Shown here: piece after piece, positions 1 through 64,000 of the stretch | Numbering within the stretch: the stretch's first letter is position 1 | Layout: every line of letters starts with the position of its first letter | NCBI RefSeq assembly: GCF_900100335.1 | Contig: NZ_FNFE01000002.1 | Coordinates: 1 to 64,000, forward strand | Direction of reading: 5' to 3' | Length of the DNA stretch: 64,000 bases | Origin: Natronorubrum texcoconense | GTDB taxonomy: Archaea; Halobacteriota; Halobacteria; Halobacteriales; Natrialbaceae | Position numbers and translations under genes: made by a program | Notes under the pieces: model-generated | What the model was told of the DNA's origin: nothing | Databases searched by the model: none | Seen by the model: the letters and a program-made list of their open reading frames with translations, nothing else

Positions 1-70
1 TTTTGTCTCAGTCGGCTGCTCCGCAGCCTCCTTCGCAAAATCTGGACCAAAAAGTCCAAAAATATTCGTC
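1..70. terminator. 3' flank of thiolase gene with two hairpins
   Basis: Short gene-free edge downstream of the leftward thiolase gene. Two inverted repeats are visible: GGCTGC/GCAGCC at 14-19 and 23-28, and a TGGAC/GTCCA repeat around 42-55 that encloses and is followed by A/T-rich sequence. On the minus strand this gives a T-rich tract just after the stop codon, as expected for archaeal termination. The role is inferred from position only. Confidence 0.3.
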
Positions 71-1213
71 TCAGGGCAGTTCGAACTCGATCGCCGCACC
101 CTGACCGAAGCCGACGCACTCGGTCGCGATGCCGCGCTCGACGCCCTCACGGTTCATCTCGTGGACGAGCGTGACCGGCAGGCGCGCACCGGAACAGCCC
201 AACGGGTGGCCGATGGCGATGGCGCCGCCGTTGACGTTCAGCTGGTCGTCCGGAATCCCCAGTTCTCGCTGGGAGTACAACGTCTGGCTCGCGAAGGCCT
301 CGTTGATCTCGACGAGTCCGTAGTCGTCGATCTCGCGGCCGGCCCGCTCGAGCAACCCTTCAGTCGCCGGAACGGGGCCGACGCCCATCTCGGTCGGGTC
401 GACGCCGGCGACGTAGCTGGTGCCGACTTCGGCGAGGACCTCGAGATCGTTCTCGTCGGCGAACTCCCGGCTGGTCAGGAGGACGCCGGCCGCGCCGTCG
501 GCGATCTGGGAGGCGTTGCCGGGCGTGACGGTGCCGTCCTCTTTGAAGACGGTCGGGAGGTCTGCGAGCTTTTCGGGCGTCGTTCCGGGTCGCAGCCCCT
601 CGTCCTCGTCGTGGACTCCGTCCTCAGTCTCGAGGGGGACGATCTCGTCGTCGAACTTTCCTTCCTCGGTGGCCTCGACGGCGCGCTGCTGACTCCGAGC
701 GCCGTACTCGTCCTGTTCCTCCCGGGAGACGCCGTACTTCTCGGCGACCTTTTCGGCGGTCATCCCCATCATGAGGTTGGCCATTCCGTACTCCTCGTCG
801 AGTTTCGGGTGCATGCTCCCGCTCTCGGCCGAACCCATCTTCACGCGGCTCATGCTCTCGACGCCGCCCGCGAACACCGCCTGTTGTCGGCCCGCGGCGA
901 TCGAGTCCGCCGCGCTGATGATCGCCTGTGCGGAGGACGCACACTGTCGGTCGATGGTGGTCGCGGGAACCCCCTCGCCGAGGTCGGAGAAGAGGGCGAT
1001 CTGTCGAGCGATGTTCGCTCGCTGTTCGTCGCGCTGCTGTGCACAACCCCACATCAGGTCGTCGATATCGTCGCCGGAGAGACCGGTCTCCGCGAGCATC
1101 TCGTTGACCAGCGGGATGGACATATCCTCGCTCCGGAACTCGGACAGCGCGCCGTCTTCCCGTCCCTGTGCTGTTCGGACCGCGCTAACGATTACCGGCG
1201 TGGTGTCTGCCAT
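71..1213 (-). CDS. Thiolase (acetyl-CoA C-acyltransferase)
   Basis: A 380-residue thiolase, the usual length for the degradative/biosynthetic thiolase-I/II superfamily. It should cleave or condense acyl-CoA/acetyl-CoA in the cytoplasm, in fatty-acid beta-oxidation or acetoacetyl-CoA formation. The acyl-accepting cysteine is Cys91 in a DRQCASS motif, the catalytic His336 lies in [10 protein letters not shown] and the second active-site Cys366 in CVGFGQG, so all three key residues are present. No DUF35-type partner gene is adjacent, which argues against the HMG-CoA-synthase-linked archaeal thiolase. An AT-rich TATA-like stretch lies about 25-30 bp upstream of the ATG. Family is certain; exact substrate is not. 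Confidence 0.93.
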
Positions 1214-1317
1214 GGTTTATCACCATCTTTGTATGCACATATAACTAGGTACATCGGTAAAATCTCCGACGATATGCTATCCACCGTAAACGTCACGCGG
1301 TGGTTTAGTTATCTTCG

Positions 1318-2616
1318 TTACGCAGCTCGATCGAGCGAGGCGCCGAGGTCCTCGAGCATCGCGAAGAAGCCGGGGAACGAGACGTCGACGTGGTCGGCCC
1401 CCTCGACGGTCGTCTCGCCGTCGGCGACCAGTCCCGCGAGCGCGAGCGACATGATGATCCGGTGGTCGCGACGGCCGGAGACCGTCGCTCCAACGAGGTC
1501 GGAGTCGTCGCCGTGAACCGTGAGCGAGTCGCGTTCCTCGGTCGTCTCGACGCCCATCTTGCCCAACTCCTCGGCCATCGCGCTCACGCGGTCGGTCTCC
1601 TTGAACCGGACGTGCTCGGCGTTCGTAATGTGGGTGTCGCCCTCGGCGACGGCCCCGAGCGTCGCGATCGTCGGCAGCAGGTCCGGCGTGTCCTCCACGT
1701 CGACCTCGATTCCCGAGAGCGGAGCGCTCGAGACGTCGATCGTTCCCGCCTCCCGGTCCCACTCGACGTCGGCTCCCATTCGGTCGACGATATCGACGAT
1801 CGCGGTGTCGCCCTGCGCGCTCGGGTTCGCTCCCTCGATGCGCACCGCTCCGCCGTCCGCGCCGGCGATGGCACCAGCCGCGAGCGGATACGAGATCGAC
1901 GAGAAGTCGCCCGGGACGGCGTACTCGCCGCCGACGGGTCGGTAGGACTGGCCGCCGTCGACCGCGAAGCCGTCGTCGGTCTTACGCGCGTCGACGCCGA
2001 AGTCGGCGAGCACCTCGAGCGTGATGTCGACGTACGGCGCGGACTTGAGGTCGGTCTCGAGGACGACGTCGATCCCCTCGTCGGTGACCGCACCGGCCAT
2101 CAGGAGCGCGGTGATGTACTGCGAGGAGACGTCGCCCGGAATGGAGACCGTACTGCCCGACAGGGGGCCGGTGACGACCAGCGGGGCCTGGCCGTTTCCG
2201 CGCGTGCTGAACGCCTCGGTGCCGAGGTCTCCGAGCGCCTCGAGCAGCGGGCCCTGGGGTCGCGTGCGTAGCGATTCGTCCCCGGTGAGCACCGAGGTGC
2301 CGTCCGCGAGCGCGGCCGCGGCGGTCACGAGACGCATCGTCGTGCCGCTGTTGTCGCAATCGATGACGTCGGCGGGGACGTCGGGTCGGCCGTCGAAACC
2401 GCCGATTTCGAGGGTCCCGTCCTCACGTCGCTGCACGTCGCCGCCGAACAGGTCGACGGCGCGAGCGGTCGCCTGCGTGTCCGCGCTCCAGAGCGCGTCA
2501 CGAACCGCCGCGTGGTCTCCGTAGCCCGCGGCGAGGATCGCCCGATGGGTGTAGCTCTTCGACGGCGGTGCCCGCGCCGAGCCCTCGACCCTCGAGGGCG
2601 TGATACTGACGTTCAT
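1318..2616 (-). CDS. aroA: 3-phosphoshikimate 1-carboxyvinyltransferase (EPSP synthase)
   Basis: EPSP synthase of the shikimate pathway; it joins phosphoenolpyruvate to shikimate 3-phosphate. At 432 residues it has the normal length. The N-terminal substrate lysine is Lys20 in a PSKSYTHRA motif, a DNSGTTMRL loop follows in domain 1, and the C-terminal half has the KETDR signature and a final domain-closing segment. The reading frame extends upstream to 2742, but that extension is Arg-rich and overlaps the 3' end of the next gene. The ATG at 2616, giving MNVSITPSR, matches the family start and was chosen. It stands apart from the tyrA gene near 21 kb. Confidence 0.95.
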
Positions 2617-2734
2617 GGTCGGTCTGTGGAGTGGCCGCCCTATACCGATACCGATCCGCGAAGTCGAACGCCGGCCGTCACGAGGTGAACCGTCGGTGCC
2701 GACCCGGGCGCACACTGCCACAGCGGTGGCTGGC

Positions 2735-3136
2735 TCAGTCACCGGATCGAAGTTCTCGTTCCCGCTCGAGCCGTTGACAGCCGAGGACCAGCGAATCGGG
2801 AATGTCGGTCACCTCCGATTGCAAGGCGTCGAAAACGACGGCGACCTCGTCGAATCGGGGGCCGCGGGAGGCGACGAACGGCTCGAGTTCCCACTCGATA
2901 AAGCCCATATCCGCCAGCATCGGGAGGTGTCGGTGGAACAGTTCCCGTCGGAGGTCGTCCGGATTCGGGGGCACGTTCGGGTTTACCGCGCTCTCCGGCA
3001 GCGGAACGGATCCGTCGGCCGGACTGTCGAGCAGGGAAACGATGAGTTGCCGACGCGGTTCGGCCGAGGCGGCCCTGAAAACGGCGTTCCAGCCGTGAAT
3101 GACGCGCTTTCCGTTCTCGAAACGTACTCCGGTCAT
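2735..3136 (-). CDS. Haloarchaeal winged-helix regulator-like protein
   Basis: A 133-residue acidic protein. Its N-terminal part (about residues 15-80) contains a [10 protein letters not shown] helix followed by a second helix and a wing-like hydrophobic strand, the pattern of haloarchaeal winged-helix (DUF7344-type) proteins. No sensor domain, membrane segment or metal-binding cysteine cluster is evident. It is probably a DNA-binding regulator, but no target can be named. It lies upstream of aroA on the same strand. The 119-bp gap to the corrected aroA start shows no clear coupling. Confidence 0.55.
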
Positions 3137-3261
3137 ACTCGCTCATTCGAGCGATAGGACATAAACAATGGTGATGGTTGGGATCGTTCACGTTCAGTTT
3201 TCGAATTTAAAACGGCCGCTTCGGACGGTTCAGTACGCCGGCTCGAGTCGGACCGAACGTC

Positions 3262-4416
3262 TCACGGACAGCCGATCGACGCCGCAATCTCGCGGATCGG
3301 CGCGTCGACCGTCAGACTCGAAACCTCGTAGTTCAGGTCGTCACACTCCCAGAAGACGCTCTGGATTCGTCCATCGCGGTAGTACGCCGTCCGGTCGTCG
3401 ATCTCGACTTCCTCGAGGACGTTCGAATTGAACCGTCTAACCTGCCGAACGACCACGAACAGTTCCCGAGCGACCGCGTTCGGATCGTTGTACCACAGCG
3501 TCGTCGTCGTTCCGAACCGTTCGGCCTTCTCGACGACGGTGACGCGATCCAGTCTGTACGCGTTTGGGACGTCGGGATCCGGCAGCTCGTACGGGACGGC
3601 GTCCGCCGCTTCTGTTCGCGACTCGAAGATGCCGTCCGGTTCGGGACCGTCGGTGACGACCCGTGCCTCCCTCGGCGGTTGGTACGTGAACGTCTCCGAG
3701 TCGGTTCCGTCGTCGATCGAGAGTCCCTCGTACGTGACCGAGACGCTGTATCGCGTCTCGCCGTCGTCCTCGACCGCGTTCCGCTCCCCGATCGGATACC
3801 GGTACTCGTCGTCGATCCAGATCGTCCGAGCGACGTCCAGTCCCTCGAGATCGGCCGTCGACAGCGGAATGACGTACGTCGTATCTCCGACGACGAGGTC
3901 GATCGAGCGACCGATATCGTCGACCGGCGGACGGGTTTCGACGACGTGTGCCTCGCGTCCGTCGACGGTCGTCGTCCCGTCGTACCCCAGTCGGTACTCG
4001 TCGAGGAGCGCCTCGAGGACGCGTCTCGTCCCGTCGGTGTCGACCTTGTACGGATGGTGCTGCAGGTCGACGATCCCCGTCTCCGGATTGTACTCCCACG
4101 TCCGTTCCCGGTTCGTCACCGTAACGGAGCCGACCGGCGCGTTCGGATCGGTCGACTCGAGCACCTCGATCCGCTGTTTAGCGGGCGGCGCTCGCACGAC
4201 GTCCTCGGTTCGTTCGACGGTCCAGTCGGGGGTCTCGACCGACATCGTTCGACGCGCCGTGAGATCGGTCATTCGTCGACGCGTCTCGATCGCATCCTCG
4301 ACGAGTGTTGCCGCGAACTCCTCGTCAGTGGGTTCGTCCGTCTCGCTACCGGGATAACTGACGCAGCCGGCCAACGCGAGCGTGGCTCCCGCCGCCAGAA
4401 CCCGTCGACGGTCCAT
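3262..4416 (-). CDS. LolA-like haloarchaeal lipoprotein
   Basis: A 384-residue secreted lipoprotein. The N-terminus has arginines (MDRRR), a short hydrophobic segment and a lipobox ending LAGC, so Cys18 should be lipidated and the protein anchored outside the membrane. The body reads as two successive beta-rich halves of the LolA/outer-membrane-lipoprotein-sorting type: repeated segments about residues 45-235 and 245-380 contain the alternation 'RIEVLESTDP', 'TWEYNPETG', 'YRYPIGERN'. Haloarchaea have no outer membrane, so the fold is probably used for binding lipids or lipoproteins at the cell surface. The gene is divergent from the M24 peptidase gene. Confidence 0.7.
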   Translation of the reverse strand: MDRRRVLAAGATLALAGCVSYPGSETDEPTDEEFAATLVEDAIETRRRMTDLTARRTMSVETPDWTVERTEDVVRAPPAKQRIEVLESTDPNAPVGSVTVTNRERTWEYNPETGIVDLQHHPYKVDTDGTRRVLEALLDEYRLGYDGTTTVDGREAHVVETRPPVDDIGRSIDLVVGDTTYVIPLSTADLEGLDVARTIWIDDEYRYPIGERNAVEDDGETRYSVSVTYEGLSIDDGTDSETFTYQPPREARVVTDGPEPDGIFESRTEAADAVPYELPDPDVPNAYRLDRVTVVEKAERFGTTTTLWYNDPNAVARELFVVVRQVRRFNSNVLEEVEIDDRTAYYRDGRIQSVFWECDDLNYEVSSLTVDAPIREIAASIGCP

Positions 4417-4531
4417 ATGCGGGGAATGACTATCGTTAAATCATAAGTCTGTGGGTCCGAATCCAGTCTGCGATCGTTCGGCATCGACCGCGATCCGCGA
4501 TATTATGTGCTCCCCGGCCACACTCCGACGC

Positions 4532-5722
4532 ATGGATACTGCTGTCGACCTCTCCTCGTTACGGGAATCGCTCGAGGCGAACGGCGCTGACGGCTACCTG
4601 ATCGACGACGACGCGTCGGACTCCGACCAGCGGTACGTCTCCGGCTTCACCGCGCCGGATCCGTACCAGACGCTCGTCACGCCCGAGGGCGTTCACCTGC
4701 TCGTTTCGGGGCTCGAGTACGGCCGCGCGAGCACGGAGTCGAGCGCCGATTCGGTGACGCGTCGAGCCGACTACGACTACCAGCAACTCGTCGCCGAACA
4801 CGGCCCCTACGAGGCCAAGAGCCGACTGCTCGAGGCGTTTCTGGACGATCACGACGTCGACTCGCTGGCCGTGCCGCGGAACTTCCCGACCGGAACCGCG
4901 GACGGGTTGCGAGCGCGCGGCCTCGAGGTCACCGTCGAACCGGAGGGGATCGTCGAGGGGATCCGAGCGACGAAGAGCGACTGGGAACTCGCACAGATCG
5001 AAGCGACCCAGGACGCCAACGAAGCTGCGATGGCGACCGCCGAGGAGCTGATCGCGACGGCTGATATCGCTGACGACGGCACGCTCGTCCGCGACGGCGC
5101 GGCGCTCACGAGCGAACGGGTCAAAGAGGAGATCGAGATCACCCTGCTTCGCCACGGCTGCGGGCTCGACGACACCATCGTCGCCTGCGGCGCCGACGGC
5201 GCGGACCCCCACAACCGCGGCAGCGGCCCGCTCGCGGCCGACGAACTAATCGTGATCGACATCTTCCCGCGGGACAAGGAGACGGGCTACTTCGCGGACA
5301 TGACTCGCACCTTCGCTCGCGGCGACCCGGGCGAGGAGGCTCGACGGCGGTACGACGTGACGAAGGAAGCCTACGAGGCCGCCCTCGAGGCCGTCGAGGC
5401 CGGCGTCACGGGGGCCGACGTCCACGGCGTTGCCTGCGACGTCATCGAGGACGCCGGCTACGAAACCCTCCGCAGCGATCCGAGCACCGACACCGGCTTC
5501 ATCCACAGCACGGGCCACGGCGTCGGATTAGACATCCACGAACAGCCCAGCGTCTCGCCGTCCGGCGGCGAACTCGAGCCCGGCCACGTGATCTCGATCG
5601 AACCCGGCATCTACGATCCCGAGGTGGGTGGGGTGCGAATCGAGGATCTGGTGGTCGTTACCGAGGACGGGTACGAGAACCTGACCGACTATCGCGTGGG
5701 CCTCGAGCCGAAAAACGAGTAA
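4532..5722 (+). CDS. M24 family aminopeptidase P (Xaa-Pro peptidase)
   Basis: A 396-residue metallopeptidase of the pita-bread fold, predicted to remove N-terminal residues preceding proline in the cytoplasm. The N-terminal creatinase-like domain covers about residues 1-130. The catalytic domain shows metal ligands Asp243 and Asp256 (DIFPRDK and ADMTRT), the His in GHGVGLDIHEQ, and the two Glu residues in IEPGIYD and GGVRIEDLV, so the dinuclear site is complete. The frame is open from 4451, but the ATG at 4532 begins a conventional N-terminus and follows a purine-rich stretch by a few bases. Confidence 0.9.
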   Translation: MDTAVDLSSLRESLEANGADGYLIDDDASDSDQRYVSGFTAPDPYQTLVTPEGVHLLVSGLEYGRASTESSADSVTRRADYDYQQLVAEHGPYEAKSRLLEAFLDDHDVDSLAVPRNFPTGTADGLRARGLEVTVEPEGIVEGIRATKSDWELAQIEATQDANEAAMATAEELIATADIADDGTLVRDGAALTSERVKEEIEITLLRHGCGLDDTIVACGADGADPHNRGSGPLAADELIVIDIFPRDKETGYFADMTRTFARGDPGEEARRRYDVTKEAYEAALEAVEAGVTGADVHGVACDVIEDAGYETLRSDPSTDTGFIHSTGHGVGLDIHEQPSVSPSGGELEPGHVISIEPGIYDPEVGGVRIEDLVVVTEDGYENLTDYRVGLEPKNE

Positions 5723-5772
5723 CGGTCCGCGGGTCGAGCCGAAACGCGAGTGACGAACCGGTCGACCGAACG

Positions 5773-6060
5773 TCACTCGGCTGCCGACTTGGGCGACGAT
5801 TCCGCTCGCGGTTCGACCTCGAGCTCCTCCAGCTCTTCTAAGTCACCCTCCGCCGTCGCTTGCTCGATCTTCGCGATCTCCTCCGCGTAGTGGAGGAAGG
5901 TGTCGACGGAGGCGACCACGACGCGGGCCTCGATCGTCAGCAGCTCGATCCCGACGACGGAGACGCGCGCCCAGACGTCGATGACGACGCCCTTGTCGAG
6001 GATGCGGTCGAGCACTTCGGCGAGACTCGAGGAGTCGGGTCGTCGTTGTGGTGATGCCAT
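5773..6060 (-). CDS. gvpA: Gas vesicle structural protein GvpA/GvpJ family
   Basis: A 95-residue protein whose residues about 8-70 contain the hallmark sequence of the gas-vesicle shell protein ([48 protein letters not shown]). The amphipathic alpha-beta-beta-alpha core that forms the ribbed shell is intact, with a variable acidic tail from about 71. It normally sits in a cluster with gvpC, F-O and D/E; none of those is within the window, so this is an isolated copy. It could be a real shell gene served by accessory proteins elsewhere, or a relic of a lost cluster. The length is slightly above canonical GvpA because of the tail. Confidence 0.9.
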
Positions 6061-6281
6061 TGTGATCTCCAGTTGAGCGTCCAGCGCGAGTTCGTTTCAT
6101 TACACGGGCTGCATCGGCAAGCAAATATCCGAACCGAATCGCTGTAAACGGAACTCGGGATACGGAACGACCGCCGACCGATCGGTGACGCACCTCGTGG
6201 CACCGATCTCGACCAGCGGACAGTTCGGATCGACGTTCCGCCGTCGAATACCCGCGCTGTCTTCAGCACGACTCGACCGGT

Positions 6282-7316
6282 TCAGAGGCGTCCTCCGACC
6301 TCGAGCCCACTCCGTAACGCGGCGTGCAGTCGGCCTTCGCCGGCGACCCAGTCGCCGAGACAGTAGAGGCCCGACTCCTCTGCGCGTCGAAGGGGGTCGC
6401 GGTCGACGCCATCCTCCGGCAGCGCGTAGCGCCAGCCTTGGTGGTCCGTCCAGTCGGGCTCGAGCAGGCGCTCGTCCTCGACGATGGCCGCAGTGAGCTC
6501 GGCGAGTGCCTCGAGATTCGCCGCCGGATCTTCGTCGTACCGATCGGTGGACCAGTCGGGACTCGCTTGTACGATCAGCAGCGACTCGCCCTCGGGGACG
6601 TGGCCGGATTTGCACTCCTCCCGTGAGATCCAACCGATTTCGTGTTCCTTGTCGGTGTTGACCAGCGCGTAGTAGGGTCGCTCGAGTTCGAACGGGTAAT
6701 GAAAGACGCCGGTCCAGATCGTTCGATACGGCACGTCGTCGACGGCGTCGACGAGTTCGTCACGGATCTCGGCGTCCCACGCCGCCGTCCGCAGCAACTC
6801 GGCCGTCTGCGGCGCGGGCGGATTCAGCAGAATCGCGTCGAACGGTCCCCACTGTTCTCCGCCGGCGTCCTCGAGCCGCCAGCGTTCCGCGCTGTCGTCC
6901 CGGATTACCGTCTCCACGCGCGTCTCGCGGTGGATCGTCGCGTCGGTATGGGCGAAGAGTCGCTTCGCGAGCTGGGTCAGTCCCGACTCGTAGCTCCACT
7001 TGTGCTCGTCCGCGTCCCGACCCACCGACACCTCGCCCGCGCTGTCGAAGGTCCAGACGGGATCAGTAACGTCGACCAGCCCGTCAGTGTCGAGCGTCTC
7101 CGTGAGCAACTCGACGACGCGCTCGTCGTCCGATTTCACGTAGTTCGCGCCGTAGTCGTAGATCACGTCGTCCCGGCGGCGGGTCGCCGCGCGCCCGCAG
7201 AGGCCGCGGGACTTCTCGAGGACCGTGATCTCGGGGTCGTCGAGTTCGTCCTCGAGCGCGTACGCCGCGGCTGCGGCCGCCGCACCGGCACCGACGATAC
7301 CGATTCGTATCGTCAT
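6282..7316 (-). CDS. NAD(P)/FAD-dependent amine-oxidase-like (renalase-type) oxidoreductase
   Basis: A 344-residue flavoprotein. It opens with the dinucleotide-binding GIVGAGAAAAAAAYAL motif and ends with the second FAD-contact segment GDWVAGEGRLHAALRSG. Between them lies a substrate domain with the DYGANYV segment seen in renalase-like/protoporphyrinogen-oxidase-like enzymes. Substrate unknown. The frame is open to 7391, but the extra N-terminal residues precede the Rossmann strand and look non-coding; the ATG at 7316 (MTIRIG) is the natural start. It is the last ordinary gene before the accessory island. Confidence 0.82.
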   Translation of the reverse strand: MTIRIGIVGAGAAAAAAAYALEDELDDPEITVLEKSRGLCGRAATRRRDDVIYDYGANYVKSDDERVVELLTETLDTDGLVDVTDPVWTFDSAGEVSVGRDADEHKWSYESGLTQLAKRLFAHTDATIHRETRVETVIRDDSAERWRLEDAGGEQWGPFDAILLNPPAPQTAELLRTAAWDAEIRDELVDAVDDVPYRTIWTGVFHYPFELERPYYALVNTDKEHEIGWISREECKSGHVPEGESLLIVQASPDWSTDRYDEDPAANLEALAELTAAIVEDERLLEPDWTDHQGWRYALPEDGVDRDPLRRAEESGLYCLGDWVAGEGRLHAALRSGLEVGGRL

Positions 7317-7387
7317 CAGTGTACGCTTCAGATCCCCACGTATTTGAGTTGAGGGTACGCCATGGCGACCGCATGCGACCGCGGACG

Positions 7388-8401
7388 TCACTTTGCGTCC
7401 AAGCCGACCTGTTCATACCACGTTCGGATCTGTTCGGGAAGTTCCCGATCCTCGCCTCCGAGTGCCGCGCGGGCATAGCCCCCCGTTCGAGAGAGTATTT
7501 CGACGTAGTACAGAAGCGCGATCAGCGCTTTGTGAAGGGGAGACAACGACTCCCACTCGCGACACTTCGATCGCAACACCGAACGAGGCGCGGGCAGATA
7601 CGCTGACGAATCTCGGAGCCGAGATCCCTCACCGACTATCGATCCATACTGTGCGTCGAGTTGATACAGTCCCGTACCGGACTTGCAGCCCTTTGTGACG
7701 ACCTCCAACAGCGACTCGCGAGCGGGATGTGTCAATGTAACGTTCGGACAGAAGCCGGTCTCGAATCCCAATGCAGACACCTCGACCCCGAAGACGACGT
7801 CCTCGCCCGCATCGAGGGTCGGATTGAACCGAAGGCCGGTTTCGAACACGCCGTTCCGAACTGCGAGGCTACAGGTTGGACAAAACCCGTATCGGGTCAT
7901 GAACGCCTCGACGGGGAAGCGAATGTGACTGTCGTACCACCCCGCGACCGTCTCCGCCGCCCCCTCCCTGACGATATCGACGGGAAACCCCACGTAATCA
8001 GCGTCTCGAGCGGCAAAGAGGCCCGCGATTTTCAAGAGCCCGTTCTTCTCGATCGTCATATCCGCGTCGGTGAACAGTATGACGTCCCCGGTCGCTTCCT
8101 CGATCGCGACGTTCCGGGCGCTCCCTGGCGTCTCGTAATCGGTCTCCGTGTGGACAGTCACCTCGTCGATCGACTCCGAAAGCACCCCTAGCTCCGCTTC
8201 GGTCTCCCCGTCCGCTGGCGTGACCACCGTGTGGATTCCAACGGTCTCGTACGTAGCTGCCGCCACTGACGTCACTGTCTTTCGTATCCCATCGGGGTTA
8301 TCGTAGACTGGGATGATGACCGAAATGTCGGGTAAAACCGACTCGTCACCCTCGTCTACGAAAGACTCGAGAGCAGACTCGTTGATCAGATACCGGTTCA
8401 T
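7388..8401 (-). CDS. Glycosyltransferase family 2 (island copy A)
   Basis: A 337-residue GT-A-fold glycosyltransferase. It has the SVIIPVYDN nucleotide-binding start at about residue 26, the metal-binding DAD triad in FTDADM near residue 118, and a GEDVVFG acceptor-site acidic motif near residue 219. No long membrane segments are visible apart from a modest C-terminal hydrophobic stretch (ALIALLYYVEIL). Cysteines in GFCPTCSL may bind metal or stabilise the acceptor loop. It is the left boundary gene of the peptide island. A second GT2 at the right boundary suggests that sugar is added to an island product, but the donor and acceptor cannot be read from sequence. Confidence 0.85.
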   Translation of the reverse strand: MNRYLINESALESFVDEGDESVLPDISVIIPVYDNPDGIRKTVTSVAAATYETVGIHTVVTPADGETEAELGVLSESIDEVTVHTETDYETPGSARNVAIEEATGDVILFTDADMTIEKNGLLKIAGLFAARDADYVGFPVDIVREGAAETVAGWYDSHIRFPVEAFMTRYGFCPTCSLAVRNGVFETGLRFNPTLDAGEDVVFGVEVSALGFETGFCPNVTLTHPARESLLEVVTKGCKSGTGLYQLDAQYGSIVGEGSRLRDSSAYLPAPRSVLRSKCREWESLSPLHKALIALLYYVEILSRTGGYARAALGGEDRELPEQIRTWYEQVGLDAK

Positions 8402-8565
8402 TCGTTCGACTATTCGTACATATCAACCGTTCAAAAATCCCGCGTTCTGTCCGTATCGAGATATGATTTCGAACGACGACCGAACGATTTCGAAGTGACG
8501 GTCAATCAACGACCCGACGACCGGTTACACGGAGGAATCCCACGACTGCAGTTGTGTGGAGGCTG

Positions 8566-10266
8566 TCAGGATAGACGATACGTATCGAACTGTCTGGCCG
8601 CGCGAAGACACGAGACCGGTATCCCGGCGACGAGAAGGACGATCGTGATCCCGCTGAGGAGTTCGAGAGTGGATGGATCGACATCGAGAGCGTACGTCGA
8701 AAGGAGGCCCGTTGCGACGATCCGAGCCGTCTCATCCACGACGATCGCCGTTGCGTACGCTCCACAGATTACGACCATAGAAAACAACCAGAGGGTGTAC
8801 TTACTCGGGAGCTCCAGATTCTTCGAACTGCTGATATCGACGGTTGTAACGCGTGGGAAGGTCGTTCCAATCCCAGTCGCCAGTGTCGCACTAGCAACGA
8901 CGACTGCGGGAGCGGCAAAGCCTACACCGAGCAGTTCGGTCGGCGGCCGATTCGCTGCGACACCGGATCCAACCGCGAGAACCGACGTGACCGGGGCGAC
9001 GACGATCGTTGCGGCCACAATCGACCCCCAAACGACCTGTAGGCCACTGGTCCGTGAGGTCAACAACAACGGTAGCGTTCGTCCTTGATTCCCCAGAACA
9101 TTCGCAGTGAACGCGAGCCCGGCGAACCAACCGCCGTATCCGATCACGAGCCATGGCGTGTACCATGGGACGGATCCGGTCGTCAGCAACTGCTCGAAAA
9201 GCGGGATGGCTCCCAAAAGCGGGAACGCCCCATACGAGAGCGATGCTGGAGACCGATACCGCCGAAGCAGTGACACACGTGCAATCCCGTAGGCTTCTCG
9301 CGTTCTACAGAGCGATCCGAGGATTCGGGCGAACACGGTCGCATCCGTTCCATCGAGTTCGTCTGTCGAGTCTCGGGTCCCTCCGTCACCGTTAGCAATC
9401 TCCTCCACATACCAGGTGTGCCTGGCGGCAAAGACGGTTCCGACAATGCCAACGGGAACGAGTAGTACCGTTGCTGCCACCGCACTCGCTGCGTCGGCGC
9501 TCGAGACGTCTGCCCCGGGGACGGTTGCGAACGCGAGCGCCCCAAGCCAACCGAGCGGTGCCGAGGTGGAAACCGGCCGAACGATATCGACTACCGCGGT
9601 AAAGCCGCCGGTGAAGATCGTCGCGAAGTACGTGATACCGAGGACGACCCCGATAATCGGTTTGATCGCCTTGAGGTGACGGTACTGGCGGATGCCGCCG
9701 AGTAGCGTAACCCCGATCGGATACCCGATCAACCCGGAACTAACCGTGAGGACGACTCCGAGTGCGAGGCCGCTTAGGAACGGACGGACCGTTCCGACGC
9801 CGACCGATAAACCGAGATAAACGACAGCGATGGGCACGAACACGTATGGAGCCATCTTGACGATTTCAGTGAACAAGAGTCCGGGAGCGATGTCTCGTAC
9901 CGGGCGCATCGTTAGGATGGCGCTTTTGTTCCCGATCTCGCCGTTCGATCCGGCACCGTCCGCGACGAAGAGACACACGGTGAACATCCAGCCGACGACG
10001 ACGAGCGTCGTGGCCGTCGCAAGCGGCGGTGAACCGGTGACGAACGATTCACCGACATCGATCATCAACCGGTACGTGAACCACAGCCCGGGGGTCGCCA
10101 GAAGCGCAACGACGACGGTTCCGAGAAGAACGTAATCTTGGGCCCGCAGCCACCGAAGGTCCCGAAGTAATTCGATCCGTGAAACCGAAAGCCAAATCCG
10201 AAGGTTCGGGACGAGGCCCGATCCGGCCATCTCGTCCGAGGACGATTCGTTTCGCATCTGTGTCAT
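8566..10266 (-). CDS. Large polytopic membrane protein (ABC-2-like permease, about 12 TM)
   Basis: A 566-residue integral membrane protein with about twelve hydrophobic segments in two similar halves separated by a hydrophilic, Asp-rich loop around residues 290-320. Each half starts with a cytosolic amphipathic Arg-rich segment (RIELLRDLRWLR near 30; RVSLLRRYRSP near 335), as in paired ABC-2-type permease domains fused into one chain. No nucleotide-binding domain is present, so if it is a transporter it needs an ATPase in trans, such as the one about 6.5 kb away. Its position just downstream of two precursor-like genes suggests export or self-protection; this is inference. Confidence 0.6.
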   Translation of the reverse strand: MTQMRNESSSDEMAGSGLVPNLRIWLSVSRIELLRDLRWLRAQDYVLLGTVVVALLATPGLWFTYRLMIDVGESFVTGSPPLATATTLVVVGWMFTVCLFVADGAGSNGEIGNKSAILTMRPVRDIAPGLLFTEIVKMAPYVFVPIAVVYLGLSVGVGTVRPFLSGLALGVVLTVSSGLIGYPIGVTLLGGIRQYRHLKAIKPIIGVVLGITYFATIFTGGFTAVVDIVRPVSTSAPLGWLGALAFATVPGADVSSADAASAVAATVLLVPVGIVGTVFAARHTWYVEEIANGDGGTRDSTDELDGTDATVFARILGSLCRTREAYGIARVSLLRRYRSPASLSYGAFPLLGAIPLFEQLLTTGSVPWYTPWLVIGYGGWFAGLAFTANVLGNQGRTLPLLLTSRTSGLQVVWGSIVAATIVVAPVTSVLAVGSGVAANRPPTELLGVGFAAPAVVVASATLATGIGTTFPRVTTVDISSSKNLELPSKYTLWLFSMVVICGAYATAIVVDETARIVATGLLSTYALDVDPSTLELLSGITIVLLVAGIPVSCLRAARQFDTYRLS

Positions 10267-10359
10267 CCGTGCATAGGTTGTGTTATCGGTCCGCTACTTG
10301 AATCCTGAAACTACAGGTACTGATACTCGGTGCTCGAAAGATACGACAATGGAACTGCC

Positions 10360-10689
10360 CTACTTTCGCGCTTCGATCAGTTCCTCGATGGACGCGTCCG
10401 CCGTAACCTCTTGTTCGGCTACCTCTGTGAGGGACGTTTGGTTGGACTTATACAGCTCTTCCCCGCTGTTTGCGACTCTCTGAGTCGCACCGTATCCGGC
10501 GACGAACGCGCCGGCACCGTATCCGAGACAGACGGGCGGACAGAGCATGGGTTTCTCTTCGTGGACCGCTTTCCCAGAAACGTCACTCGGAACCTGCTCC
10601 TGTGCGTTCACTTCGATAGCGTTCAGTTGTCTTTCGTCTTCTTCCGATCCACTGACGTGATTCTTCGAATTCACGTTCCTCGTTTCCAT
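10360..10689 (-). CDS. Precursor-like small protein 1 (LCPPVC motif)
   Basis: A 109-residue protein not recognised as a described family. Residues 1-47 are polar and acidic with no signal peptide. Residues 48-67 form a core with Cys50 and Cys54 in LCPPVC followed by the Gly/Ala/aromatic stretch GYGAGAFVAGYGA. Residues 74-109 are acidic and end in TADASIEELIEAR. Core and tail are almost the same as in the 108-residue protein near 19 kb, and related to the 92-residue neighbour. This leader-core-tail layout, beside modification and transport genes, suggests a ribosomally made peptide precursor. An alternative is a small structural or regulatory membrane-associated protein. Confidence 0.75.
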   Translation of the reverse strand: METRNVNSKNHVSGSEEDERQLNAIEVNAQEQVPSDVSGKAVHEEKPMLCPPVCLGYGAGAFVAGYGATQRVANSGEELYKSNQTSLTEVAEQEVTADASIEELIEARK

Positions 10690-10714
10690 ACTTCTATATC
10701 ATGATCTGACTGAA

Positions 10715-10742
10715 ATAGTATTAATCTAATGATCACGGCTAC
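10715..10742 (-). promoter_or_regulatory. Promoter of precursor-like gene 1
   Basis: On the minus strand a TATA-like ATTAGATTAATACTAT lies 26-41 bp upstream of the ATG of the 109-residue gene, consistent with a leaderless or short-leader haloarchaeal transcript. Just upstream (10735-10742) is GTAGCCGT, a weaker match to the GAGTAGCCAT element found elsewhere in the island. Confidence 0.5.
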
Positions 10743-10829
10743 GCAAGTTGTGACGATCGAGTCGAAGTCAACCCTGCTTCACCGATCCACGCGGGCGGGA
10801 ATCGGACGCGCAAAGAACGAATTTTCGGT

Positions 10830-11108
10830 TCAGTCTGCAGCCTGAACCGTTTCAACGATATCGTCGATCGATGCGTCGTCTTCGACTTTCTCGTCGATGT
10901 CTTTGAGTGGTTCCGGATTACCATCGATACACCGTTCTGTGTAACAGCCAGCCGCTGCGCCAGCCGCAAAGCCGGCACCGACATAGGCACCACAGACGTG
11001 CGGACAGAGTACGGGTTCCTCTCCGAGGGTCATTCCCTCGGTTTCTGACGGTATCTGCTCTCGTGCGCTCGCTTCTGCAACCGTTTCGTTTCGGTTATCA
11101 CCTGTCAT
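10830..11108 (-). CDS. Precursor-like small protein 2 (LCPHVC motif, four Cys)
   Basis: A 92-residue divergent relative of the two longer island peptides. It has a polar N-terminal leader (1-33), then LCPHVC with Cys35 and Cys39, and a Gly/Ala-rich hydrophobic run (about 40-54) ending in two further cysteines, Cys55 and Cys60. An acidic tail follows with DDASIDDIVE near residues 77-86. Two more cysteines than its relatives could allow a second disulfide or additional S-linked modification. It lies between precursor-like gene 1 and a methyltransferase gene, all on the same strand. It has its own upstream TATA region, so separate control is possible. Confidence 0.72.
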   Translation of the reverse strand: MTGDNRNETVAEASAREQIPSETEGMTLGEEPVLCPHVCGAYVGAGFAAGAAAGCYTERCIDGNPEPLKDIDEKVEDDASIDDIVETVQAAD

Positions 11109-11121
11109 AGCCGTATTGCGA

Positions 11122-11195
11122 TAAGATTTCTATTTTAGAAATTATTATATCTTTTGGAAAGAATAATGTATACAAATGTAAGAACCGACCTACTC
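11122..11195 (-). promoter_or_regulatory. Promoter region of precursor-like gene 2
   Basis: Very AT-rich stretch 22-45 bp before the ATG. The minus strand reads through TTTCTAAAATAG and a second TATAATAAT block, giving one or two TATA boxes. GAGTAGGTC at 11187-11195 is a partial match to the recurrent island element. Confidence 0.45.
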
Positions 11196-11206
11196 GTGGG
11201 ATTCAA

Positions 11207-12268
11207 TTATTTCGTCGTCCGAAGCCAAAGACTCGAAGGAATGCCGTAGATGTTACCCGACTCGTACTCCTGGCCGATCTCGTCATAACTCTCGAACGCC
11301 TCCGCGAGTCGATCCGGGTGTTTTCGGTGCATGTAGTAAGTCGTCCAAAGGACTTCGAGGTCGTCGTTGTTCGTCAACAACGCTCGAACCAGGTACTGCT
11401 CGTTGAAAAACCAGCGACGCTCGGTGATCCATCGGCGCGGATACTGATACGGGATGAAGATATCATGGACGTGTACCAACACGCCGTCGCCGAGACGAGG
11501 GAGTGCTTCGAGAAACTCATAGAGGACATCGCTTCCGATCGTGGCGATGTGAGACGAGTCGATGAAGACGATATCGTTTTCTGACAGCGATTCGAATACC
11601 GACACCGGGACGTCCTGGACGTTCTCTTTGACGACCTCCGCATCGGTGTGGCGCTTTATGGATCGAGTCGGCGACGGATCGATAACGTAGTGATCGCACT
11701 CTTGCTCGTTTCGCTGGAGTGCCGCGTCTAACACCTGCGTCGAGTTACCACCGCCAATCTCAAGGATACACTCCGGCGAGTGTTCGCGGACCATCGAGTA
11801 TGCAATTTCTGCATCGACGGATTCGAAGTAGCGGTTTTTAATTGCGAACCCGCTGTGTTCGTCGGACGACTCGATGAGCGCGAACTCGTCGTACTCGTTT
11901 TTGTACTTCGATTCGAATGTCGAAAGGAGTTCGAATTGTTCGTCGACACGGAGGTTGATGCCGGGCAAGTCCGACGGCTCTTCCCAGACGTCTGGGAGCG
12001 AGTGGACGTCCGGGATCGGCGACGACCAGTGGACCGGCGTCACGTGAATACCTAGTTTCTCCCACATGGCGAACGCGTCGACAGAGACGTATTCCGGCGA
12101 GGAACGGAGCAACTCTGCGATTGCGCCCTGTTCGGCCAGCGCGTTATCGATTTTCTCGGTGGCCTCCGGATACTCCTCTCGAATTGTTTCCGCGATTTCT
12201 CGGAGTTCGTCGTCGTCGAGTTCTTGTTTGAACCACAGATCCAGTCTGTGCATGCCATATCGTTTCAT
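11207..12268 (-). CDS. Class I SAM-dependent methyltransferase (island copy A)
   Basis: A 353-residue protein. The C-terminal two thirds form a Rossmann methyltransferase with SAM motif ILEIGGGNS at 168-176, an IDPSP acidic strand, FIDSSH and a VHVHD metal-type motif, resembling the Methyltransf_24/macrocin O-methyltransferase and cephalosporin-hydroxylase-like group. The first 110 residues are a helical extension of unknown role that contains GIHVTPVHW. Such enzymes often methylate natural products or sugars. It is the most upstream gene of the leftward block and is divergent from the SdpA-like gene, sharing a 193-bp AT-rich promoter region. Substrate unknown; modification of the peptide or of an attached sugar is inferred. 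Confidence 0.8.
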   Translation of the reverse strand: MKRYGMHRLDLWFKQELDDDELREIAETIREEYPEATEKIDNALAEQGAIAELLRSSPEYVSVDAFAMWEKLGIHVTPVHWSSPIPDVHSLPDVWEEPSDLPGINLRVDEQFELLSTFESKYKNEYDEFALIESSDEHSGFAIKNRYFESVDAEIAYSMVREHSPECILEIGGGNSTQVLDAALQRNEQECDHYVIDPSPTRSIKRHTDAEVVKENVQDVPVSVFESLSENDIVFIDSSHIATIGSDVLYEFLEALPRLGDGVLVHVHDIFIPYQYPRRWITERRWFFNEQYLVRALLTNNDDLEVLWTTYYMHRKHPDRLAEAFESYDEIGQEYESGNIYGIPSSLWLRTTK

Positions 12269-12306
12269 CGATGTAAAATAAATCTAGTTAATTAACTCGT
12301 TCAAGA

Positions 12307-12316
12307 ATGGCTACTC
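12307..12316 (-). promoter_or_regulatory. Recurrent island element GAGTAGCCAT (copy 1)
   Basis: The minus strand reads GAGTAGCCAT 39-48 bp upstream of the methyltransferase start, just before a TTAATTAACTAGATTTATTT TATA-like region. The same 10-mer is found at 17728-17737 and 19158-19167, each time between island genes. A regulator-binding site is one explanation; an end of a small mobile repeat is the other. Confidence 0.4.
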
Positions 12317-12426
12317 GAGTGATAAACCACGAATAAGTAGTACCTGCAACTGATTCGGACTACGGACCCTCTTTCCACCAACTTTCGATACGAGTAATCA
12401 CATATACTGTTGCTCATTTCCAAAAG

Positions 12427-12437
12427 TTTAAAATTAG
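12427..12437 (+). promoter_or_regulatory. TATA box of the sdpAB-like operon
   Basis: GTTTAAAATTA lies about 25-35 bp upstream of the ATG of the SdpA-like gene, so transcription should begin essentially at the start codon (leaderless). This spacing supports the start chosen at 12462. Confidence 0.55.
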
Positions 12438-12461
12438 CGTATTATCAACATTATTCTCGAC

Positions 12462-13046
12462 ATGATGGGGTCAATACCAATCGTAGTTATTCCAGTCGTA
12501 ATGGGACTGTGGGTGCTCGCAACTATCGGAACAACGGTGGAAACGTGGAGCGACAATTCACCGCTATCCGACCGGTTAGGGCTCCTTACGTTCCTCATAC
12601 CCAACTGGAACTTCTTCGCGCCGCATCCAGGACAGTACGATTACCACCTCCTGTATCGGGACAAACTCTCTGACGGAGAGGTCACGGCTTGGACCGAGAC
12701 GACCGAACTCACGGATACGCCACAACGGTTGAAATGGCTCTGGAATCCGAACCTCTATCCGTCTAAGGGGCTGTTCGATGCGGGTCAAGAACTGACGAAG
12801 CGACTCGCGACCCCTGAGGAACCGATCGACATTGACGACGAACCCGAGGAGTCGGAGGGTGGAAACCTCCAACCGATCGAGTCGGACGATCATCTCCTAA
12901 CGATCCAGTACATGATGATACTCAACTACGTCTCGAAGATGGACCATCGCGACGATGCGGAAAAAACGCAGTTTATGCTGATGCGTAGCAGCCTCCGCCA
13001 AGACGACGCCACGCCGATGTTCGTTTCTAACTTCCACAAGCTATGA
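12462..13046 (+). CDS. SdpA-like membrane-anchored protein
   Basis: A 194-residue protein with one N-terminal membrane segment (about residues 4-24) and a hydrophilic outside or inside domain. The motif PNWNFFAPHPGQYDYHLLYRD near residues 46-67 resembles the W-x-FF-[AT] motif of SdpA, which with the HTTM protein SdpB is needed to mature the SDP toxin in Bacillus. Proteins of this type frequently pair with HTTM genes. An acidic insertion is at about 118-135. The stop codon overlaps the start of the next gene (ATGA), so the two are translationally coupled. Function in archaea is not established; the assignment rests on motif plus pairing. Confidence 0.55.
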   Translation: MMGSIPIVVIPVVMGLWVLATIGTTVETWSDNSPLSDRLGLLTFLIPNWNFFAPHPGQYDYHLLYRDKLSDGEVTAWTETTELTDTPQRLKWLWNPNLYPSKGLFDAGQELTKRLATPEEPIDIDDEPEESEGGNLQPIESDDHLLTIQYMMILNYVSKMDHRDDAEKTQFMLMRSSLRQDDATPMFVSNFHKL

Positions 13047-13906
13047 TCGGGATAGAGCTCACTACATTTATGACAGTACCGGAGATCGATCTCGAAACAG
13101 CAGTTCGTCTTATTACGGTTTTGACTGGACTACACTTGCTGTACAGTAGCGCCGAACTCTACAGTGTTCGCCGACAGTACGGCGTCGGCGGCTTCATGAG
13201 TTGGAAGGTCGTCTCCGTCTACGTCGGTAACATACGTGGAATATCGCTGTTATCGCCGCTTCTCGGCCGCTTTCCGACGCTGATACTCGTCCGGTTCTGC
13301 CTCGGCGGAGCGTTGATAGGGATCGGAGCGTTGGGATCGATGCTACCTCTTTACCAAGTCGTTCTCCCCGTAGCCGTCTTCGTCGCGCTCGTACTCGACG
13401 TTCTCGTGATCGTTCGCCACCCCGCGGGACTCAGCGGTGCGTTCGATATGTCGCTGGTTACCCACGCTGGATTATTCGTCGCGACGGCCATGCCGAACAA
13501 CCGAACAATCCAACTTGCCGGAATACTCTTTATCGCCACGCAGGGGATTCTGGGGTACTTTTTGGCCGGTGTCGCAAAGGCCATCGGTAAGGAGTGGCGA
13601 ACGGGCGAGGCTCTCGAGATGGTGCTCTCGACGAAGACGTGGGGTGACGACCGCCTTTACGAGCTGATTCAGAGCCATGCTTGGTTGAAACGGATCGTAG
13701 GGGGCAAAATCGTCCTCTTTGAAGTTCTGTTCCCGGTAGTGTTGTTCGTCGACCCGCAGATCGTGGTCGCCATCTTCGCAATCGGTATCATCTTCCACGT
13801 CGTCAACGCAGTCGTCATGGGGATCAACAGTTTCGTCATCATGTTTCCAGCAACCTATCCGGCTATCTACTACGCGAATCAGCTGATTCCGTGGACGATC
13901 GTCTAA
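13043..13906 (+). CDS. HTTM-family (SdpB-like) polytopic membrane protein
   Basis: A 287-residue protein with about seven hydrophobic segments. The segment GYFLAGVAKAIGKEWRTGEAL (about 173-193) matches the family pattern of HTTM proteins such as SdpB and gamma-carboxylase-like enzymes ('F-x-G-x-x-K ... W-x-x-G-x-A-L'). A later His in FHVVNAVVMG, followed by a phenylalanine/methionine-rich helix, also fits. The family includes vitamin-K-dependent carboxylases and SdpB; the latter is required for active toxin production. ATGA overlap with the SdpA-like gene indicates one operon with fixed stoichiometry. It converges on the proteasome gene. Confidence 0.6.
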   Translation: MIGIELTTFMTVPEIDLETAVRLITVLTGLHLLYSSAELYSVRRQYGVGGFMSWKVVSVYVGNIRGISLLSPLLGRFPTLILVRFCLGGALIGIGALGSMLPLYQVVLPVAVFVALVLDVLVIVRHPAGLSGAFDMSLVTHAGLFVATAMPNNRTIQLAGILFIATQGILGYFLAGVAKAIGKEWRTGEALEMVLSTKTWGDDRLYELIQSHAWLKRIVGGKIVLFEVLFPVVLFVDPQIVVAIFAIGIIFHVVNAVVMGINSFVIMFPATYPAIYYANQLIPWTIV

Positions 13907-14004
13907 CGGATTCACCGGCTCACACGGAACTCGACCGTAGATACGGGTTTCGGTAGGAACCAGTCACGATCAGACTCGGTATGGCCGATCTCGGGTCCGG
14001 GTGT

Positions 14005-14688
14005 TCACACGTCGGAAAAATCGTCGTGCCCATCAATGGAAACGCCATCGGCAGTGATCGTCCCGATGAAAACGCCGTCTCCCGATTGAGTGTCCCTGCT
14101 GACACCGGACTGAACCGCTTTCGCCGCGAGACGAACTGCTGTGTCGACCGAGAGGTCGTCCTCGTAACGGTCTTCTAACACGCCATAAGCGAGTTGCATC
14201 CCGGAGCCGGTCGCCACGAAATCTTCACCGATAACGCCACCTGCAGTATCGACCGCGACGACGGAGATACCGTTCTCGTCGACGCCGCCGATCAGCGGAG
14301 AGATGTTCTGTATCTCGTGTTCTCGGACTAGATTCCCCGCGAGTGTCGCAAGCGATTCGATCGACAGCGGGTCCCCGTGTCGAATTTCATAGGAATCAGC
14401 CTCCTCGCGGAGCTGGCGTGCGAACGCGCGAGCGGGACCAATGTGTCCGACGAGAGTCATTGCCGCCGTCGGGTGGACCTTCGTTATTTTACGGAGGTTG
14501 CGATTTTCGACAAACGTTCCACCGTTGACCGTCGCCCGGGCATCGGTTGCGAGTACGACACCGTTGCGTGCAGTTAGTCCGACCGACGTCGTGCCCGTTT
14601 TCATCGCACCGGAGCCGCCGACGGCGTCCGTCAGCTCTCGTTCGTCCTGCTGTACGTCTGCCGCTCTCCCACCACGGTTTAGGTGCAT
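14005..14688 (-). CDS. psmB: Proteasome beta-subunit paralogue
   Basis: A 227-residue N-terminal-nucleophile hydrolase. A 32-residue propeptide should be cleaved before Thr33 (MKTG|TTSVGLT), which becomes the catalytic Thr1. Asp at mature position 17 (LATDARAT) and the lysine in NLRKI, equivalent to Lys33 of other beta subunits, are present. The GSGMQLAYGVLE segment and the late SGDGVFIGTI strand are typical, so it should be active. It differs from the usual haloarchaeal beta subunit in its short propeptide and the loop VNGGTFVENR. It is surrounded by island genes, suggesting a second, specialised beta subunit, possibly for processing or clearing island peptides; that role is inference. Confidence 0.88.
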   Translation of the reverse strand: MHLNRGGRAADVQQDERELTDAVGGSGAMKTGTTSVGLTARNGVVLATDARATVNGGTFVENRNLRKITKVHPTAAMTLVGHIGPARAFARQLREEADSYEIRHGDPLSIESLATLAGNLVREHEIQNISPLIGGVDENGISVVAVDTAGGVIGEDFVATGSGMQLAYGVLEDRYEDDLSVDTAVRLAAKAVQSGVSRDTQSGDGVFIGTITADGVSIDGHDDFSDV

Positions 14689-14708
14689 TTTCGTCTAGTT
14701 AGAACAAT

Positions 14709-14864
14709 AACAATAAAAATTTTCCGACCGGAAGTTTCGAACCGTCGGCCGCGACGGTCTCCGAGGCACTGGCCGTAGCGTTCGAAAAGGGATTTGTCCC
14801 CGTCTGGGCGTTCACTCGGCCACACAACCCAATAAGTCGTCCGGATGGGGAAGATATATATTAA
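14709..14864. promoter_or_regulatory. Divergent promoter region, psmB paralogue / small membrane gene
   Basis: On the minus strand AAATTTTTATTG (14709-14720) lies about 22-32 bp before the psmB paralogue ATG. On the plus strand GATATATATTAATG (about 14851-14864) lies about 25 bp before the ATG at 14886. Both transcripts would be leaderless or nearly so. Confidence 0.5.
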
Positions 14865-14885
14865 TGCAGAAAGTACATGTATCAT

Positions 14886-15056
14886 ATGAGCAACGCTGAA
14901 ACTACGAGTGATTACGACTGGGCAACTGGAATGCGGTTTGCCGCGTTCTTTTTGGCGTCGCTAGTTCTTGTTTATGACGTACTAATCGGGATCTTACTCC
15001 TTGCACTCGTACTCATTCTCATCTCGGCGGTCGAACGCCGCTCAGACCAGTCGTGA
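14886..15056 (+). CDS. Small membrane protein, 56 aa
   Basis: A 56-residue protein (MSNAETTSDYDWATG...) with one long or two short hydrophobic segments covering residues 17-48 (FAAFFLASLVLVY and IGILLLALVLILI), ending in a short charged tail. It has a well-placed TATA box and an ATG start. It is followed 10 bp later by another membrane-protein gene, so the pair is probably one operon. The family is not recognised. Small hydrophobic proteins beside toxin-maturation and transporter genes are often immunity factors, but nothing in the sequence proves that. Confidence 0.6.
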   Translation: MSNAETTSDYDWATGMRFAAFFLASLVLVYDVLIGILLLALVLILISAVERRSDQS

Positions 15057-15066
15057 TATCGGGACG

Positions 15067-15432
15067 ATGAGCCGTCGACTTCCGACTTCGTTCGAGGAAG
15101 TTGCTGGTCGATCTGTGAACGAACTTATCAGCGGCGGGTTGCTGGTGTTGTGTGCCTTCGTGGCCGTCACCGCTCTCAACGGCGTTTTCGAACCCAACAA
15201 CGAACTGGTTGACCTCGCTCGAATTTGTGCGTACCTACTAGCCGCACTGGTAATGATCTTCGTGACCCCGCTTACCGGCGTCTTCGCACTCGTTGTATTC
15301 GAGTTGGCGTTTTCGTCGCCGCTTGACACCGGTGAGACCGCTTTCGCTATCGTCGTTTTCTGTCTCGTCTGGCTGCTCGTTTTCGGTGGCCGCGCGGAAC
15401 GGGACCAGTCTGCCGAACGTTCCGGTCGATAG
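15067..15432 (+). CDS. Membrane protein with three to four TM segments, 121 aa
   Basis: The chosen ATG gives a 121-residue protein with hydrophobic segments at about 21-43 (ISGGLLVLCAFVAVTALNG), 55-85 and 93-108 (FAIVVFCLVWLLVFGG), and a charged C-terminus. A TTG start at 15001 would add 22 residues but overlaps the preceding gene, so the ATG 10 bp after its stop was preferred. Not recognised as a known family. Its pairing with the 56-residue protein and its place between the proteasome paralogue and the ABC exporter suggest immunity or a transporter accessory function (inference). Confidence 0.6.
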   Translation: MSRRLPTSFEEVAGRSVNELISGGLLVLCAFVAVTALNGVFEPNNELVDLARICAYLLAALVMIFVTPLTGVFALVVFELAFSSPLDTGETAFAIVVFCLVWLLVFGGRAERDQSAERSGR

Positions 15433-15684
15433 CGAAACCTTGACCCGTCTGACTTCTTCCCTCTCTAGTAGCCACTGATAGACAACCGGCGCACGCGGAT
15501 CGGTCCGGCCGGTACGTTCGACGGACACCGGTTGAAGACCGTTGCAGTTATCCTGTGAGGACGACTGTCCGCCGTCGTCCACTCATAGGGATTCTCGTAG
15601 CCAACCGGAGATTCCGAGGCCTGGCCTTCGGCGGTGTCGCTCAGTTCTTCGTCGGAAAACTATGAACACTTACGATAATCCCTA

Positions 15685-16485
15685 TCAGTAGTGACCGAGA
15701 ACGCCGAGTTTTCGTGCCCGGCGTTGGCATAACTCGAAAATGCCGTATCCGACCACCAGATAACCGACACCGACGGCGACGAGGACGGTGACATCCGTCA
15801 GCGAGAACTCCCAGAGTCGTGTTCCGTTCCGCATCGCCGTCTGAATCATTTCGCTCCCCTTGGCGAGCGGGAGGAACTCCAACAACATGATCTCGAAAGC
15901 CGGTGCGCTGATAAGGCCGATAAACCCGAATTGAAGAAGCATCACCCAACTCTGGATGTTCTTGTAAAGAACAGTGAATCCGCCGACGGCGAACCCGATA
16001 CCGAACACCGACGCAATGGTAAACACGAGTATCGGGATGATCGTCACGAGGTCGATACTGAGGGTCGTTCTCGTCGTCACTAGCATGATCAAGAGGATCA
16101 AAAACGCCGTGAGAAACGCGATTATCAGTTTCGCGATCGATTTGACGAGCATGATGACGCCGAACCCAAACGGCGTGAGTGCGAGACGTTCTAGGGTTCC
16201 CCAACTCGCTTCCATCCCGATTTCGTTCGCGATATTCGAGTAGGCGGTCAGAGACATGATCCACAGGAAATACCCGACGATAATCGCCTCTAAGGACTCG
16301 GAGAACCCGTCGCCGACGATCATCTGCCCACCGAGAACGATGATGCCGAACATCACGAGAAAACCGACTAACTGACCGGCGACTTCGACAGGGTACCGAA
16401 GGAAAAGAGTCACTTCACGCATGAAGATTGCGCGCGTCAACGTGATTACGCCGCCCCGTTTGGTGTTTGCTGTCTGCTCCGACAT
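15685..16485 (-). CDS. ABC-2 type transporter permease
   Basis: A 266-residue membrane protein with six hydrophobic segments and the ABC-2 permease layout. An N-terminal amphipathic segment ends in FMREVTLFLRYPVEVAGQL, the first TM pair surrounds a short outside loop, and a longer outside region precedes the last helix near residue 235. It ends in a positively charged cytosolic tail (RRARKLG). The gene lies 4 bp downstream of its ATPase gene. ABC-2 exporters move lipids, polysaccharides, drugs or bacteriocin-like peptides out of the cell. Island context favours export of, or protection from, the peptide. Confidence 0.85.
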   Translation of the reverse strand: MSEQTANTKRGGVITLTRAIFMREVTLFLRYPVEVAGQLVGFLVMFGIIVLGGQMIVGDGFSESLEAIIVGYFLWIMSLTAYSNIANEIGMEASWGTLERLALTPFGFGVIMLVKSIAKLIIAFLTAFLILLIMLVTTRTTLSIDLVTIIPILVFTIASVFGIGFAVGGFTVLYKNIQSWVMLLQFGFIGLISAPAFEIMLLEFLPLAKGSEMIQTAMRNGTRLWEFSLTDVTVLVAVGVGYLVVGYGIFELCQRRARKLGVLGHY

Positions 16486-16489
16486 GGTT

Positions 16490-17512
16490 CTATTCGACGA
16501 TCTCCATGAATATCTCTTCCAGATCAGCGTTTCTCGTTTCCACCGAAAGAAGCTGAATGTCCGTCCCCTCGAGATACGCCGTCAGTTCGAAAAACGTGGA
16601 AGTATCGGCGGCGACGACAAACCTGGTTCGATCCTCGTATCTGGTGAGTTCCGTCACAGTAAACCTCTCTCGAAGGTCGGCGGCCAACGCTTCGGAGAGG
16701 CTTCTGACGCTGAAACGGTACTCCTGTGTTTGGAACATATCGAGGAGGTTTTGGACCGTATCGTCGGTAACGATAGCCCCGTCGTTCAGAATGATAACAC
16801 GGTCGCAGATGGACTGAATCGTATCCATGTCGTGGCTGGTCAACAGGACGGTGAGTTCGCGCTCGTCGACCAGTTGCCGAAGCTGTCGACGAAGCGTGAG
16901 CGAACTCTCGATATCAAGTCCAAGCGTCGGTTCGTCGAGAAAAACAACGGAGATGTCGCGGGCGAGTGCGCTGGCGAGTGCGACTTTTTGTTTCATTCCG
17001 CGTGAAAGGTTTCGCACCTGTTCATCGCGCTTGTCCAACAAATCCAGTTTGCGGAGCAGTCGTTCGTGCTCCTGTTCGATCGCATCGGGGTGTTCTCCGC
17101 CGACGCTGGCAAAGAATCGGAGATTTTCGTCGACGGTCAGCCGCCAGTAGTCGTTTCTGGCCCCTTCCATCATCGCGTCGATATCCTCGTAGACGGCCGT
17201 CGGATTCTCCGAAATGTCGTGGCCGTTGATCCGCACTGATCCGGAATCGGGATAGATCAGACCGAGAATCGACTTAATAAGCGTCGTTTTTCCTGCGCCG
17301 TTCGGTCCGAGAATACCGACGACGGAACCCGAATCCACGGTGAAAGAAACGTCGTCGACGGCGGTGACGACGTCGGTTCCGTTCTCGAACGTTTTTGAAA
17401 CTCCTTCGATGGCGACTGCAGGCGTATCCGCTTGGTCGTCGCTCGGTTTGGATTGGTCGCCTGCCGACTGTTCCCGATCGCCGCCGGCGTCACGATCAAA
17501 CAGTTCATTCAT
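16490..17512 (-). CDS. ABC transporter ATP-binding protein
   Basis: A 340-residue cytosolic ATPase that powers the adjacent ABC-2 permease. Walker A is GPNGAGKTT at 69-77, the signature LSRGMKQ starts at 169 and Walker B is VVFLDEP at 189-195, followed by a D-loop and a switch His in TSHDMDT. The first 30 residues are a polar extension. Residues about 255-340 form an extra C-terminal domain of the type found in drug- and bacteriocin-exporting DrrA/CcmA-like ATPases. The gene is divergent from the second methyltransferase gene across a 340-bp region. Confidence 0.9.
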   Translation of the reverse strand: MNELFDRDAGGDREQSAGDQSKPSDDQADTPAVAIEGVSKTFENGTDVVTAVDDVSFTVDSGSVVGILGPNGAGKTTLIKSILGLIYPDSGSVRINGHDISENPTAVYEDIDAMMEGARNDYWRLTVDENLRFFASVGGEHPDAIEQEHERLLRKLDLLDKRDEQVRNLSRGMKQKVALASALARDISVVFLDEPTLGLDIESSLTLRRQLRQLVDERELTVLLTSHDMDTIQSICDRVIILNDGAIVTDDTVQNLLDMFQTQEYRFSVRSLSEALAADLRERFTVTELTRYEDRTRFVVAADTSTFFELTAYLEGTDIQLLSVETRNADLEEIFMEIVE

Positions 17513-17852
17513 ATTTTGTTCAAGTTAGCAATTATGTCTTCGACACTTAAATTTCATTAATGAAACGAGCAGAGTTGATCCCGGTGGTCTTCCTGCATCA
17601 ACGACTGCGGAGAGCCATTGAAAAGACGGTTCGTCTGTCGTGGTGTGGCCGGCTATATAGTAACAACTGAAACGATTCACACACTGATCCCACAGCCGCC
17701 ATGCGATCAGGTGTGCAGTGACTTTCAATGGCTACTCTGGCTTTCACGGTGGGCCGTACGAGCTAAGAAACGCCTCCACCAATCCTCCTTTGCTACTATC
17801 ATAATACGTCCTAAACCGACAGTTTAATTGGTTGTATACAGAGTCAGTATGA
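17513..17852. other. Intergenic region with inverted repeat, possible MITE remnant
   Basis: No convincing gene. A 16-bp near-perfect inverted repeat is present: GAGAGCCATTGAAAAG at 17610-17625 and, on the opposite strand, GAGTAGCCATTGAAAG from 17737 to 17722. Inside it lies a second, less perfect repeat (CACTGATC/GATCAGGTG). The 128-bp unit has the look of a small non-autonomous inverted-repeat element. Its right arm also contains the recurrent island 10-mer. Promoters for the ATPase and methyltransferase genes should lie on either side. Confidence 0.4.
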
Positions 17853-18635
17853 ATGATGTCATATGACAACCCTGCGGAAAAAGTGTATACGAATCAAGCC
17901 GAACTCTTTGCACCCATTCTCGAGAACATGGAGGAGGCAGGGTCCAGACAGGTACGAAACGTTTTGCAGACGATCAGAGAGAAACGCGGAGGACGGCCCG
18001 ACCGTGTTCTCGATATCGGGTGTGGAATCGGCCGACACGCCATAGGGTTCGCCGAGGAGGGATGTCGGGTGGACGGTATCGACATCTCGGAGGCGTTCGT
18101 CAAGCAAGCACGGGAGAAGGCCGAACAGCGAGGGGTAGCCGACCGTGCATCGTTCGAAGTGTTCGATATGCGTGATCTCGACGAGTGGGACGAGAACTAC
18201 GATCTGGTTACAAACCTATTTGATTCGTTTTGTTATTATGGGAAAGAAACCGACCGGGCCGTCCTCTCGAAAATCAACGACCTGCTCGAGGACGACGGCT
18301 ACCTGTTCATGCAGTTAGGGAACAAGGAGGCGACGATCCGAAACTTCGAGGAGTCGACCGTCAAGGTGGTCAACGGGAACTTACACGTACAGCAAATGGA
18401 GTTCGACGTGAAAACGAGCCGCCTCAGCAGCACCATCGATGTCTTTTCTATTATCGACGACGGATACGAACACGAAGACACGATGGAATTCGAGCGACGG
18501 CTGTACGCACCCGCAGAATTTCGAGACATGCTCGAGACGGCCGGGTTCGACGAGATTACGATGATCGGCGAAGGGGCTAACCCCGGTCCGGAGTTGACCT
18601 TCGACTCGCCACGACTCGTCGTCTTGGCGACGTGA
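17853..18635 (+). CDS. Class I SAM-dependent methyltransferase (island copy B)
   Basis: A 260-residue methyltransferase. The SAM site is VLDIGCGIG at 52-60, followed by an acidic GIDISEAFV strand and a post-motif FDSFCYYG segment. A small beta cap lies near residues 165-205, where SAM-dependent small-molecule methyltransferases of the Methyltransf_11/25 group bind their substrates. Two consecutive ATGs open the frame; the second (MSYDNPAEK) is as likely as the first. It lies between the ABC exporter and the third precursor-like gene, convergent with the latter. Target unknown; the island peptide or its sugar are candidates. Confidence 0.82.
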   Translation: MMSYDNPAEKVYTNQAELFAPILENMEEAGSRQVRNVLQTIREKRGGRPDRVLDIGCGIGRHAIGFAEEGCRVDGIDISEAFVKQAREKAEQRGVADRASFEVFDMRDLDEWDENYDLVTNLFDSFCYYGKETDRAVLSKINDLLEDDGYLFMQLGNKEATIRNFEESTVKVVNGNLHVQQMEFDVKTSRLSSTIDVFSIIDDGYEHEDTMEFERRLYAPAEFRDMLETAGFDEITMIGEGANPGPELTFDSPRLVVLAT

Positions 18636-18762
18636 TCCGGAGTAGCGCAGACAACAGCACTCACCGCCAATCAGTACTTGATCGTACAGTTGTTGCTGCA
18701 GTGGTCGGGGCCACGACAGTCGGTCGATGCTGCAAAATGAAGACGATTCGACGATCGATCGC

Positions 18763-19089
18763 TTAGTCGTCGGTTCGCGCCTCGAGCAACTCGTCGATGG
18801 ATGCGTCTGCCGTAACGTCGCGTTCGGCCATGTCTCGAATAGCCAGCGACTGCTGTGCTCCGTTTGCCACCTCCTTGGTAGCAAGGTATCCGGTCGCAAA
18901 CGCGCCGGCACCGTATCCCAGACAGACCGGGGGACAGAGCATCGGATTCTCGTCGTGAATCGCTTTGCCTGCTTCAGTCTTCGCGGCCACTTTCTCCTGT
19001 GCGGCCGCTTCGACATCATTGAGCTGGTGGCTCGTTCCGTTATCGGTCTCATCTCCGCTCCGAGGGGTGAGTTTACTACTACGTGACAT
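18763..19089 (-). CDS. Precursor-like small protein 3 (LCPPVC motif)
   Basis: A 108-residue close relative of precursor-like protein 1. Residues 1-48 are a polar leader. Residues 49-72 read PMLCPPVCLGYGAGAF plus ATGYLAT, with Cys52 and Cys56. Residues 80-108 are an acidic tail with TADASIDELLEAR. Conservation with the copy 8 kb away is concentrated in the Cys/Gly core and the tail while the leader has drifted, as expected if core and tail carry function. No signal peptide is present, so export would need a dedicated system. It is flanked by a methyltransferase and a glycosyltransferase gene. No described archaeocin is recognised in it. Confidence 0.75.
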   Translation of the reverse strand: MSRSSKLTPRSGDETDNGTSHQLNDVEAAAQEKVAAKTEAGKAIHDENPMLCPPVCLGYGAGAFATGYLATKEVANGAQQSLAIRDMAERDVTADASIDELLEARTDD

Positions 19090-19110
19090 CTGCGTATGAT
19101 TTTACCAATG

Positions 19111-19167
19111 TATATTATATAAAATTACCGGCAACTAAGGAAATTCAGCGAAATACTATGGCTACTC
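19111..19167 (-). promoter_or_regulatory. Promoter of precursor-like gene 3 with GAGTAGCCAT element (copy 3)
   Basis: On the minus strand TTTTATATAATATA (19111-19124) lies 22-35 bp upstream of the ATG, a strong TATA box for a leaderless transcript. GAGTAGCCAT (19158-19167) lies 69-78 bp upstream of the start, in the same orientation as in front of the first methyltransferase gene. Confidence 0.55.
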
Positions 19168-19222
19168 ACCTTGTTGATTAATGTTCGCCAGTGTCGTCGG
19201 AGAACGCAGTTGCAATCCTGAC

Positions 19223-20158
19223 TCACCATCCGCCGGTGGCATCCATCGAATCCATTCGCGACCAGAGCGTCTGAACGCCGGACCGACCGAACAGCGACGC
19301 CACGGCCGTGAGATACTGCACTTTCGTCGCGTCGGGATAGTGGTACGCGTACTTTCCGTAGTGGTAGATCATACGCGGTGACCACCGTCTGTCGAGAAGC
19401 TCCAATTTGGCCAACAGGAAGTGCTTTCGCGACTGACCGTACTGTTCTATCGTGTCCGGCAGATGGTCATATACCTCGGCGTAGTGTTCGAACAGCGCGA
19501 TTCGTCCCTCGATCGAATCTTCGGTGAGGCTCAAGCCGTGGTAGCCCTGCATCTCGACCAGTTTCTCTCCCACCGTCGAAAACCCGGTAACTGCGGCGAG
19601 TTCGATCACCACGGCGATATCGTCGTGCGGGAGCTCGCGCATGGGCGGAATCGCCTCGAGCGTGTCCCGTTCGATGAGCATTCCCGACAGCGAGAACGGT
19701 GCGACGAGGTTCATGAGCGTGAACTCAAGGACCGCTTCCGGATCGACTACCTCGTCGGAAGCAAAGAAGGGGTAGATCTGTTGTGGTGTAAGTAGACCGT
19801 CCATGATACAACACGCGACTCCGACATCGTCTTCGAGCGCCTCGACGAGTCGCGACAGTCCGCCGTTGACGACGACGTTGTCGTCGTCCAGAAAGTAGAG
19901 GTAGTCGCCGTCGGATATCGACGCACCGATATCGCGTGCGATTGCGACCTGCTCGAGTGCGTTATCGACGCTGAATGAGCGGATCGGGACATAGCGGACC
20001 CCGTATTCTTCTGCGACCGGTCGAGCCGTTTCGCGACCCGACATGTCGATGACGTAGATGTCGGCATCTACGTTCGGTTGATGGATGACACTCTCAATCG
20101 CACGCTGCAGTTGGTCGTTCCTGAAATAAGTGGTTATAACGACGCTTACCGTGCTCAT
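19223..20158 (-). CDS. Glycosyltransferase family 2 (island copy B)
   Basis: A 311-residue GT-A glycosyltransferase. It opens with VSVVITTYFRND and has the metal-binding DDDN motif in LYFLDDDNVV near residue 92. An acidic acceptor segment LPHDDIAV follows near residue 183, and the C-terminal 100 residues are helical. The frame is open to 20251, but the ATG at 20158 places the first strand directly at the N-terminus as in family members. It lies downstream of precursor-like gene 3, mirroring the left half of the island where a GT2, a methyltransferase and peptide genes are also together. Sugar and acceptor are unknown. Confidence 0.82.
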   Translation of the reverse strand: MSTVSVVITTYFRNDQLQRAIESVIHQPNVDADIYVIDMSGRETARPVAEEYGVRYVPIRSFSVDNALEQVAIARDIGASISDGDYLYFLDDDNVVVNGGLSRLVEALEDDVGVACCIMDGLLTPQQIYPFFASDEVVDPEAVLEFTLMNLVAPFSLSGMLIERDTLEAIPPMRELPHDDIAVVIELAAVTGFSTVGEKLVEMQGYHGLSLTEDSIEGRIALFEHYAEVYDHLPDTIEQYGQSRKHFLLAKLELLDRRWSPRMIYHYGKYAYHYPDATKVQYLTAVASLFGRSGVQTLWSRMDSMDATGGW

Positions 20159-20459
20159 GATTCGATCGAAATTGAGTCGTGATTGATTGATTTCGGTGTT
20201 CGTCCTCGGCTCATTGAAACTCCGTGGGCCAGTTTTCCACTCCGGCCACATGATTTTATCGAGTATCCTGGCTGTTCTCTATACGGATTGGCCTAATATA
20301 ATATACAGCTAGCCAAACATAGCAGTGATTCTGTCAGCGAAGAACCTGCTGGCGTCTGCTGTAGGCGACCGAAATCGTCTCGAATCGACCTCTCGCGGCC
20401 GGTGCCGTCGCGCACGCGACCGACAGCGAAAGTGATCGTCCTGTTACGACGGCCGATGG

Positions 20460-21191
20460 CTACAGCTCGTAGGCCATCATCACCTCATCGACGCACTCCC
20501 CGTCGATTTCGTAATGGTCCCGCCGAATCGCCTCGGTGTCCCAGCCGTGGACGGTGAGGAACTCGAGCGCGCGCTCGTTGGTGATCGGCACGCTGTTGTA
20601 CACCTTCCGGAAGCCGTTGGCTTCGGCCCACTCGACGCCGCGAGCGAGCAGTTTGGTACCGATGCCGTGCCCTCGGTACTCCTCGCGGACGCCGACCGTC
20701 TGTTGGGCCGTGCCCTGGGCGTGCTCGATCTGGGGCAGATCGAGGTGCGTCCAGCCGACGACGTCGCCGTCGACCGTCGCGACGAAGAACATCCGAGAGC
20801 TGACGCTGTTGTGACGGCTGACGGCGTCCTCGTAGAGCAGTTCCTCGGCGATGGTCTCCGCGACGACGTACGTCTCCGCGGCGGTCACGTCCCGAATCGT
20901 GTCGATGAGCCCGTCGAAATCGGCCTGCCTGCCGGGGCGGACGAGGAACGTGAGATCGTCGGTCTCGTACTCCGTGACCGCGCCGAACTCGAGGGCGATC
21001 TCGAGCGTTCCCTCCTCCTCTTGGAGATAGCCGTCCGATTTCAGCCCCTCGAGGTGTTCCCGGAACTCCTCGGAGGGGAGCGACACGACGTCCAGTAACT
21101 TGTGTCGCTTGACGGTCCCGTTTCGTTCGACGTACTCGTAGAGCCGTTTGCGTGCGTCCGAGGAAAACGCCGGTCGCTCCATCGCTCCCAT
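20460..21191 (-). CDS. GNAT acetyltransferase with N-terminal winged helix
   Basis: A 243-residue two-domain protein. Residues about 10-70 form a small helix-turn-helix-like unit (RKRLYEYVERNG ... EEFREHLEGLKSDGYL). Residues about 95-243 are a GNAT domain with the acetyl-CoA loop VREEYRGHGIGTKLL and the C-terminal PITNERALEFLTVHGWD segment. Such haloarchaeal fusions may acetylate protein N-termini or small molecules; the winged helix suggests either regulation or a structural adaptor. It marks the return to ordinary chromosomal genes after the island. Substrate is not predictable. Confidence 0.82.
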   Translation of the reverse strand: MGAMERPAFSSDARKRLYEYVERNGTVKRHKLLDVVSLPSEEFREHLEGLKSDGYLQEEEGTLEIALEFGAVTEYETDDLTFLVRPGRQADFDGLIDTIRDVTAAETYVVAETIAEELLYEDAVSRHNSVSSRMFFVATVDGDVVGWTHLDLPQIEHAQGTAQQTVGVREEYRGHGIGTKLLARGVEWAEANGFRKVYNSVPITNERALEFLTVHGWDTEAIRRDHYEIDGECVDEVMMAYEL

Positions 21192-21375
21192 AGGGTCGGT
21201 ACGACGACCTCGGATTTAGAGCTTGGGTGGTATTGACACGCTATCGGCAGGTCGTCGACTCGACGGAACCGGTTACGTATCTCGTCGCTACCCCGACGAT
21301 CGATCCACTGTGCGGACAGTCACTCGAGCGAATCGATCGAACGGCTTTTGCGATGCCGGGCGGTAGGAGCGAGCG

Positions 21376-22188
21376 ATGGACGTACTGATCGTCGGCGCGG
21401 GCGCGATGGGGACGTGGTTCGGCCGCGCCACGGACGCCACCGTGACGTTCGCCGACGTGGACGCCGACGCCGCGGCCGGCGCGGCCGAACGGGTGGGGGC
21501 TGACGCCGAGACGACGGCGCTCGAGGGAACGGACAGTTACGACGTCGTCTGTCTCGCGGTGCCGATGACCCACGTCGCCGACGCGGTCGCCGATCACGCA
21601 CACCGGGCGGAGCGGGCGATCGTCGACGTCTCGGGCGTGATGGGACCGCCGCTCGAGGCGATGGCCGAACACGCACCGGGCCTCGAGCGAGCGAGCCTCC
21701 ACCCGCTGTTTGCGCCCGAACGGGCTCCCGGGTCGATCGCGGTCGTTCGCGACGAGTCCGGGCCGACGGTCGAGGCGCTCCTCGAGACCTTCGACGCGGG
21801 CGGCAACGATCTCATCGAGACGACGACGACGGAACACGACGACGCGATGGAGACGGTTCAGGCGACGACCCACGCCGCCGTCCTCTCCTTCGCTCTCGCC
21901 GCCGACTCGGTGCCGGACGGGTTCGAGACGCCGATATACGAGGGGCTTCGAACCCTGACCGAGCAGTTCACCGAGGGAACCCCGCGGGTCTACGCGGATA
22001 TCCAGCAGACGTTCGACGGCGCCGACGCCGTCGCCGACGCGGCCGCAACCGTCGCCGACGCCGACGCCGAGGAACTCGAGTCGCTGTACCGCGAGGCCGC
22101 CAGCCAGTGGCAGCCCGACCCGCCCGCCGACGAGGCGGCAGCTCGGAGCGAGACGACCGACGACGCGACCAACGAGACACCCAAATGA
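21376..22188 (+). CDS. tyrA: Prephenate dehydrogenase
   Basis: A 270-residue NAD(P)-dependent enzyme of tyrosine synthesis that oxidatively decarboxylates prephenate. The dinucleotide motif VGAGAMG is at residues 6-12, a conserved SGVMGPP loop follows and the substrate-site segment HPLFAPERAPGS lies near 113, typical of haloarchaeal TyrA. The C-terminal 60 residues are Ala/Asp-rich and probably flexible. Its stop overlaps the start of the next gene by 4 bp (ATGA). A chorismate mutase domain is not present, so that step must be encoded elsewhere. Confidence 0.88.
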   Translation: MDVLIVGAGAMGTWFGRATDATVTFADVDADAAAGAAERVGADAETTALEGTDSYDVVCLAVPMTHVADAVADHAHRAERAIVDVSGVMGPPLEAMAEHAPGLERASLHPLFAPERAPGSIAVVRDESGPTVEALLETFDAGGNDLIETTTTEHDDAMETVQATTHAAVLSFALAADSVPDGFETPIYEGLRTLTEQFTEGTPRVYADIQQTFDGADAVADAAATVADADAEELESLYREAASQWQPDPPADEAAARSETTDDATNETPK

Positions 22189-23852
22189 CCGACCAACGCG
22201 AGGCCGTCCGCTCGAACGCCAAGTATCTACGCAACGTCAGACCGATCGATCCCGAAGAAATCTGTGACTACATCGACGGGAGTCCCCACCCGGCCGTCGT
22301 TCGCCAACTCCTCCGAGAGGAGGCCCCAGACCTCGGACTGCTCGAGCGCGACGACGGCACCTTCGTTCCCGTCGACGACGAGCCGGTTCGACCGAATCGA
22401 GGTCCAGTCGAGCGGTTTCCCGCCGCCTACGAACGCCGGCTCGAGGACTTCCTGGTCGATCGCTACGGCGTCGACTGGCACGAGGACGCCACCGGCGACC
22501 TCCTGCGATCGACGGTTCGACGGTTCAAAGCCCGCTACCTCGAGCGCCAGCACGTCGAGTACGACGACGACGTCGCGGCGGGCTACGCGATCTACCACCT
22601 GCCGGGCTACTACGCCGCGGTGCAGTACGCGCTCGACGACCTCGCCGAAAGCGGGCTGCTGGGTCGGAATCTCCGCGTGCTCGACATCGGCGCGGGCGTC
22701 GGCGGTCCCGCACTGGGACTCTGTGACTACCTCCCCGACGACGCTCTGGTCGACTACCACGCCATCGAACCCAGCGCAGCCGCGGACGTCCTCGAGGAAC
22801 TGCTCGAGGAGACCGGGCGGAACGTCCACCCGACGATTCACCGAACGACGGTCGAGGCGTTCGATCCGAACGTCATCGCGAACGGCGCCGACGGCGAAAC
22901 CGGCGGTGCCGACCACGGCCTGGACGATAACGCGAGCAGTGGCGACGGAACCGCCAGCGGCTTCGATCCGACGGCGCCCGACGACGGGTTCGACCTCGTG
23001 ATCGCCGCGAATGTGCTGAGCGAGCTCGAAGACCCCGTCGCCGTCGCGCGCTCCGCACTCGAGTTGCTCGCCCCCGACGGAACGCTGCTCGCGATGTCCC
23101 CCGCGGACAAGAACACGAGCATCCAGTTGCGCGAGATCGAACGAGAACTCGAGGACGAACGCCTGTGGACGCCCGAAGAGATGGGGGTCGGCGAGCGCGA
23201 GTCCGATGGGGATGTCGACGACGGCGACGGTGATGGCGACAACGTCGACGACGCCGGCCGACACGGACGGGTCACCGTCTACGGACCCACCGTTCGGCTC
23301 TGGTCGGGCGCGCGGCCGACGGACCGCGGCTGGTCGTTCGACGCCAGACCCGATCTCGAGGTCCCCTCCTTCCAGCGAAAGTTCGACGAGGCGACGCCCG
23401 AACACGACGAGGAACACGCACCCGGCGAGTTCGTCAACGTCGACGTCCAGTTCTCCTACTCGCTGTTGCGCCTCGATGGCCAACGGCGGCTGAACGTCTC
23501 GCTCGAGGCCAGCGACTGGGCGCGCATGACCGACATGGATCGCCACGTGACGAACCGGATCGATCTCGTCGCGGCGAAACTCAGTCGGTCGCTGAGCGGC
23601 GGCAGTGACGGCGACGACGGATACGGTAACGATTCGGGCCGTTCGAATCCGCTGTTCAAGATCAGCGACGGGAGCGAATCGATCGACCACTACGCCGTCC
23701 TCACCGGTGAAACCTCGCTCAATCGGCCATTACTCGAGGCCGACTACGGCGAGATCTGCTCGTTCGAACAGATCCTCGCGCTCTGGAACGACGACGAAGG
23801 GGCGTACAACCTGGTCGTCGACGAGGAGACGATCGTAGATCGCATCGGCTGA
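22185..23852 (+). CDS. Rsm22-family (small ribosomal subunit) methyltransferase-like protein
   Basis: A 555-residue protein with a central SAM-dependent methyltransferase fold: VLDIGAGVGGPALGL near 165-179 and the catalytic-strand segment FDLVIAANVLSELE near 268. The arrangement resembles the Rsm22/METTL17 family that acts on small ribosomal subunits. The N-terminus is a charged helical domain (about 1-110). Poorly conserved acidic Gly/Asp insertions interrupt the core at about 230-265 and 340-365, as is common in halophiles. Cysteines typical of the Fe-S cluster in some relatives are not evident as a tight cluster. Translationally coupled to tyrA, an unusual functional pairing. Confidence 0.75.
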   Translation: MTDQREAVRSNAKYLRNVRPIDPEEICDYIDGSPHPAVVRQLLREEAPDLGLLERDDGTFVPVDDEPVRPNRGPVERFPAAYERRLEDFLVDRYGVDWHEDATGDLLRSTVRRFKARYLERQHVEYDDDVAAGYAIYHLPGYYAAVQYALDDLAESGLLGRNLRVLDIGAGVGGPALGLCDYLPDDALVDYHAIEPSAAADVLEELLEETGRNVHPTIHRTTVEAFDPNVIANGADGETGGADHGLDDNASSGDGTASGFDPTAPDDGFDLVIAANVLSELEDPVAVARSALELLAPDGTLLAMSPADKNTSIQLREIERELEDERLWTPEEMGVGERESDGDVDDGDGDGDNVDDAGRHGRVTVYGPTVRLWSGARPTDRGWSFDARPDLEVPSFQRKFDEATPEHDEEHAPGEFVNVDVQFSYSLLRLDGQRRLNVSLEASDWARMTDMDRHVTNRIDLVAAKLSRSLSGGSDGDDGYGNDSGRSNPLFKISDGSESIDHYAVLTGETSLNRPLLEADYGEICSFEQILALWNDDEGAYNLVVDEETIVDRIG

Positions 23853-23868
23853 GGTCGGTTCACACCGC

Positions 23869-23873
23869 TTTTT
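23869..23873 (+). terminator. T-tract downstream of Rsm22-like gene
   Basis: Five consecutive T residues 17 bp after the stop codon in an otherwise GC-rich gap, a typical archaeal intrinsic termination signal. Confidence 0.3.
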
Positions 23874-23962
23874 CGTCCACGAATCACCTCGACTCGACGA
23901 GTAGTACGCTCCCGATCCGCCGAAGCGGTGGGCTTTTCGCGCCGGCCTCCGACCCGACAGCT

Positions 23963-24766
23963 ATGAGCGATCCCCTCGAGATCCTGTTGACTAACGACGA
24001 CGGGATCCAGAGTACCGGTATCAGGGCGCTACACGACGCCCTCGCCGAACACGCCAACGTGACCGTCGTCGCTCCGGCGACCGACCAGAGCGCTTGCGGC
24101 CGCTCGATGTCACACGAAGTCGACGTCGAAGAGCGCGACCTCGGGTACGCCGTCTACGGCACCCCCGCCGACTGCGTCGTCGCCGGGCTAGCCGAACTCG
24201 GCCCCGACCCCGACATCGTCGTCGCGGGCTGTAACAAGGGCGCGAACCTGGGCGAGTACGTCCTCGGCCGATCGGGGACGATCAGTGCCGCGGTCGAAGC
24301 TGCGTTCTTCGACGTCCCCGCCATCGCGACCTCGATGTACGTCCCGGTCTCGGACACGCCGCTGTCCGAGATCGACCTCGGTCCCGAGGAGTACGCCGAA
24401 GCGACCCGCGTGACGTCCTATCTGGTCGACAACGCGCTCGAGGCCGGCGTCTTCGACCACGCCGCCTACCTCAACGTGAACGTCCCGGTCGCCGACGGCG
24501 ATCCCGTACCGATCGAGATCACCAAGCCCTCGAAACGCTACGAGATGGACGCCGAACGCGACGGGACGCGCGTCCACATGCGAGACCGCATCTGGGAGCG
24601 GATGGATCCCGACACGCTTCCCGATCCCGACGGAACGGACCGACGAGCCGTCGTCGAGGGACGAATCAGCGTCTCACCGCTCACCGCGCCCCACTCGACG
24701 AACCACCACGAGGCGCTCAGCGCGCTCGCTGAGGCCTATCTCGAGACTGGAAACCTACCGGAGTAA
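23963..24766 (+). CDS. surE: 5'/3'-nucleotidase SurE
   Basis: A 267-residue SurE phosphatase that removes phosphate from nucleoside monophosphates. The metal-binding LLTNDDGI motif (Asp12, Asp13) is at the N-terminus, a Ser in the SACGRSMSH loop and Asn in the GCNKGANLG segment complete the metal site, and the APHSTNHHEALS end matches the family. Length is normal. It is transcribed on its own between tyrA/rsm22-like and a small redox gene. Confidence 0.94.
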   Translation: MSDPLEILLTNDDGIQSTGIRALHDALAEHANVTVVAPATDQSACGRSMSHEVDVEERDLGYAVYGTPADCVVAGLAELGPDPDIVVAGCNKGANLGEYVLGRSGTISAAVEAAFFDVPAIATSMYVPVSDTPLSEIDLGPEEYAEATRVTSYLVDNALEAGVFDHAAYLNVNVPVADGDPVPIEITKPSKRYEMDAERDGTRVHMRDRIWERMDPDTLPDPDGTDRRAVVEGRISVSPLTAPHSTNHHEALSALAEAYLETGNLPE

Positions 24767-24865
24767 TAATCTATTGGATCATCGTCACAACCGGGACTGA
24801 TACTCCAGCGGCGAGAATGCACTGGCTACCGAACTGATTTGTATCGGGATGGTGAATCGTCTCCT

Positions 24866-25096
24866 ATGACGAGCGTCGAGATCGAATACTGCGTCCCCTG
24901 TGGTTTCCTCGGGCGGGCCGAGAACCTCCAGCATGCGCTTCTGTCGACTTTCGGCGAGCAACTCGAGGCGGTGACGCTTGCGACGGGCGCGAACGGGGTC
25001 TTCGCGGTCCGTGTCAACGACGAACTCGTTTTCGAGAAGCACGAGGAGACGTACGACGTCGACGAGATCGTTCGTCGGGTGCGTGATCGGCTATGA
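24866..25096 (+). CDS. Rdx-family (SelW/SelT-like) thioredoxin-fold protein
   Basis: A 76-residue protein with a thioredoxin-like alpha/beta fold and an N-terminal CVPC redox motif (Cys9, Cys12), characteristic of the Rdx family related to selenoproteins W, T and H. The remaining strands, GVFAVRVNDELVFEKHE, and the final helix DVDEIVRRVRDRL fit the family. It probably acts as a cytosolic thiol-disulfide exchanger; partner unknown. The ATG at 24866 was preferred over an upstream ATG at 24839 because it starts directly at the first strand. Confidence 0.88.
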   Translation: MTSVEIEYCVPCGFLGRAENLQHALLSTFGEQLEAVTLATGANGVFAVRVNDELVFEKHEETYDVDEIVRRVRDRL

Positions 25097-25298
25097 GCAC
25101 TGTGACCACGCACCAAGCATGTCGAGTCGTTGAAGTGATAACCGACTTGCGGGTCGCAAGGCCGTCGCTATTCGGTTACGGCGGTATTACGATAGTCATA
25201 CCGTAACGAGCAGCGACAGGGATAGGTAACAAATGAAACAACAGTACACAAACGATGCGCGTTGGAACGGCGTTCGGTTCCGAAACGGGTGATCGACA

Positions 25299-25685
25299 AT
25301 GGTATTCAATGCACTCTGGACCCGCCTCTCGTCGCTCTGGTCGAGCGATTCGACCGACGAGACGGCGGACGGCGACGCGAGGACAGACGAATCGGACGAG
25401 ACGGACGACGAAACACTGAGTTACGCCGAGGAGATCGAGTACGGCGTCGACGAACGCGATCTCCCCGACGAGGACAAGATTCTCAGACTGCTCGTCAAAC
25501 GCGGCGGTCGCGTCGATCGATCGACGGTCCGCAACGAGACCGGCTGGACGGACGACCACCTCGAGGAAGTCATCAGCAGCATGGAAGACGACGGCCAGGT
25601 CAGTGCGATCACCGTCGGTCGCAAGCGCGTTATCTGTCGGCGAGGATTCGAACCGAAAGGCTATCGCTCGCATCTCAACGAGTAG
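25299..25685 (+). CDS. Winged-helix domain protein
   Basis: A 128-residue protein. Residues 1-50 are a Ser/Asp-rich, probably disordered stretch preceded by a short hydrophobic patch (NALWTRLSSLW). Residues 58-120 form a winged helix: LPDEDKILRLLVKRGG, then VDRSTVRNETGWTDDHLEEVISSME as the recognition region, then a wing ending VGRKRVICRRG. It resembles haloarchaeal HTH proteins that act as DNA-binding regulators. A 7-bp inverted repeat GTTACGG/CCGTAAC lies about 90-125 bp upstream and could be an operator. Confidence 0.68.
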   Translation: MVFNALWTRLSSLWSSDSTDETADGDARTDESDETDDETLSYAEEIEYGVDERDLPDEDKILRLLVKRGGRVDRSTVRNETGWTDDHLEEVISSMEDDGQVSAITVGRKRVICRRGFEPKGYRSHLNE

Positions 25686-25987
25686 CGGCTACCGGCGATG
25701 GAGTCGCGTTCGGTGTTTCGATGGGACGGCGACTGACTATCGGGTATGTCTGGTGTTGAGCGATTCTGTTTCCGATTCCGTTCTCGTTCCGACCACGGGG
25801 TTTGCTGGATTAGGCAGTGTTCGGTGTCGAGGGTCGTTGCTCGAGCGCGAACGAACCGGAACAGGTCCGAAAACCGAGAGACGGATCGGCTCGAGGTCGA
25901 CTGGCGCGACGATACCACCGATACGGGAACGCGTCTGTGGCGTATTCAGGCCGAATTCATTTCCATCGAACTGACCTACGTAGAGGT
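25686..25987. other. Gene-free gap upstream of DUF1328 gene
   Basis: About 300 bp with only short, compositionally implausible open frames. No RNA gene, repeat or clear promoter motif was recognised apart from moderately AT-rich sequence just before the next gene. Confidence 0.4.
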
Positions 25988-26134
25988 ATGTTAGAACTCG
26001 CACTGTTGTTCTTCGTGATCGCGATCATCGCCGGCGCGCTCGGCGCGGGCGGCGTCGCAGGCATGTCCATGTCCATCGCAAAGTGGCTCGTACTGATCTT
26101 CCTCGTGCTCGCGATCATCTCGCTGCTACTGTGA
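25988..26134 (+). CDS. DUF1328 (YtjA-like) small membrane protein
   Basis: A 48-residue protein made of two membrane helices: [18 protein letters not shown] and [17 protein letters not shown], linked by a Gly-rich [12 protein letters not shown] turn. This matches the widespread DUF1328/YtjA family of tiny stress-associated membrane proteins of unknown mechanism. The start ATG is preceded by a purine-rich AGAGGT sequence that can pair with 16S rRNA. Confidence 0.85.
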
Positions 26135-26491
26135 GCGAGACGCGGGGAGCAGCCGGATTCCCACCGCGGGCGTCCTCGTAGCGCTCCTCCTCGCAACGAC
26201 GTCGCTCCGTAGGGACACGCCGAGCAGCGGCAGCTCGTCGCAACGGACACTCGAGACGGATACCAGCAGGTGCCCCGAGAGAGTTCTGCTGTTAGGGCAT
26301 CTGCTGATTACCGAGACGTCTGCTGGTTACCGAGGCGTCTATCGATGACCGGGACGCGTACCGACGGTCTCAGTGTGATCCGACCGACGATGACGTCCCG
26401 CAGTTACGCGGCGAGACCCACGGCCGGCGGTCGGTGTTCTCGTCGGACGTCGAATCCGAACTCACGGTCGCGAGATGAGGCGATTCCGGCG
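26135..26491. other. Gene-free gap with degenerate tandem repeat
   Basis: About 350 bp without a supported gene. It contains three imperfect 19-bp tandem units at 26301-26357 (consensus around CTGCTGGTTACCGAGACGT). Otherwise nothing was recognised. Confidence 0.4.
26301..26357. repeat. Three degenerate 19-bp tandem repeats
   Basis: Units CTGCTGATTACCGAGACGT, CTGCTGGTTACCGAGGCGT and a more diverged CTATCGATGACCGGGACGC follow one another without spacers. The first two differ at two positions. Confidence 0.6.
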
Positions 26492-26803
26492 TTACCTGTG
26501 GGCGCAGGTCGACGACTGTTCTACTAGCAGGTCATCCCGACAGAGGACGCCGTCGACGAACAGCCGGCCGTCGCTCGTCAGCGTTACCTCGTGGTCGGCG
26601 ATGTCGAACCGAAACGTCCACGTGCCGGTGTCGTGGCTGGCTAACTCCGTGAGGACCATCGGATTGATGTACTCGTAGAGGGTGTACTCGACCTCCTCTA
26701 GCTCGAGTCGGTCGGCTTCGGCCAACGCCTCGACGACGTCGACGATAATCGCATCCGGCTGTGAGTCCGTCGGTCTGTCTCGCTTCGGATCGTAGTTGGT
26801 CAT
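26492..26803 (-). CDS. HalOD1 output-domain protein
   Basis: A 103-residue protein consisting of one HalOD1 (halobacterial output domain 1) module: DAIIVDVVEALAEADRLELEEVEYTLYEYI followed by two beta strands and VTLTSDGRLFVDGVL. HalOD1 occurs alone or after receiver and PAS domains and is thought to pass signals on. The frame stays open to 26986, but the upstream part is Arg-rich and unlike haloarchaeal protein; the ATG at 26803 (MTNYDPKRD) starts the usual N-terminus. No partner kinase is next to it. Confidence 0.82.
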   Translation of the reverse strand: MTNYDPKRDRPTDSQPDAIIVDVVEALAEADRLELEEVEYTLYEYINPMVLTELASHDTGTWTFRFDIADHEVTLTSDGRLFVDGVLCRDDLLVEQSSTCAHR

Positions 26804-27499
26804 CGGTTGGTCTGGATCTGCGTTCGCGTCGCGTTCGTCGGGCCGGCCACGCCCGGTCTTCTCCCCGCACCATCCCGCGCTTGCGTCGGCCGACTCTCGT
26901 ATCGGTTTCGACCGAGACCCCGCCTCGAGTGCACCCCTCCGAGTCCGAACGAATCGGCGGCGGTCTCGATCCGCGGTTCTTGCCACCGCCGTCCCCGTCG
27001 TGTGCCGGTGTAATACGTTGCACTCCTCGAATCCCGGTTCACTGCCCGCACACGACCCCCAAACTGGTCGGTCATCGCTACGGATGGGGCGTCGAGGGGA
27101 CCGTTATTAAATAGGATGTCACTAAATCTAACAGAAACGGATCGTTCGCTCGAGTACGGCGATATTGACCGATCCAGTGGCTCGAAACATTATATCAGGG
27201 CGCGTATCGTGACCCCGCTGACGAACGTCGTGTACTGCAATACGTATTCGAACGGATACTGAAACGACGGACTGGTTTTCGACGGAACCAGTATTCCACC
27301 GATCGTTGATTGTAACTCGAACGTGACGGACTTGGCATACTGACAAGTATACTACTTGATTCGGTGTCTTCGAACTTCCCGTGGTGGTATCGAACATGCC
27401 GGATTAGACAACAGTCCTGGTAAGAATTTCTCTTTTTCACCTGACGGTTTTTCGAGTAGAAAGTTTCATTCCAGCTATTCGCCTCTTCACATCGTGGGG
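26804..27499. other. Gene-poor intergenic region
   Basis: About 700 bp between divergent genes. Open frames here are short, overlapping and Arg/Ser-rich, and none was accepted. The part from about 27100 is noticeably AT-richer (TTATTAAATAGG, ATTATATCAGG, TACTTGATTCGG), so it could hold promoters, an unrecognised small RNA or remnants of lost DNA. Confidence 0.4.
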
Positions 27500-27688
27500 A
27501 TGGCACACAAAGACGACGTCACGCGGGTTCTCGCCGCGTGTGAGGACTGTGGTTCGGTTTACGCCGCACGAGAGTGGCCCGATGGGACCATTCGACTCAT
27601 CGGACAGCAAGACTGTTCGTGTGGCGCGAGTACGTTCGTAGCGGTCGACGACGGAGGAGGAACGGACTCCGGAGCGAGTGCGGAGTAG
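27500..27688 (+). CDS. Small zinc-ribbon-like protein
   Basis: A 62-residue protein with two cysteine pairs, CEDC near residue 14 and CSC near residue 42, spaced as in a zinc ribbon, plus strand segments SVYAAREWPDGTIRLIG between them and a Gly/Asp/Ser tail. Such haloarchaeal mini-proteins are common and their roles are mostly unknown (RNA- or protein-binding). The ATG chosen begins MAHKDD; the longer upstream frame crosses AT-rich non-coding sequence. Confidence 0.72.
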   Translation: MAHKDDVTRVLAACEDCGSVYAAREWPDGTIRLIGQQDCSCGASTFVAVDDGGGTDSGASAE

Positions 27689-27899
27689 CGTCTGCTGGTG
27701 TATCGATCTCGAGACCGGTTCGCCATTCGGTCGTCTCCTGAGCGACAGCGCCGCGACCGGTTGGGCTACTGCACATCGATACCGCGATACCGAACTCGCA
27801 ATCTGTGAATACTCGGGACAGCCGAAGGACCGAAGATTTAGTGGTCCAGTTCCAACGTGCACCTCACATGCGTCTCAACACCGACTCGAGGTGGGCCCG

Positions 27900-28304
27900 A
27901 TGATTCTCGACGATTCCGAGCGCCCCGCCGCGGAGTACGAGGCCTTAGCCGACGCGCTCGAGGACCTACGCGAGGAAGTGGCCGACGAACCGATCAAGGA
28001 GTCGCGACTCGAGGGGCTGTTCGACGAGGCGACGACGACCAATCCGAACATCTGGAACACGGTGACGGCGTTCATCGACGTCGAAGACGGCGAGGCAATC
28101 GTCACCGAAACCTCGAAACTCGCACAGGGAAGCTGGGCGCCCGAGATCGTCGACGACTGTGATGCGATGCTGACCGTCGATATCAACTACGGGCAGATGC
28201 CCGACGAGTTCAAATACACCGTGCTGAAGAAGTTGGAGGAGAAGATCGAGGAGGCTCGAGAACGGGCAACCGTCGCTCGGGACACGGATACGAGCGACGA
28301 GTAG
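27900..28304 (+). CDS. Uncharacterised acidic haloarchaeal protein
   Basis: A 134-residue acidic protein of no recognised family. It is predicted to be alpha/beta: helices about 10-28 and 34-46, strands near 55-80 (ITAF-like VTAFIDVEDGEAIVTET, then MLTVDINYG), and a charged C-terminal helix of about 30 residues (FKYTVLKKLEEKIEEARERA). No signal peptide or Cys motif. The frame is open further upstream to 27678, but the ATG at 27900 best fits codon usage and acidity. Convergent with the next gene, 5 bp apart. Confidence 0.6.
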   Translation: MILDDSERPAAEYEALADALEDLREEVADEPIKESRLEGLFDEATTTNPNIWNTVTAFIDVEDGEAIVTETSKLAQGSWAPEIVDDCDAMLTVDINYGQMPDEFKYTVLKKLEEKIEEARERATVARDTDTSDE

Positions 28305-28309
28305 GCTCG

Positions 28310-28630
28310 TCAATTATCCGGTTCGGACTCGAGCGGGAGCCACCAGAGGTGCCATCGATCCTCGACGCGATGGTGTTTCAGTATCCCGACTTCGACCATT
28401 GTGGAGAGTTGTTCGAACATTTCGTCGACCGAAACGTCGTGCTCGTCGGCCAGATACTGCGTGTTCACGACGGGTACCGGCGCGGTGCGGACCGATTCGA
28501 CGACCGCTTCGGAAGATATCCGACCGCCGTCGGTGGACTTCCGGTCGGGGCCCGTCTCCGAGTGAGGGAGTCTGTCGGATGGCACAGCGTTCGTACTCGC
28601 CGCATCGTGTTGAATCCCACGTGGCGACAC
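28310..28630 (-). CDS. Small winged-helix-like protein
   Basis: A 106-residue protein. The first 40 residues are polar and probably disordered. Residues about 43-100 resemble a winged helix: VESVRTAPVPVVNTQYLADEH, SVDEMFEQLSTMVEVGILKHHRVEDRWHLWWL. This pattern (helix, helix, recognition helix, hydrophobic wing) suggests DNA binding, for example a small transcription regulator of the ArsR/MarR type. No target visible. Confidence 0.55.
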   Translation of the reverse strand: MSPRGIQHDAASTNAVPSDRLPHSETGPDRKSTDGGRISSEAVVESVRTAPVPVVNTQYLADEHDVSVDEMFEQLSTMVEVGILKHHRVEDRWHLWWLPLESEPDN

Positions 28631-28734
28631 TGACGTTGCTCGCGGGGACGCGTGATTCGGTCGCGTCAGGTGTCGTCTTCCTCGATGTCCACACCTTGTG
28701 GTGTAGAACCCTGATTATAGCGGAAAAATTGGAG

Positions 28735-28806
28735 TGGACTCGCCGGGATTTGAACCCGGGGCCTCTCCCATGCCAAGGGAGTGATCTACCTCTGATCTAC
28801 GAGCCC
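28735..28806 (-). tRNA. tRNA-Ala (anticodon GGC)
   Basis: The minus strand folds into a complete 72-nt cloverleaf. The acceptor stem is GGGCTCG/CGAGTCC with discriminator A, the D stem GATC/GATC, the anticodon stem CTCCC/GGGAG with loop TTGGCAT (anticodon GGC) and the T arm CCGGG-TTCAAAT-CCCGG. No intron. The terminal CCA is not encoded, so it must be added by the CCA enzyme. Confidence 0.97.
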
Positions 28807-28940
28807 TCGTTCGCATTCCATCTTTTCCCACGGGAATAGATAAACCCCTCGAAACGCTCGAGCCACCCCTGACGGTAACACGCACAGTCCTCACGAACCC
28901 ACATTCCAGTAGTTATAAGTTAATATCCAGACAAGACCAG

Positions 28941-29022
28941 TATGGAAGCTACGACTCCGATCCGCCGCAGGGGGCCTGCGCCGAAATGCCCCGGGTGTAC
29001 CAGCACCCGAGACGTGGCTTCC
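28941..29022 (+). ncRNA. Candidate structured RNA 1
   Basis: A TATA box TTATAAGTTAAT at 28913-28924 points to transcription starting near 28941. From there a 10-bp stem GGAAGCTACG (28944-28953) pairs with CGTGGCTTCC (29013-29022) with a single G-U. Within it are two further hairpins, GCAGG/CCTGC (28967-28979) and CGGGTG/CACCCG (28992-29009), giving a compact three-armed fold of about 80 nt. It does not match tRNA, 5S, SRP or RNase P RNA as far as I can tell. An open frame of 27 codons inside it is probably fortuitous. Confidence 0.4.
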
Positions 29023-29089
29023 AAGCGCTAGCTCGAAGCCATGATTACGTTCCGACCACGTCGATATAAACGTCCCGCAAGCCAGTCGC

Positions 29090-29290
29090 ATCGCCTTCGG
29101 AGTACACCGCTCACAGCCAACGCTGGGACCCAGCATGAGTGAGGAAGAGCCTCACCCGTCAGTGTTGGGTCGGTGTCCCACCTTCGACGGTCAACTCGCG
29201 TGGGTCATCACGATGGGCCCGCACACCCACAACGCACAGCCCTGTGGCTGTCGGCTCAGCGCCCGTCAGATCAAGGCGTTGCTGTAGCCG
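29090..29290 (+). ncRNA. Candidate structured RNA 2 (possibly H/ACA-type guide)
   Basis: Downstream of a TATA box GATATAAAC (29063-29071). ACAGCCA (29113-29119) can pair with TGGCTGT (29245-29251), enclosing GCTGG/CCAGC (29122-29134) and a perfect GTGAGG/CCTCAC hairpin (29139-29155). Several ACA triplets lie at about 29222-29240. A two-hairpin H/ACA guide RNA is one possibility, but guide pockets were not matched to rRNA, so the class is open. Confidence 0.35.
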
Positions 29291-29364
29291 CACGCGAGGC
29301 AGACCACCATTTTTCACATCAAACCCACGATTCTCGACTCGAGTCCAGTCTAGAAACCCTTTAG

Positions 29365-29519
29365 TCCGTCCGAGCGAAAGCGCTGGTGGGAAGCGCACGG
29401 CCGCAAATCTGACTGTGCCGTCCACTCTTTCGGACGGCTTGGGATTGCGGAAGTGCAACGGTAGTCGGATGGCCGACTATCGCACAATCGAGCGGTCAGT
29501 GCGGTTCCTATCCTCACCA
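29365..29519 (+). promoter_or_regulatory. Structured 5' leader of rpsO
   Basis: The 150 nt before the ribosomal protein S15 start hold consecutive hairpins: CCGTCC/GGACGG with an 8-nt loop at about 29429-29448, and a perfect 7-bp TAGTCGG/CCGACTA at about 29462-29480. Most haloarchaeal genes have no leader, so a folded one suggests either a processed upstream RNA or control of S15 translation. Confidence 0.35.
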
Positions 29520-29987
29520 ATGGCACGAATGCATACCCGCCGCCGAGGCTCGTCCGGTTCGGACAAGCCAGCGGCAGACGAACCGCCGGAGTGGAGCGAC
29601 GTCGACGCGGACAAGATCGAAGACCGCGTCGTCGAACTGGCAGAGCAGGGCTACGATCCCAGCCAGATCGGGATGAAGCTGCGTGACGAGGGTGTCACGG
29701 GCACGCCCATCCCGGACGTCAAGCTGGCGACCGGGAAGAAGCTCACCGCGATTCTCGAGGAGAACGACGCCAAGTCGGACCTCCCCGAGGACCTCGAGAA
29801 CCTGATGGAACGCGCGATTCGACTGCGCGAGCACATCCAGGAGAACCAGCAGGACTACCAGAACAAACGCGCGCTGCAGAACACGGAGTCGAAGGTCCGC
29901 CGTCTCGTCACCTACTACCGAGGCAACGAGCTCGAGCCGGACTTCACGTACTCCTACGAGGTCGCGAAGGACCTCCTCGACGAGTAA
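29520..29987 (+). CDS. rps15: Small ribosomal subunit protein uS15
   Basis: A 155-residue archaeal/eukaryotic-type S15, longer than bacterial S15 because of the N-terminal region MARMHTRRRGSSGSDKP. The central rRNA-binding helices (PSQIGMKLRDEGVTGTPIPDVK and RAIRLREHIQENQQDYQNK) and the C-terminal SKVRRLVTYYRG motif are intact. It binds 16S rRNA early in assembly of the small subunit. The ATG opens the conserved N-terminus; upstream in-frame codons belong to the leader. It is first in an operon with the RecJ-like, pcc1 and rps3ae genes. Confidence 0.96.
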   Translation: MARMHTRRRGSSGSDKPAADEPPEWSDVDADKIEDRVVELAEQGYDPSQIGMKLRDEGVTGTPIPDVKLATGKKLTAILEENDAKSDLPEDLENLMERAIRLREHIQENQQDYQNKRALQNTESKVRRLVTYYRGNELEPDFTYSYEVAKDLLDE

Positions 29988-30000
29988 CCGCACCTCACTA

Positions 30001-31194
30001 ATGTCCACAGAGGGTCGTTCCGCCGAGCCGTCGTCCGCCCCCGCCGCGAGCGTTCTCGAGAGTGCGGGCTTCGTCCACATCGTGGCACGAGCCGACGGCG
30101 ACGCGCTCGCGGCGAGCGGCCTCCTCGCGAGGGCGCTTCGCGAACGCGACACGCCGTATCAGGTCAGCGTCGGACGGACCGTCGCGGACCGAACGGCACG
30201 CGTTCGCGATCGAGAGCCGGCGGCCGACGACGCCACGATCGGCGTCGGAGCCGTCGACGCGGATATCACGAGCCTCGAGACGGCCGATCGACCGGCCACG
30301 CTCGCGGCGCTCGACCTCGTCCGCGACCTCGACGCGACGCCGGATCCCGTACTCGCGCTCGCCGGCCTCGTCGCCGCCGACGTAGAACCGGGAGCCGGCG
30401 AGAGCGAGTGGCTCCTCGAGTCCGCCCGCGAACGCGGGCTCGTCGACCGTCGCCCCGGACTCGCGGTTCCGACTGCGGATCCGGTGGACGGACTCGCCCA
30501 CTCGACGCGGCTACACGCGCCGTGGTCGGGCGACCCGGATGCGACGCGCGACGCGCTCGCGGGACTCGATATCGACCTCGAGGCTCCCGAGACGTACGAC
30601 GGCGACGACCACCGGGCGATCGGCTCGGCCGTCGCACTCGACGTGATCGGCGACGACGACGCAGCCCCGGTCGCCGCGGAGACGATCCAGCGCGCGCTCC
30701 GGCCGTACGCGACGCCCGACCACGGGTTCGCGACGGTCGGCGGCTACGCGGACGTCCTCGAGGCGACGGCGCGAACGGAGCCAGGAACGGGCGCGGCGCT
30801 CGCGATGGGCCACGACGCCCACGAGCCGGCGCTCGCAGCCTGGCGAGCCGACGGCCGAGACGCCCACGCGGCGCTCGAGGGCGCGTCGACCGGCCGCTAC
30901 GACGGGCTGTTCGTCCTCGGAATCGACGACGGGCCGGTCGACGCGGTCGCTCGAATGGCCGTCGCGTTCCGGTCGCCGGAGCCGTCGGTTCTCGCCGTCG
31001 GAAACGGCGAGGCCGCGGTCGCGACCCGGGGCGACGAGCGCCTCGGTGCGACCGTCGAGGCCGTCGCCCGCGAGTTCGAAGACGTCGGAATTCCCGACGT
31101 CGCCTACGACGGCGGCCGACGGCGCGGCTATCTCAGATACGACGCCGACGTGGACGAGTCGACGATCATCGCGACAGTGAGGGAGGTACTGTGA
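30001..31194 (+). CDS. RecJ-like DHH-family protein with degenerate active site
   Basis: A 397-residue acidic protein at the position of the archaeal RecJ/GAN-like gene in the conserved rpsO-recJ-pcc1-rps3ae cluster. The N-terminal HIVARADGDALAASGLLARAL (about 26-46) corresponds to motif I of DHH phosphoesterases, but the classic DHH triad is missing (GAVDAD occupies that area) and other Asp/His motifs are weak. A C-terminal DHHA1-like segment has GNGEAAVATRG and DGGRRRGYLRY. It is either a catalytically inactive partner or an extremely diverged nuclease. It starts 13 bp after rpsO and overlaps pcc1 by 4 bp. Confidence 0.72.
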   Translation: MSTEGRSAEPSSAPAASVLESAGFVHIVARADGDALAASGLLARALRERDTPYQVSVGRTVADRTARVRDREPAADDATIGVGAVDADITSLETADRPATLAALDLVRDLDATPDPVLALAGLVAADVEPGAGESEWLLESARERGLVDRRPGLAVPTADPVDGLAHSTRLHAPWSGDPDATRDALAGLDIDLEAPETYDGDDHRAIGSAVALDVIGDDDAAPVAAETIQRALRPYATPDHGFATVGGYADVLEATARTEPGTGAALAMGHDAHEPALAAWRADGRDAHAALEGASTGRYDGLFVLGIDDGPVDAVARMAVAFRSPEPSVLAVGNGEAAVATRGDERLGATVEAVAREFEDVGIPDVAYDGGRRRGYLRYDADVDESTIIATVREVL

Positions 31195-31490
31195 GCCGAC
31201 GCGCGACTATCCGAACGAGCCACGACGACCCGGAACTCGTCGCACGGGCCCTGCGCCCGGATAACACCGACGAGATGGCGACCGAAGTCGAAGACGGCGC
31301 CGTCGTCACGCGAATCGAACGCGAGACGACCGGCGGACTCCACTCGAACGTCGACGACTACGTAGTCAACCTCGAGGTCGCAATCGACGTCGCTCGGACG
31401 GGACAGCACGGAGCCGAACAGCGCGACCGACCACAGGACACGGGGACCGTGTCCGACGCAGACAGCAACACCACACACGATACATCATGA
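31191..31490 (+). CDS. pcc1: KEOPS complex subunit Pcc1
   Basis: A 99-residue protein starting at GTG inside the stop of the preceding gene (GTGA overlap). The sequence TSHDDPELVARALRPDN, followed by VVTRIERETTGGLHSNVDDYVVNLEVA, is the Pcc1 fold. Pcc1 dimers are the platform of the KEOPS complex that makes t6A in tRNAs. The acidic tail after residue 75 is halophile-specific. Neither kae1-bud32 nor cgi121 is within the window. Confidence 0.88.
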   Translation: MSRRATIRTSHDDPELVARALRPDNTDEMATEVEDGAVVTRIERETTGGLHSNVDDYVVNLEVAIDVARTGQHGAEQRDRPQDTGTVSDADSNTTHDTS

Positions 31491-32125
31491 GTGAACGATC
31501 AGTTTCACGAGCGAAACAGGAAAAGCGGTGGTACACCATCCTGGCACCGGAGCAGTTCGACCGGCAGGAACTCGGCGAGACCCCCGCTGACGAACCGGAG
31601 AAAGTATACGGCCGAACCATCGTCACGACGCTCGGCGAGTTGACGAACAACGCCAGCGAGAACAACACGAAGCTGACCTTCAAGGTCACCGACGTCGGCA
31701 GCGACTCGGCGTACACGGAGTTCGTCGAACACTCGCTGACGCGGGATTACCTGCGCTCGCTGGTTCGCCGCGGCGCCTCGAAGGTCGAGGCCTACGTCAC
31801 CGTCCTCACGACGGACGACTACCGCGTCCAGATCCAGCCCGTCGCCTTCACGACCAAGAAGGCCGACGCGAGCCAGGAGAAGGCCATCCGCGAACAGATG
31901 GTCGCGATGATCGAAGAGGCCGCCGCCGAGCGCGACTTCGAGGAACTCGTCGACAGCGTCGTCGAGGGTCGCCTCTCCTCGGCGATCTACGGCGAAGCCA
32001 AGACGATCTACCCGCTGCGCCGCGTCGAGATCCAGAAGACGACCCTCGAGGCCCGTCCCGAGGAAGTCGCCGAAGAGGAAGCGACCGCGGTCGACGTCGA
32101 CGAAGAAGACGTCGCAGCCGAGTAA
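31487..32125 (+). CDS. rps3ae: Small ribosomal subunit protein eS1 (S3Ae)
   Basis: A 212-residue eS1 protein of archaeal small subunits; it lies near the mRNA exit of the ribosome. Recognisable are WYTILAPEQFDRQELGET, the conserved LTFKVTDV and YTEFVEHSLTRDYLRSLVRRG helices, and the QIQPVAFTTKKADASQEKAIRE motif. The tail is Glu/Asp/Val-rich. It overlaps pcc1 by 4 bp (ATGA), so the last three genes are translationally coupled, and it ends the operon. Confidence 0.96.
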   Translation: MSERSVSRAKQEKRWYTILAPEQFDRQELGETPADEPEKVYGRTIVTTLGELTNNASENNTKLTFKVTDVGSDSAYTEFVEHSLTRDYLRSLVRRGASKVEAYVTVLTTDDYRVQIQPVAFTTKKADASQEKAIREQMVAMIEEAAAERDFEELVDSVVEGRLSSAIYGEAKTIYPLRRVEIQKTTLEARPEEVAEEEATAVDVDEEDVAAE

Positions 32126-32167
32126 TCGGATCGAGACCCGATCCGCGATCGAGGAAGGCAGTCCACG

Positions 32168-32173
32168 TTTTTT
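32168..32173 (+). terminator. T-tract ending the rpsO-rps3ae operon
   Basis: Six consecutive T residues about 40 bp after the rps3ae stop in GC-rich surroundings, a likely archaeal termination site. Confidence 0.4.
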
Positions 32174-32356
32174 GCGGAGCGATCGACGCGTACTCGAGCC
32201 GCCGCGCTCGGGTTGTTCGCGGCGGGGACCGCCCGCAGCGACGCGGAGGGAGCGGTGGTCGGCTCGTCGATCGGGGCTATGGGCCTCCGCCCGAGCGAGT
32301 GTCCGTCTATCGCCGCTGTTCTCGCTTTTAACACGGATCCGCCCGTACCGCCATCT

Positions 32357-33589
32357 ATGACACCAACTCACTCGAGCGACGATCGGCGGGACTCGACCGT
32401 CCGATTCGAGTACGATCCCGCGACGATTCGGTTCGGTACCGGTTGCGTCGCGGAACTCGAGACCGAACTCGAGACGCAGGGACTCGAGCGCGCCCTGCTC
32501 GTCTGTGGCTCGACGGTCGGGAGCACGCCCGACGTGATCGATCCCGTCGAGGAGGGACTCGGCGACCGGCTCGCCCACATCTTCGACGAGACGACGCCGA
32601 AAAAGCGTCTGCAGACGGCCCTCGAGGGTCGCGACCGACTCGAGGATTACGACGCCGACGTCCTCGTGAGCCTCGGCGGCGGCAGCAGCCTCGACGTCGC
32701 GAAAGCTATCAGCGTCCTCGCGGCGACCGACCTCGGTCCGGCGGCCGCCGGCCGGGAGCTCGCCGAAACCGGTACGCTTCCGACCCCGGACGACGGGCTG
32801 ATTCCGATCGTCGCAATTCCAACGACACTCGCCGGGGCCGACCTCTCGATGGCCGGGGGGCTTACCGCCTCGCCCGACTCGGGACCGGTCGACGAGGAGA
32901 TCAGCGGCGGACTCTCGGCGCCGGGGCTGATGCCCGCCGCGGCGGTCTACGATCCGGAGCTGGTCGCGACCACTCCCGACTCAATCCTCGCGGGCTCCGC
33001 GATGAACGGGTTCGACAAGGGGATCGAGGCCATCTATTCGGCCGACGCGACGCCGGTGACCGACGCGACGGCCAGACACGGCCTCGAGAAACTCGAGGAC
33101 GGCCTCCGCGCGTTCGGCGACGGCGACCGCGAAATCGACACGTTCGAGACGATCCTCGAGGGGATCGTGTTGGTCCAGTACGGCATCTCCCGACCCAGCG
33201 GGTCGCTACTCTCGATCGTCCACGCCTTCGGTCACGGGCTGACCCACACCTACGACGTCCAGCAGGGGGCCGCCCACGCCGTCGTCGTCCCGTACGTCCT
33301 CGAGTACCTCTTCGAGCAGGAGGGAGTCGACACGCGAGAGGGGATGCTCGCGAACGCGCTGGGCGTTGACAACGCCGCGGATCACGGCGCTGCGGTCGTC
33401 GAAGCGGTCACCGAGATTCGAGACGGACTCGACCTCCCCGCGCGGCTTCGCGACGTCGACGGCCCCGAACCCGACGAGTTCACCGCGGTCGCCGAGTACG
33501 TGCTTGCCGACCGGCTGATGGCGAACGTACCGCCGGGACTGGACCCCTCCGTCGAGGATATCGAGGGGATTCTCGAAGAGGCGTGGTAG
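32357..33589 (+). CDS. Iron-containing alcohol dehydrogenase family protein
   Basis: A 410-residue group III (metal-dependent) dehydrogenase. The N-terminal Rossmann-like half includes RFGTGCVAELETEL and the NAD-binding GGGSSLDVAKA loop near residue 112. The helical half carries the metal site: Asp in VYDPELV, then the histidines in LLSIVHAFGHGLTHTYDVQQGAAH. The PTTLAGAD segment is also diagnostic. It reduces aldehydes or oxidises alcohols; substrate unknown. The frame is open from 32213, but the ATG at 32357 starts the acidic family-like N-terminus. Confidence 0.88.
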   Translation: MTPTHSSDDRRDSTVRFEYDPATIRFGTGCVAELETELETQGLERALLVCGSTVGSTPDVIDPVEEGLGDRLAHIFDETTPKKRLQTALEGRDRLEDYDADVLVSLGGGSSLDVAKAISVLAATDLGPAAAGRELAETGTLPTPDDGLIPIVAIPTTLAGADLSMAGGLTASPDSGPVDEEISGGLSAPGLMPAAAVYDPELVATTPDSILAGSAMNGFDKGIEAIYSADATPVTDATARHGLEKLEDGLRAFGDGDREIDTFETILEGIVLVQYGISRPSGSLLSIVHAFGHGLTHTYDVQQGAAHAVVVPYVLEYLFEQEGVDTREGMLANALGVDNAADHGAAVVEAVTEIRDGLDLPARLRDVDGPEPDEFTAVAEYVLADRLMANVPPGLDPSVEDIEGILEEAW

Positions 33590-33651
33590 GCGTACGGAGG
33601 GCGCGTGGAAGGCGGTAGGCGCTTGGCGGAGGTTTACCGGTGTTTCGCCGA

Positions 33652-34116
33652 TCACCGAGTAGGCGTCGATTCCACTGCCTGCGGCGGGCTGGCGCCTCGG
33701 CGTGGTGGTTGGAGTCCGTCCTCAATCGGGGAGAGCAGCCACGCGAGATAAATCGCGAGAATCGTGCCGATCGCCGCCAGAACGAACAACACCGTCGGAA
33801 CGGCGAGGTCGACGCCCTCGAGGAGCGAGAGTCCGAGGCCGCCGCTGAGAAGTGAGCCCATTGCGAAGTTCCGCACCCTCTCGGGGATGAGAGCACAGAG
33901 CCGTTGGCGCCAGTACGCCGCGTAACAAAAGCCACAGAGAGTCCCGAAGAGCACAGCACTGGGGCTCTCGAACGGATCTGGGAGCCCCGTCTCGCCCGTG
34001 ACGACGAAGAGGAAAATTGGGAGTCCGATCACGAGCCCGGCGAGTTCGCCGCGGCGACCGTCCGGGGTCGTCCACCCATCGTCGTCGCGGAACCACTCGA
34101 GAAAGGAGACGGCCAT
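33652..34116 (-). CDS. Four-TM membrane protein, unknown function
   Basis: The selected ATG gives a 154-residue protein (MAVSFLEWFRDDDGW...) with four hydrophobic segments, about 24-42 (LAGLVIGLPIFLFVV), 54-72, 88-108 and 111-135 (VPTVLFVLAAIGTILAIYLAWLL), and short Arg-rich cytosolic loops. The longer frame to 34143 would cover the promoter: the minus strand has GACATAATTATTGATCAA about 20-37 bp before this ATG, fitting a leaderless start here. Lies downstream of queC. Family unknown. Confidence 0.6.
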   Translation of the reverse strand: MAVSFLEWFRDDDGWTTPDGRRGELAGLVIGLPIFLFVVTGETGLPDPFESPSAVLFGTLCGFCYAAYWRQRLCALIPERVRNFAMGSLLSGGLGLSLLEGVDLAVPTVLFVLAAIGTILAIYLAWLLSPIEDGLQPPRRGASPPQAVESTPTR

Positions 34117-34194
34117 TGCTATCGGGTTGGACGTGTTGATCAATAATTATGTCGGTGGGATCGACTGTGACCTGTGGCTCAACGGCTCGGTCTA

Positions 34195-34935
34195 CTACTT
34201 GCCGGCTTCCTCGACGTACGACGGCCGCTCGGCGTACGCGATCGGATCCCGAACGCCGACGTTCTGGAACGCCTGTAGCCGGAACGCACACGAGTCGCAG
34301 GTCCCACAGGCTGGTTCGTTCTCGCGGTAACAGCTCCAGGTGTGTTCGTAGGGGACCTCGAGAGCAACCCCTCGCTCGGCGATCTCCGTCTTCGAGTCCT
34401 CGACGAACGGGGCCTCGATCGAGATCTCGGTCTCCGGTTTCGTCCCGACGTCGACGACCTGCTCGAACGCGTCGAAGAACTCGGGCCGGCAGTCCGGATA
34501 GCCCGCGAAATCCTCGCTGTGGGCGCCGATGAAGACGGCCTCGCAGTCGTTGGCCTCGGCGTAGGAGACGGCCATCGAGAGCAGGTTCGCGTTCCTGAAG
34601 GGAACGTACGAGGAAGGGATCTCGTCGCTGTCCATATCCGCGTCTTCGACGGCCAGCTCGTCGTCGGTGAGACTCGAGGCCCCGATCTCGGCGAGGTGGC
34701 CGGTCTCGATCCGCAGGAAGTCGGTAGCGTCGAGCTCGTCGGCGAGTCGGCGGGCACACTCGAGTTCCCGGTCCTCCGTTCGCTGGCCGTAGGAGGTGTG
34801 CAGCGCGTAGATCTCGTAGCCGCGGTCGCGAGCCTCATAGGCGGCGGTAGCGCTGTCCATGCCCCCCGAAAGGAGGACGACGGCGCGTTTCGAAGTCGAT
34901 TCGCCAGTCGTGGGAGCGTCGGTGGTATCAGTCAT
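34195..34935 (-). CDS. queC: 7-cyano-7-deazaguanine synthase
   Basis: A 246-residue ATP-dependent amidotransferase/nitrile synthase that converts 7-carboxy-7-deazaguanine to preQ0, the precursor of archaeosine in tRNA. The ATP-pyrophosphatase P-loop SGGMDS is at 23-28, the substrate region YVPFRNANLLSMAVS is near 105, and a zinc site is formed by the C-terminal cysteines in WSCYRENEPACGTCDSC. It follows queE by 6 bp, the last of the three pathway genes read right to left. Confidence 0.95.
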   Translation of the reverse strand: MTDTTDAPTTGESTSKRAVVLLSGGMDSATAAYEARDRGYEIYALHTSYGQRTEDRELECARRLADELDATDFLRIETGHLAEIGASSLTDDELAVEDADMDSDEIPSSYVPFRNANLLSMAVSYAEANDCEAVFIGAHSEDFAGYPDCRPEFFDAFEQVVDVGTKPETEISIEAPFVEDSKTEIAERGVALEVPYEHTWSCYRENEPACGTCDSCAFRLQAFQNVGVRDPIAYAERPSYVEEAGK

Positions 34936-34941
34936 TGCAAA

Positions 34942-35805
34942 TCACGTCTCGGGGGCGTCGTTCCAGAGGTCGACGTGGAGTCGCGGCGTGTACCGGAAGC
35001 CGTGGTCCATCGCCAACTGGGCGACTCGAGCGCGGGTCTCCTCGAGTCGCTCCCGCGTCGCGCCTTCGGGCATCAGGAGGACGTCGTCGTCCCGGATCGG
35101 GACGGACGCCGCGTCTCGGAGGTCGGCGAGCAACTCGAGAATCTCGGGCATGTCCTCCTCGTCGGTGACGACGAACTTCAGTTGGAACTCGTAGCTCTCG
35201 ACGAGGTCGGTGAGCGCCTCGAGATCGATCCGGTCGTTCTCGTGGCGCTCCGCCCACTCCCCTTCGCCCTGATTCGCGGCTCCCGTCGGTCGCCGCTCAT
35301 CGCTCCGAGATTCCTCCGGAATCTCGCTCCTTGGATCGCGTTCGGGTGTCGGCGTACTGCTCTCGAGTTTCGGGCTGATCGACGCGAGATCGATCGGCGC
35401 GTCGCGGGAGATCGTCCCGTTGGTCTCGACGGTGGTGTGATAGCCGCGCTCGTCGAGCGCCTCGAGCAGGTCGACACAGCCCTCGTGGATCATGGGCTCG
35501 CCGCCCGTGAGGACGACGTGCTCGGCCTGTTCGTACGACTCGATCTCCTCGAGGATCGCCTCGAGATCCAGCCAGGCGTGGGTCGGCTCCCAGGAGGTGT
35601 GATAGGAGTCGCAGAACCAACAGCGGAGGTTACAGCCGCTCGTGCGGACGAACACCGACGGAACGCCGGCGAGCGTTCCCTCCCCTTGCAGGGAGTAGAA
35701 CAGTTCGTTGATCGGGAGCTCGTCCGTCGACTCGCGGCCGCCCGCGTCGCCGTCGGTCGCGCTCGCTCGCGTCACCTCCCGATCGACCGAGTTCGAGACC
35801 GGCAT
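34942..35805 (-). CDS. queE: 7-carboxy-7-deazaguanine synthase (radical SAM)
   Basis: A 287-residue radical SAM enzyme that rearranges 6-carboxytetrahydropterin into 7-carboxy-7-deazaguanine. The 4Fe-4S ligands are Cys58, Cys62 and Cys65 (CNLRCWFC). The LQGEGTLAGVPSVFVRTSG lead-in and the GGEP motif (VVLTGGEPMIHEG) are present. An acidic and charged insertion around residues 155-190, with repeated Arg/Glu, is unlike the core and probably a halophile-specific surface loop. It lies 1 bp from queD and 6 bp from queC, so the three genes form one operon. Confidence 0.94.
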   Translation of the reverse strand: MPVSNSVDREVTRASATDGDAGGRESTDELPINELFYSLQGEGTLAGVPSVFVRTSGCNLRCWFCDSYHTSWEPTHAWLDLEAILEEIESYEQAEHVVLTGGEPMIHEGCVDLLEALDERGYHTTVETNGTISRDAPIDLASISPKLESSTPTPERDPRSEIPEESRSDERRPTGAANQGEGEWAERHENDRIDLEALTDLVESYEFQLKFVVTDEEDMPEILELLADLRDAASVPIRDDDVLLMPEGATRERLEETRARVAQLAMDHGFRYTPRLHVDLWNDAPET

Positions 35806-35806
35806 C

Positions 35807-36295
35807 TCAGAACCGGCTCCCGCCGCAGAGTTCGCTCGTTTCGTTGACCTGAACGCCGATTTCGGTGACGTTCTCGGGCAGCGCGGCCTCGAGCTTTCGC
35901 TCCAGGATGACGCTCATCACCTCCGCCGTCGGCGGATGCTCGAGGACGATCACGCCGTCGTCGTCGCCGGCCGCCTCGAAGGCCTCCACGAGGGGGTCGC
36001 CCGCCTCGAGGAGGAACATGTGATCCCACTCGTCGATGACGTCGGTAATATCGCCTTTGTCGGCGACCCACCCCTCTTCGGTCAGTTCGCCGACGACGGT
36101 GACGGCGACCTCGTAGTTGTGACCGTGGGGTCGCGAGCACTTCCCGTCGTGGTGGAGAATCCGGTGCCCGGTGCTGATTCTGATCGGTCGATCCCGGCCG
36201 ACGTGGAGAACGCGCTCGGTCCCGATAATCGCATCCTCGCCGCCGTCGGCACCGATTTCGTCCCGTCGATCGGACGTCGTTGCTCGTCCAGTCAT
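35807..36295 (-). CDS. queD: 6-carboxytetrahydropterin synthase
   Basis: A 162-residue member of the 6-pyruvoyltetrahydropterin synthase family acting first in preQ0 synthesis. The zinc ligands are His44, His57 and His59 (STGHRILHHDGKCSRPHGHNYEV), with Cys53 as catalytic base. A second His/Glu pair lies in DEWDHMFLLEAGD and the HPPTAEVMSVILE end is typical. It is the first gene of the queD-queE-queC operon. The N-terminal 30 residues are a polar extension. Confidence 0.93.
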   Translation of the reverse strand: MTGRATTSDRRDEIGADGGEDAIIGTERVLHVGRDRPIRISTGHRILHHDGKCSRPHGHNYEVAVTVVGELTEEGWVADKGDITDVIDEWDHMFLLEAGDPLVEAFEAAGDDDGVIVLEHPPTAEVMSVILERKLEAALPENVTEIGVQVNETSELCGGSRF

Positions 36296-36573
36296 ATCAT
36301 GGTATTCTCACAAGAGCACTTAACTGTGGTCCACTCGGTGCGTTGCCACACGAATGTGGACGGACAGGGCCGCAGGTACACGACTACGCACGGAAGGCTC
36401 GAGCGACGTACCGCACTCGCTAGCGAGCGAAATCTGAACGGCTCAAAAAGTACGAGGTCTCTGCGAGACCGCGGTCGGAACCGGCGAGCGTGGCGAAGCT
36501 ACCCGGTCTCGACTCCGCCCGCACCACCTTCCACCGGGTAGTGACTACCTGCAGTCGTTCGCGAGCGACGCCT

Positions 36574-36930
36574 TCAGTCCTTGAGCTGATCCTGCAGCCT
36601 GTTTTTGGCTTCAGTTCGTCGTTTCCGAGAAAACTGCGGGCGCTCGTCGGAGAAGTCGACTTCGATTTCGTCGAGCGTCCGCCGATAGATGTTCGTCCGC
36701 CGGCCCTCTTCGGAGAGCTGTCGGCCCTCGCAGGTCAACAGTCCGGCGTCGACGAGTTCTTCGATGCGACGATAACACGTCGCGATCGGAATCTCGATAT
36801 CGTTACTCAGTGCCTGTGCCGATTTCGGTGTGCCTGCAGCACAGAGAATCTCTGCGCTGTATTTGTTCCCGAGCGCTGAAAGAACCGTGGTCGAGTCCGC
36901 CTCGGGTCGTTCCCTCCGACTATGAGACAT
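36574..36930 (-). CDS. Winged-helix transcriptional regulator (ArsR-like)
   Basis: A 118-residue regulator. Residues 17-75 read as a winged helix: VLSALGNKYSAEILCAAGTPKSAQALSN, then the recognition region IPIATCYRRIEELVDAGLLTCEGRQLSEEGRRTNIYRRT. The C-terminal charged helix (KRRTEAKNRLQDQLKD) could mediate dimerisation. No effector domain is visible. It sits upstream of queD on the same strand but 278 bp away, so a role in archaeosine genes is not implied. An AT-rich segment precedes its start. Confidence 0.8.
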   Translation of the reverse strand: MSHSRRERPEADSTTVLSALGNKYSAEILCAAGTPKSAQALSNDIEIPIATCYRRIEELVDAGLLTCEGRQLSEEGRRTNIYRRTLDEIEVDFSDERPQFSRKRRTEAKNRLQDQLKD

Positions 36931-37121
36931 CGTTCACTGTGTACTGAATTATCAAGATTTAATCTTGTGGTTGTTTCGGGACCGGTTTTATAAGCTCGAG
37001 CGACGATCGTCGAACAGTATAGACGGCTGACACTGTGGCGTCGAGTACCAGCGCAGCGGTGACCGCGGGCCCGAACCGATACCTCGATACTCGTTTCACT
37101 CCGCGGCCCGAACGAGGCGTC

Positions 37122-37811
37122 ATGAACGTCGCGGTCGTCACCGTCGGAGACGAACTGCTCGCCGGACGGACGATAAACACCAACGCAACCTGGCTCTGTG
37201 ACCGGCTCAGCGACCGCGGCGTCTCGGTCGAGCGCGTCACAACGATCCCCGACCGAATCGGTGACATCGCTCGCGTCGTCAACGAGTACCGGGCCGAGTA
37301 CGACGCCGTGATCGTCACCGGCGGCCTCGGACCGACGCACGACGACGTCACCATGGCGGGCGTCGCCGCCGCCGTCGGCCGCTCGCTCGAGGAACACGAG
37401 GGCGCGCTCGCCTGGCTCGAGGACGACGGCTACTCGCGTGCCGACCTGACCGAAGGGACCGCCGACCTGCCGACGGGAGCACGCGCGCTGCACAACGAGG
37501 CGGGGGTCGCACCCGGGGCCGTCCTCGAGGGCATCTACGTGCTCCCGGGCGTCCCCTCGGAGATGAAAGCGATGTTCGAGTCGATCGAGTCCGAGTTTTC
37601 GGGGACCGCGACGTACCGCGAGGAGGTCGTCGCCGACGAACCGGAGAGCGCCTTACTCGATCGAATTGCCGAAGTCCGAGACCGGTTCGACGTCGCGGTC
37701 GGCAGCTATCCGGGTGGATCGGTTCGGCTCTCGCTCGAGGGGACCGACGAGGCGACGGTCGCTGCGGCCGCAGCGTGGCTCCGCGAGCGCGTCGACGAAC
37801 CCGAAGAATAA
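37122..37811 (+). CDS. CinA/molybdopterin-binding domain protein
   Basis: A 229-residue protein with the N-terminal domain of CinA (competence/damage-inducible A), related to the MoeA/MogA molybdopterin-binding fold. It contains VTVGDELLAGRTINTNATWL, the VIVTGGLGPTHDDVT loop (binding of a nucleotide or pterin) and the YVLPGVPSEMKAMF segment. The amidohydrolase domain found in bacterial CinA is absent. Possibly acts in pyridine nucleotide salvage or repair; unproven here. The ATG at 37122 starts the first strand directly. Confidence 0.85.
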   Translation: MNVAVVTVGDELLAGRTINTNATWLCDRLSDRGVSVERVTTIPDRIGDIARVVNEYRAEYDAVIVTGGLGPTHDDVTMAGVAAAVGRSLEEHEGALAWLEDDGYSRADLTEGTADLPTGARALHNEAGVAPGAVLEGIYVLPGVPSEMKAMFESIESEFSGTATYREEVVADEPESALLDRIAEVRDRFDVAVGSYPGGSVRLSLEGTDEATVAAAAAWLRERVDEPEE

Positions 37812-37839
37812 CCGTCGACGTTCGACGGCCAGCGGTTCG

Positions 37840-37965
37840 TTATCGGTACAGATAGGCGAGCCAGCCGATCGTCACGAGCAGACTCAGTGCCAGGACCCCC
37901 CAGCCGGCGATCTCCATCGGCAGTTCCGTCTCCGCCTCGAGCACGGCGAACGCGAGTTGGTTCAT
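37840..37965 (-). CDS. 41-aa single-pass membrane protein
   Basis: A small open frame coding MNQLAFAVLEAETELPMEIA followed by the hydrophobic helix GWGVLALSLLVTIGWLAYLY and a final Arg. One membrane segment with an acidic outside part and a basic last residue is a typical layout for haloarchaeal mini-proteins. It lies in the gap between the CinA-domain and NAD-kinase-like genes and is read in the opposite direction. Coding potential is supported by the composition, but not by a known family. Confidence 0.5.
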   Translation of the reverse strand: MNQLAFAVLEAETELPMEIAGWGVLALSLLVTIGWLAYLYR

Positions 37966-38124
37966 GTTCGGCGGTGTGTTCCCATCCCTCTTAATCTTTC
38001 AGAATCCCGATGGGGAGCAGTTCTCGACGTCGCTCCGCGGGAGAGACGCCCGGCGGTCGTCGCCCGCTCCCTCCTGCGCCGAAAACACCACACGGCTTTT
38101 GGATCGGCTTCCCCTAACTCTGGT

Positions 38125-39198
38125 ATGGAGTCTCTCGGTGTCGTCGTGAACCCGATCGCGGGAATGGGCGGTCGGGTCGGATTGAAGGGAACCGACGGCA
38201 AACTCGAGGAGGCGCGACGCCGCGGGGCCGAGCCGCGTGCGCCTGAGCGGGCGCGAGAAGCACTGCAAGCGCTTCACCGGCGGACACCGGAGGTGACCGT
38301 CTACACGGCCGCGGACGTGATGGGCGAGCGTGCGGTGCGAGACGCCGGTTACGACCCCGTGGTTGTCTACGATCCGGCAACTGCCGAGACGACCGCGGCG
38401 GACACGCGGGCGGCGGTCGAGGCCTTCCTCGAGCGCGACGTCGATCTCGTGCTCTTCGTCGGCGGCGACGGGACGGCCGTCGACGTCGCCCGGGTACTGG
38501 AGAAAGAAAGCGATGACGTGACGCCGATGCTCGGCGTCCCCGCCGGCGTCAAGATCTACTCCTCGGTGTTCGCGGTGACGCCAGCCGACGCGGGCAGAAT
38601 CGCCGCGGAGTTCGACCGCGTCGCCGACCGGGAAGTCAACGACATCGACGAGGAGGCCTACCGCGAGGGGGAGGTCCGGACGGAACTGCGGGCCGTCATC
38701 CCGGTTCCCGTCGCGCCCGACGTCCAGTCGAGCAAGCAGGTCTCGAGCGGGAACGTCGACTCGCTCGCTGCAGGGTTCGCCCGCGAGATCGACGGGGAAC
38801 GAACGTACGTCTTCGGTCCCGGCGGCACCGTCGGAGCCATCGAGCGGGAACTGGGAATCGACCCCTCGCCGCTCGGCGTCGACGTCTGGCGCGACGGCGA
38901 ACTCCTCGCCCGCGACGCCTCCGAGAGCGAGATCCTCGCCGTTCTCGAGGGACCGGTGACGATCGTCGTCTCACCGATCGGCGGACAGGGGTTTCTCTTC
39001 GGCCGCGGCAACCACCAGCTCTCGCCGGCGGTCATCCGGCGCGCCGACGAGATCGAGGTCGTCGCCTCGGGGACGAAACTGGACGGCATCGACGCACTGC
39101 GCGTCGATACCGACGACCGCGAACTCGACGACGAGCTTCGCGGCTGGATGCAGGTCCGAACGGGGCGGTTTACGACCCGACTCGTGAAGCTTGTTTAA
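38125..39198 (+). CDS. ATP-NAD kinase family protein
   Basis: A 357-residue protein of the ATP-NAD kinase superfamily. NPIAGMGGRVGLKGTDG at the N-terminus and VGGDGTAVDVAR (GGDGT at 113-117) form the nucleotide-binding core. The later half holds IGGQGFLFGRGNHQLSP, typical of the archaeal subgroup that has a role different from the standard NAD kinase. Substrate is uncertain. The frame is open from 37666 through non-coding sequence; the ATG at 38125 starts the core strand. Confidence 0.85.
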   Translation: MESLGVVVNPIAGMGGRVGLKGTDGKLEEARRRGAEPRAPERAREALQALHRRTPEVTVYTAADVMGERAVRDAGYDPVVVYDPATAETTAADTRAAVEAFLERDVDLVLFVGGDGTAVDVARVLEKESDDVTPMLGVPAGVKIYSSVFAVTPADAGRIAAEFDRVADREVNDIDEEAYREGEVRTELRAVIPVPVAPDVQSSKQVSSGNVDSLAAGFAREIDGERTYVFGPGGTVGAIERELGIDPSPLGVDVWRDGELLARDASESEILAVLEGPVTIVVSPIGGQGFLFGRGNHQLSPAVIRRADEIEVVASGTKLDGIDALRVDTDDRELDDELRGWMQVRTGRFTTRLVKLV

Positions 39199-39302
39199 GG
39201 TATCGATAGGGGCAGCCCTCACAACCAACCATATTACTATCCGATTCAGATATAAGGATGGTATAGTCAAGATTAAGGTGTCGTCGTTCCATAGATGTCC
39301 AT

Positions 39303-40334
39303 ATGGAAACGCGGAAAGTGCAGCGACTGGGTCCGTCGACGCTTGCCATGACCCTCCCCGCAGAATGGGCGTCCGAACACGATGTCGAGAAAGGCGACGA
39401 GGTCTCCCTGCGAACCAGCGGGAAAGGGACGCTCACCGTCATGCCCGAATCGGCGAGCTCCGAGGAGACGGAGGCGATCATCCACGCCGACGACCTCGAC
39501 GCCGACGCCGTCGAGCGCGCGATCGTCGCGCAGTACGTACTCGGCCGCCGCGTCATTCGGATCGACACCGAAGACGGCGCGCTCGAGTCCGACCACATCA
39601 ACGCCGTCTATCAGGCAGAAACCCAGCTGATGGGACTCGGCGTCATCGAGGAGACCCCCGAGAGCATCTCGATCCGGTGTTCGGTCGATCCCGAGGACTT
39701 CACGCTCGACAACCTCTTAGAGCGCCTCGAGCGAACCGGACAGACGATGCGCGGCGAGGGCATCAAAGCGTTGGCCCACGGCAACCCCGATCTCGCCCAG
39801 CGCGCCCTGAACCGGGAACGGCAGGCGAACAAGATCTTCGTCCTCCTGCTTCGATTGATCTTTACGGCCTACCAGAACCCGAACCTCGCGCGTGCGGTCG
39901 GTCTCAACACCGGGTTCCCGCTGATCGGCTACCGATCGATCGCGAAGAACCTCGAGCTGACGGCGGACAACGGCGAGGACATCGCCGATATCGTCATCGA
40001 GACGGAGGGCCACAGCCTCAACGTCGATAGCTCGGTCATGCGCGACATCCGCGAACTGAACGAGCTGGTCGACGAGATCACCTCCCTCGCCGTCGAGGCC
40101 GCCGTCGAACGCGACTACGACAAGTCCAACCAGGTCCGAGCGATGTTCCACGAGATCTCCGATCAGGAGAAGGAGATTCTCGCCGAACTCCCCGAGATGG
40201 ACAACGAGGATCTGCTTCGCGTTCGAGAGGTGCTCGTCAGCCTCCAGCAGACCGCTCAGTACGCGATGCGAAACGCCGAGATCGCGGCGAACCTCGCGCT
40301 GAACGAGGAGTCCGAACACACGACGATCAACTGA
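39303..40334 (+). CDS. PhoU-type regulator with AbrB-like N-terminus
   Basis: A 343-residue phosphate-signalling type protein. Residues 1-50 form a SpoVT/AbrB-like swapped-hairpin (VQRLGPSTLAMTLPAEWASEH, VEKGDEVSLRTSGKGTLTV), usually DNA-binding. Residues about 110-335 contain two PhoU helical bundles, with NKIFVLLLRLIFTAYQNP and the NSSVMRDIRELNELVDEI-type segment bearing acidic metal-binding motifs. This fusion is common in haloarchaea and is thought to link phosphate status to gene control. No pst transporter genes are close by. Confidence 0.85.
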   Translation: METRKVQRLGPSTLAMTLPAEWASEHDVEKGDEVSLRTSGKGTLTVMPESASSEETEAIIHADDLDADAVERAIVAQYVLGRRVIRIDTEDGALESDHINAVYQAETQLMGLGVIEETPESISIRCSVDPEDFTLDNLLERLERTGQTMRGEGIKALAHGNPDLAQRALNRERQANKIFVLLLRLIFTAYQNPNLARAVGLNTGFPLIGYRSIAKNLELTADNGEDIADIVIETEGHSLNVDSSVMRDIRELNELVDEITSLAVEAAVERDYDKSNQVRAMFHEISDQEKEILAELPEMDNEDLLRVREVLVSLQQTAQYAMRNAEIAANLALNEESEHTTIN

Positions 40335-40495
40335 GGACGTCCCGTTCGGGACGACCCGTCGGGTCGGCCGTGTCCACCGATTTTCCGTTCCGTCGCTCGA
40401 GGCGACGAGACACGTTGCCGACGAGTGTCGACGAACTGGCCCGCGGGTATTTCGGTTCGAAAGGATAATCGGAACGGCTACCGCAGCTATAGCCG

Positions 40496-41785
40496 ATGCG
40501 GGACCTCGCTCGTCGGATCGTCGCGCAGTTCGCGGTCGACCGACGAGTGCTCGCGCTGGCGTTCGCCCGGATGGCGGACGGCGTCGGCAACTCGTTTCTG
40601 ATCATCGTCATCCCGCTGTACGTGGCGAGCGACATCGTCGGCGGGGCCACGTTCGGCCTCGAGGAGGCGATGGTGATCGGAATTATCCTCTCCCTGTTCG
40701 GCTTCCTGAACAGTAGCTTCCAGCCGTTTACCGGTCGCCTCTCCGACCGGGTGGGCCGTCGAAAGCCGTTCATTTTGATCGGGCTCGGCGGACTCGCCGT
40801 GACGAACCTCTCGTACATCTTCGCGGAGTCGTACCTCTCGCTGCTGGTGATCCGCGGCTTACAGGGCGTCAGCGTCTCCTTCATCGTCCCGGCGTCGATC
40901 GCGCTCGTCAACGAACTCGCGACGACGCAGGACCGGGGTGGCAACATGGGCGTCTACAACACGTTTCGACTGATCGGGTTCGGCGCCGGTCCCATCGCCG
41001 CCGGGGCGGTCGTCAACCTCGGACCGTACGCGATACCGACGGGCCTGGAAGTCACCGGTTTCGACGCGGTCTTCTACATCGCGACGGTGACGGCGCTGAT
41101 CAGCTACCTGCTCGTCACTATCCTCATCTCCGACCCCGACGCGACGAAGGCGAACGCGGGCGCGGACCTCTCGATCGCGATCCGCGACCCGACCGGCAAA
41201 CGGCTGCTCGATCCGATCTTTACCCTCGGCGTCGCCTCGCTGTTCATGGCGGCCGCGATCGCCCTGTTCGCGACGATTCAACCCCAGGTCAACGCTCGCC
41301 TCGAGCAGGGATCGACCTGGTTCGGACTCCAGTTCGCGGCCTTCATCCTCGCGCAGGTCCTGTTGCAGACGCCGATCGGTCGGGCCAGCGACTACTACGG
41401 ACGACGGCCGTTCATCGTCGGCGGGATGATCCTATTGATCCCGACGACGCTCGTCCAGGGCTTTCTCTTCTCGTCGGAACTCATGTTCGTCGCTCGCCTC
41501 GCACAGGGCATCGCGGGCGCGATGGTGTTCGCACCGTCGCTCGCGCTGGCGGGCGACCTCGCAGGCGAAGGGGAATCCGGCTCGAAGCTCTCGATTCTGA
41601 CGATGGCCTTCGGCTACGGGATCGCCATCGGCCCGCTCTCCTCGGGCGCGCTCGTCGGCTACGGCTTTTACGTTCCGTTCGTCTTCGGCACCGTCCTCGC
41701 CGTCTTCGGCACGATTCTCGTCTACACGCAGATCGAGGAGACGCTCGAGACCACGCGGCCGGTCCCGGTCGTCGGGAGCGATTGA
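40496..41785 (+). CDS. MFS transporter
   Basis: A 429-residue major-facilitator protein with about 12 membrane helices in two six-helix halves. The cytosolic GRLSDRVGRRKPFIL motif (loop 2-3) appears near residue 85 and its second-half counterpart GRASDYYGRRPFIV near residue 296. A charged loop joins the halves near residues 215-235. Substrate (drug, sugar or organic ion) cannot be predicted. No regulator or pathway gene adjoins it. Confidence 0.9.
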   Translation: MRDLARRIVAQFAVDRRVLALAFARMADGVGNSFLIIVIPLYVASDIVGGATFGLEEAMVIGIILSLFGFLNSSFQPFTGRLSDRVGRRKPFILIGLGGLAVTNLSYIFAESYLSLLVIRGLQGVSVSFIVPASIALVNELATTQDRGGNMGVYNTFRLIGFGAGPIAAGAVVNLGPYAIPTGLEVTGFDAVFYIATVTALISYLLVTILISDPDATKANAGADLSIAIRDPTGKRLLDPIFTLGVASLFMAAAIALFATIQPQVNARLEQGSTWFGLQFAAFILAQVLLQTPIGRASDYYGRRPFIVGGMILLIPTTLVQGFLFSSELMFVARLAQGIAGAMVFAPSLALAGDLAGEGESGSKLSILTMAFGYGIAIGPLSSGALVGYGFYVPFVFGTVLAVFGTILVYTQIEETLETTRPVPVVGSD

Positions 41786-41851
41786 CCGAACGAGAGGCGA
41801 GCGCCGACCGGAGGCCGTACTCCTTTGGCACACGATACCGTACCAACTCGT

Positions 41852-43009
41852 ATGACGACAGCCGACGAGTCGATCGAGCCCTTCGAACTGACGGTCGAAG
41901 CGGAGGCGATCGACGACCTTCGGGCGCGTCTCGAGCGGGGGCGCTGGCCCGACCAACTGCCGGACGCGGGCTGGGAGTACGGAACCGAACGCGAGACGCT
42001 GCGGTCGCTTTGTGCGTACTGGCGCAAGGATTTCGACTGGTCGGCCTTCGAGGGGCGCTGCAACGAGTTCGACCAGTACGCGACGGTGATCGACGGCCAA
42101 CGGATCCACTGCTATCACGTTCGGTCACCCGAGCCGTCGGCGACTCCGCTCCTGTTGAGCCACGGCTGGCCGGGTTCCGTGATGGAGTTTCTCGACGTCC
42201 TCGGCCCGCTAACCGATCCGGTTGCCCACGGCGGCGATCCCGACGACGCGTTCCACGTCGTCGCGCCCTCGCTGCCGGGGTTTGGCTTCTCCGGGCCGAC
42301 CACCGAACCGGGCTGGGACGTCCCGCGGATGGCCGACGCCTTTGCGACGCTGATGGACCGCCTCGGCTACGACCGCTTCGTCGCGCAGGGCGGCGACTGG
42401 GGCGCACTGATCACGGCGATTTTGGGCGCGAACTACCCCGATCGCGTCGACGCGATTCACACGAACATGGTCTTCCTGACGCCGTCGACGCTCACAGAGC
42501 CGATGGAACTGCTGGACGAGCAGGGACGGGCCGACTACGAGGAGACGAAGGAGTTCCGAGAGACCGGGACCGGCTACCACGAGATTCAGGAAACGAAACC
42601 CCAGTCGTTGGCGTACGGACTCACCGACTCGCCGGTCGGGCTCGCCGGCTGGCTCACGGAGAAGTTTCGCGCCTGGAGCGACTGCGACGGCGACCTCGAG
42701 TCCTCGTTCGATCGCGATCGACTGCTCGACAACCTGAGCGTCTACTGGCTGACGGAGACGATCGGCTCCTCGATGCGCGTCTATTACGAGACCGACGTCA
42801 GGTCGGCGACGCCCGACTCGGTCGACGTGCCGACGGGTCACGCGCGCTACCCCGCGGAGATCCACAAGACGCCGCGCGTCTGGGCCGAGGAGGTCTACGA
42901 CGTCGTCCACTGGGCCGAGATGCCCGCAGGCGGACACTTCGCGGCGATGGAAGTTCCGGAGCTGTTCGTCGAGGACGTTCGGACGTTCGTCCGCGAAGTC
43001 GATCCGTAG
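41852..43009 (+). CDS. Epoxide hydrolase (EHN family, alpha/beta hydrolase)
   Basis: A 385-residue alpha/beta hydrolase. The N-terminal EHN extension is at about 8-105 and the oxyanion-site motif HGWPGS at 104-109. The nucleophile Asp182 lies in the GGDWGALI elbow, and the C-terminal His is in PAGGHFAAME. It opens epoxides to diols with water. A cap region covers about 215-300. The start at 41852 (MTTADESIEP) gives the usual N-terminus; the longer frame begins in sequence overlapping the promoter. Confidence 0.9.
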   Translation: MTTADESIEPFELTVEAEAIDDLRARLERGRWPDQLPDAGWEYGTERETLRSLCAYWRKDFDWSAFEGRCNEFDQYATVIDGQRIHCYHVRSPEPSATPLLLSHGWPGSVMEFLDVLGPLTDPVAHGGDPDDAFHVVAPSLPGFGFSGPTTEPGWDVPRMADAFATLMDRLGYDRFVAQGGDWGALITAILGANYPDRVDAIHTNMVFLTPSTLTEPMELLDEQGRADYEETKEFRETGTGYHEIQETKPQSLAYGLTDSPVGLAGWLTEKFRAWSDCDGDLESSFDRDRLLDNLSVYWLTETIGSSMRVYYETDVRSATPDSVDVPTGHARYPAEIHKTPRVWAEEVYDVVHWAEMPAGGHFAAMEVPELFVEDVRTFVREVDP

Positions 43010-43125
43010 CGCCCGTATCGGCGTGTGAGCGTCGCACAGAGGGGACTCGAGCCACCGATCGCTCCGTCGGCGCGGGGAGCGTCGGGACGCAACGCAAAAG
43101 TAGCGGATGCGCATACGGTTCGACG

Positions 43126-43629
43126 ATGACGCTCTCGGAGGAGGCCACAGAACGACTGGCGGACGTGGTGGAGCTACAGCCGACGAAGAACTCGGAGCTA
43201 CAGGAGCGATGGGACATGGACAGCGGCAGCGAGGTCCACCAGTACCTCGAGAACGAACTGGGCGACTACTACTTTCGCGACGACAACAGCCTGATCCGGG
43301 CGACCGCCGAGGCGAACGACCTCGTCGACGTCGAACCCGGAATCGAGAGCGATCCCGAAGACGAGGGAGTTCCGTCCCGAATCCGCGTGCCGGAGCTCCA
43401 CGCCCAGATCGTCGCGGTGCTGGCCGGTCCCGACGACGAATCCGAGAGCGTGGTCTCGGTCCTCCACAGCCTCCGGGACGAGTTCGACGTCGACCCCGAC
43501 TCCGAGGACGTCCGCTCGGGGCTGCAGAGTCTCCGGCGCAAGGGCGTCGTCGAGGTCGAGTACCGCACCGTCCCCACGTTCCGACTGGCCGTCGAGCGGG
43601 ACGAACTCGAGGTCAGCATCTCGGACTGA
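43126..43629 (+). CDS. DUF5797-like haloarchaeal protein
   Basis: A 167-residue acidic protein of a haloarchaea-specific family (recalled as DUF5797). Residues about 1-65 have the look of a winged helix (LSEEATERLADVVELQPTKNSELQERW, then HQYLENELGDYYFRDDNSLIRAT). A second such unit covers 85-160 (RVPELHAQIVAVLAGP ... VRSGLQSLRRKGVVEVEYRT). Two tandem winged helices suggest a DNA-binding regulator. It converges with the DUF5787-type gene. Confidence 0.7.
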   Translation: MTLSEEATERLADVVELQPTKNSELQERWDMDSGSEVHQYLENELGDYYFRDDNSLIRATAEANDLVDVEPGIESDPEDEGVPSRIRVPELHAQIVAVLAGPDDESESVVSVLHSLRDEFDVDPDSEDVRSGLQSLRRKGVVEVEYRTVPTFRLAVERDELEVSISD

Positions 43630-43685
43630 GTGACGCGAGACGTTCGTCTCCGACTGGGAGGGCAACAGCGGCGTTTTCGGCGAAG

Positions 43686-44732
43686 CTACAGCCCGGGTCG
43701 TCGCCGTCGTCGCCGATCCTCGAGCAGCTGCCGACAGCGTTTTCCCGGCCCACCTTCGATCGGCCACCCCCGGGTTCGCCAGACCGGCGGCTCCGGTTCG
43801 AACGCGGGACAGCCGCCCGAACACTCGGCGGCCGTCTGGCAGCGGCCCTTGTCGGCGCAGTGCGGGCGCAGTTGACTGTCGTCCGCCGCGCGCAACTCGA
43901 AGTGTCGGCAGTCGGGTCGCATGGTGTCGACGAACGAGCGCCAGCCGCGCTCGTAAGCGCGCTCGGCGATCGCGAGCCGCTTCTCGGCCTTCACTGCGAG
44001 ATCGACGTACTCGAATCGCGCCGCCGAGCCGTCTCGCTTGCCGCCCTCGGGCCGCTCGAGAATCCGCGTCCCCGGATCGTCGACGGCGAGGGCTCGGGGA
44101 AACCACTCGACCGCGGCGGTGAGCGCGTCGGGCTCGAGCGTCAGAATGCCCGCCTCGACCGGGAGCCGCTCGAACAGCGCGGGTTCGACGGCGTCGCCCG
44201 TCTCGCGCGTGGCGACCCAGACTTCGTCGGCCAGCCCCATCGCGACGTCGTACTCGAGTTGGGAACCCAACGCGCGCGCGGCACTCGCGTCGAGGTCGGG
44301 TTTGTTTTCGATGGCGACGATTCGCTCGAGCCAGTCGGGGTAGGGCCACTTCCGACGGATCTCGATGCGATTGCCGTTCTTTCTGGTCTCGAGGATACCC
44401 CGGTCGTCGGCTTCATGAATCGCCTCGCGGACGTAGCGCCACGGATAGCTGGGATGAGGGAGACAGTCGCGGTAGTAGGTCCACTCCGCGGGCGCGTTCT
44501 GGACGACGTGGAGGAGGTTGCCGTCGAGTCGCTCCGGGCCGAAGTTCGCGCGCTCGCGGAGGGCTTCGAGGTTGCACTCGAGAACGATCGTATCCCAGCG
44601 GCGGCGCTTCGTCCCGAGCTGGCGGGCGACGACGATCGCGTGGTCGTCGCTCGCGGCGTCGGGCGGCCAGGCGCGTTCGGCCCACCGGCAGGTCCGTAAC
44701 TCGAAGCCGAACTCGGCAGTGTGACGAGCCAC
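43686..44732 (-). CDS. DUF5787-like protein, putative PD-(D/E)xK nuclease with Cys cluster
   Basis: A 348-residue protein. Residues 133-161 carry the pattern of a RecB-like nuclease: Asp133 in PDW, Glu142-Asn-Lys144 in IENKPD, and QLEYD with Gln158 and Tyr161 (the QxxxY motif). A probable winged helix (about 96-130) precedes it. Cysteines 275, 292, 298, 304 and 308 cluster at the C-terminus, as in Cas4 and AddB nucleases that hold a 4Fe-4S cluster. The rest is unknown. The combination suggests a DNA-processing enzyme; the family name is from memory and the nuclease assignment is my inference. Confidence 0.6.
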   Translation of the reverse strand: MARHTAEFGFELRTCRWAERAWPPDAASDDHAIVVARQLGTKRRRWDTIVLECNLEALRERANFGPERLDGNLLHVVQNAPAEWTYYRDCLPHPSYPWRYVREAIHEADDRGILETRKNGNRIEIRRKWPYPDWLERIVAIENKPDLDASAARALGSQLEYDVAMGLADEVWVATRETGDAVEPALFERLPVEAGILTLEPDALTAAVEWFPRALAVDDPGTRILERPEGGKRDGSAARFEYVDLAVKAEKRLAIAERAYERGWRSFVDTMRPDCRHFELRAADDSQLRPHCADKGRCQTAAECSGGCPAFEPEPPVWRTRGWPIEGGPGKRCRQLLEDRRRRRRPGL

Positions 44733-44913
44733 ACCTGCCGTTCGGAGCGGAGAACGAAAAGCGCTACTCGATCCGCTCGCAGTGTCGATTGCGGTCGCTC
44801 ACAGTCCGGATTGGGCGAGCCCTGACGGAGAGACACACCTCGGAGACCCTCTTCCTCGGGCGACAGTATTTAAATAGCAACTCTTATGAAATCTGACTGT
44901 AATCGGGAATCGT

Positions 44914-45342
44914 ATGAAGAAACATCCCGCACCGCGACTCGGCACGAACGGCGACGTAATCGGTCAGCGAATCCTCGCCTTCCTGCTCGACGGGCTCATT
45001 ATGGGGCTGCTCTGGGTCGTCATTATCGGACTCGGTGCCATCCTCGGTGACATAGCCTTTCTGCTCCTGTCGCTGATCGGCTTCGTCGGCGTTTTGGTCT
45101 ACGCGTTCCTCCTCGAGGGACTCTACGGCTACACACCTGGAAAGTACATGCTCGGCTTGGTCGTCGTCAAGTCCGACGGCTCCGACTGCACGATCGGGGC
45201 GTCGATCCTGCGTAATCTGCTCTGGCTGATCGACAGCCTGCCGACGCTCAATCTGGTTGCGATCGTACTGATACTGCTCACCGACGAGAACCAGCGCGTT
45301 GGAGACTTCGTGGCGGATACGATCGTCGTCAAGCAGCAGTAA
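44914..45342 (+). CDS. RDD family membrane protein
   Basis: A 142-residue protein with three membrane helices: near 18-40, about 45-68 and 105-128. The RDD domain signatures are RILAFLLDGLIMGLL (Arg-Asp pair at the first helix), LLEGLYGYTPGKYMLGL and the ending RVGDFVADTIVV. RDD proteins are small membrane components, some with transport or ion-exchange roles. A TATA-like TATTTAAATA lies about 40 bp upstream. Confidence 0.88.
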   Translation: MKKHPAPRLGTNGDVIGQRILAFLLDGLIMGLLWVVIIGLGAILGDIAFLLLSLIGFVGVLVYAFLLEGLYGYTPGKYMLGLVVVKSDGSDCTIGASILRNLLWLIDSLPTLNLVAIVLILLTDENQRVGDFVADTIVVKQQ

Positions 45343-45537
45343 TCGACTGCGATCGGCGAGCCAGCTATCGATGCTCTTCGCGGCAGAACGCGTGCCGCGT
45401 CGAGTACTCTTTCGGAACTGAGATCGACAAAACCGAGACTCGCAAGTCGGTCGGCACATGACCAATACTCGAACGGATCGGCGAGCATAAGGCTCGGACC
45501 GGACGGCGGACTGTCCCGATCGCGAGGATCGTGGGCC

Positions 45538-45975
45538 CTACTCTTCGTCTTCTTCCTCCCACTCGTCGAGGAACACGTGCGCGTCCTCTAAGATCTCCCG
45601 CGGCCCGTCCTGCGTGACGGTGTTGACCGCCTGCTCGTAGTCGCGCCACTGGAGGTCGCGGTGTTCGTTCGAAAGTTCCGCGCTCGCCTCGAAGGACTTC
45701 GCGATAAAGAGGTGAACGGTCTTGTGGATCGTCGTGCCGTTCGCCTCGAAGACGTAGTTGTAGTCCTTCCGGAAGCCGTCGAGTAGCCGGAACTGGTCGA
45801 TACCTGCCTCTTCCTTTACTTCGCGGATCGCCGTCTGTTGTAGCTCTTCATCTCCTTCGACACCGCCCTTGGGGAACTCCCAATCGCCTGGGCGGCTCTT
45901 GAGTAGAAGATACTCGCGCCGGCCCCGCGTATCGCGGAAGAGGATCGCGCCTGCGCTCGTAGCTTCGACTGCCAT
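45538..45975 (-). CDS. Nudix hydrolase (Ap4A hydrolase type)
   Basis: A 145-residue Nudix enzyme. The Nudix box runs GGVEGDEELQQTAIREVKEEAGI at residues about 37-59 with the GX5EX7REXXEEXG metal-binding pattern complete. SAGAILFRDTRGRREYLLLKSR, as in diadenosine tetraphosphate hydrolases, precedes it. Probably removes signalling or oxidised nucleotides. The acidic C-terminal DEWEEEDEE tail is halophilic. Confidence 0.9.
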   Translation of the reverse strand: MAVEATSAGAILFRDTRGRREYLLLKSRPGDWEFPKGGVEGDEELQQTAIREVKEEAGIDQFRLLDGFRKDYNYVFEANGTTIHKTVHLFIAKSFEASAELSNEHRDLQWRDYEQAVNTVTQDGPREILEDAHVFLDEWEEEDEE

Positions 45976-46086
45976 TAACTTCGCTAACAGGTGCGACGTT
46001 AAGAGAATATCGGACTGTTCGTCCGCCGTAACGGAATCTCAGCAGGTTTTTACGCGCCGACCGTTCACGTTTGTACGATACCCCAC

Positions 46087-46422
46087 ATGACCTTCGTCAC
46101 CCGTCTCACGCTCCAGAGCGGCGATCGAGCCGCGCTCGACGGCATCGTCGAGGACATCAAAACCTCCGCCGAACGCAAGGGGGCCGCGCTGAAGGGACCT
46201 CACTCCCACCCGCCGGAGAAATTCTCGGTTCCCCAGCGGTGTCGGCTCCACGGCGACGACGACCGGCGGTTCGACTCGTGGGAGTACACCGTCTTCACCC
46301 GCGAACTCGAGATCCACGGCCACGACAGTCTCGCGCGCAACATCGCCTCGCAGAACTTCCCCGATTCGGTACACATCGAGGCCGAAGTCGAGCAGATCCA
46401 CGGCGCGGGCCGCGGAAACTGA
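46087..46422 (+). CDS. uS10/mL48-family ribosomal-protein-like protein
   Basis: A 111-residue member of the S10 fold: FVTRLTLQSGDRAALDGIVEDIKTSAERKG, GPHSHPPEKFSVPQR and FTRELEIHGHDSLARNI. It resembles the small ribosomal protein uS10 but is divergent; haloarchaea carry this as a second S10-like gene in addition to the canonical one in the EF-1alpha operon. It may replace S10 or take part in stress-related translation. It lies alone between a Nudix gene and an amidohydrolase. Confidence 0.8.
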   Translation: MTFVTRLTLQSGDRAALDGIVEDIKTSAERKGAALKGPHSHPPEKFSVPQRCRLHGDDDRRFDSWEYTVFTRELEIHGHDSLARNIASQNFPDSVHIEAEVEQIHGAGRGN

Positions 46423-46577
46423 TACGGTTTGCTGTACCGATGTGTCGGTGGGACCGCGATCCGTCCTGCGGTCCCACCGGAACTGACGTACAGCAGAAAG
46501 TATGAGTCGTCCTCCCCGCAATCGCCGCCGCCGTCGGTGGTCGGTAGCATTTTCAGCGCTCACGACGAGGAGAAGGT

Positions 46578-47852
46578 ATGAGCACGGACGATCTCGTTTC
46601 CCTTCGTCGAGACCTGCATCGCAAACCCGAACCCGCCTGGTGTGAATTTTACACCACCGCACGAATCGTCGCGGAACTCGAGTCGCGCGTCGACCTCGAC
46701 GAACTCCACGTCGGACCCGACGCGATCGCGGGCGACCACCGGATGGCCGTTCCCGACGAGGCCGAACTGGCCGTCTGGCTCGAGCGCGCCCGCGAGGCCG
46801 GCGCCGACGAGGCCGTCCTCGAGCGACTCGAGGGCGGACACACCGGCGCCGTCGCCGTCCTCGAACGCGGTGAGGGGCCGACCGTTGGCCTCCGCGTCGA
46901 CATCGACGCCCTCCCTCGACGGGAGAGCGACGACCCGGATCACGCACCCGCCGCGGAGGGCTTCCGCTCCGAACACGAGGGCGCGATGCACGCCTGCGGC
47001 CACGACGCCCACGCGACGATCGGCATCGGCGTGCTCGAGCGAATCGCGGAGAGCGACTTTCGGGGCACGCTGAAGGTGTTCTTTCAACCCGCCGAGGAGG
47101 TCGTCGGCGGCGGAAAGTCGATGGCCGAGAGCGAACACATCCGGGACGTCGACTCGCTGCTCGCGATCCACATCGGACTCGACCACCCGACCGGCGAAAT
47201 CGTCGCCGGCATCGACGGCTTCCTCGCGGTCAAACACCTCGAGATCGAGTTTTCGGGCGAGTCGGCCCACGCGGGCGGCCACCCCGAACAGGGTCGCAAC
47301 GCGGTGCAGGCGATGGCGACGGCCGTCCAGAACCTCTACGGTATCCCGCGACACAACGACGGCAAGACCCGGATCAACGCGGGCGTCGTCGACGGCGGCA
47401 GCGCCGCCAACATCATTCCGGACGAGGCGCGCATCCTCGCCGAGGTCCGTGGCGAGACGACCGAACTCATGAACTACATGGACCGGAAGGCCCGCCACAT
47501 CGTCCGGAACGCCGCGAACATGCACGGCTGCGACGTCGAGTTCTCGACGGGTGCCGAAGCGCCGAGCGCGACGAGCGATCAGGAACTCGTCGATATCGTC
47601 GCCGACGTCGCGGGCCGGACCGAGGGGGTTTCGAGCGTTCTCGAGCGCGACGAACTCGGCGGCAGCGAGGACGCGACGTTCCTGATGCAGGCAGTGCAAG
47701 ACAACGGCGGGACGGCCTGCTACGTCGGCATCGGGACCGACCATCCCGGCGGCCACCACAGCGCGACGTTCGACGTCGACGAGGCGAGCCTCGCCCACGG
47801 GATCGACGTCGTAAGCGGTGCGATCGAGCAGATCAGCCGCGAACAGGCCTGA
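46578..47852 (+). CDS. M20-family amidohydrolase
   Basis: A 424-residue binuclear metallo-amidohydrolase related to AbgB and hippurate hydrolases. Metal ligands are in MHACGHDAHAT (His and Asp), FFQPAEEV (Glu), IGLDHPTG and near the C-terminus GTDHPGGHHSATFDV (His). A dimerisation insertion with GESAHAGGHPEQGRNAVQAMATAV is present. It cleaves an amide such as an N-acyl amino acid or an aminobenzoyl conjugate. Substrate unknown. Confidence 0.9.
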   Translation: MSTDDLVSLRRDLHRKPEPAWCEFYTTARIVAELESRVDLDELHVGPDAIAGDHRMAVPDEAELAVWLERAREAGADEAVLERLEGGHTGAVAVLERGEGPTVGLRVDIDALPRRESDDPDHAPAAEGFRSEHEGAMHACGHDAHATIGIGVLERIAESDFRGTLKVFFQPAEEVVGGGKSMAESEHIRDVDSLLAIHIGLDHPTGEIVAGIDGFLAVKHLEIEFSGESAHAGGHPEQGRNAVQAMATAVQNLYGIPRHNDGKTRINAGVVDGGSAANIIPDEARILAEVRGETTELMNYMDRKARHIVRNAANMHGCDVEFSTGAEAPSATSDQELVDIVADVAGRTEGVSSVLERDELGGSEDATFLMQAVQDNGGTACYVGIGTDHPGGHHSATFDVDEASLAHGIDVVSGAIEQISREQA

Positions 47853-48048
47853 TCGACGCTTCTGGGTATTTCGCTTCGGCAACCGCGCACTCCGACGACG
47901 TGGAACGCCGTATCTGCCGGATCACGTAACAGCGAAGCGAATATGTATACTTCGTCAGAACGTAATCGGTAGCTAACGTATCGGTCGGAATCGAACCGAC
48001 GCGTCTCGGCGCGTCGATTCGGACTCCACGGCGTTGGTCGAACAGTCC

Positions 48049-49296
48049 ATGCGAGGAAGCTCTCAACGTCACGTTCGCGTCGGACTCTGGGCTCGAATGG
48101 TCGCCGCGAGTGCGTTCTTGCTCGCCGCGTTACTGGTACTGCTCGTCGCCGAGTTCCTGTTCGTGTTGCTCCTCGGCGGACTGATCTACTGGATTGCCCT
48201 CGGAACGGTTCTTCCCGTCCTCGCGTCCGTACCGACGGTCGCCGCCATCGTCGGCGTCGGCTGTTATCTCGGGCTCTGTCTCGCGGGCTACCACGCGGTT
48301 CGGGTTGCCTGGACGAATAGCCTCGAGTACGAGCCCACCGTCATCGCCTCGGAGATGGGGGCGGCGCTCGAGTCTGCTCGGCGACGGATGGACCGGCGAG
48401 GGACCGTCGCTATCGTCGCCACCGTACTGGCGCTCGTCGTCGCGAGTCGCTGGCTCGTCGAGCTGGTGGGTGCCGAACTGTTCTTCGTCCCCATTTCGGT
48501 CGTCGTCGCACTGATCGTCGTCGGTTCTCACTTCGTCCACACCGTACGCGCGGAACTGTCGGGCGACGTCGCCGTCCTGCGAACGCTCGACGACTCCGTG
48601 CACCTCTCGACCGACCTCGAGCGCGACCCCGAACTCGAGGCCATCCGCCGGCGCGTCGATCGACTGGCTCGGCAGGCGGACGTTCCGGCACCGACGGTCA
48701 AAATCGCCGTGACGCGAACGCCGACGGCGCTCACTGTCGGCTACCGTCCCGCTGAGTCGACGATCGTCCTCTCGCGCGGGCTGGTCAAAGAGCTCGACGA
48801 GCGGGAACTCGAGGCCGTGTTGGCCCACGAACTCGCCCACGTCGCGAATCGCGATGCGGCCATCATGTCGGTGATGACGATTCCGGCGGCGAAAGCCGAG
48901 GCGTTCCTCGAGCGCTACGACGGGGCCGGCTATCTCGGACTCCTCGCGCTCCTGTTGCAAGCACTCTCGCGGTGGTGTGTCATCGCCGTCGCTCGCTACC
49001 GTGAGTACGTCGCCGACGACGGCGCCGTCGCGATCACGGGTGAGCCGGCCGCACTCGCGGGCGCGCTCGAGACGCTCGATCGGTCGGTCGCCAGACGGCC
49101 CACGACGGATCTGCGACGCCACCGGACTGCAGCCGCGTTCTCGATCGTGCCGCCGCCGTGGGAGGAACACCGATTTTTCGACCGCTCGAGGCGATTCGTG
49201 GCTCGGCGGCTGCTCGGAACGCATCCTCCAACAAAAAAGCGGATCGAACGGCTGCGATTCGAGACGCCTGATTCGGCGACCACCGGCGGTCAGTAG
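48049..49296 (+). CDS. M48 zinc metallopeptidase (HtpX-like)
   Basis: A 415-residue integral membrane protease. Two pairs of membrane helices surround residues about 15-65 and 125-160. The zinc motif HELAH spans residues 260-264 with Glu261 as the general base, and the third ligand Glu lies in the RYREYVADDGAV segment. HtpX proteases degrade misfolded membrane proteins. The ATG was preferred over a TTG five codons earlier. Its end overlaps the neighbouring convergent gene by 7 bp. Confidence 0.9.
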   Translation: MRGSSQRHVRVGLWARMVAASAFLLAALLVLLVAEFLFVLLLGGLIYWIALGTVLPVLASVPTVAAIVGVGCYLGLCLAGYHAVRVAWTNSLEYEPTVIASEMGAALESARRRMDRRGTVAIVATVLALVVASRWLVELVGAELFFVPISVVVALIVVGSHFVHTVRAELSGDVAVLRTLDDSVHLSTDLERDPELEAIRRRVDRLARQADVPAPTVKIAVTRTPTALTVGYRPAESTIVLSRGLVKELDERELEAVLAHELAHVANRDAAIMSVMTIPAAKAEAFLERYDGAGYLGLLALLLQALSRWCVIAVARYREYVADDGAVAITGEPAALAGALETLDRSVARRPTTDLRRHRTAAAFSIVPPPWEEHRFFDRSRRFVARRLLGTHPPTKKRIERLRFETPDSATTGGQ

Positions 49297-50147
49297 CCGT
49301 CGTCTTCGTCGTCGTGGTCGTCGCCGTCGTGGTCGTCGTCCATGTCGTCGTGCTCGTAATCCACGACGACCTCGAGGTCGAAGGGTTCGTCAGCGGGGGC
49401 CGCGTCGGGCTCGAGGTAGCCGACAGCGAACGCCGAGTAGACGTTGCCGGCCGCGGGTTCGACGTCGAACGTCGCGACGACATCGCCGTCGTTGTCCTCG
49501 GTCGCGGGGCGGACCTCGAGCGTGTACGCGTCGGGGGCGACTTCGACGGCCGCGGCGTCGCCGAAGGCGGCGTCCTCGACCAGCACCGTCTCGCCGTCAC
49601 CCACCGTCACGTCGACGGCGGGGGCGTCGGGCGAGGCGTGGACGAGGCGGACCCGGGCGTCCTCGCCGGGATCGCTCAGGTCGTCCTCGAGGACGACCGG
49701 GGCGAACGGCTGGTTCTCCTCGGCCAGTTCGCCGAGGGCGGCGATCGTGTAGTCGCCGTCGCCGACCTCGACTTCGTCGTCGAAGACGACGGTGTCGGCG
49801 TCGCCCGCAGCCGTGATCATCACGTCGTACGTCTCGGGCGGGAGCTCGAGGTAGTCGCTGACCGCGCGGTAGGGGACGTCCTCGAGGACGGCGTCGCCGT
49901 CGACCCAGACGTCGACGTTGGGCGCGTCGGGTGAGAGATGGGCGACGCGGACCCCGGCGTCGTGGTCGTCCATCTCATCCGCGTGTTCGTCGTCGTTGTG
50001 CTCGTCATCGTCGTGTCCATCGTCGGCGTGGTCGTTCCCGTCGTCCGCCGCGTCGTCGTCGCCGCCTAAGCAACCCGCAACTGCGATGACCCCGGTCGTG
50101 CCGATCAGTGACAGTGCACGTCGGCGTGTGTGGTTTTCTACCATCAT
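49290..50147 (-). CDS. DUF4397 domain lipoprotein
   Basis: A 285-residue surface protein. The N-terminus has a twin-arginine-like HTRRRALSL start, a hydrophobic stretch and a lipobox AVAGC, followed by a highly acidic Asp/His linker (about 30-65) and two DUF4397 beta-sandwich repeats, VRVAHLSPDAPNVDVWVDGD and VRLVHASPDAPAVDVTVGD. It ends in a second Asp/His-rich run (DDDHDGDDHDDEDDGY) that could bind metal. The DUF4397 repeats occur in many extracellular proteins; function not known. An upstream GTG would add one residue. Confidence 0.85.
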   Translation of the reverse strand: MMVENHTRRRALSLIGTTGVIAVAGCLGGDDDAADDGNDHADDGHDDDEHNDDEHADEMDDHDAGVRVAHLSPDAPNVDVWVDGDAVLEDVPYRAVSDYLELPPETYDVMITAAGDADTVVFDDEVEVGDGDYTIAALGELAEENQPFAPVVLEDDLSDPGEDARVRLVHASPDAPAVDVTVGDGETVLVEDAAFGDAAAVEVAPDAYTLEVRPATEDNDGDVVATFDVEPAAGNVYSAFAVGYLEPDAAPADEPFDLEVVVDYEHDDMDDDHDGDDHDDEDDGY

Positions 50148-50150
50148 CAC

Positions 50151-50607
50151 GATATAACTGGCCGACAGGAATACCCGAAGCTCCTAACTAAGTAGGCTTT
50201 TGGCCAAATCATATTTACGTCATGAGATGGTTGAGATCGTCGAGAATCTACAACATCGGCCGGGCAGATACACATTTGTTCGAAGTTTACTGGCCGGGAG
50301 CGGACTCCGAGCACTGCGAGGAGTCCGCGACTCGGGGGAGGGCAGGCGGTTCACCGACAGTTACCGCGAGCGGGGCCGAAGGCCGAGCGAGCGGGCCGAC
50401 GACTGATGTGAGCGACTAATAGGAGCGAGCGGAAGGAGGAGTGTCCTCGTGAGTGAAACGAACGAGGGCTCGGAAGTCGCAGCCCACGGAGCGAACGAAG
50501 TGAGCGAGTCGGAACGTCTTCCGGTGCTTTTGATCGAAATTTTATCGAGGGACATCGTGGTCGCGGCGTTTCGCGACCACGATAGACCGCAGAATAAAAT
50601 TTCGGTG
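50151..50607. other. Gene-free gap with GAGCGA-rich low-complexity sequence
   Basis: About 450 bp, no gene accepted. From about 50330 the plus strand is rich in GAGCGA, GAGCGAGCGG and GTGAGCGA-type words, the interspersed low-complexity sequence known from haloarchaeal intergenic DNA. A similar stretch occurs at 63800-63910. Confidence 0.4.
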
Positions 50608-52014
50608 TTAGTACTTCGGCTCCGCCCCGGTCGTCTCGTACACCTGCTCCATCAGCTCGTCGCGGCGGTCCTGCCAGCCGGCGAGCCCCTCGGGACTGGT
50701 CGGGTACTGCTCGTAGTGGGCCAGCAGGTCGTCGGCACAGCGTTTGGTCTGGTAGAGGTTCCAGATGGTGCCCCAGTGGCCGCGGCTCTTGATCAGGGAC
50801 TCGAGTTTGAGCTTCAGGCCGATATCCGTACTGCCGGAGTAGAGCGCCTCGGCGAGTTTGTCGCCCGGCATCGCGGCGAGCAGCCCCATCAGATCGTCGA
50901 CGTCGATAGCCGTCGAGAGGATATTGTAGACGTCGAGCGCGGCGTATCGTGCGCCGAAGTGCTCCATGACGCGCTCGTTGTACTCCCAGAAGGTCGCCTC
51001 GCTGAAGTCGCCGGTCTCGAGCGCCTCGATCGCCTGATCGGCGGCGTACTTGCCGCCGTAGGCCGCGCCGGCGATGCCGCCGCCGGTGGTGGGGTTGACG
51101 TGACCCGCGGCGTCGCCGACGGCCATGTAGCCGGGGTGGACGGCCGAGTCATAGGGCCGGCGGGTGGGGAGGGCGGCACCGAGTTTGTCCTCGACTTCCG
51201 CGCCCTCGAACTCCGCGCGGTTCTCGAGGTCCTTTTTGAGATCCGCGACGAGTTTCATGGGTTCCTCGGTCATCTGGAAGCCCAGGCCGGCGTTGATCTC
51301 GGTGTCCGTCCGCGGGAAGTACCAGAGGTAGCCCGCGGCGCGCTCGGTCGGTTTGAACACGAGGGCGTCGTCCCATTCGACCGGCTCCTCGACGCGGACG
51401 ATCTCGCGGTAGGCCGAGCAGAAGTGCGAGTAGTTGACGTTGGTATCGAAGGTGGAGTCGGCAAAGTCGACGTTGTCCTGTAACACCGACAGCGACCCGG
51501 CCGCGTCGATGACGATATCGGCTTCGTACGTCACTGGGTCGCCCTTTCGAATCGTGTCGACGCCCGTGACGCGGCCGTCGTCGGCCTGCCTGACGTTCTT
51601 CACGACGGTATCGTACTGGAACTCGACCCCGGTGTCCTCGGCGCCCTCGATGATGCGACGGCCGTACTCCCAGCGGTCGATGACCGCCAGTTCGCCGGGA
51701 ACGGGAATCTCGAGGACGGTATCCTCCTGGGGAATCTCGAAGCGGCCGTGGTCGACGCCCGTGTTCGTGAAGGCTGGCTCGAGCTTCGACTTCGGGATCG
51801 CCTCGGGGAACGCGTCGGCACCCTTCAGTGCGTCCCCGCAGGCGATGTGGCCCGCCTCTGTCTCCGTCTTTCGCTCGAGAACGACGACGTCGTAGCCCTC
51901 GCGTGCGACGGTCGCTGCGGCGTAACATCCTGCAGTCCCGGCACCGACGACGACCACGTCCGGCGAGCGGGGCTCGGACGCGGCGGTGGCGGCGGACTGC
52001 TCCTGCGTGCTCAT
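50608..52014 (-). CDS. Geranylgeranyl reductase family protein
   Basis: A 468-residue flavoenzyme that saturates isoprenoid chains of archaeal membrane lipids. The FAD-binding VVVVGAGTAGCYAAATVAREGYDVVVLE is near the N-terminus. The central VIDAAGS and the GDAAGHVNPTTGGGI motif complete the FAD site, and the C-terminal region (WNLYQTKRCADDLL) resembles family members. The start was taken at the ATG before MSTQEQSAATA because sequence further upstream is promoter-like. Its divergent neighbour is the ferredoxin gene, which could be the electron donor. Confidence 0.9.
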   Translation of the reverse strand: MSTQEQSAATAASEPRSPDVVVVGAGTAGCYAAATVAREGYDVVVLERKTETEAGHIACGDALKGADAFPEAIPKSKLEPAFTNTGVDHGRFEIPQEDTVLEIPVPGELAVIDRWEYGRRIIEGAEDTGVEFQYDTVVKNVRQADDGRVTGVDTIRKGDPVTYEADIVIDAAGSLSVLQDNVDFADSTFDTNVNYSHFCSAYREIVRVEEPVEWDDALVFKPTERAAGYLWYFPRTDTEINAGLGFQMTEEPMKLVADLKKDLENRAEFEGAEVEDKLGAALPTRRPYDSAVHPGYMAVGDAAGHVNPTTGGGIAGAAYGGKYAADQAIEALETGDFSEATFWEYNERVMEHFGARYAALDVYNILSTAIDVDDLMGLLAAMPGDKLAEALYSGSTDIGLKLKLESLIKSRGHWGTIWNLYQTKRCADDLLAHYEQYPTSPEGLAGWQDRRDELMEQVYETTGAEPKY

Positions 52015-52228
52015 ACCAACACAGTCCACACCACGGGAAGAAAACGTTTTATGTGTTAGCTGTCGGCTCGGCGAGCTCGGTGGCGCTCGCGTCGGTCGAT
52101 CTGGCGATGGATCCTGGATTCGAGACGGAGACGACCGCGCGAACGGCCACTGACGAGCGATTTTCGTTGCGCTAGAGACGACAGATAGTGAATAAAGAGT
52201 TTTAGTGGGGTCTTTCGTAGCAGCCTGT

Positions 52229-52570
52229 ATGACAGAGTACACGATCGAGTTCGTCGGAACCGGCGAGACGATCACCTGCACGGACAAGCAAACGATTCTC
52301 AGTCGCTGTCTCGAGGAGGGTATCGCTCAGGAGTACTCCTGCCGCGTGGGGATGTGTCTGGCCTGTTCGGCCGAGATTCTCGAGGGCGAGGTTACCCAGC
52401 CCGCAGCCCGGGGCCTGACCGAGGAGGAAGCCGAGAACTACGCCCTCACCTGCATGGCGCGCCCCCAGTCGGATCTGAAACTCGACCGAGGCAAGTACCC
52501 GCCGAGCATCGAGGGCGACCTCGAGAGCGAGGCCGGCGAAACGGGCGGCGCTGCGGCCGCGGACGACTGA
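52229..52570 (+). CDS. 2Fe-2S ferredoxin
   Basis: A 113-residue plant-type ferredoxin. Ligand cysteines are Cys38, Cys43, Cys46 and Cys75 (pattern C-X4-C-X2-C-X28-C in YSCRVGMCLAC and LTCMARPQ). Core strands TIEFVGTGETITC and the acidic tail DLESEAGETGG follow. It carries electrons for reductive steps; being opposite the geranylgeranyl reductase gene, that enzyme is a possible partner. Shorter than the N-terminally extended halobacterial ferredoxins used by 2-oxoacid oxidoreductases. Confidence 0.92.
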   Translation: MTEYTIEFVGTGETITCTDKQTILSRCLEEGIAQEYSCRVGMCLACSAEILEGEVTQPAARGLTEEEAENYALTCMARPQSDLKLDRGKYPPSIEGDLESEAGETGGAAAADD

Positions 52571-52617
52571 CGGATCTCACGGCCCGTGAAATCTCTCCTC
52601 TCTGTAGCCCGATAGTA

Positions 52618-53547
52618 TCACGCCACACGGTTCAGTAGCGACTCGCCCACCTGATACCGGCGAACGTTCTCGCGGACCAACTCGGCGATATCGAGGTGGT
52701 AGCGGTTCGTCGCCGAGCCGCGGTGTGGCGTCACGATAACGTTCTCGAGGTCCCAGAGCGGCGACGACGGGGGCAGGGGCTCCGTCTCGAAGACGTCAAG
52801 CGCGGCGCCGGCGATAGTCCCCTCCTCCAGCGCTTCGATCAGCGATTCCTCGTCGACGAGCGGCCCGCGGGCGACGTTGATCAGGTAGGCGTCCGTCCGC
52901 ATTGCGTCCAGCATCTCGGCATCGACCATCCCCTCGGTCTCCGGCGTGTGCGGGGCCGCGAGCGCGACGAACCGAGCGTCGGCGACGGCGTCCTCGAGCG
53001 CGGACGGGTCGTAGATCCGCGAGACCGACGGCACCGACTCCTCGGAGCGGCGGACGCCGACGACCTCCATGCCGAGGGCGTCGGCCCGCTCCGCGATGGC
53101 GGTGCCGATCGTTCCGAGACCGACGACGCAGAGCCGTTCGCCAGAGAGCGTAAACGGGCGCTCGTAGGCCGGGTCGTGCCACTCCCGTTCCCGTTGACGA
53201 TCGCGATACACGTGCAGCAGTCGCGCCAGCGACAGCATGTAGCCGACGGCGAGTTCCCCGACGGTCTCGCCGTGGATCCCGGAGCTGTTGGTGAGCGCAA
53301 CTCCGGCCGCCTCGTAGGCGTCGGTGTCGAACGCGTCGTACCCCGCGCGGATGCAGTGGACCCAGCCCGCCTCGAGAAACTCCGGGCGCGGTTCGAACGA
53401 GGCGACCGCATCCGTTGGGTCGTAGGACTCCTCGTCTCCGACGAGTTCGACCCGGACGTCGAGCCCGTCGAACGCGTCGACGAACGCCGCTTGTGGTATC
53501 TTCGTGCCGACCGATTCGTGCAGACACAGTCGCTCGAGTGAAGCCAT
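52618..53547 (-). CDS. D-isomer-specific 2-hydroxyacid dehydrogenase
   Basis: A 309-residue NAD-dependent dehydrogenase. The coenzyme motif VVGLGTIGTAIAER is in the central domain. The catalytic Arg (VARGPLVDEESL), Glu (in DVFETEPLPPSSPL) and His (TPHRGSATNRY) triad is present. Substrate could be a glyoxylate, phosphoglycerate or hydroxypyruvate-like 2-oxoacid; no neighbour indicates which. N-terminal substrate-binding halves (about 1-95) are divergent. Confidence 0.9.
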   Translation of the reverse strand: MASLERLCLHESVGTKIPQAAFVDAFDGLDVRVELVGDEESYDPTDAVASFEPRPEFLEAGWVHCIRAGYDAFDTDAYEAAGVALTNSSGIHGETVGELAVGYMLSLARLLHVYRDRQREREWHDPAYERPFTLSGERLCVVGLGTIGTAIAERADALGMEVVGVRRSEESVPSVSRIYDPSALEDAVADARFVALAAPHTPETEGMVDAEMLDAMRTDAYLINVARGPLVDEESLIEALEEGTIAGAALDVFETEPLPPSSPLWDLENVIVTPHRGSATNRYHLDIAELVRENVRRYQVGESLLNRVA

Positions 53548-53721
53548 CTATCTCGACTGACTGGCGTCGCCCGCAACAACGTTTTCGGGAGCCGTTCACC
53601 GACACGTCGGCTCCGCTGTGTGTACGAGGGTACGGTGTCGAATATCACGACACGCTCGAGTGACGAATATGGACTCCTCCCGGTCCTCTCCCGTTCGCGA
53701 GCGGGTGGCTGTCGACTGAAA

Positions 53722-54888
53722 TCAGTCGACGAAGTCGATGTCTTCGCCCTGTGCGGGCGCTTCGGGCTGGACGGCCTCGCCGTCGGGCTTGCCGTAGATC
53801 TGCGGCGACTCGACGCCGGTGACGACGATCATCGTGCGCATGCTGCCCTCGAGGGACTCGTCGATCGAGGTCCCCCAGATGATGCGCGCGTCGGGATCGA
53901 TCCGGTCGTAGATCTCCTCGACGACGCCTTCGGCTTCCTCGATGGCCATGTCGTTCCCACCGGTGACGTTGACGAGGGCGGAGCTCGCCCCCGAGATGTC
54001 GACGTCGAGCAGCGGCGAGCGCAGGGCGGTTTTGACCGAATCCTCGGCTTTCGCTTCGGAGTCCGATTCCCCGAGTCCGATCATCGCGACGCCACCGCGC
54101 TCCATGACCGTGCGGACGTCGGCGAAGTCGAGGTTGACGAGGCCGGGCTTCGTAATCAGTTCCGTGATGCCTTTGACCGAGCGCATCAGGACCTCGTCGC
54201 TCACCTTGAACGCCTGACGGACGGGCAGTTTGCCCACGGAGTCGAGCAGGCGGTCGTTCGGGACGACGATCACCGTGTCGCTCACGTCGCGCAGGCGCTC
54301 GAGGCCGGCTTCCGCGTTCGTGCGCCGAACCTCTCCCTCCGCGGTAAACGGCGTCGTGACGATCGAGATCGTCAGCGCGCCGGCCTCGCGGGCGGCTTTG
54401 GCGACGACCGGGGCGGAACCGGTTCCGGTACCGCCGCCCAGACCGGCCGTCACGAAGACCATATCGGAGCCGTCGATGGCGTCGTAGATGTCCTGCTGGC
54501 TCTCGAGGGCGGCCTCCTCGCCGACCTGCGGGAGCGAGCCGGCGCCGCGGCCGCTGGTCTTCTGTTTCCCCATCAGGATCTTGGTGTCGGCCTCGATCTC
54601 GACGAGGTGTTGGACGTCGGTGTTCGCGGCGACGAGTTTCGCGCCGTGAATCCCTTCCTCGTGCATTCGGTTGATGGTGTTTCCGCCGGCGCCGCCGCAA
54701 CCGACGACGGTGATGTCGGTCTGAAGGTCCTGCAGCACGTCCTCCAGTTCGTCGTCGGTCATGGTTCCGGTCGGGTTCGATTCGTCTCCGGTCGGCGACT
54801 GCCCGTCCTGCGGTGGGGCATCGTCGGGGGCGCCTCCCGACTCCCCGTTTTCGGCCTCGTCGATGGCGTCGTCGATGATGGAGTCCAT
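53722..54888 (-). CDS. ftsZ1: Cell division GTPase FtsZ1
   Basis: A 388-residue tubulin-like GTPase. An acidic N-terminal tail (1-55) precedes [10 protein letters not shown]. The GTP-binding GGGTGTGSA loop is at 151-159 and the catalytic T7 loop [11 protein letters not shown] lies around 263-273. The late [11 protein letters not shown] and [16 protein letters not shown] segments are intact, so it should polymerise. The [13 protein letters not shown] start and the IDFVD end fit haloarchaeal FtsZ1 rather than FtsZ2. FtsZ1 forms the mid-cell scaffold for division. Confidence 0.95.
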
Positions 54889-55022
54889 TCTTGACCCAGT
54901 CTAGAATATGGAGCATAATTACCTTTCCCCTACACGTCAGACGGATGTCTGACACAGTACGGAAAGATTACTGACCCACTGCTGACGGCTCAAATGCCGA
55001 TACCGGGCCCGGTATGGGACCA

Positions 55023-56411
55023 TTACCGCTCTATTCGGTCAGATTGGATCGGGAACTGAACAGTCTCTCTCGAGCGAACTCTCTCGGGCTTGATGGGTTC
55101 GCCGTCGACGGTGACTGACTCGCCGCTCGCGAGCGCGCCGAACTTCGGCCCCTCCGGAACTCCGGCCTCGAGCGCCAGCGCCGGGTCGAACGCGCTTCGC
55201 TCCGCGATCACGGCGTCGTCCTCGCGCGTCACCGAGTCGTACTTCTCCTCGAGGACGGTCGCCAGTTCCGCGACGATCGTCTCGCGCGCGCCCCCCGAAT
55301 CGAGGGCCGAGTCGTCGGTTGAATCGTCGGCGCCGACGTCGGGTATCGCGACTCGAGCGCCGACTCGACTCCCGCCGTTTTCGGTCGTGAAGGCGACGGC
55401 GTTCGTCTCGACGATCTCCCGCACGCGGTCGGGATCGATCCCCTCCGCGGCGTCGACCAGTTCGGCCGGAAGATCGACGACGGTGAACGCGGCGTCCCGG
55501 CGATCACCGAACCGGATTCCGTCGTCGACGGTTCCGAGTGCGGACTCGACGTCGGCGACCAGGTCGAGCGAGCGGTCGCCGACCTCGCGCAGCCAGGTCT
55601 CGGTCACGAGCCGGCAGTCAAGTTCCGCGAGCGTCTCCTCGAGCACCGGCCACTCGCCGTCGAGCACGGCGATGTCGGTTCCGCTGGCGTCGAACGCCGC
55701 CTCGAGGACGTCCCGATGGGCGCTCGGATGTCCCATCGCCTCGAGCGCCCAGTCGGCCGCGACGTGACCCACGGCCCACGGCGTCTCGCGGACGATCCGC
55801 TCGAAGCGCGGGACGTAGTGGTTGCCGCCGAAGCCGACAAGCTGCCTATTCCGGTGCGGTTCGACGCCCCGAAGTTCGAGGATCGCGCGGGCGACGGCGG
55901 CCGCGCCCTCGGGGTCGTCCCACTGCTCGTCGTCGCTGCCGAGTTCGGCGAACAGCGACGGACAGCCGACGTCGGTGGGTCCGTGGTGGGTACACTCCAG
56001 CCCAACGTCGTAGTTGTCGGGAGCGTGCTCGTCGAACGCCTCGAGCAATCGAGCGAGCGCGTTCGGGGCCGCCTCGGCGACGGCGTCGTCCGCGCCGCCG
56101 AACTCGGCCGGGCCGAAGTTCCCCGTGACGTGGCCCGTCAGCAGCGGCCCCGTGTCGCCGGAGTGACGCGACGCGAAGACGAGCAGGTCGGGGTCGCAGT
56201 CGAAGGCGTCGGCGGGGCGCTCGAGTTCGAGGTGGAGGGCCTCGAAGGAGCGCAGTTCGACGTCGTCGAGTCGGTAGACGGTCCCGCCCCCTGCAGCCGC
56301 GGGCCGGGAGCCGTCGGTCGCGGTTTCCCAGTCGGCGAGTTCGCGGAGTCGGTCGCAGATGTGGACCGACGCGCGATCGGCCCGGCTCTCGACGATAGCG
56401 AGTGCAGTCAT
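55023..56411 (-). CDS. dtdA: D-aminoacyl-tRNA deacylase (archaeal/plant type)
   Basis: A 462-residue DTD2/GEK1-type enzyme that removes D-amino acids from tRNA. Recognisable are FASRHSGDTGPLLTGH near 74, the zinc-ligand ECTHHGPTDVGCP around 139 and the VGFGGNHYVPRFERI motif near 205. A long acidic C-terminal extension (about 285-462) is longer than in methanogens. The enzyme guards translation against D-amino acids and aldehyde damage. Confidence 0.92.
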   Translation of the reverse strand: MTALAIVESRADRASVHICDRLRELADWETATDGSRPAAAGGGTVYRLDDVELRSFEALHLELERPADAFDCDPDLLVFASRHSGDTGPLLTGHVTGNFGPAEFGGADDAVAEAAPNALARLLEAFDEHAPDNYDVGLECTHHGPTDVGCPSLFAELGSDDEQWDDPEGAAAVARAILELRGVEPHRNRQLVGFGGNHYVPRFERIVRETPWAVGHVAADWALEAMGHPSAHRDVLEAAFDASGTDIAVLDGEWPVLEETLAELDCRLVTETWLREVGDRSLDLVADVESALGTVDDGIRFGDRRDAAFTVVDLPAELVDAAEGIDPDRVREIVETNAVAFTTENGGSRVGARVAIPDVGADDSTDDSALDSGGARETIVAELATVLEEKYDSVTREDDAVIAERSAFDPALALEAGVPEGPKFGALASGESVTVDGEPIKPERVRSRETVQFPIQSDRIER

Positions 56412-56608
56412 ACTCGAGTAGGCGACCCGGGCGCCGGTAACGTCGTCGGTTTTCGATCGTTGTTCGCCGGCATTCCGGGTCGCTACCCCCGCTGTGGGAT
56501 AAAGCCGTGGCGATGGCTACCATCGGTTTTTCCCGTTCGGGAATGGTCGTTGGTAACCTGCATCATCATTGGTGACGATTGACGATCCCCGACCGCGTAC
56601 ACCTACCT

Positions 56609-59185
56609 ATGACTGATTCCCCGTCGAAGTGCGACGACTCAGCGACGGATTCCCCGTCGGAGAGCGACGACTCGACGAGCGAATCACCGTCGGGGATCGG
56701 CGACGGCCCGGACGACGCCGATCCGCCGGAAGACGCCGTGTTTCCGAACGGGATCGATCTCGACGTTCGTCAGCTGAGCGCTCTGGTCAGCAACCACGCC
56801 GTCTGGTTGCTCGACGCCGACGGTCGCGTCGCCACGTGGAACGAACGGGCGGCGGCGCTGACGGGATACGACGAGGACGAAATCGTCGGAACGCAGTATC
56901 GAGTCTTCTTCCCGTCGGAGAGCCGCGAAACCGGCCGTCCGGAGCAGCTCCTCGAGCGGGCTCGAGCCGAGGGTCGGGCCGAAGACGACGGCTGGCGACG
57001 CCGAAACGACGGGGATCGACGCTGGGTCCGCGAGGTCGTCGCCCCGATTCGAGACGACGACGGGGATGGAAACGGAGACGCAGCGGTCGATCGGAGCCGC
57101 GAGGGATCGTCGAGCGTGCGCGTCGGTGTGGGATGCGGTGAGGAAAGTGGCCACCTTCGGGGCTACGCGATATTCGTCCACGACCGGACGACCGAGTACG
57201 AACGGGAACGAGAGCTTCGGGAGGAAAAAGCGTTCACGCAGAGCGTCTTCGAGGCCCAACCCGACATCGTCTACGCGTTCGACGCCGACGGGAACTACGC
57301 CGAGTGGAACGATCGTGTGCCGGAGGTGACTGGGTACGACGAGGCGGAACTCGCCGACATGGCACCCCTCGAGTTCGTCGCGCCCGAACACCGAGAGCGG
57401 ATCGCCGCCGCCATCACGCGGGTTCTCGAGGAGGACACCCACGTCACCGCCGAAGCGGATCTGCTGACGAAAGACGGCACCCGACTCCCCTACGAGTTCA
57501 ACAGCGCGCGGATCACCGACGAAACCGGAACCGTCCTCGGCTTTACCGGTATCGGCCGGGACGTGAGCGATCGGAAGGCTCGCGAGCGAGAGCTGCGCGA
57601 GGAAAAAGCGCTCACGGAGAGCGTCTTCGAGGCCCAGCCGGATCTCCTCTACGCCTACGACACCGACCGCGGCCTGATCCACTGGAACGACCGGTTCGAG
57701 CAGCTCACCGGCTACGACACCGACGAGCTCGAGGGGATGAACCCACTCGAGTTCATCGCGCCGCCGGACCGAGAGCACATCGAACGCGCGATCGAACGGA
57801 TCATGGACGACGGCGAGCGCGTCACCGAAGAGGGACGCGTGCTGACGAAGGATGGAGAACACATCCCCTACGAATTCAACAGCGCGCGGATCACCGACGA
57901 AACCGGGGCCGTCCTCGGCTTTACCGGCGTCGGTCGGGACATCACCGACCGAAAGATCCGGGAGCGAGAACTCGAGCGCCTCGAGCGACTCAACGCGACG
58001 ATTCGAACGATCGACGAGACGATGGTCGCGGCGGAGACCCGCGACGAAATCGAGTCGGCGATCGTCGAGGCGTTCGCCGCCGCCGACGCCTACCGGTTCG
58101 CCATCATCGGCCGGGTCGACACCGGTGTAGCGCCCGATCGGCTTCCGTGGGAGCCACAGGCGCGGGCCGGCATCGATGCGGACGGCGTGGAAAACGTCCG
58201 CTCGTCGTTCGTCGACCCGACCGACGATCCGGACGAATCGCCGTTCGAGACGGGAACCGTCCACTGCTATCGACACCTTCGCGAGAGCGACGTCGACGAG
58301 CGACGAACCGACGCTCGGGATCGAGACTACGGCTCGGTGGCCGTCGTGCCGATCGTCGCGAGTGGGCGCGCGTACGGCGTGCTCGTCGTTGCAGCCCGCG
58401 AATCGGCCGCGTTCGCCGACCGCGAACGAGAGGTCCTCCAGGAGTTCGGCGGCACGATCGGGCACGCGATCAACGCGATGGCGGTCCGTCGACTCCTCTA
58501 TCTGGACACCGTCGTCGAACTCGAGTTCGAGTCGACCGACCGGCAGGACGTCTGTATCGACCTCTCGGCCCGAACCGGCTGTCGCCTCTCCCTCGAGCAC
58601 GTGTTGCCGCTGACCGACGAACGGTACGTCTACTACGTCACGGTCGGCGACGCCGATCCGGAACGGATCCGCTCGGTCGCGGGCGATCACGGGTCGATCA
58701 GCGAGGTCCGACGCATCGATACCACCGGCGACGACAGCCACTGGGAGTTCGTCGTTCAAGGTCCGACGATCACCGGCTTGCTCGCGGATTACGGCGCCCG
58801 AATGCGCTCGGAGGTCGTCGAAGACGGCGTCGCGAGCTGCGTCGTCCAGGTCAGTCCGGACGTCGAGGTTCGCGACGTTGTCGAGACGATGACGTCGGTT
58901 TACCCCGAGATGCGACTCGTCTCGAAACGCACGGACGAGCAGGCGGTCGAGCCCCGTGGCGACTTCCGCCGACGGCTCGAGCGCGAGTTGACGACGAAAC
59001 AGCGAACCGCGCTCGAGGCGGCCTACTACGGCGGCTACTTCGAGTGGCCGACGCGAAACAGCGACGCGAGCGAAATCGCCGATCGGCTCGGGATCGCTCG
59101 CCAGACGTTTCACCAGCATCTCCGGGTCGCACAGGAGAAACTCCTCACGGCGTACCTCGACTCCGGCGAGACGAGTAACGGGTGA
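56609..59185 (+). CDS. Bat-type multi-domain regulator (PAS-PAS-PAS-GAF-HTH_10)
   Basis: An 858-residue sensor-regulator. After an acidic N-terminus with repeated SPS/DDS units come three PAS domains (about 58-190, 204-325 and 326-450), a GAF-like segment (about 465-625 with VAVVPIVASGRAYGVLVV), the bacterio-opsin-activator middle domain and the HTH_10 DNA-binding end (QRTALEAAYYGGYFEWPTR ... RLGIARQTFHQHLRVAQEKLL). It probably senses light, redox or a ligand and controls genes such as those for retinal proteins, but no target is in the window. PAS2 and PAS3 are near-identical (see finding). Confidence 0.88.
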   Translation: MTDSPSKCDDSATDSPSESDDSTSESPSGIGDGPDDADPPEDAVFPNGIDLDVRQLSALVSNHAVWLLDADGRVATWNERAAALTGYDEDEIVGTQYRVFFPSESRETGRPEQLLERARAEGRAEDDGWRRRNDGDRRWVREVVAPIRDDDGDGNGDAAVDRSREGSSSVRVGVGCGEESGHLRGYAIFVHDRTTEYERERELREEKAFTQSVFEAQPDIVYAFDADGNYAEWNDRVPEVTGYDEAELADMAPLEFVAPEHRERIAAAITRVLEEDTHVTAEADLLTKDGTRLPYEFNSARITDETGTVLGFTGIGRDVSDRKARERELREEKALTESVFEAQPDLLYAYDTDRGLIHWNDRFEQLTGYDTDELEGMNPLEFIAPPDREHIERAIERIMDDGERVTEEGRVLTKDGEHIPYEFNSARITDETGAVLGFTGVGRDITDRKIRERELERLERLNATIRTIDETMVAAETRDEIESAIVEAFAAADAYRFAIIGRVDTGVAPDRLPWEPQARAGIDADGVENVRSSFVDPTDDPDESPFETGTVHCYRHLRESDVDERRTDARDRDYGSVAVVPIVASGRAYGVLVVAARESAAFADREREVLQEFGGTIGHAINAMAVRRLLYLDTVVELEFESTDRQDVCIDLSARTGCRLSLEHVLPLTDERYVYYVTVGDADPERIRSVAGDHGSISEVRRIDTTGDDSHWEFVVQGPTITGLLADYGARMRSEVVEDGVASCVVQVSPDVEVRDVVETMTSVYPEMRLVSKRTDEQAVEPRGDFRRRLERELTTKQRTALEAAYYGGYFEWPTRNSDASEIADRLGIARQTFHQHLRVAQEKLLTAYLDSGETSNG

Positions 59186-59271
59186 CTGTCACGATTCTCT
59201 AGCTATATCTCCCGGTCATACCAGAGCACGCTGGTACACTCCTTTCCCGCACCCATCGTTTCTATCCGGCA

Positions 59272-60546
59272 ATGAATTCGGACCTCGCTACCGAGCGAAC
59301 GACTACTGCGTTCGACGTTCTCGCCGATTCCGGTCGCCGACGCGTGCTTTCGACGCTTCTCGAACAGGACGAGCCGCTATCTCTGGAGACGCTCGCGACC
59401 GACGTCGCGGTCCGGGTGCACGGGTCGCCGATCGTCACCGAAGCCCAGTCCCGGACGGTGCATATCGAACTCGTCCACAATCACGTTCCACGACTGCTCG
59501 ACTGCGGTGTGCTTCGAGAGGTCGGTGACGACGAGACGCGTCGCGTCGCCCTCGCGGACCATCCGCTTCTCGAAGCCGAGTGGGTCACCCGTCTCCTCGA
59601 ACCCCCGGCCGACGGACCCGAACACGACGAAGAGACGCTGAGTCGGACACTCGACGCGTTCCAGCCCGCACGTCGTCGAATCGCCTGTGCCGTCCTCTCG
59701 AGACACGACGAGTCGCTCCCCGTTGCCGACCTGGCTGCGATGCTCGCCGCTCGGGAGGAAGACACCCGACTCGTCGACGTCAGCGAGACGGACTGGGGTC
59801 CCGTCGAGACGACGCTCACGCACAATCACCTGCCAGCCCTCGACGACGTCGGCCTCGTCGAGTACGACGCCGCGAGCGAGACCGTCGGGCTCGCGACCGA
59901 CGCCTCACAGTGGCGAGCGAACTGGCTGGCCGCGAGTCCGCTCGGGGAGATCACTGCGAGACTCGAGCCGGCCCGAAAACAGTTCGCCGACGGCGCGACG
60001 GGGACCGAATTCGATCCCGCGTCCGCGCTCGGTTCATCGGAGGTAGGTGCGTGCTGGACTATCGAGGGTCGAGCGAACGTCGTGAGCCGAGCCCACGACA
60101 TCGCCGACAGCGCCGAGGAGGAACTGTTCGTGACGGTTCCGGACGCAGGGATGATCCAGAACCAGTGTCTCGAGCGCTGGCGGGCCGCGGCCGAGCGCGG
60201 CGTCGACGTCTACATCGGATCGCGGTCACAGGAGGTCCGGGACGTCGTTCGCTCCGCCGTCCCGCAGGCGACGATCTGTAAGCCCCAGTTCGACTGGCTG
60301 AACTACCCTCTCGACGGGGTCCACCACGGGCGCGTCGTCTTCGCCGACCGCGAACGAGTGTTGCTCGTGACGATCGACGACTCGAGTGCGACCGACAACC
60401 CGCACGTGACCGGGATTACCGGCGACGGATCCGAGAACGCCCTCGCGATGCTCGTTCGCGAACACGTCGGGCCGCGACTGGACCGACTCGAGTCCCGGTG
60501 TGCCGCCGGCGACTGGGACGGGCAGGCGACGCCGTTTCCGCTGTAA
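59272..60546 (+). CDS. DUF7344/winged-helix regulator with TrmB-like C-terminal domain
   Basis: A 424-residue regulator. Two similar N-terminal winged-helix units, residues 10-95 (TAFDVLADSGRRRVLSTLLEQDEPLSLETLA) and 125-215 (TLDAFQPARRRIACAVLSRHDESLPVADLA), are tandem copies. Residues 260-405 form a TrmB/PLD-like ligand-binding domain with GRANVVSRAHDIADSAEEELFVTVPD and DGVHHGRVVFADRERVLLVT. It may bind sugars or other metabolites. Lies 86 bp behind the Bat-type regulator but has its own start region. Confidence 0.78.
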   Translation: MNSDLATERTTTAFDVLADSGRRRVLSTLLEQDEPLSLETLATDVAVRVHGSPIVTEAQSRTVHIELVHNHVPRLLDCGVLREVGDDETRRVALADHPLLEAEWVTRLLEPPADGPEHDEETLSRTLDAFQPARRRIACAVLSRHDESLPVADLAAMLAAREEDTRLVDVSETDWGPVETTLTHNHLPALDDVGLVEYDAASETVGLATDASQWRANWLAASPLGEITARLEPARKQFADGATGTEFDPASALGSSEVGACWTIEGRANVVSRAHDIADSAEEELFVTVPDAGMIQNQCLERWRAAAERGVDVYIGSRSQEVRDVVRSAVPQATICKPQFDWLNYPLDGVHHGRVVFADRERVLLVTIDDSSATDNPHVTGITGDGSENALAMLVREHVGPRLDRLESRCAAGDWDGQATPFPL

Positions 60547-60653
60547 ACTCCGTCTTCGAACAGTAGCGTCCGACTCGAGGGCCGATTCGACCGAAACCAC
60601 CAGTGCTTAACGGGAGCCACCCACAGGTAGCGATATGATTCGAGGTGTGACTC

Positions 60654-61649
60654 ATGGTCAGCAGTGAGGGACTCGGACGGCTCCTAATCGTCGTACTTGG
60701 CGCCGCGGTGTTCGCCGCCATCGGCGTCGCCCTGTTCGTCGTCGCGCCGTCGAACATGACGGACCTCGTCGGAATCGTCCTCGCGCTCGCGGTCGTGCTC
60801 GTCGGACTCCGCATCGCGGGGAACATCGCGAACTCGCTGTTCCCGGGCTACGACGTCGCCGAGGTCGCCGTCGAGGGACCGATCACCCGCGACGGCGGCG
60901 GCGGACGATTCCCCTCGAGTCCGGGATCGACCCCGGCAGACGACATCGTCGACCAGATCGACCGCGCCGACGAGGACGAGACCGTCGACGCCTTACTCCT
61001 GAAACTCAACACGCCGGGCGGCGAGGTCGTCCCGAGCGACGACATCCGGCTCGCGGCCGAGCGCTTCGACGGCCCGACGGTCGCGTACACGACGGACGTC
61101 TGTGCCAGCGGCGGCTACTGGATCGCCAGCGGCTGCGACGAACTCTGGGCTCGAGACGGCAGCATCGTCGGCTCGATCGGCGTCATCGGCTCCCGGGTGA
61201 ACGCGAGCGACCTCGCCGAGAAGGTCGGCCTCTCCTACGAGCGCTTCGCCGCCGGGGAGTACAAGGACGCCGGCACCCCGCTGAAAGACCTCGAGGAGAA
61301 CGAACGCGAGTACCTGCAGGGACTGATCGACGACTACTACGAGACGTTCGTGGAGCGGGTCAGCGACGGCCGCGACCTCGACAGCGAGTTCGTCCGGGAC
61401 ACCGAGGCCCGCATCTACCTCGGCGAGGAGGCCTACGAGATGGACTTGGTCGACCACCTCGGGACGCGCCGAGAGATCGAGACCGAACTAGCGGATCGGC
61501 TGGACCGGGACGAGATCTCCGTCGAGGAGTTCGAACCCGACCGGCCGCTGATGGCCCGCGTCGGCACCGGTGCCCAACAGGTCGCCTACGCGTTCGGCGC
61601 CGGTATTTCGGGGCTCGCGGAGGACCGCGAGTTCCGACTGCGGACCTGA
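60654..61649 (+). CDS. sppA: S49 family signal peptide peptidase
   Basis: A 331-residue membrane-bound serine protease. Two N-terminal membrane segments cover residues 10-31 and 36-56. Catalytic Ser152 is in VCASGGYW and Lys204 in GEYKDAGTPLK, the Ser/Lys dyad of SppA. The LLKLNTPGGEVVPSD oxyanion/substrate motif is near 115. It removes cleaved signal peptides and membrane remnants. Gene order sppA-DUF373 with a short gap is typical in haloarchaea. Confidence 0.92.
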   Translation: MVSSEGLGRLLIVVLGAAVFAAIGVALFVVAPSNMTDLVGIVLALAVVLVGLRIAGNIANSLFPGYDVAEVAVEGPITRDGGGGRFPSSPGSTPADDIVDQIDRADEDETVDALLLKLNTPGGEVVPSDDIRLAAERFDGPTVAYTTDVCASGGYWIASGCDELWARDGSIVGSIGVIGSRVNASDLAEKVGLSYERFAAGEYKDAGTPLKDLEENEREYLQGLIDDYYETFVERVSDGRDLDSEFVRDTEARIYLGEEAYEMDLVDHLGTRREIETELADRLDRDEISVEEFEPDRPLMARVGTGAQQVAYAFGAGISGLAEDREFRLRT

Positions 61650-61729
61650 GTCGACACCCGCCGTACACCGCCCACCAACAATTCGAACGAGTAAGTGGTT
61701 TTATCGTCACACAGCATGGAACAGCAACC

Positions 61730-63013
61730 GTGACAACGCTGGTCGTCTGTCTCGACCGGACCGACGACGTGGGACGCAAGACCGGTCTTCGCTCGCCCGT
61801 CGTCGGCTGGGAGGCAGTCCGCGCGCTCGTGACCGACGTCGGACTCGCGGATCCGGAGGATTCGGGAGTTAACTCCCTGCTCGAGACGTTGCGCGTCGCC
61901 CAGGATCTCCGCGACGAGAACGAGGAGGTCGTCGTCGCGGTCGTCTCGGGGGACCGAGAGTCGATGGTCTCGGCGGACCGAGCCGTCGCCAAGCAGATCG
62001 ACGAACTCGTGGCCACGTACGATCCGGACTCCGCGGTCGTCGTCATCGACAGCGCGGAGGACGAGCGACTGGTGCCGATCGTCGAGAGCCGCGTGCAGGT
62101 CGACTCCGTCGACCGCGTCGTCGTTCGACAGGCGCGGGACATCGAGTCGACGTACTACCTGCTCAAGCAGTTCCTCGCCGACGAAGAGCTCCGCCAGACC
62201 GTGCTGGTGCCGATCGGGCTGACGTTTCTGGTCTTCCCGATGTTGGCGACGTTCCTCGGTCCCGCACAGGGAGCGGCCGCCATCACGACCGTCATCGGCG
62301 TCTTTCTGCTATACAAGGGGTTCAATATCGACGACTGGATAGCCAGAGTCGCCCATCAGGTTCGCGAATCGCTGTACTCCGGGCAGGTCTCGGTCGTCAC
62401 CTACGTCGTCGCCGCCGGCTTGACCCTCGTCGGACTCTTCGCCGGGGTCCTCGGCGTCTCGAGTCTCGACGATCCACCGGGTGTCGTGATCCCGGCGATG
62501 CAGTTCGTCTTCGATGCCGTCCCGTGGCTCGCGATGGCCGCCCTAACGGCCAGCGCCGGCCGACTGCTCGACGAGGCCATCAGCGACGAGCCGATCCGGT
62601 CGTCCTTCCTCAACCTTCCCTTTATCGTCGTCTCCGTCTCGCTGGTGGTTCGCGGGTTCTCTGCGTACTTCCTCGAGCAACAGGGCGTCGAAGAGCCGTT
62701 CTCGGTGCCGGCCTACGAGTTCGGCGTGGTGTCGAACGAGAGCTTCGCGATCACGGCCGGCGAGCGACTCGCGCTGTTCGTCGTCGTCGCGATCGTGGTC
62801 AGTCTGGTCGGCGCGCGGGTCGCGTCGTACTTCAGCGGGACCCGAAACGAGGACGAGGCGGAGCTCGCGGACGGCTCCGGCTCGACGATCTCCGAATCGG
62901 ATCGAGAGTCGAACGCAGACGTCCCATCAGAACTCACAGACGGCGGGCCCGCGAGGGAGTCGACACCGACGATCGATTCGGAGTCAGACGGCGACCCGGA
63001 TTCGATGGAGTAA
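61730..63013 (+). CDS. DUF373 family membrane protein
   Basis: A 427-residue protein starting at GTG. The soluble N-terminal domain (about 1-145) has TTLVVCLDRTDDVGRKTG and VVAVVSGDRESMV, typical of DUF373. It is followed by about six membrane helices (residues about 160-365) and an acidic, disordered tail rich in Ser/Asp/Glu. DUF373 is archaeal and of unknown function; no enzymatic motif is clear. Preceded by a TTTTATCG TATA-like element; GTG is needed because no in-frame ATG lies before the domain. Confidence 0.85.
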   Translation: MTTLVVCLDRTDDVGRKTGLRSPVVGWEAVRALVTDVGLADPEDSGVNSLLETLRVAQDLRDENEEVVVAVVSGDRESMVSADRAVAKQIDELVATYDPDSAVVVIDSAEDERLVPIVESRVQVDSVDRVVVRQARDIESTYYLLKQFLADEELRQTVLVPIGLTFLVFPMLATFLGPAQGAAAITTVIGVFLLYKGFNIDDWIARVAHQVRESLYSGQVSVVTYVVAAGLTLVGLFAGVLGVSSLDDPPGVVIPAMQFVFDAVPWLAMAALTASAGRLLDEAISDEPIRSSFLNLPFIVVSVSLVVRGFSAYFLEQQGVEEPFSVPAYEFGVVSNESFAITAGERLALFVVVAIVVSLVGARVASYFSGTRNEDEAELADGSGSTISESDRESNADVPSELTDGGPARESTPTIDSESDGDPDSME

Positions 63014-63067
63014 CGCCCGCACAGGACGACTCGGTACCCATTTACTCCTGTACACGTACTGACGACC

Positions 63068-63793
63068 ATGAGCGACACAGACGGCACGTGGGTGAGTCTC
63101 TTTTCGGGCGGCAAGGATTCCTCCTGGGCACTGTACCGGGCCCTCGAGGACGGACTCGAGGTCTCCCGGCTCGTCACCGTCCATCCGACGGGTGACTCCT
63201 ACATGTATCACGTCCCCGCGACGGCTCTCGCCGCGCTCGCGGCTGAAAGCACCGGGATCCCGCTCGTCGACGTCGAGCCCGAGGACTTCGAGGCCGCCGA
63301 CGCCGCCGACTCGGGAACGCAGGGCGACGACGAACTCGAACCGCTCGAGGTCGCGCTGACCGAACTCGATTCGGAACTCGAGAGCGGCATCGCCGGCGTC
63401 ACCGCCGGCGCCGTCGAGAGCGAGTATCAGACGAGCCGCATCCAGGGGATGTGCGACCGACTCGGCTGTGAGCTGTACGCCCCGCTCTGGCAGGAGGAGC
63501 CCCGCGAACTCGCGGACGCGATGCTCGAGGCCGGCTTCGAGATCACAATCATCCAGGTCGCGGCCGAAGGGCTGGACGAGTCGTGGCTCGGTCGAACGCT
63601 CGACCGCGAGGCCATCGAGGAACTCGAGGAACTACACGAGGAGTACGGCGTCCACATCCTCGGAGAGGGCGGCGAGTTTGAGACCTTGGTCGTGGACGGG
63701 CCGCATATGGAGCAGCGGATCGGTCTCGAGTACGAGACCGAGTGGGAAGGAACGCGGGGACGGTTGCGGATTACGGATGCGCGGCTCGAGTAA
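63068..63793 (+). CDS. dph6: Diphthine-ammonia ligase
   Basis: A 241-residue ATP-pyrophosphatase of the Dph6 family that amidates diphthine on translation factor EF-2. The ATP-binding SLFSGGKDSSWAL motif is at residues 10-22. The conserved EYQTSRIQGMCDRLG near 118-132 and the EGGEFETLVVDGP motif near 198 are present. Length is as expected. A diverged second copy of its last 14 codons appears 170 bp downstream, at the window edge. Confidence 0.9.
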   Translation: MSDTDGTWVSLFSGGKDSSWALYRALEDGLEVSRLVTVHPTGDSYMYHVPATALAALAAESTGIPLVDVEPEDFEAADAADSGTQGDDELEPLEVALTELDSELESGIAGVTAGAVESEYQTSRIQGMCDRLGCELYAPLWQEEPRELADAMLEAGFEITIIQVAAEGLDESWLGRTLDREAIEELEELHEEYGVHILGEGGEFETLVVDGPHMEQRIGLEYETEWEGTRGRLRITDARLE

Positions 63794-63964
63794 GGGATTC
63801 TGCACCGCGAGTGAACGGAGTGAACGAGCGGCTCTTTTTCGATCTCTTCACGAGCAGAGCGAGCGAAGGTCAGCGGGAGCGAAGTTCTCGCCAGACAGAT
63901 TTTTTGCGTGAGCGGTGGCGAACGGTGTGAGCCACCCGAACGGAAAAAAGGTGGTACTGAGACG
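63794..63964. other. Intervening segment between dph6 and its 3' duplicate
   Basis: About 170 bp with GAGCGA-type low-complexity words (AGAGCGAGCGAAGG, GGAGCGAAG) and a six-T tract (63900-63905). No gene. It separates the true dph6 end from a second, slightly different copy of the same end. Confidence 0.4.
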
Positions 63965-63965
63965 G

Positions 63966-64000
63966 AGTGGGAGGGAACGCGTGGGCGGGTACGGATTACG
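63966..64000 (+). pseudogene. Diverged duplicate of dph6 3' end (truncated by window)
   Basis: Encodes ETEWEGTRGRVRIT, matching ETEWEGTRGRLRIT at the end of dph6 with silent and one conservative change at the DNA level. It is preceded by unrelated sequence and cut off by the window end, so its full extent is unknown. Confidence 0.55.

What the first reader, a model, noticed from the sequence alone, without database searches (positions are those of the whole stretch)
14005..14688. Active-looking proteasome beta paralogue embedded in the peptide island
All catalytic elements (Thr33 after MKTG, Asp17, Lys33-equivalent) are intact, but the propeptide is short and the sequence differs from canonical haloarchaeal PsmB. 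Its neighbours on both sides are membrane, exporter and toxin-type genes. It could be a specialised beta subunit that trims island peptides or removes misfolded precursor.
Basis: partly seen in the sequence, partly recalled or inferred. Interest (0 to 1): 0.6.

Follow-up and report, generated by a model that had tools for sequence, protein, structure and literature searches.

The report
Extra proteasome subunit with altered pocket
A salt-loving archaeon carries a third, intact-looking proteasome cutting subunit inside a 13-kb inserted peptide-toxin-like gene island, and this copy has changed residues in its substrate pocket that are invariant in 125 other archaeal copies compared here, so it may cut proteins at different sites; its link to the island's peptides is unproven.

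Summary
In detail: 14005-14688 (minus strand) encodes a 227-aa proteasome beta-type protein with an intact Thr-nucleophile catalytic set. The genome has two other betas (a canonical solo psmB and one paired with an alpha), so this is an extra paralogue, psmB3. It lies inside a 13.1-kb low-GC insertion (about 7.31-20.45 kb) that is absent, with a clean empty site, from all nine congeneric genomes. The island looks like an SDP-like peptide cluster: three related peptides, SdpA/SdpB-like proteins, two methyltransferases, two glycosyltransferases, ABC exporter. No orthologue was found; best identity is 57%. psmB3 keeps every catalytic residue, but of 25 near-invariant positions in 125 archaeal betas it changes exactly three: V49I, Q53R and A164G. 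Positions 49 and 53 line the S1 pocket; V31L, E35T and S48H also change. Best reading: an active, horizontally acquired beta subunit with a charge-altered S1 pocket that makes an alternative 20S particle, probably disfavouring hydrophobic and favouring acidic P1 residues (inferred). A role in trimming island peptides is not supported: 12 related SdpAB loci lack a beta gene nearby, and psmB3 appears to be its own transcription unit. A SalI/InpE-like self-resistance copy is possible, unproven.

The parts
14005..14688 (-). psmB3: third proteasome beta-type subunit, 227 aa
   Evidence: PF00227 143 bits; TIGR03634 194 bits, below its 224 cut-off; two further betas in the same genome
14593..14688 (-). 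32-aa propeptide MHLNRGGRAADVQQDERELTDAVGGSGAMKTG, predicted to be cleaved before Thr33
   Evidence: alignment to mature archaeal betas starting at Thr1; leaderless-type promoter upstream of Met1 only
14590..14592 (-). codon of Thr33 = catalytic Thr1
14425..14526 (-). S1-pocket region with a one-residue insertion (N55) and V31L, E35T, S48H, V49I, Q53R in mature A. fulgidus numbering
   Evidence: V49 and Q53 are invariant in 125 of 125 comparison betas
14689..14748 (-). AT-rich (TTTTTATT) core-promoter-like element about 23-31 nt upstream of Met1, leaderless type
   Evidence: inspection only
7311..20447 (.). 13.1-kb low-GC insertion (island) between an amine-oxidase-like gene and a GNAT gene
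   Evidence: absent in 9 of 9 congeneric genomes, where these two genes are adjacent; GC about 0.47-0.61 against 0.64-0.70 outside
10360..10689 (-). peptide A, 109 aa, motif KPMLCPPVCLGYGAGAF
   Evidence: 59% identical to peptide C
10839..11108 (-). peptide B, about 90 aa, motif PVLCPHVCGAYVGAGF
   Evidence: 38% identical to peptide C
18763..19089 (-). peptide C, 108 aa, motif NPMLCPPVCLGYGAGAF
12462..13046 (+). SdpA-like protein, co-occurs with SdpB-like in 12 other loci
   Evidence: DUF5819 weak hit
13043..13906 (+). SdpB-like membrane protein
   Evidence: TIGR04033 21 bits, far below its cut-off of 178
11207..12268 (-). Methyltransf_24 methyltransferase
   Evidence: 57% homologue next to SdpAB in L131
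15685..16485 (-). ABC-2 type permease
   Evidence: weak PF12698; 39% homologue at L135
16490..17512 (-). ABC transporter ATPase
   Evidence: PF00005
17853..18635 (+). class I methyltransferase
   Evidence: PF13649; homologues in L133
8566..10266 (-). 566-aa membrane protein
   Evidence: homologue next to SdpAB in L133
7388..8401 (-). GT2 glycosyltransferase a
   Evidence: PF00535
19223..20251 (-). GT2 glycosyltransferase b
   Evidence: PF00535; homologues in L131 and L133

Best explanation
psmB3 encodes an active 20S proteasome beta subunit that arrived with a 13.1-kb peptide-biosynthesis-like island. Shown: an intact catalytic set, two other betas and two alphas in the genome, presence only in this genome among its genus, and substitutions of S1-pocket residues that are invariant elsewhere. 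Inferred: after removal of its 32-residue propeptide it assembles on the host's alpha rings (no alpha of its own is in the island), alone or mixed with PsmB1, giving an extra proteasome subtype. Inferred: Arg at position 53 plus loss of Glu35, with Leu31, His48 and Ile49, gives the S1 pocket a positive, reshaped base, so cleavage shifts from after hydrophobic residues towards acidic or polar P1, by analogy with Glu53 of eukaryotic beta2 and Arg45 of beta1. Why the island carries it is not established. A general protein-turnover role under island expression is most likely; a specific link to the peptides is a minority option.
For: Catalytic residues are all retained: T1, R19, K33, S129, D166, S169 and position 47 are conserved in 125 of 125 comparison betas, and position 17 is D or E. 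Of 25 near-invariant positions psmB3 changes exactly three: V49I, Q53R, A164G. Glu53 in beta2 and Arg45 in beta1 are the charged S1 bases that decide ligand selectivity (PMC13180746). Archaea often carry 2-3 alphas or betas and can build several core particles (PMC13022661). The empty site in 9 of 9 congeners shows acquisition with the island. Own leaderless-type promoter and an acidic, halophile-type pI of 4.7, like psmB1 and psmB2. Two tree checks keep it within haloarchaeal betas and reject pairing with own psmB2.
Against: Assembly, processing, expression and activity are untested. There is no orthologue, so purifying selection cannot be measured, and the long branch could include relaxed constraint. 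A164G and several other changes lie outside S1. The S1 enrichment is modest (hypergeometric p 0.01-0.08 depending on the sequence set and invariance threshold), the position set was chosen after seeing the alignment, and the comparison sequences are related. Residue 45, the other specificity position, is unchanged (Leu). The direction of the specificity change is by analogy only.
Confidence: 0.58

Rival explanations
1. Hitchhiker: psmB3 is a fast-drifting duplicate or transferred beta, caught in the island by chance, with little or no function of its own.
For: Very long branch (1.31 against a median of 0.14); no orthologue in any searched genome; no beta gene in related SdpAB loci; other orphan betas in the genus are dead, lacking Thr1; a fast-evolving own psmB1 duplicate is not excluded (p-AU 0.32).
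Against: Open frame with 22 of 25 near-invariant positions kept, including every catalytic one, and a good promoter-like element. A decaying copy would be expected to lose some of these.
Confidence: 0.17
2. Target-copy self-resistance: the island makes something that inhibits the cell's proteasome, and psmB3 is the insensitive replacement beta, as InpE is in the fellutamide cluster and SalI is for salinosporamide.
For: A duplicate beta lies within a biosynthetic-looking cluster and came in with it; changes concentrate in the S1 pocket, where inhibitors bind, including position 49; precedent: inpE, a beta6 homologue in the fellutamide B cluster, confers resistance (PMC10734572). SalI is from own knowledge.
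Against: No NRPS, PKS or warhead gene in the island; SDP-like peptides act at the membrane in Bacillus (own knowledge); the related peptide loci manage without a beta copy; V49I is conservative.
Confidence: 0.1
3. One reading: a specialised beta that trims island peptides or clears their misfolded precursors.
For: Co-location in one insertion; predicted new P1 preference; the peptide precursors have conserved acidic C-terminal segments that an acid-preferring site could cut.
Against: 12 SdpAB-like loci lack a nearby beta; psmB3 is convergent to SdpAB and outside their transcription unit; in Bacillus SdpA and SdpB are themselves required for maturation (PMC13343845); a sealed 20S chamber usually degrades to short peptides (own knowledge).
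Confidence: 0.1

Closest known systems
Haloarchaeal PsmB (canonical beta, TIGR03634; own psmB1 on contig C4)
   Same: Fold family, Thr1/Asp17/Lys33/Ser129/Asp166/Ser169, TG-T cleavage site, acidic composition
   Different: 53% identity, below the equivalog cut-off, changed S1 pocket (L31, T35, H48, I49, R53), one-residue insertion, 32-aa propeptide, located in an accessory island
Second, alpha-linked beta of haloarchaea (psmA2-psmB2 pair; own copy on C2)
   Same: An additional beta paralogue in the same genome
   Different: psmB3 has no alpha next to it, keeps more of the canonical sequence, and grouping it with own psmB2 is rejected (p-AU 0.004)
Alternative catalytic betas of vertebrates (immuno- and thymoproteasome) and charged S1 pockets of eukaryotic beta1/beta2
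   Same: Works-like comparison: paralogous active beta with altered S1 giving another cleavage preference
   Different: Not homologous as subtypes; charge at position 53 is Arg here, Glu in beta2; island-borne and single-genome
SalI / InpE self-resistance proteasome subunits
   Same: Extra beta-type gene inside a biosynthetic cluster, with changes at the inhibitor pocket
   Different: No proteasome-inhibitor biosynthesis genes recognised; product and resistance untested
SDP system of Bacillus (sdpABC-sdpIR)
   Same: SdpA/SdpB-like pair beside short cysteine-containing hydrophobic peptide precursors
   Different: SdpB score far below the family cut-off; three peptides, methyltransferases, glycosyltransferases and a proteasome beta are added

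Membership tests
Proteasome family PF00227, beta type | Profile match above the curated cut-off | tested here: met
   143 bits against 22.4
Proteasome family PF00227, beta type | Thr1 nucleophile behind a propeptide with G-T junction, plus Asp17, Lys33, Ser129, Asp166, Ser169 | tested here: met
Proteasome family PF00227, beta type | Autoprocessing and assembly with an alpha ring into a 20S particle | not testable with these tools
   needs expression and purification; two host alpha genes exist
Canonical archaeal PsmB (equivalog TIGR03634) | Score above equivalog cut-off 224 bits | tested here: not met
   194 bits: filed as a beta paralogue, not as the canonical PsmB equivalog
Canonical archaeal PsmB (equivalog TIGR03634) | Conserved S1 pocket V49 and Q53 | tested here: not met
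   Ile and Arg; 125 of 125 comparison betas have Val and Gln
alpha-linked haloarchaeal second beta | Adjacent alpha gene | tested here: not met
   no alpha in the island
HslV / bacterial 20S beta | Best match to those families | tested here: not met
   bacterial 20S beta 64 bits against a cut-off of 191.9; no HslV hit
SalI/InpE-type self-resistance beta | Within a cluster making a proteasome inhibitor | tested here: inconclusive
   within a peptide-biosynthesis-like cluster; product activity unknown
SalI/InpE-type self-resistance beta | Confers resistance | not testable with these tools
   needs inhibitor and mutants
SDP-type peptide system (for the island) | SdpB family score above the TIGR04033 cut-off | tested here: not met
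   21.4 against 178.4 bits; called SDP-like only

The most novel reading that the evidence does not exclude
A dedicated proteasome beta subunit is part of an archaeal antimicrobial-peptide island: it replaces the host beta in the 20S particle with an S1 pocket of altered charge, either making the producer insensitive to its own product (an archaeal counterpart of SalI/InpE) or giving a peptide-specific protease.
Probability: 0.18. Interest if true: 0.8.

Novelty: new variant of a known kind. Interest (0 to 1): 0.46.

Why it matters
If active, it would be an archaeal proteasome subtype whose cleavage specificity was changed at S1 positions invariant in all betas compared here, and which can be gained in one step with an antagonism-type island. 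That gives a simple homoheptameric system to test how position 53 sets proteasome specificity. If the island product acts on proteasomes, it would be a first lead to an archaeal proteasome inhibitor.

Tried and rejected
Orthologue searches: genome-contig scan, order, family, relatives and phylum searches, plasmids, phages, viral contigs: nothing above 57% identity. Beta gene near other SdpAB-like loci: none within about 10 kb of 12 loci. Mobile-element ends or long direct repeats at the island borders: none found, best shared words are 8 bases; no transposase or integrase among the profiled genes. Second copy of the psmB3 stretch in the own genome: only weak similarity to psmB1. Recent copy of own psmB2 rejected (p-AU 0.004); copy of own psmB1 not rejected (0.32). 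Start at Met29: no promoter upstream, so Met1 preferred. Simple search for comparable short cysteine peptides beside other SdpAB loci gave only one convincing candidate, a cysteine-rich protein in L131. Structure prediction was not run: at this identity the fold is not in doubt and no coordinates could be inspected. The mBio 2026 haloarchaeal protease-precursor paper (PMC12893001) concerns an unrelated extracellular system.

Full report
OBSERVATION. The ORF at 14005-14688 is on the minus strand and encodes 227 aa. It matches Pfam Proteasome at 143 bits and archaeal beta subunits of solved 20S particles. Thr33 follows MKTG and is Thr1 of the mature chain. Asp17, Arg19, Lys33, Gly47, Ser129, Asp166 and Ser169 are kept. 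The upstream AT-rich element (TTTTTATT) lies about 23-31 nt before Met1, as in leaderless haloarchaeal genes, and no such element precedes Met29. So the propeptide is most likely 32 aa.

GENOME INVENTORY. The genome (4.64 Mb, 99.9% complete) has five PF00227 genes: psmA1 on C4, canonical solo psmB1 on C4, an adjacent psmA2-psmB2 pair on C2, and psmB3 in the window. Three betas are not unique: G009 in the same genus and G042 also showed three. Archaea are known to carry two to three alphas or betas (PMC13022661).

ISLAND. From about 7.4 to 20.3 kb the GC content falls to 0.47-0.61, against 0.64-0.70 outside. In all nine congeneric genomes the amine-oxidase-like gene (6282-7391) and the GNAT gene (20460-21191) are adjacent, and the 13.1 kb between window positions about 7311 and 20447 is missing (junctions). 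psmB3 lies in the middle. The other genes are three related peptide precursors with the motif LCPxVC, an SdpA-like/SdpB-like pair, two methyltransferases, two GT2 glycosyltransferases, an ABC permease and ATPase, a 566-aa membrane protein and small membrane ORFs. SdpB-like homologues occur in 11 other genomes of 392. Their neighbourhoods share SdpA, and in some cases the methyltransferases, GT2, ABC and membrane protein, so the module is real and recurrent. None of those 12 loci has a proteasome gene within about 10 kb. The island is therefore SDP-like, but it does not pass the SdpB family cut-off.

RELATIVES OF psmB3. Searches of 61 relatives, 392 genomes of the order, 125 of the family and 393 of the phylum (overlapping sets), plus named genomes, plasmids, phages and viral contigs, gave no match above 57% identity. 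A tree with non-haloarchaeal outgroups keeps psmB3 inside haloarchaeal betas, on a very long branch, loosely among betas that sit next to an alpha gene. The data reject a pairing with own psmB2 (p-AU 0.004) but not a fast-evolving duplicate of own psmB1 (p-AU 0.32). Long-branch effects make its exact place unsure; an earlier quick tree left it unresolved. Other orphan beta-like genes in the genus and family (L105, L107, L109) lack Thr1 and look dead by sequence, unlike psmB3.

S1 POCKET. Against 125 active archaeal betas (haloarchaea, other members of the phylum, and Archaeoglobus and Methanocaldococcus of solved structure), 25 positions are at least 98% invariant. psmB3 keeps 22, including every catalytic one, and changes exactly V49I, Q53R and A164G; each of these three is 125 of 125 in the comparison set. 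Thermoplasma beta, not in that set, also shows Val and Gln at the aligned places. Positions 49 and 53 are S1-lining; the list of S1 positions (20, 31, 35, 45, 49, 53) is from own knowledge of 20S structures, partly supported by PMC13180746. Within the 51 haloarchaeal psmB1-type sequences, S1 residues V31, E35, V49 and Q53 are invariant and all four differ in psmB3, with S48H next to them. The enrichment is modest statistically (hypergeometric p 0.01 to 0.08 over the four ways it was counted), was looked for after seeing the alignment, and the sequences are not independent. In eukaryotes, Glu53 of beta2 and Arg45 of beta1 form the charged S1 bases (PMC13180746). By analogy Arg53 should disfavour hydrophobic and favour acidic P1 residues. 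This step is inference.

MECHANISM. Shown: intact catalytic beta gene, extra to two others, strain-specific, island-borne, with an unusual S1 pocket. Inferred: processing, incorporation into host alpha rings, altered cleavage preference. Unknown: why it is in this island. General alternative turnover is preferred; self-resistance (precedent InpE, PMC10734572), peptide trimming and hitchhiking remain. The trimming idea is weakened by the absence of beta genes at related loci and by psmB3 being a separate, convergent transcription unit.

VERDICT. Its functional proposal is only partly supported. Filed as a PF00227 beta-type paralogue; it fails the canonical PsmB equivalog cut-off, so it is not called PsmB proper.

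Noticed in passing
window 7311-20447: Whole 13.1-kb SDP-like peptide island inserted between two genes that are adjacent in nine congeners; no recognisable integrase or long border repeats.
   Followed up: yes
window 10360-10689, 10839-11108, 18763-19089 (minus strand): Three paralogous peptide precursors with LCPxVC-GYGAG core-like motif; peptides A and C share a conserved acidic C-terminal tail (DVTADASI-EL-EAR type); almost no homologues elsewhere.
   Followed up: partly
L131 (G359) 57-690: 210-aa cysteine-rich protein, halocin-C8-like by eye, about 8 kb from an SdpAB/methyltransferase/GT2 cluster related to the window's island.
   Followed up: no
L105, L107, L109 (G022, G002, G006): Orphan beta-like proteasome genes that lack the catalytic Thr1, two of them in the window's genus: apparently dead paralogues.
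   Followed up: partly
G269 C1:3046111 and C1:3068561: An alpha-linked beta gene lies about 22 kb from an SdpB-like locus; probably chance given the number of loci compared.
   Followed up: no
window 14886-15056 and 15001-15432 (plus strand): Two small membrane-protein ORFs next to psmB3, the first preceded by a TATA-like stretch; possible immunity proteins, no family hit.
   Followed up: no

Follow-up and report, generated by a model that had tools for sequence, protein, structure and literature searches.

The gap between the tRNA-Ala gene and rpsO of Natronorubrum texcoconense, judged by comparison with related sequences, is occupied by one conserved RNA element, and not by the two non-coding RNAs proposed in the initial annotation. 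This element is probably the cis-acting 5′ leader of a bicistronic mRNA, a virus-related translational switch that was adopted for zinc microproteins. Sequence comparison gives the family, its structure, its start codon, its two pairings in distant families, its gene linkage and its relatives in viruses.

Haloarchaea are regarded as users of leaderless mRNAs, and the number of natural RNA switches known from archaea is small. A passage of a 2021 paper gives the fluoride riboswitch of Thermococcus kodakarensis as the only archaeal one determined experimentally (PMC8241225). With a class-wide leader that has strong covariation, a testable strand swap and a link to one of the first archaeal antisense RNAs to be reported, cultured strains would allow direct tests of how translation is controlled in lysogeny and in many orphan zinc microproteins. 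In the open PMC papers searched, this family of RNA leaders was not found described.

Organization of the locus

The window is a stretch of 64,000 nucleotides (contig NZ_FNFE01000002.1, positions 1 to 64,000). The features of the element and its surroundings are listed in Table 1.

Table 1. Features between the tRNA-Ala gene and rpsO, in positions of the window.
Feature	Positions	Strand	Remarks
Sense TATA box TTATAAG	28913-28919 (core 28914-28918)	+	first base of TATA 30 nt before P1
Predicted transcript start	near 28940-28944	+	predicted from the sequence
Leader	about 28942-29040	+	P1 around P2 and P3, then P4, up to the AUG at 29041
P1 5′ strand GGAAGCTACG	28944-28953	+	pairs with 29013-29022
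Hairpin P2 (GGGGC...GCCC)	28971-28991	+	conserved GAAA ahead of the 3′ strand
Hairpin P3 (CGGGTG-TACCAG-CACCCG)	28992-29009	+	in the alignments, family loops are YUNR-enriched on one of the two strands
P1 3′ strand CGTGGCTTCC	29013-29022	+	complementary also to 29035-29043
P4 region, variable hairpin	29023-29034	+	weakest helix
Start-codon region GAAGCC-ATG	29035-29043	+	able to pair with 29013-29021
ORF1, 33 codons (MITFRPRRYKRPASQSHRLRSTPLTANAGTQHE)	29041-29142	+	opened by the conserved AUG
A/T core, codons 9-10 of ORF1	29064-29070	-	candidate antisense TATA box
ORF2, 50-aa zinc-ribbon-like protein	29135-29287	+	overlaps ORF1 by 8 nt
S15-Halobacteria leader RF03143	29386-29456	+	Rfam 76.4 bits; before rpsO

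The stop codon of ORF1 overlaps the start of ORF2 within ATGAGTGA. With these two ORFs, the gap is not gene-free, as it had been described, and most of the second proposed RNA (29113-29251) is coding sequence within ORF1 and ORF2 (29041-29142 and 29135-29287). The leader of the neighbouring ribosomal protein gene rpsO (S15-Halobacteria, 29386-29456) is a separate element. Behind the tRNA-Ala gene, the next ORF on the minus strand (28310-28630) is winged-helix-like by eye, with no Pfam match.

Family and distribution

With the 671-bp gap as query, matches were found in 82 of 100 genomes at E≤0.001 (own genome included), partly through the S15 leader, and positions 94-286 of the gap recur several times in many of the 82 matching genomes. 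BLAST finds three close copies in the own genome. An exact core pattern is present in at least 118 stretches of named genomes, and all 80 of those listed are from genera taken to be Natrialbaceae; this family is on record for Halostagnicola, Halopiger, Natrinema, Halomontanus and the Haloterrigena plasmids.

Two covariance models were built, R1 from 43 sequences and R2 from 98. The early sequence set was selected by the exact core pattern, so that P3 and the P1 3′ strand were fixed in it, and R1 carries this bias. R1 matches 86 of 125 Natrialbaceae genomes and 26 of 29 genera, with at least 24 copies in each of eight genomes; the copy numbers per genome are lower bounds, at most 24, 10, 8 or 15 candidates having been scored in each. 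At E≤1e-4, R2 has matches in 220 of the 391 class genomes sampled, spread over 72 of 86 genera; the own genome has six copies at this threshold, three of them of the type of this locus. In a sample of the phylum, R2 matches 20 of 196 genomes at E≤0.001, all in the order of the source. The locus itself scores 114.6 bits with R1 and 111.4 bits with R2 over its full length, as a member of both training sets. The element has no match in Rfam 15, the search that the initial annotation had proposed, and at the gathering score it is not a known Rfam family.

Some copies have unusual surroundings. In one genome (G389), leader copies start 2 to 718 bases from the contig start (contigs C2, C8, C9, C25, C49, C56, C59 and C60), as if near-identical repeats broke the assembly. 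Copy L112 has a partial second leader in tandem (2004-2083 and 2094-2245). This partial tandem and an opposite-strand match in copy L221 were left out of the counts, with L112 kept among the 68 representatives of the swap test described below.

Conserved structure of the leader

The structure was assessed in two alignments, A4 with 98 sequences and A5 with 73 matches, mostly distant and including one partial match on the opposite strand. Both were fitted to the covariance model, which biases them toward the structure. Two-sided changes are present at 30 of the 32 pairs in A4 (0 of 500 shuffles) and at 31 of the 32 in A5 (0 of 500 shuffles). The fraction of paired cells in A4 is 89.2%, compared to 78.5 in shuffled alignments and at most 52.0 in slid versions; the corresponding values for A5 are 85.6%, 61.0 and at most 47.9, and the A5 covariation score is 0.519 vs. 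0.160. All six pairs of P2 have two-sided changes in A5. The weakest helix is P4, with 62.9% (A4) and 64.3% (A5) of cells paired. Among the sequences with the exact core pattern, two unpaired segments are strongly conserved, GAAA ahead of the P2 3′ strand and AGAC between P3 and P1.

The initial annotation had read from this locus a 10-bp stem with inner hairpins (28944-28953/29013-29022). The stem is present, with one G-U pair, and covaries class-wide, so that conserved pairing in relatives is found for the first of its two candidate RNAs through covariation across the class. A conserved structured RNA is located here as proposed, although it would be the 5′ leader of a two-ORF mRNA and not a free-standing RNA. 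A 29-codon short peptide within the leader was also considered and is ruled out, because the copies have indels in this stretch that are not divisible by three.

The single-sequence fold of this leader is unremarkable (z −1.25, with 23 of 200 shuffles equally good), and the case therefore rests on comparison. The orthologue in a relative (G003) has identical P1-P3 and a replaced P4. In most relatives a further hairpin, P5, is predicted around the A/T core of ORF1. In the present copy the P5 stem is broken by mismatches, with the A/T core retained, and one Cys of the CPxC motif in ORF2 is a Phe, while the G003 orthologue has the Cys. With both of these losses, this copy may be drifting.

The loops of P3 vary in a particular way: some resemble the reverse complement of others (UACCAG here, CUGGUA elsewhere), as if flipped between palindromic arms. 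The U-turn motif YUNR is found in these loops, on either strand, in 59 of 100 Natrialbaceae copies (31.3 in shuffled loops, maximum 45) and in 50 of 72 distant copies (22.0, maximum 35), counts that exceed all 2,000 shuffles.

Two mutually exclusive pairings

Because the bases ahead of the AUG are similar to the P1 5′ strand, the P1 3′ strand has two alternative potential partners, the P1 5′ strand and the AUG region. For 68 representatives, the start region is predicted to pair with its own P1 3′ strand at −10.04 kcal/mol, compared to −7.17 kcal/mol with swapped strands (0 of 20,000 permutations); for a control stretch (+4 to +17), the energies are −5.56 (own) and −4.81 kcal/mol (swapped). 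The 51 representatives of distant copies alone give −10.29 vs. −6.86 kcal/mol (0 of 20,000 permutations), which strengthens the switch. The 13 Natrialbaceae representatives alone give −9.96 vs. −9.72, with 1607 of 20,000 permutations as low. With a nearly invariant P1 3′ strand in this family, own and swapped pairings are indistinguishable, and this comparison adds nothing to the case for the switch. By this sequence evidence, two exclusive and conserved pairings, one of them at the initiation region, are present class-wide, outside the Natrialbaceae-only comparison. Matched changes are seen in individual copies, with GGUCUUC/GAAGACC in L265, GUGUC/GACAU in L225 and GGGUUC/GAACCC in L268. Some copies (L068, L079 and L092) have a start-region pairing that is worse with their own strand than with swapped ones.

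Folds were also calculated with either partner blocked, the energies being model values at 37 °C and not for molar salt. Their means are −56.5 and −56.7 kcal/mol for the Natrialbaceae (n=99), and with the P1 5′ strand blocked the start region pairs with the P1 3′ strand in 95 of these 99 copies. For the 72 distant copies, the two states have −57.5 and −55.5 kcal/mol, and the start region joins the P1 3′ strand in 52 of the 72. The two states are thus predicted to be about equally stable. At this locus, the fold with the hidden AUG is the lower of the two.

Promoter and candidate antisense promoter

The first of the two TATA boxes in the initial annotation (TTATAAG, 28913-28919) is at the same place relative to P1 in most Natrialbaceae copies: a TATA-like motif, defined by a broad set of 5-mers, has its first base at exactly −30 from P1 in 89 of these 98 copies and lies within −33 to −24 in 95 of 98 (1 of 98 in a control window). 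Of the 72 distant copies, only 28 have such a motif in this interval (control, 5 of 72).

Conservation continues past the AUG, at fixed spacing, to about codon 13. Among the 97 Natrialbaceae copies, an A or T occupies positions +26 to +28 (counted from the AUG) without exception, position +29 in 99% and position +30 in 98%; in the 72 distant copies the A/T fractions at +26 to +30 are 0.83, 0.96, 0.50, 1.00 and 0.74. Codon 10 of ORF1 is AAA in 96 of 99 cases, and elsewhere AAA and AAG are about equally used (6 and 6 in ORF1, 14 and 16 in the zinc ORF2s).

Read on the other strand, this A/T core is TTTAT-like, and a TATA-like 5-mer, again from a broad set, is found there in 94 of 97 Natrialbaceae and 35 of 72 distant copies. 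The antisense core is located some 27 nt ahead of the AUG, a spacing that fits the antisense start in phage phiH1, and it is a candidate antisense TATA box. The arms around the core covary in A5, so that the core may have a role in a hairpin (P5). As the sense TATA box of a second RNA, which had been proposed for 29064-29070, the core is rejected because its position is fixed to the AUG of ORF1 and it is flanked by covarying arms; it sits in codons 9-10 of ORF1, and nothing supports a promoter role for the second RNA.

Start codon, ORF1 and ORF2

In the interval 8-45 nt downstream of P1, an ATG is present in 98 of the 100 matches from Natrialbaceae (46.8 expected by shuffling) and in all 72 distant matches (29.4 expected). 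It occupies a single alignment column (98 of 100 in alignment A2 of the Natrialbaceae; 72 of 72 in A5) and is the annotated start of a Halalkalicoccus SWIM protein.

ORF1 is closed in 93 of 99 Natrialbaceae cases, with a median of 42 codons and none below 20. In 50 of the 93 closed cases ORF2 starts at −4, and in 18 at −8. A zinc motif is found in 70 of the Natrialbaceae ORF2s, a count in which the choice of ORF2 favours zinc-motif ORFs where several starts compete. The consensus of 42 zinc ORF2s is PxCPxCGxPVxxVTxxGPxTxxASPCGC. Third-position GC is 0.44 for codons 2-16 of ORF1, 0.59 for codons 17-40 and 0.78 for the zinc ORF2s. By its sequence, ORF1 looks unlike a typical protein gene, and its status as a protein is weakly supported.

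The leader lies just upstream of 27 of the 34 zinc genes in four genomes (3 of 3 in the own genome, 3 of 5, 10 of 14 and 11 of 12), those of the 12 searched for which RNA coordinates were at hand, and the other seven have no listed leader; the lists may be incomplete, and the third leader copy of G003 in this count was placed from a BLAST match. Two further genomes (G002 and G010) have one zinc gene each and no model match to the leader.

The structure predicted for the zinc protein contains short strands and a helix, with a mean pLDDT of 75.2. It has no fold match in the PDB at E≤0.001 (best 0.88), and the best PDB match of its sequence profile, at E 0.0011, is a stretch of CTCF zinc fingers. 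Eight downstream proteins were compared with Pfam and NCBIfam, with no match above cut-offs. Some ORF2s are instead HalOD1-like or of another zinc type. In Halostagnicola (copies L068, L079, L131, L148 and others), the leader stands before HalOD1-like proteins, some with a zinc ribbon. In Halopiger djelfimassiliensis (copies L062, L082, L100, L115 and L137), the zinc ORF2 is replaced by long open frames, and several N stretches interrupt some of these. Among 79 downstream ORFs of distant copies that were scanned (of 85 listed), six are SWIM, four PadR and two integrase.

Relatives in viruses, plasmids and phage phiH1

R2 matches five of eight virus records at E<1e-4 (5-kb regions, and 50 kb of phiH1). 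The five are the betapleolipoviruses SNJ2, HRPV9, Halfgib1, Harhisp1 and HHPV4, with matches before integrase or accessory genes (E 9e-9 to 7.5e-5). The conserved AUG is an annotated start in SNJ2, HRPV9 and Halfgib1, but not in Harhisp1 and HHPV4. These leaders differ in having other downstream genes and diverged P1-P3 sequences. BJ1, Humcor1 and phiH1 have no R2 match, 50,000 of the 58,072 bases being covered for phiH1. In viral contigs the exact core pattern has 0 matches, and none of 12 stretches with a looser pattern has an R2 match at E≤0.01. No phage record was found by blastn; the virus copies were reached only through a repressor protein and R2.

On plasmid pHTUR04, the leader (R2 E 1.7e-10) is divergent from a gene annotated as PhiH1 repressor. 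In the distant set, the longest divergent ORF belongs to the transcriptional-regulator PHROGs 2440 in 26 of 71 cases and 18890 in 13 of 71, two sets that may overlap. The Natrialbaceae copies are different from phiH1 in this respect, such a repressor gene rarely adjoining them: of their 84 divergent ORFs, references were obtained for 75 and 69 were scanned, with phrog_2440 in one of the 69 and 18890 in none.

Without an R2 match in phiH1, the link to this phage rests on architecture and on the starts of record of its transcripts T1 and T4. Both have a TATA-like box ahead of the start and a divergent repressor or immunity gene. In T4, pairing in P1 begins at the very base given as the start of record (34556); with P2 and P3 inside this P1, the leader (34556-34690) folds into the three-way junction of the family, with two hairpins after it (z −5.76). 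The P1 3′ strand of T4 can also pair with a stretch farther downstream (−11.8 kcal/mol), but T4 has no AUG where the family has one. In T1, whose leader measures 151 nt, P1 begins one base after the start of record. Its P1 3′ strand can form 5 bp across GAGC-AUG (−7.2 kcal/mol), and ACAAA is found at +26 to +30; the inside of P1 is folded differently from that of the family. An antisense RNA of phiH was reportedly described by Stolt and Zillig in 1993. This RNA, Tant, starts one base before the AUG of T1. According to a passage of a review, Tant opens T1 to cleavage by host RNases (PMC4284463), and the phiH antisense RNA is counted among the first reported in archaea (PMC6210493). At the present locus, the spacing from the TATA box to P1 agrees with the arrangement of T1 and T4, the start being a predicted one.

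Proposed mechanism and alternative explanations

From these comparisons we infer control of translation, coupling of the two ORFs, an antisense trigger and adoption from a virus. With the P1 3′ strand on the P1 5′ strand, the AUG would be free; with the same strand on the AUG region, it would be hidden. As long as P1 holds, ORF1 would be translated and ribosomes would reach ORF2 via the overlapping junction, and once P1 yields both ORFs would be off, the P1 fold thus presumably being the on state. ORF1 would serve as a translational relay and ORF2 would be the controlled zinc-ribbon microprotein. The element appears to be related to the early-gene leaders of temperate haloviruses and plasmids (T4 and T1 of phiH1, the integrase operon of SNJ2), and it would have been adopted and multiplied in the Natrialbaceae.

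By analogy with Tant on the T1 leader, the most likely trigger is an antisense RNA started near the AUG, with a chance a little short of even if the switch reading is correct. A broader proposal is tentative. Halobacteria and their temperate viruses and plasmids may share an undescribed class of bistable leaders, a virus-type lysogeny device with a start-codon swap and an antisense promoter built into the first codons. The Natrialbaceae would have domesticated this device and amplified it until dozens of loci carried it, so that their zinc microproteins would form a network, each under antisense control and separately addressable.

A true riboswitch is rather unlikely. A small molecule or ion bound by the P1-P2-P3 junction would stabilise P1 and free the AUG, and the three-way junction with its strongly conserved unpaired GAAA and AGAC, the exclusive pairing of P1 and the start codon and the balanced energies are consistent with this. 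However, the downstream genes that can be named are regulators, integrases and zinc proteins and belong to no metabolic pathway, the P3 loops have YUNR on either strand and not a fixed sequence, and in phiH1 a leader of this type is accompanied by an antisense RNA.

The state of the AUG could instead be set by a protein (a zinc-ribbon, repressor-like or host RNA-binding protein), for example in feedback. The linkage to small zinc-binding proteins in Natrialbaceae and to SWIM finger proteins elsewhere would fit such a leader, which we consider improbable: the controlled proteins are of differing kinds whereas the RNA architecture is common to all, and feedback by one protein family is therefore ill-suited.

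It is highly unlikely that the element is an independent trans-acting small RNA that merely precedes the genes. Its own promoter signal and compact fold would be expected of such an RNA, but the conservation runs through the AUG to about codon 13, the two ORFs stand downstream, and the fold involves the AUG region. The chance is slighter again for a mobile DNA repeat or recombination site with inverted repeats acting as DNA. The high, dispersed copy number, the presence on plasmids and near integrase genes and, in one genome, the positions near contig ends would suit a repeat of this kind; against it are the G-U-tolerant two-sided changes, the fixed orientation between TATA box and AUG, and the fading of similarity outside these limits. 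An H/ACA guide RNA at 29113-29251, suggested by the initial annotation from ACA triplets and inverted repeats, can practically be dismissed, since this stretch is ORF1 and ORF2, ACA triplets (for example at 29221-29240) fall within ORF2, and no H/ACA family of Rfam matches even at E≤10. Among H/ACA and C/D guides over 28880-29350, the same E≤10 search gave only a sub-threshold match to sR9, on the other strand (E 2.2). The region 29105-29260 folds mildly better than its shuffles (z −2.09, 6 of 200 as good).

Comparison with other known systems

The preferred reading, a leader that switches translation of a bicistronic mRNA, has parallels elsewhere. The copA/copT-tap-repA system of R1 and the Inc RNA-repY-repZ system of ColIb-P9 reportedly also have a structured leader and a short first ORF that is coupled by overlap to a second, together with U-turn loops and an antisense RNA over the leader. 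The haloarchaeal leader differs from these systems in being archaeal, in the P1 swap that would hide the AUG and in its many chromosomal copies, and its antisense RNA is only predicted. Bacterial translational riboswitches and the T. kodakarensis fluoride riboswitch likewise have two exclusive pairings, one of which hides the initiation region; in contrast to them, the haloarchaeal leader has no known ligand and no Rfam match. The S15-Halobacteria leader next door is similar as a haloarchaeal 5′ leader and different in having its own Rfam model and in standing before rpsO only.
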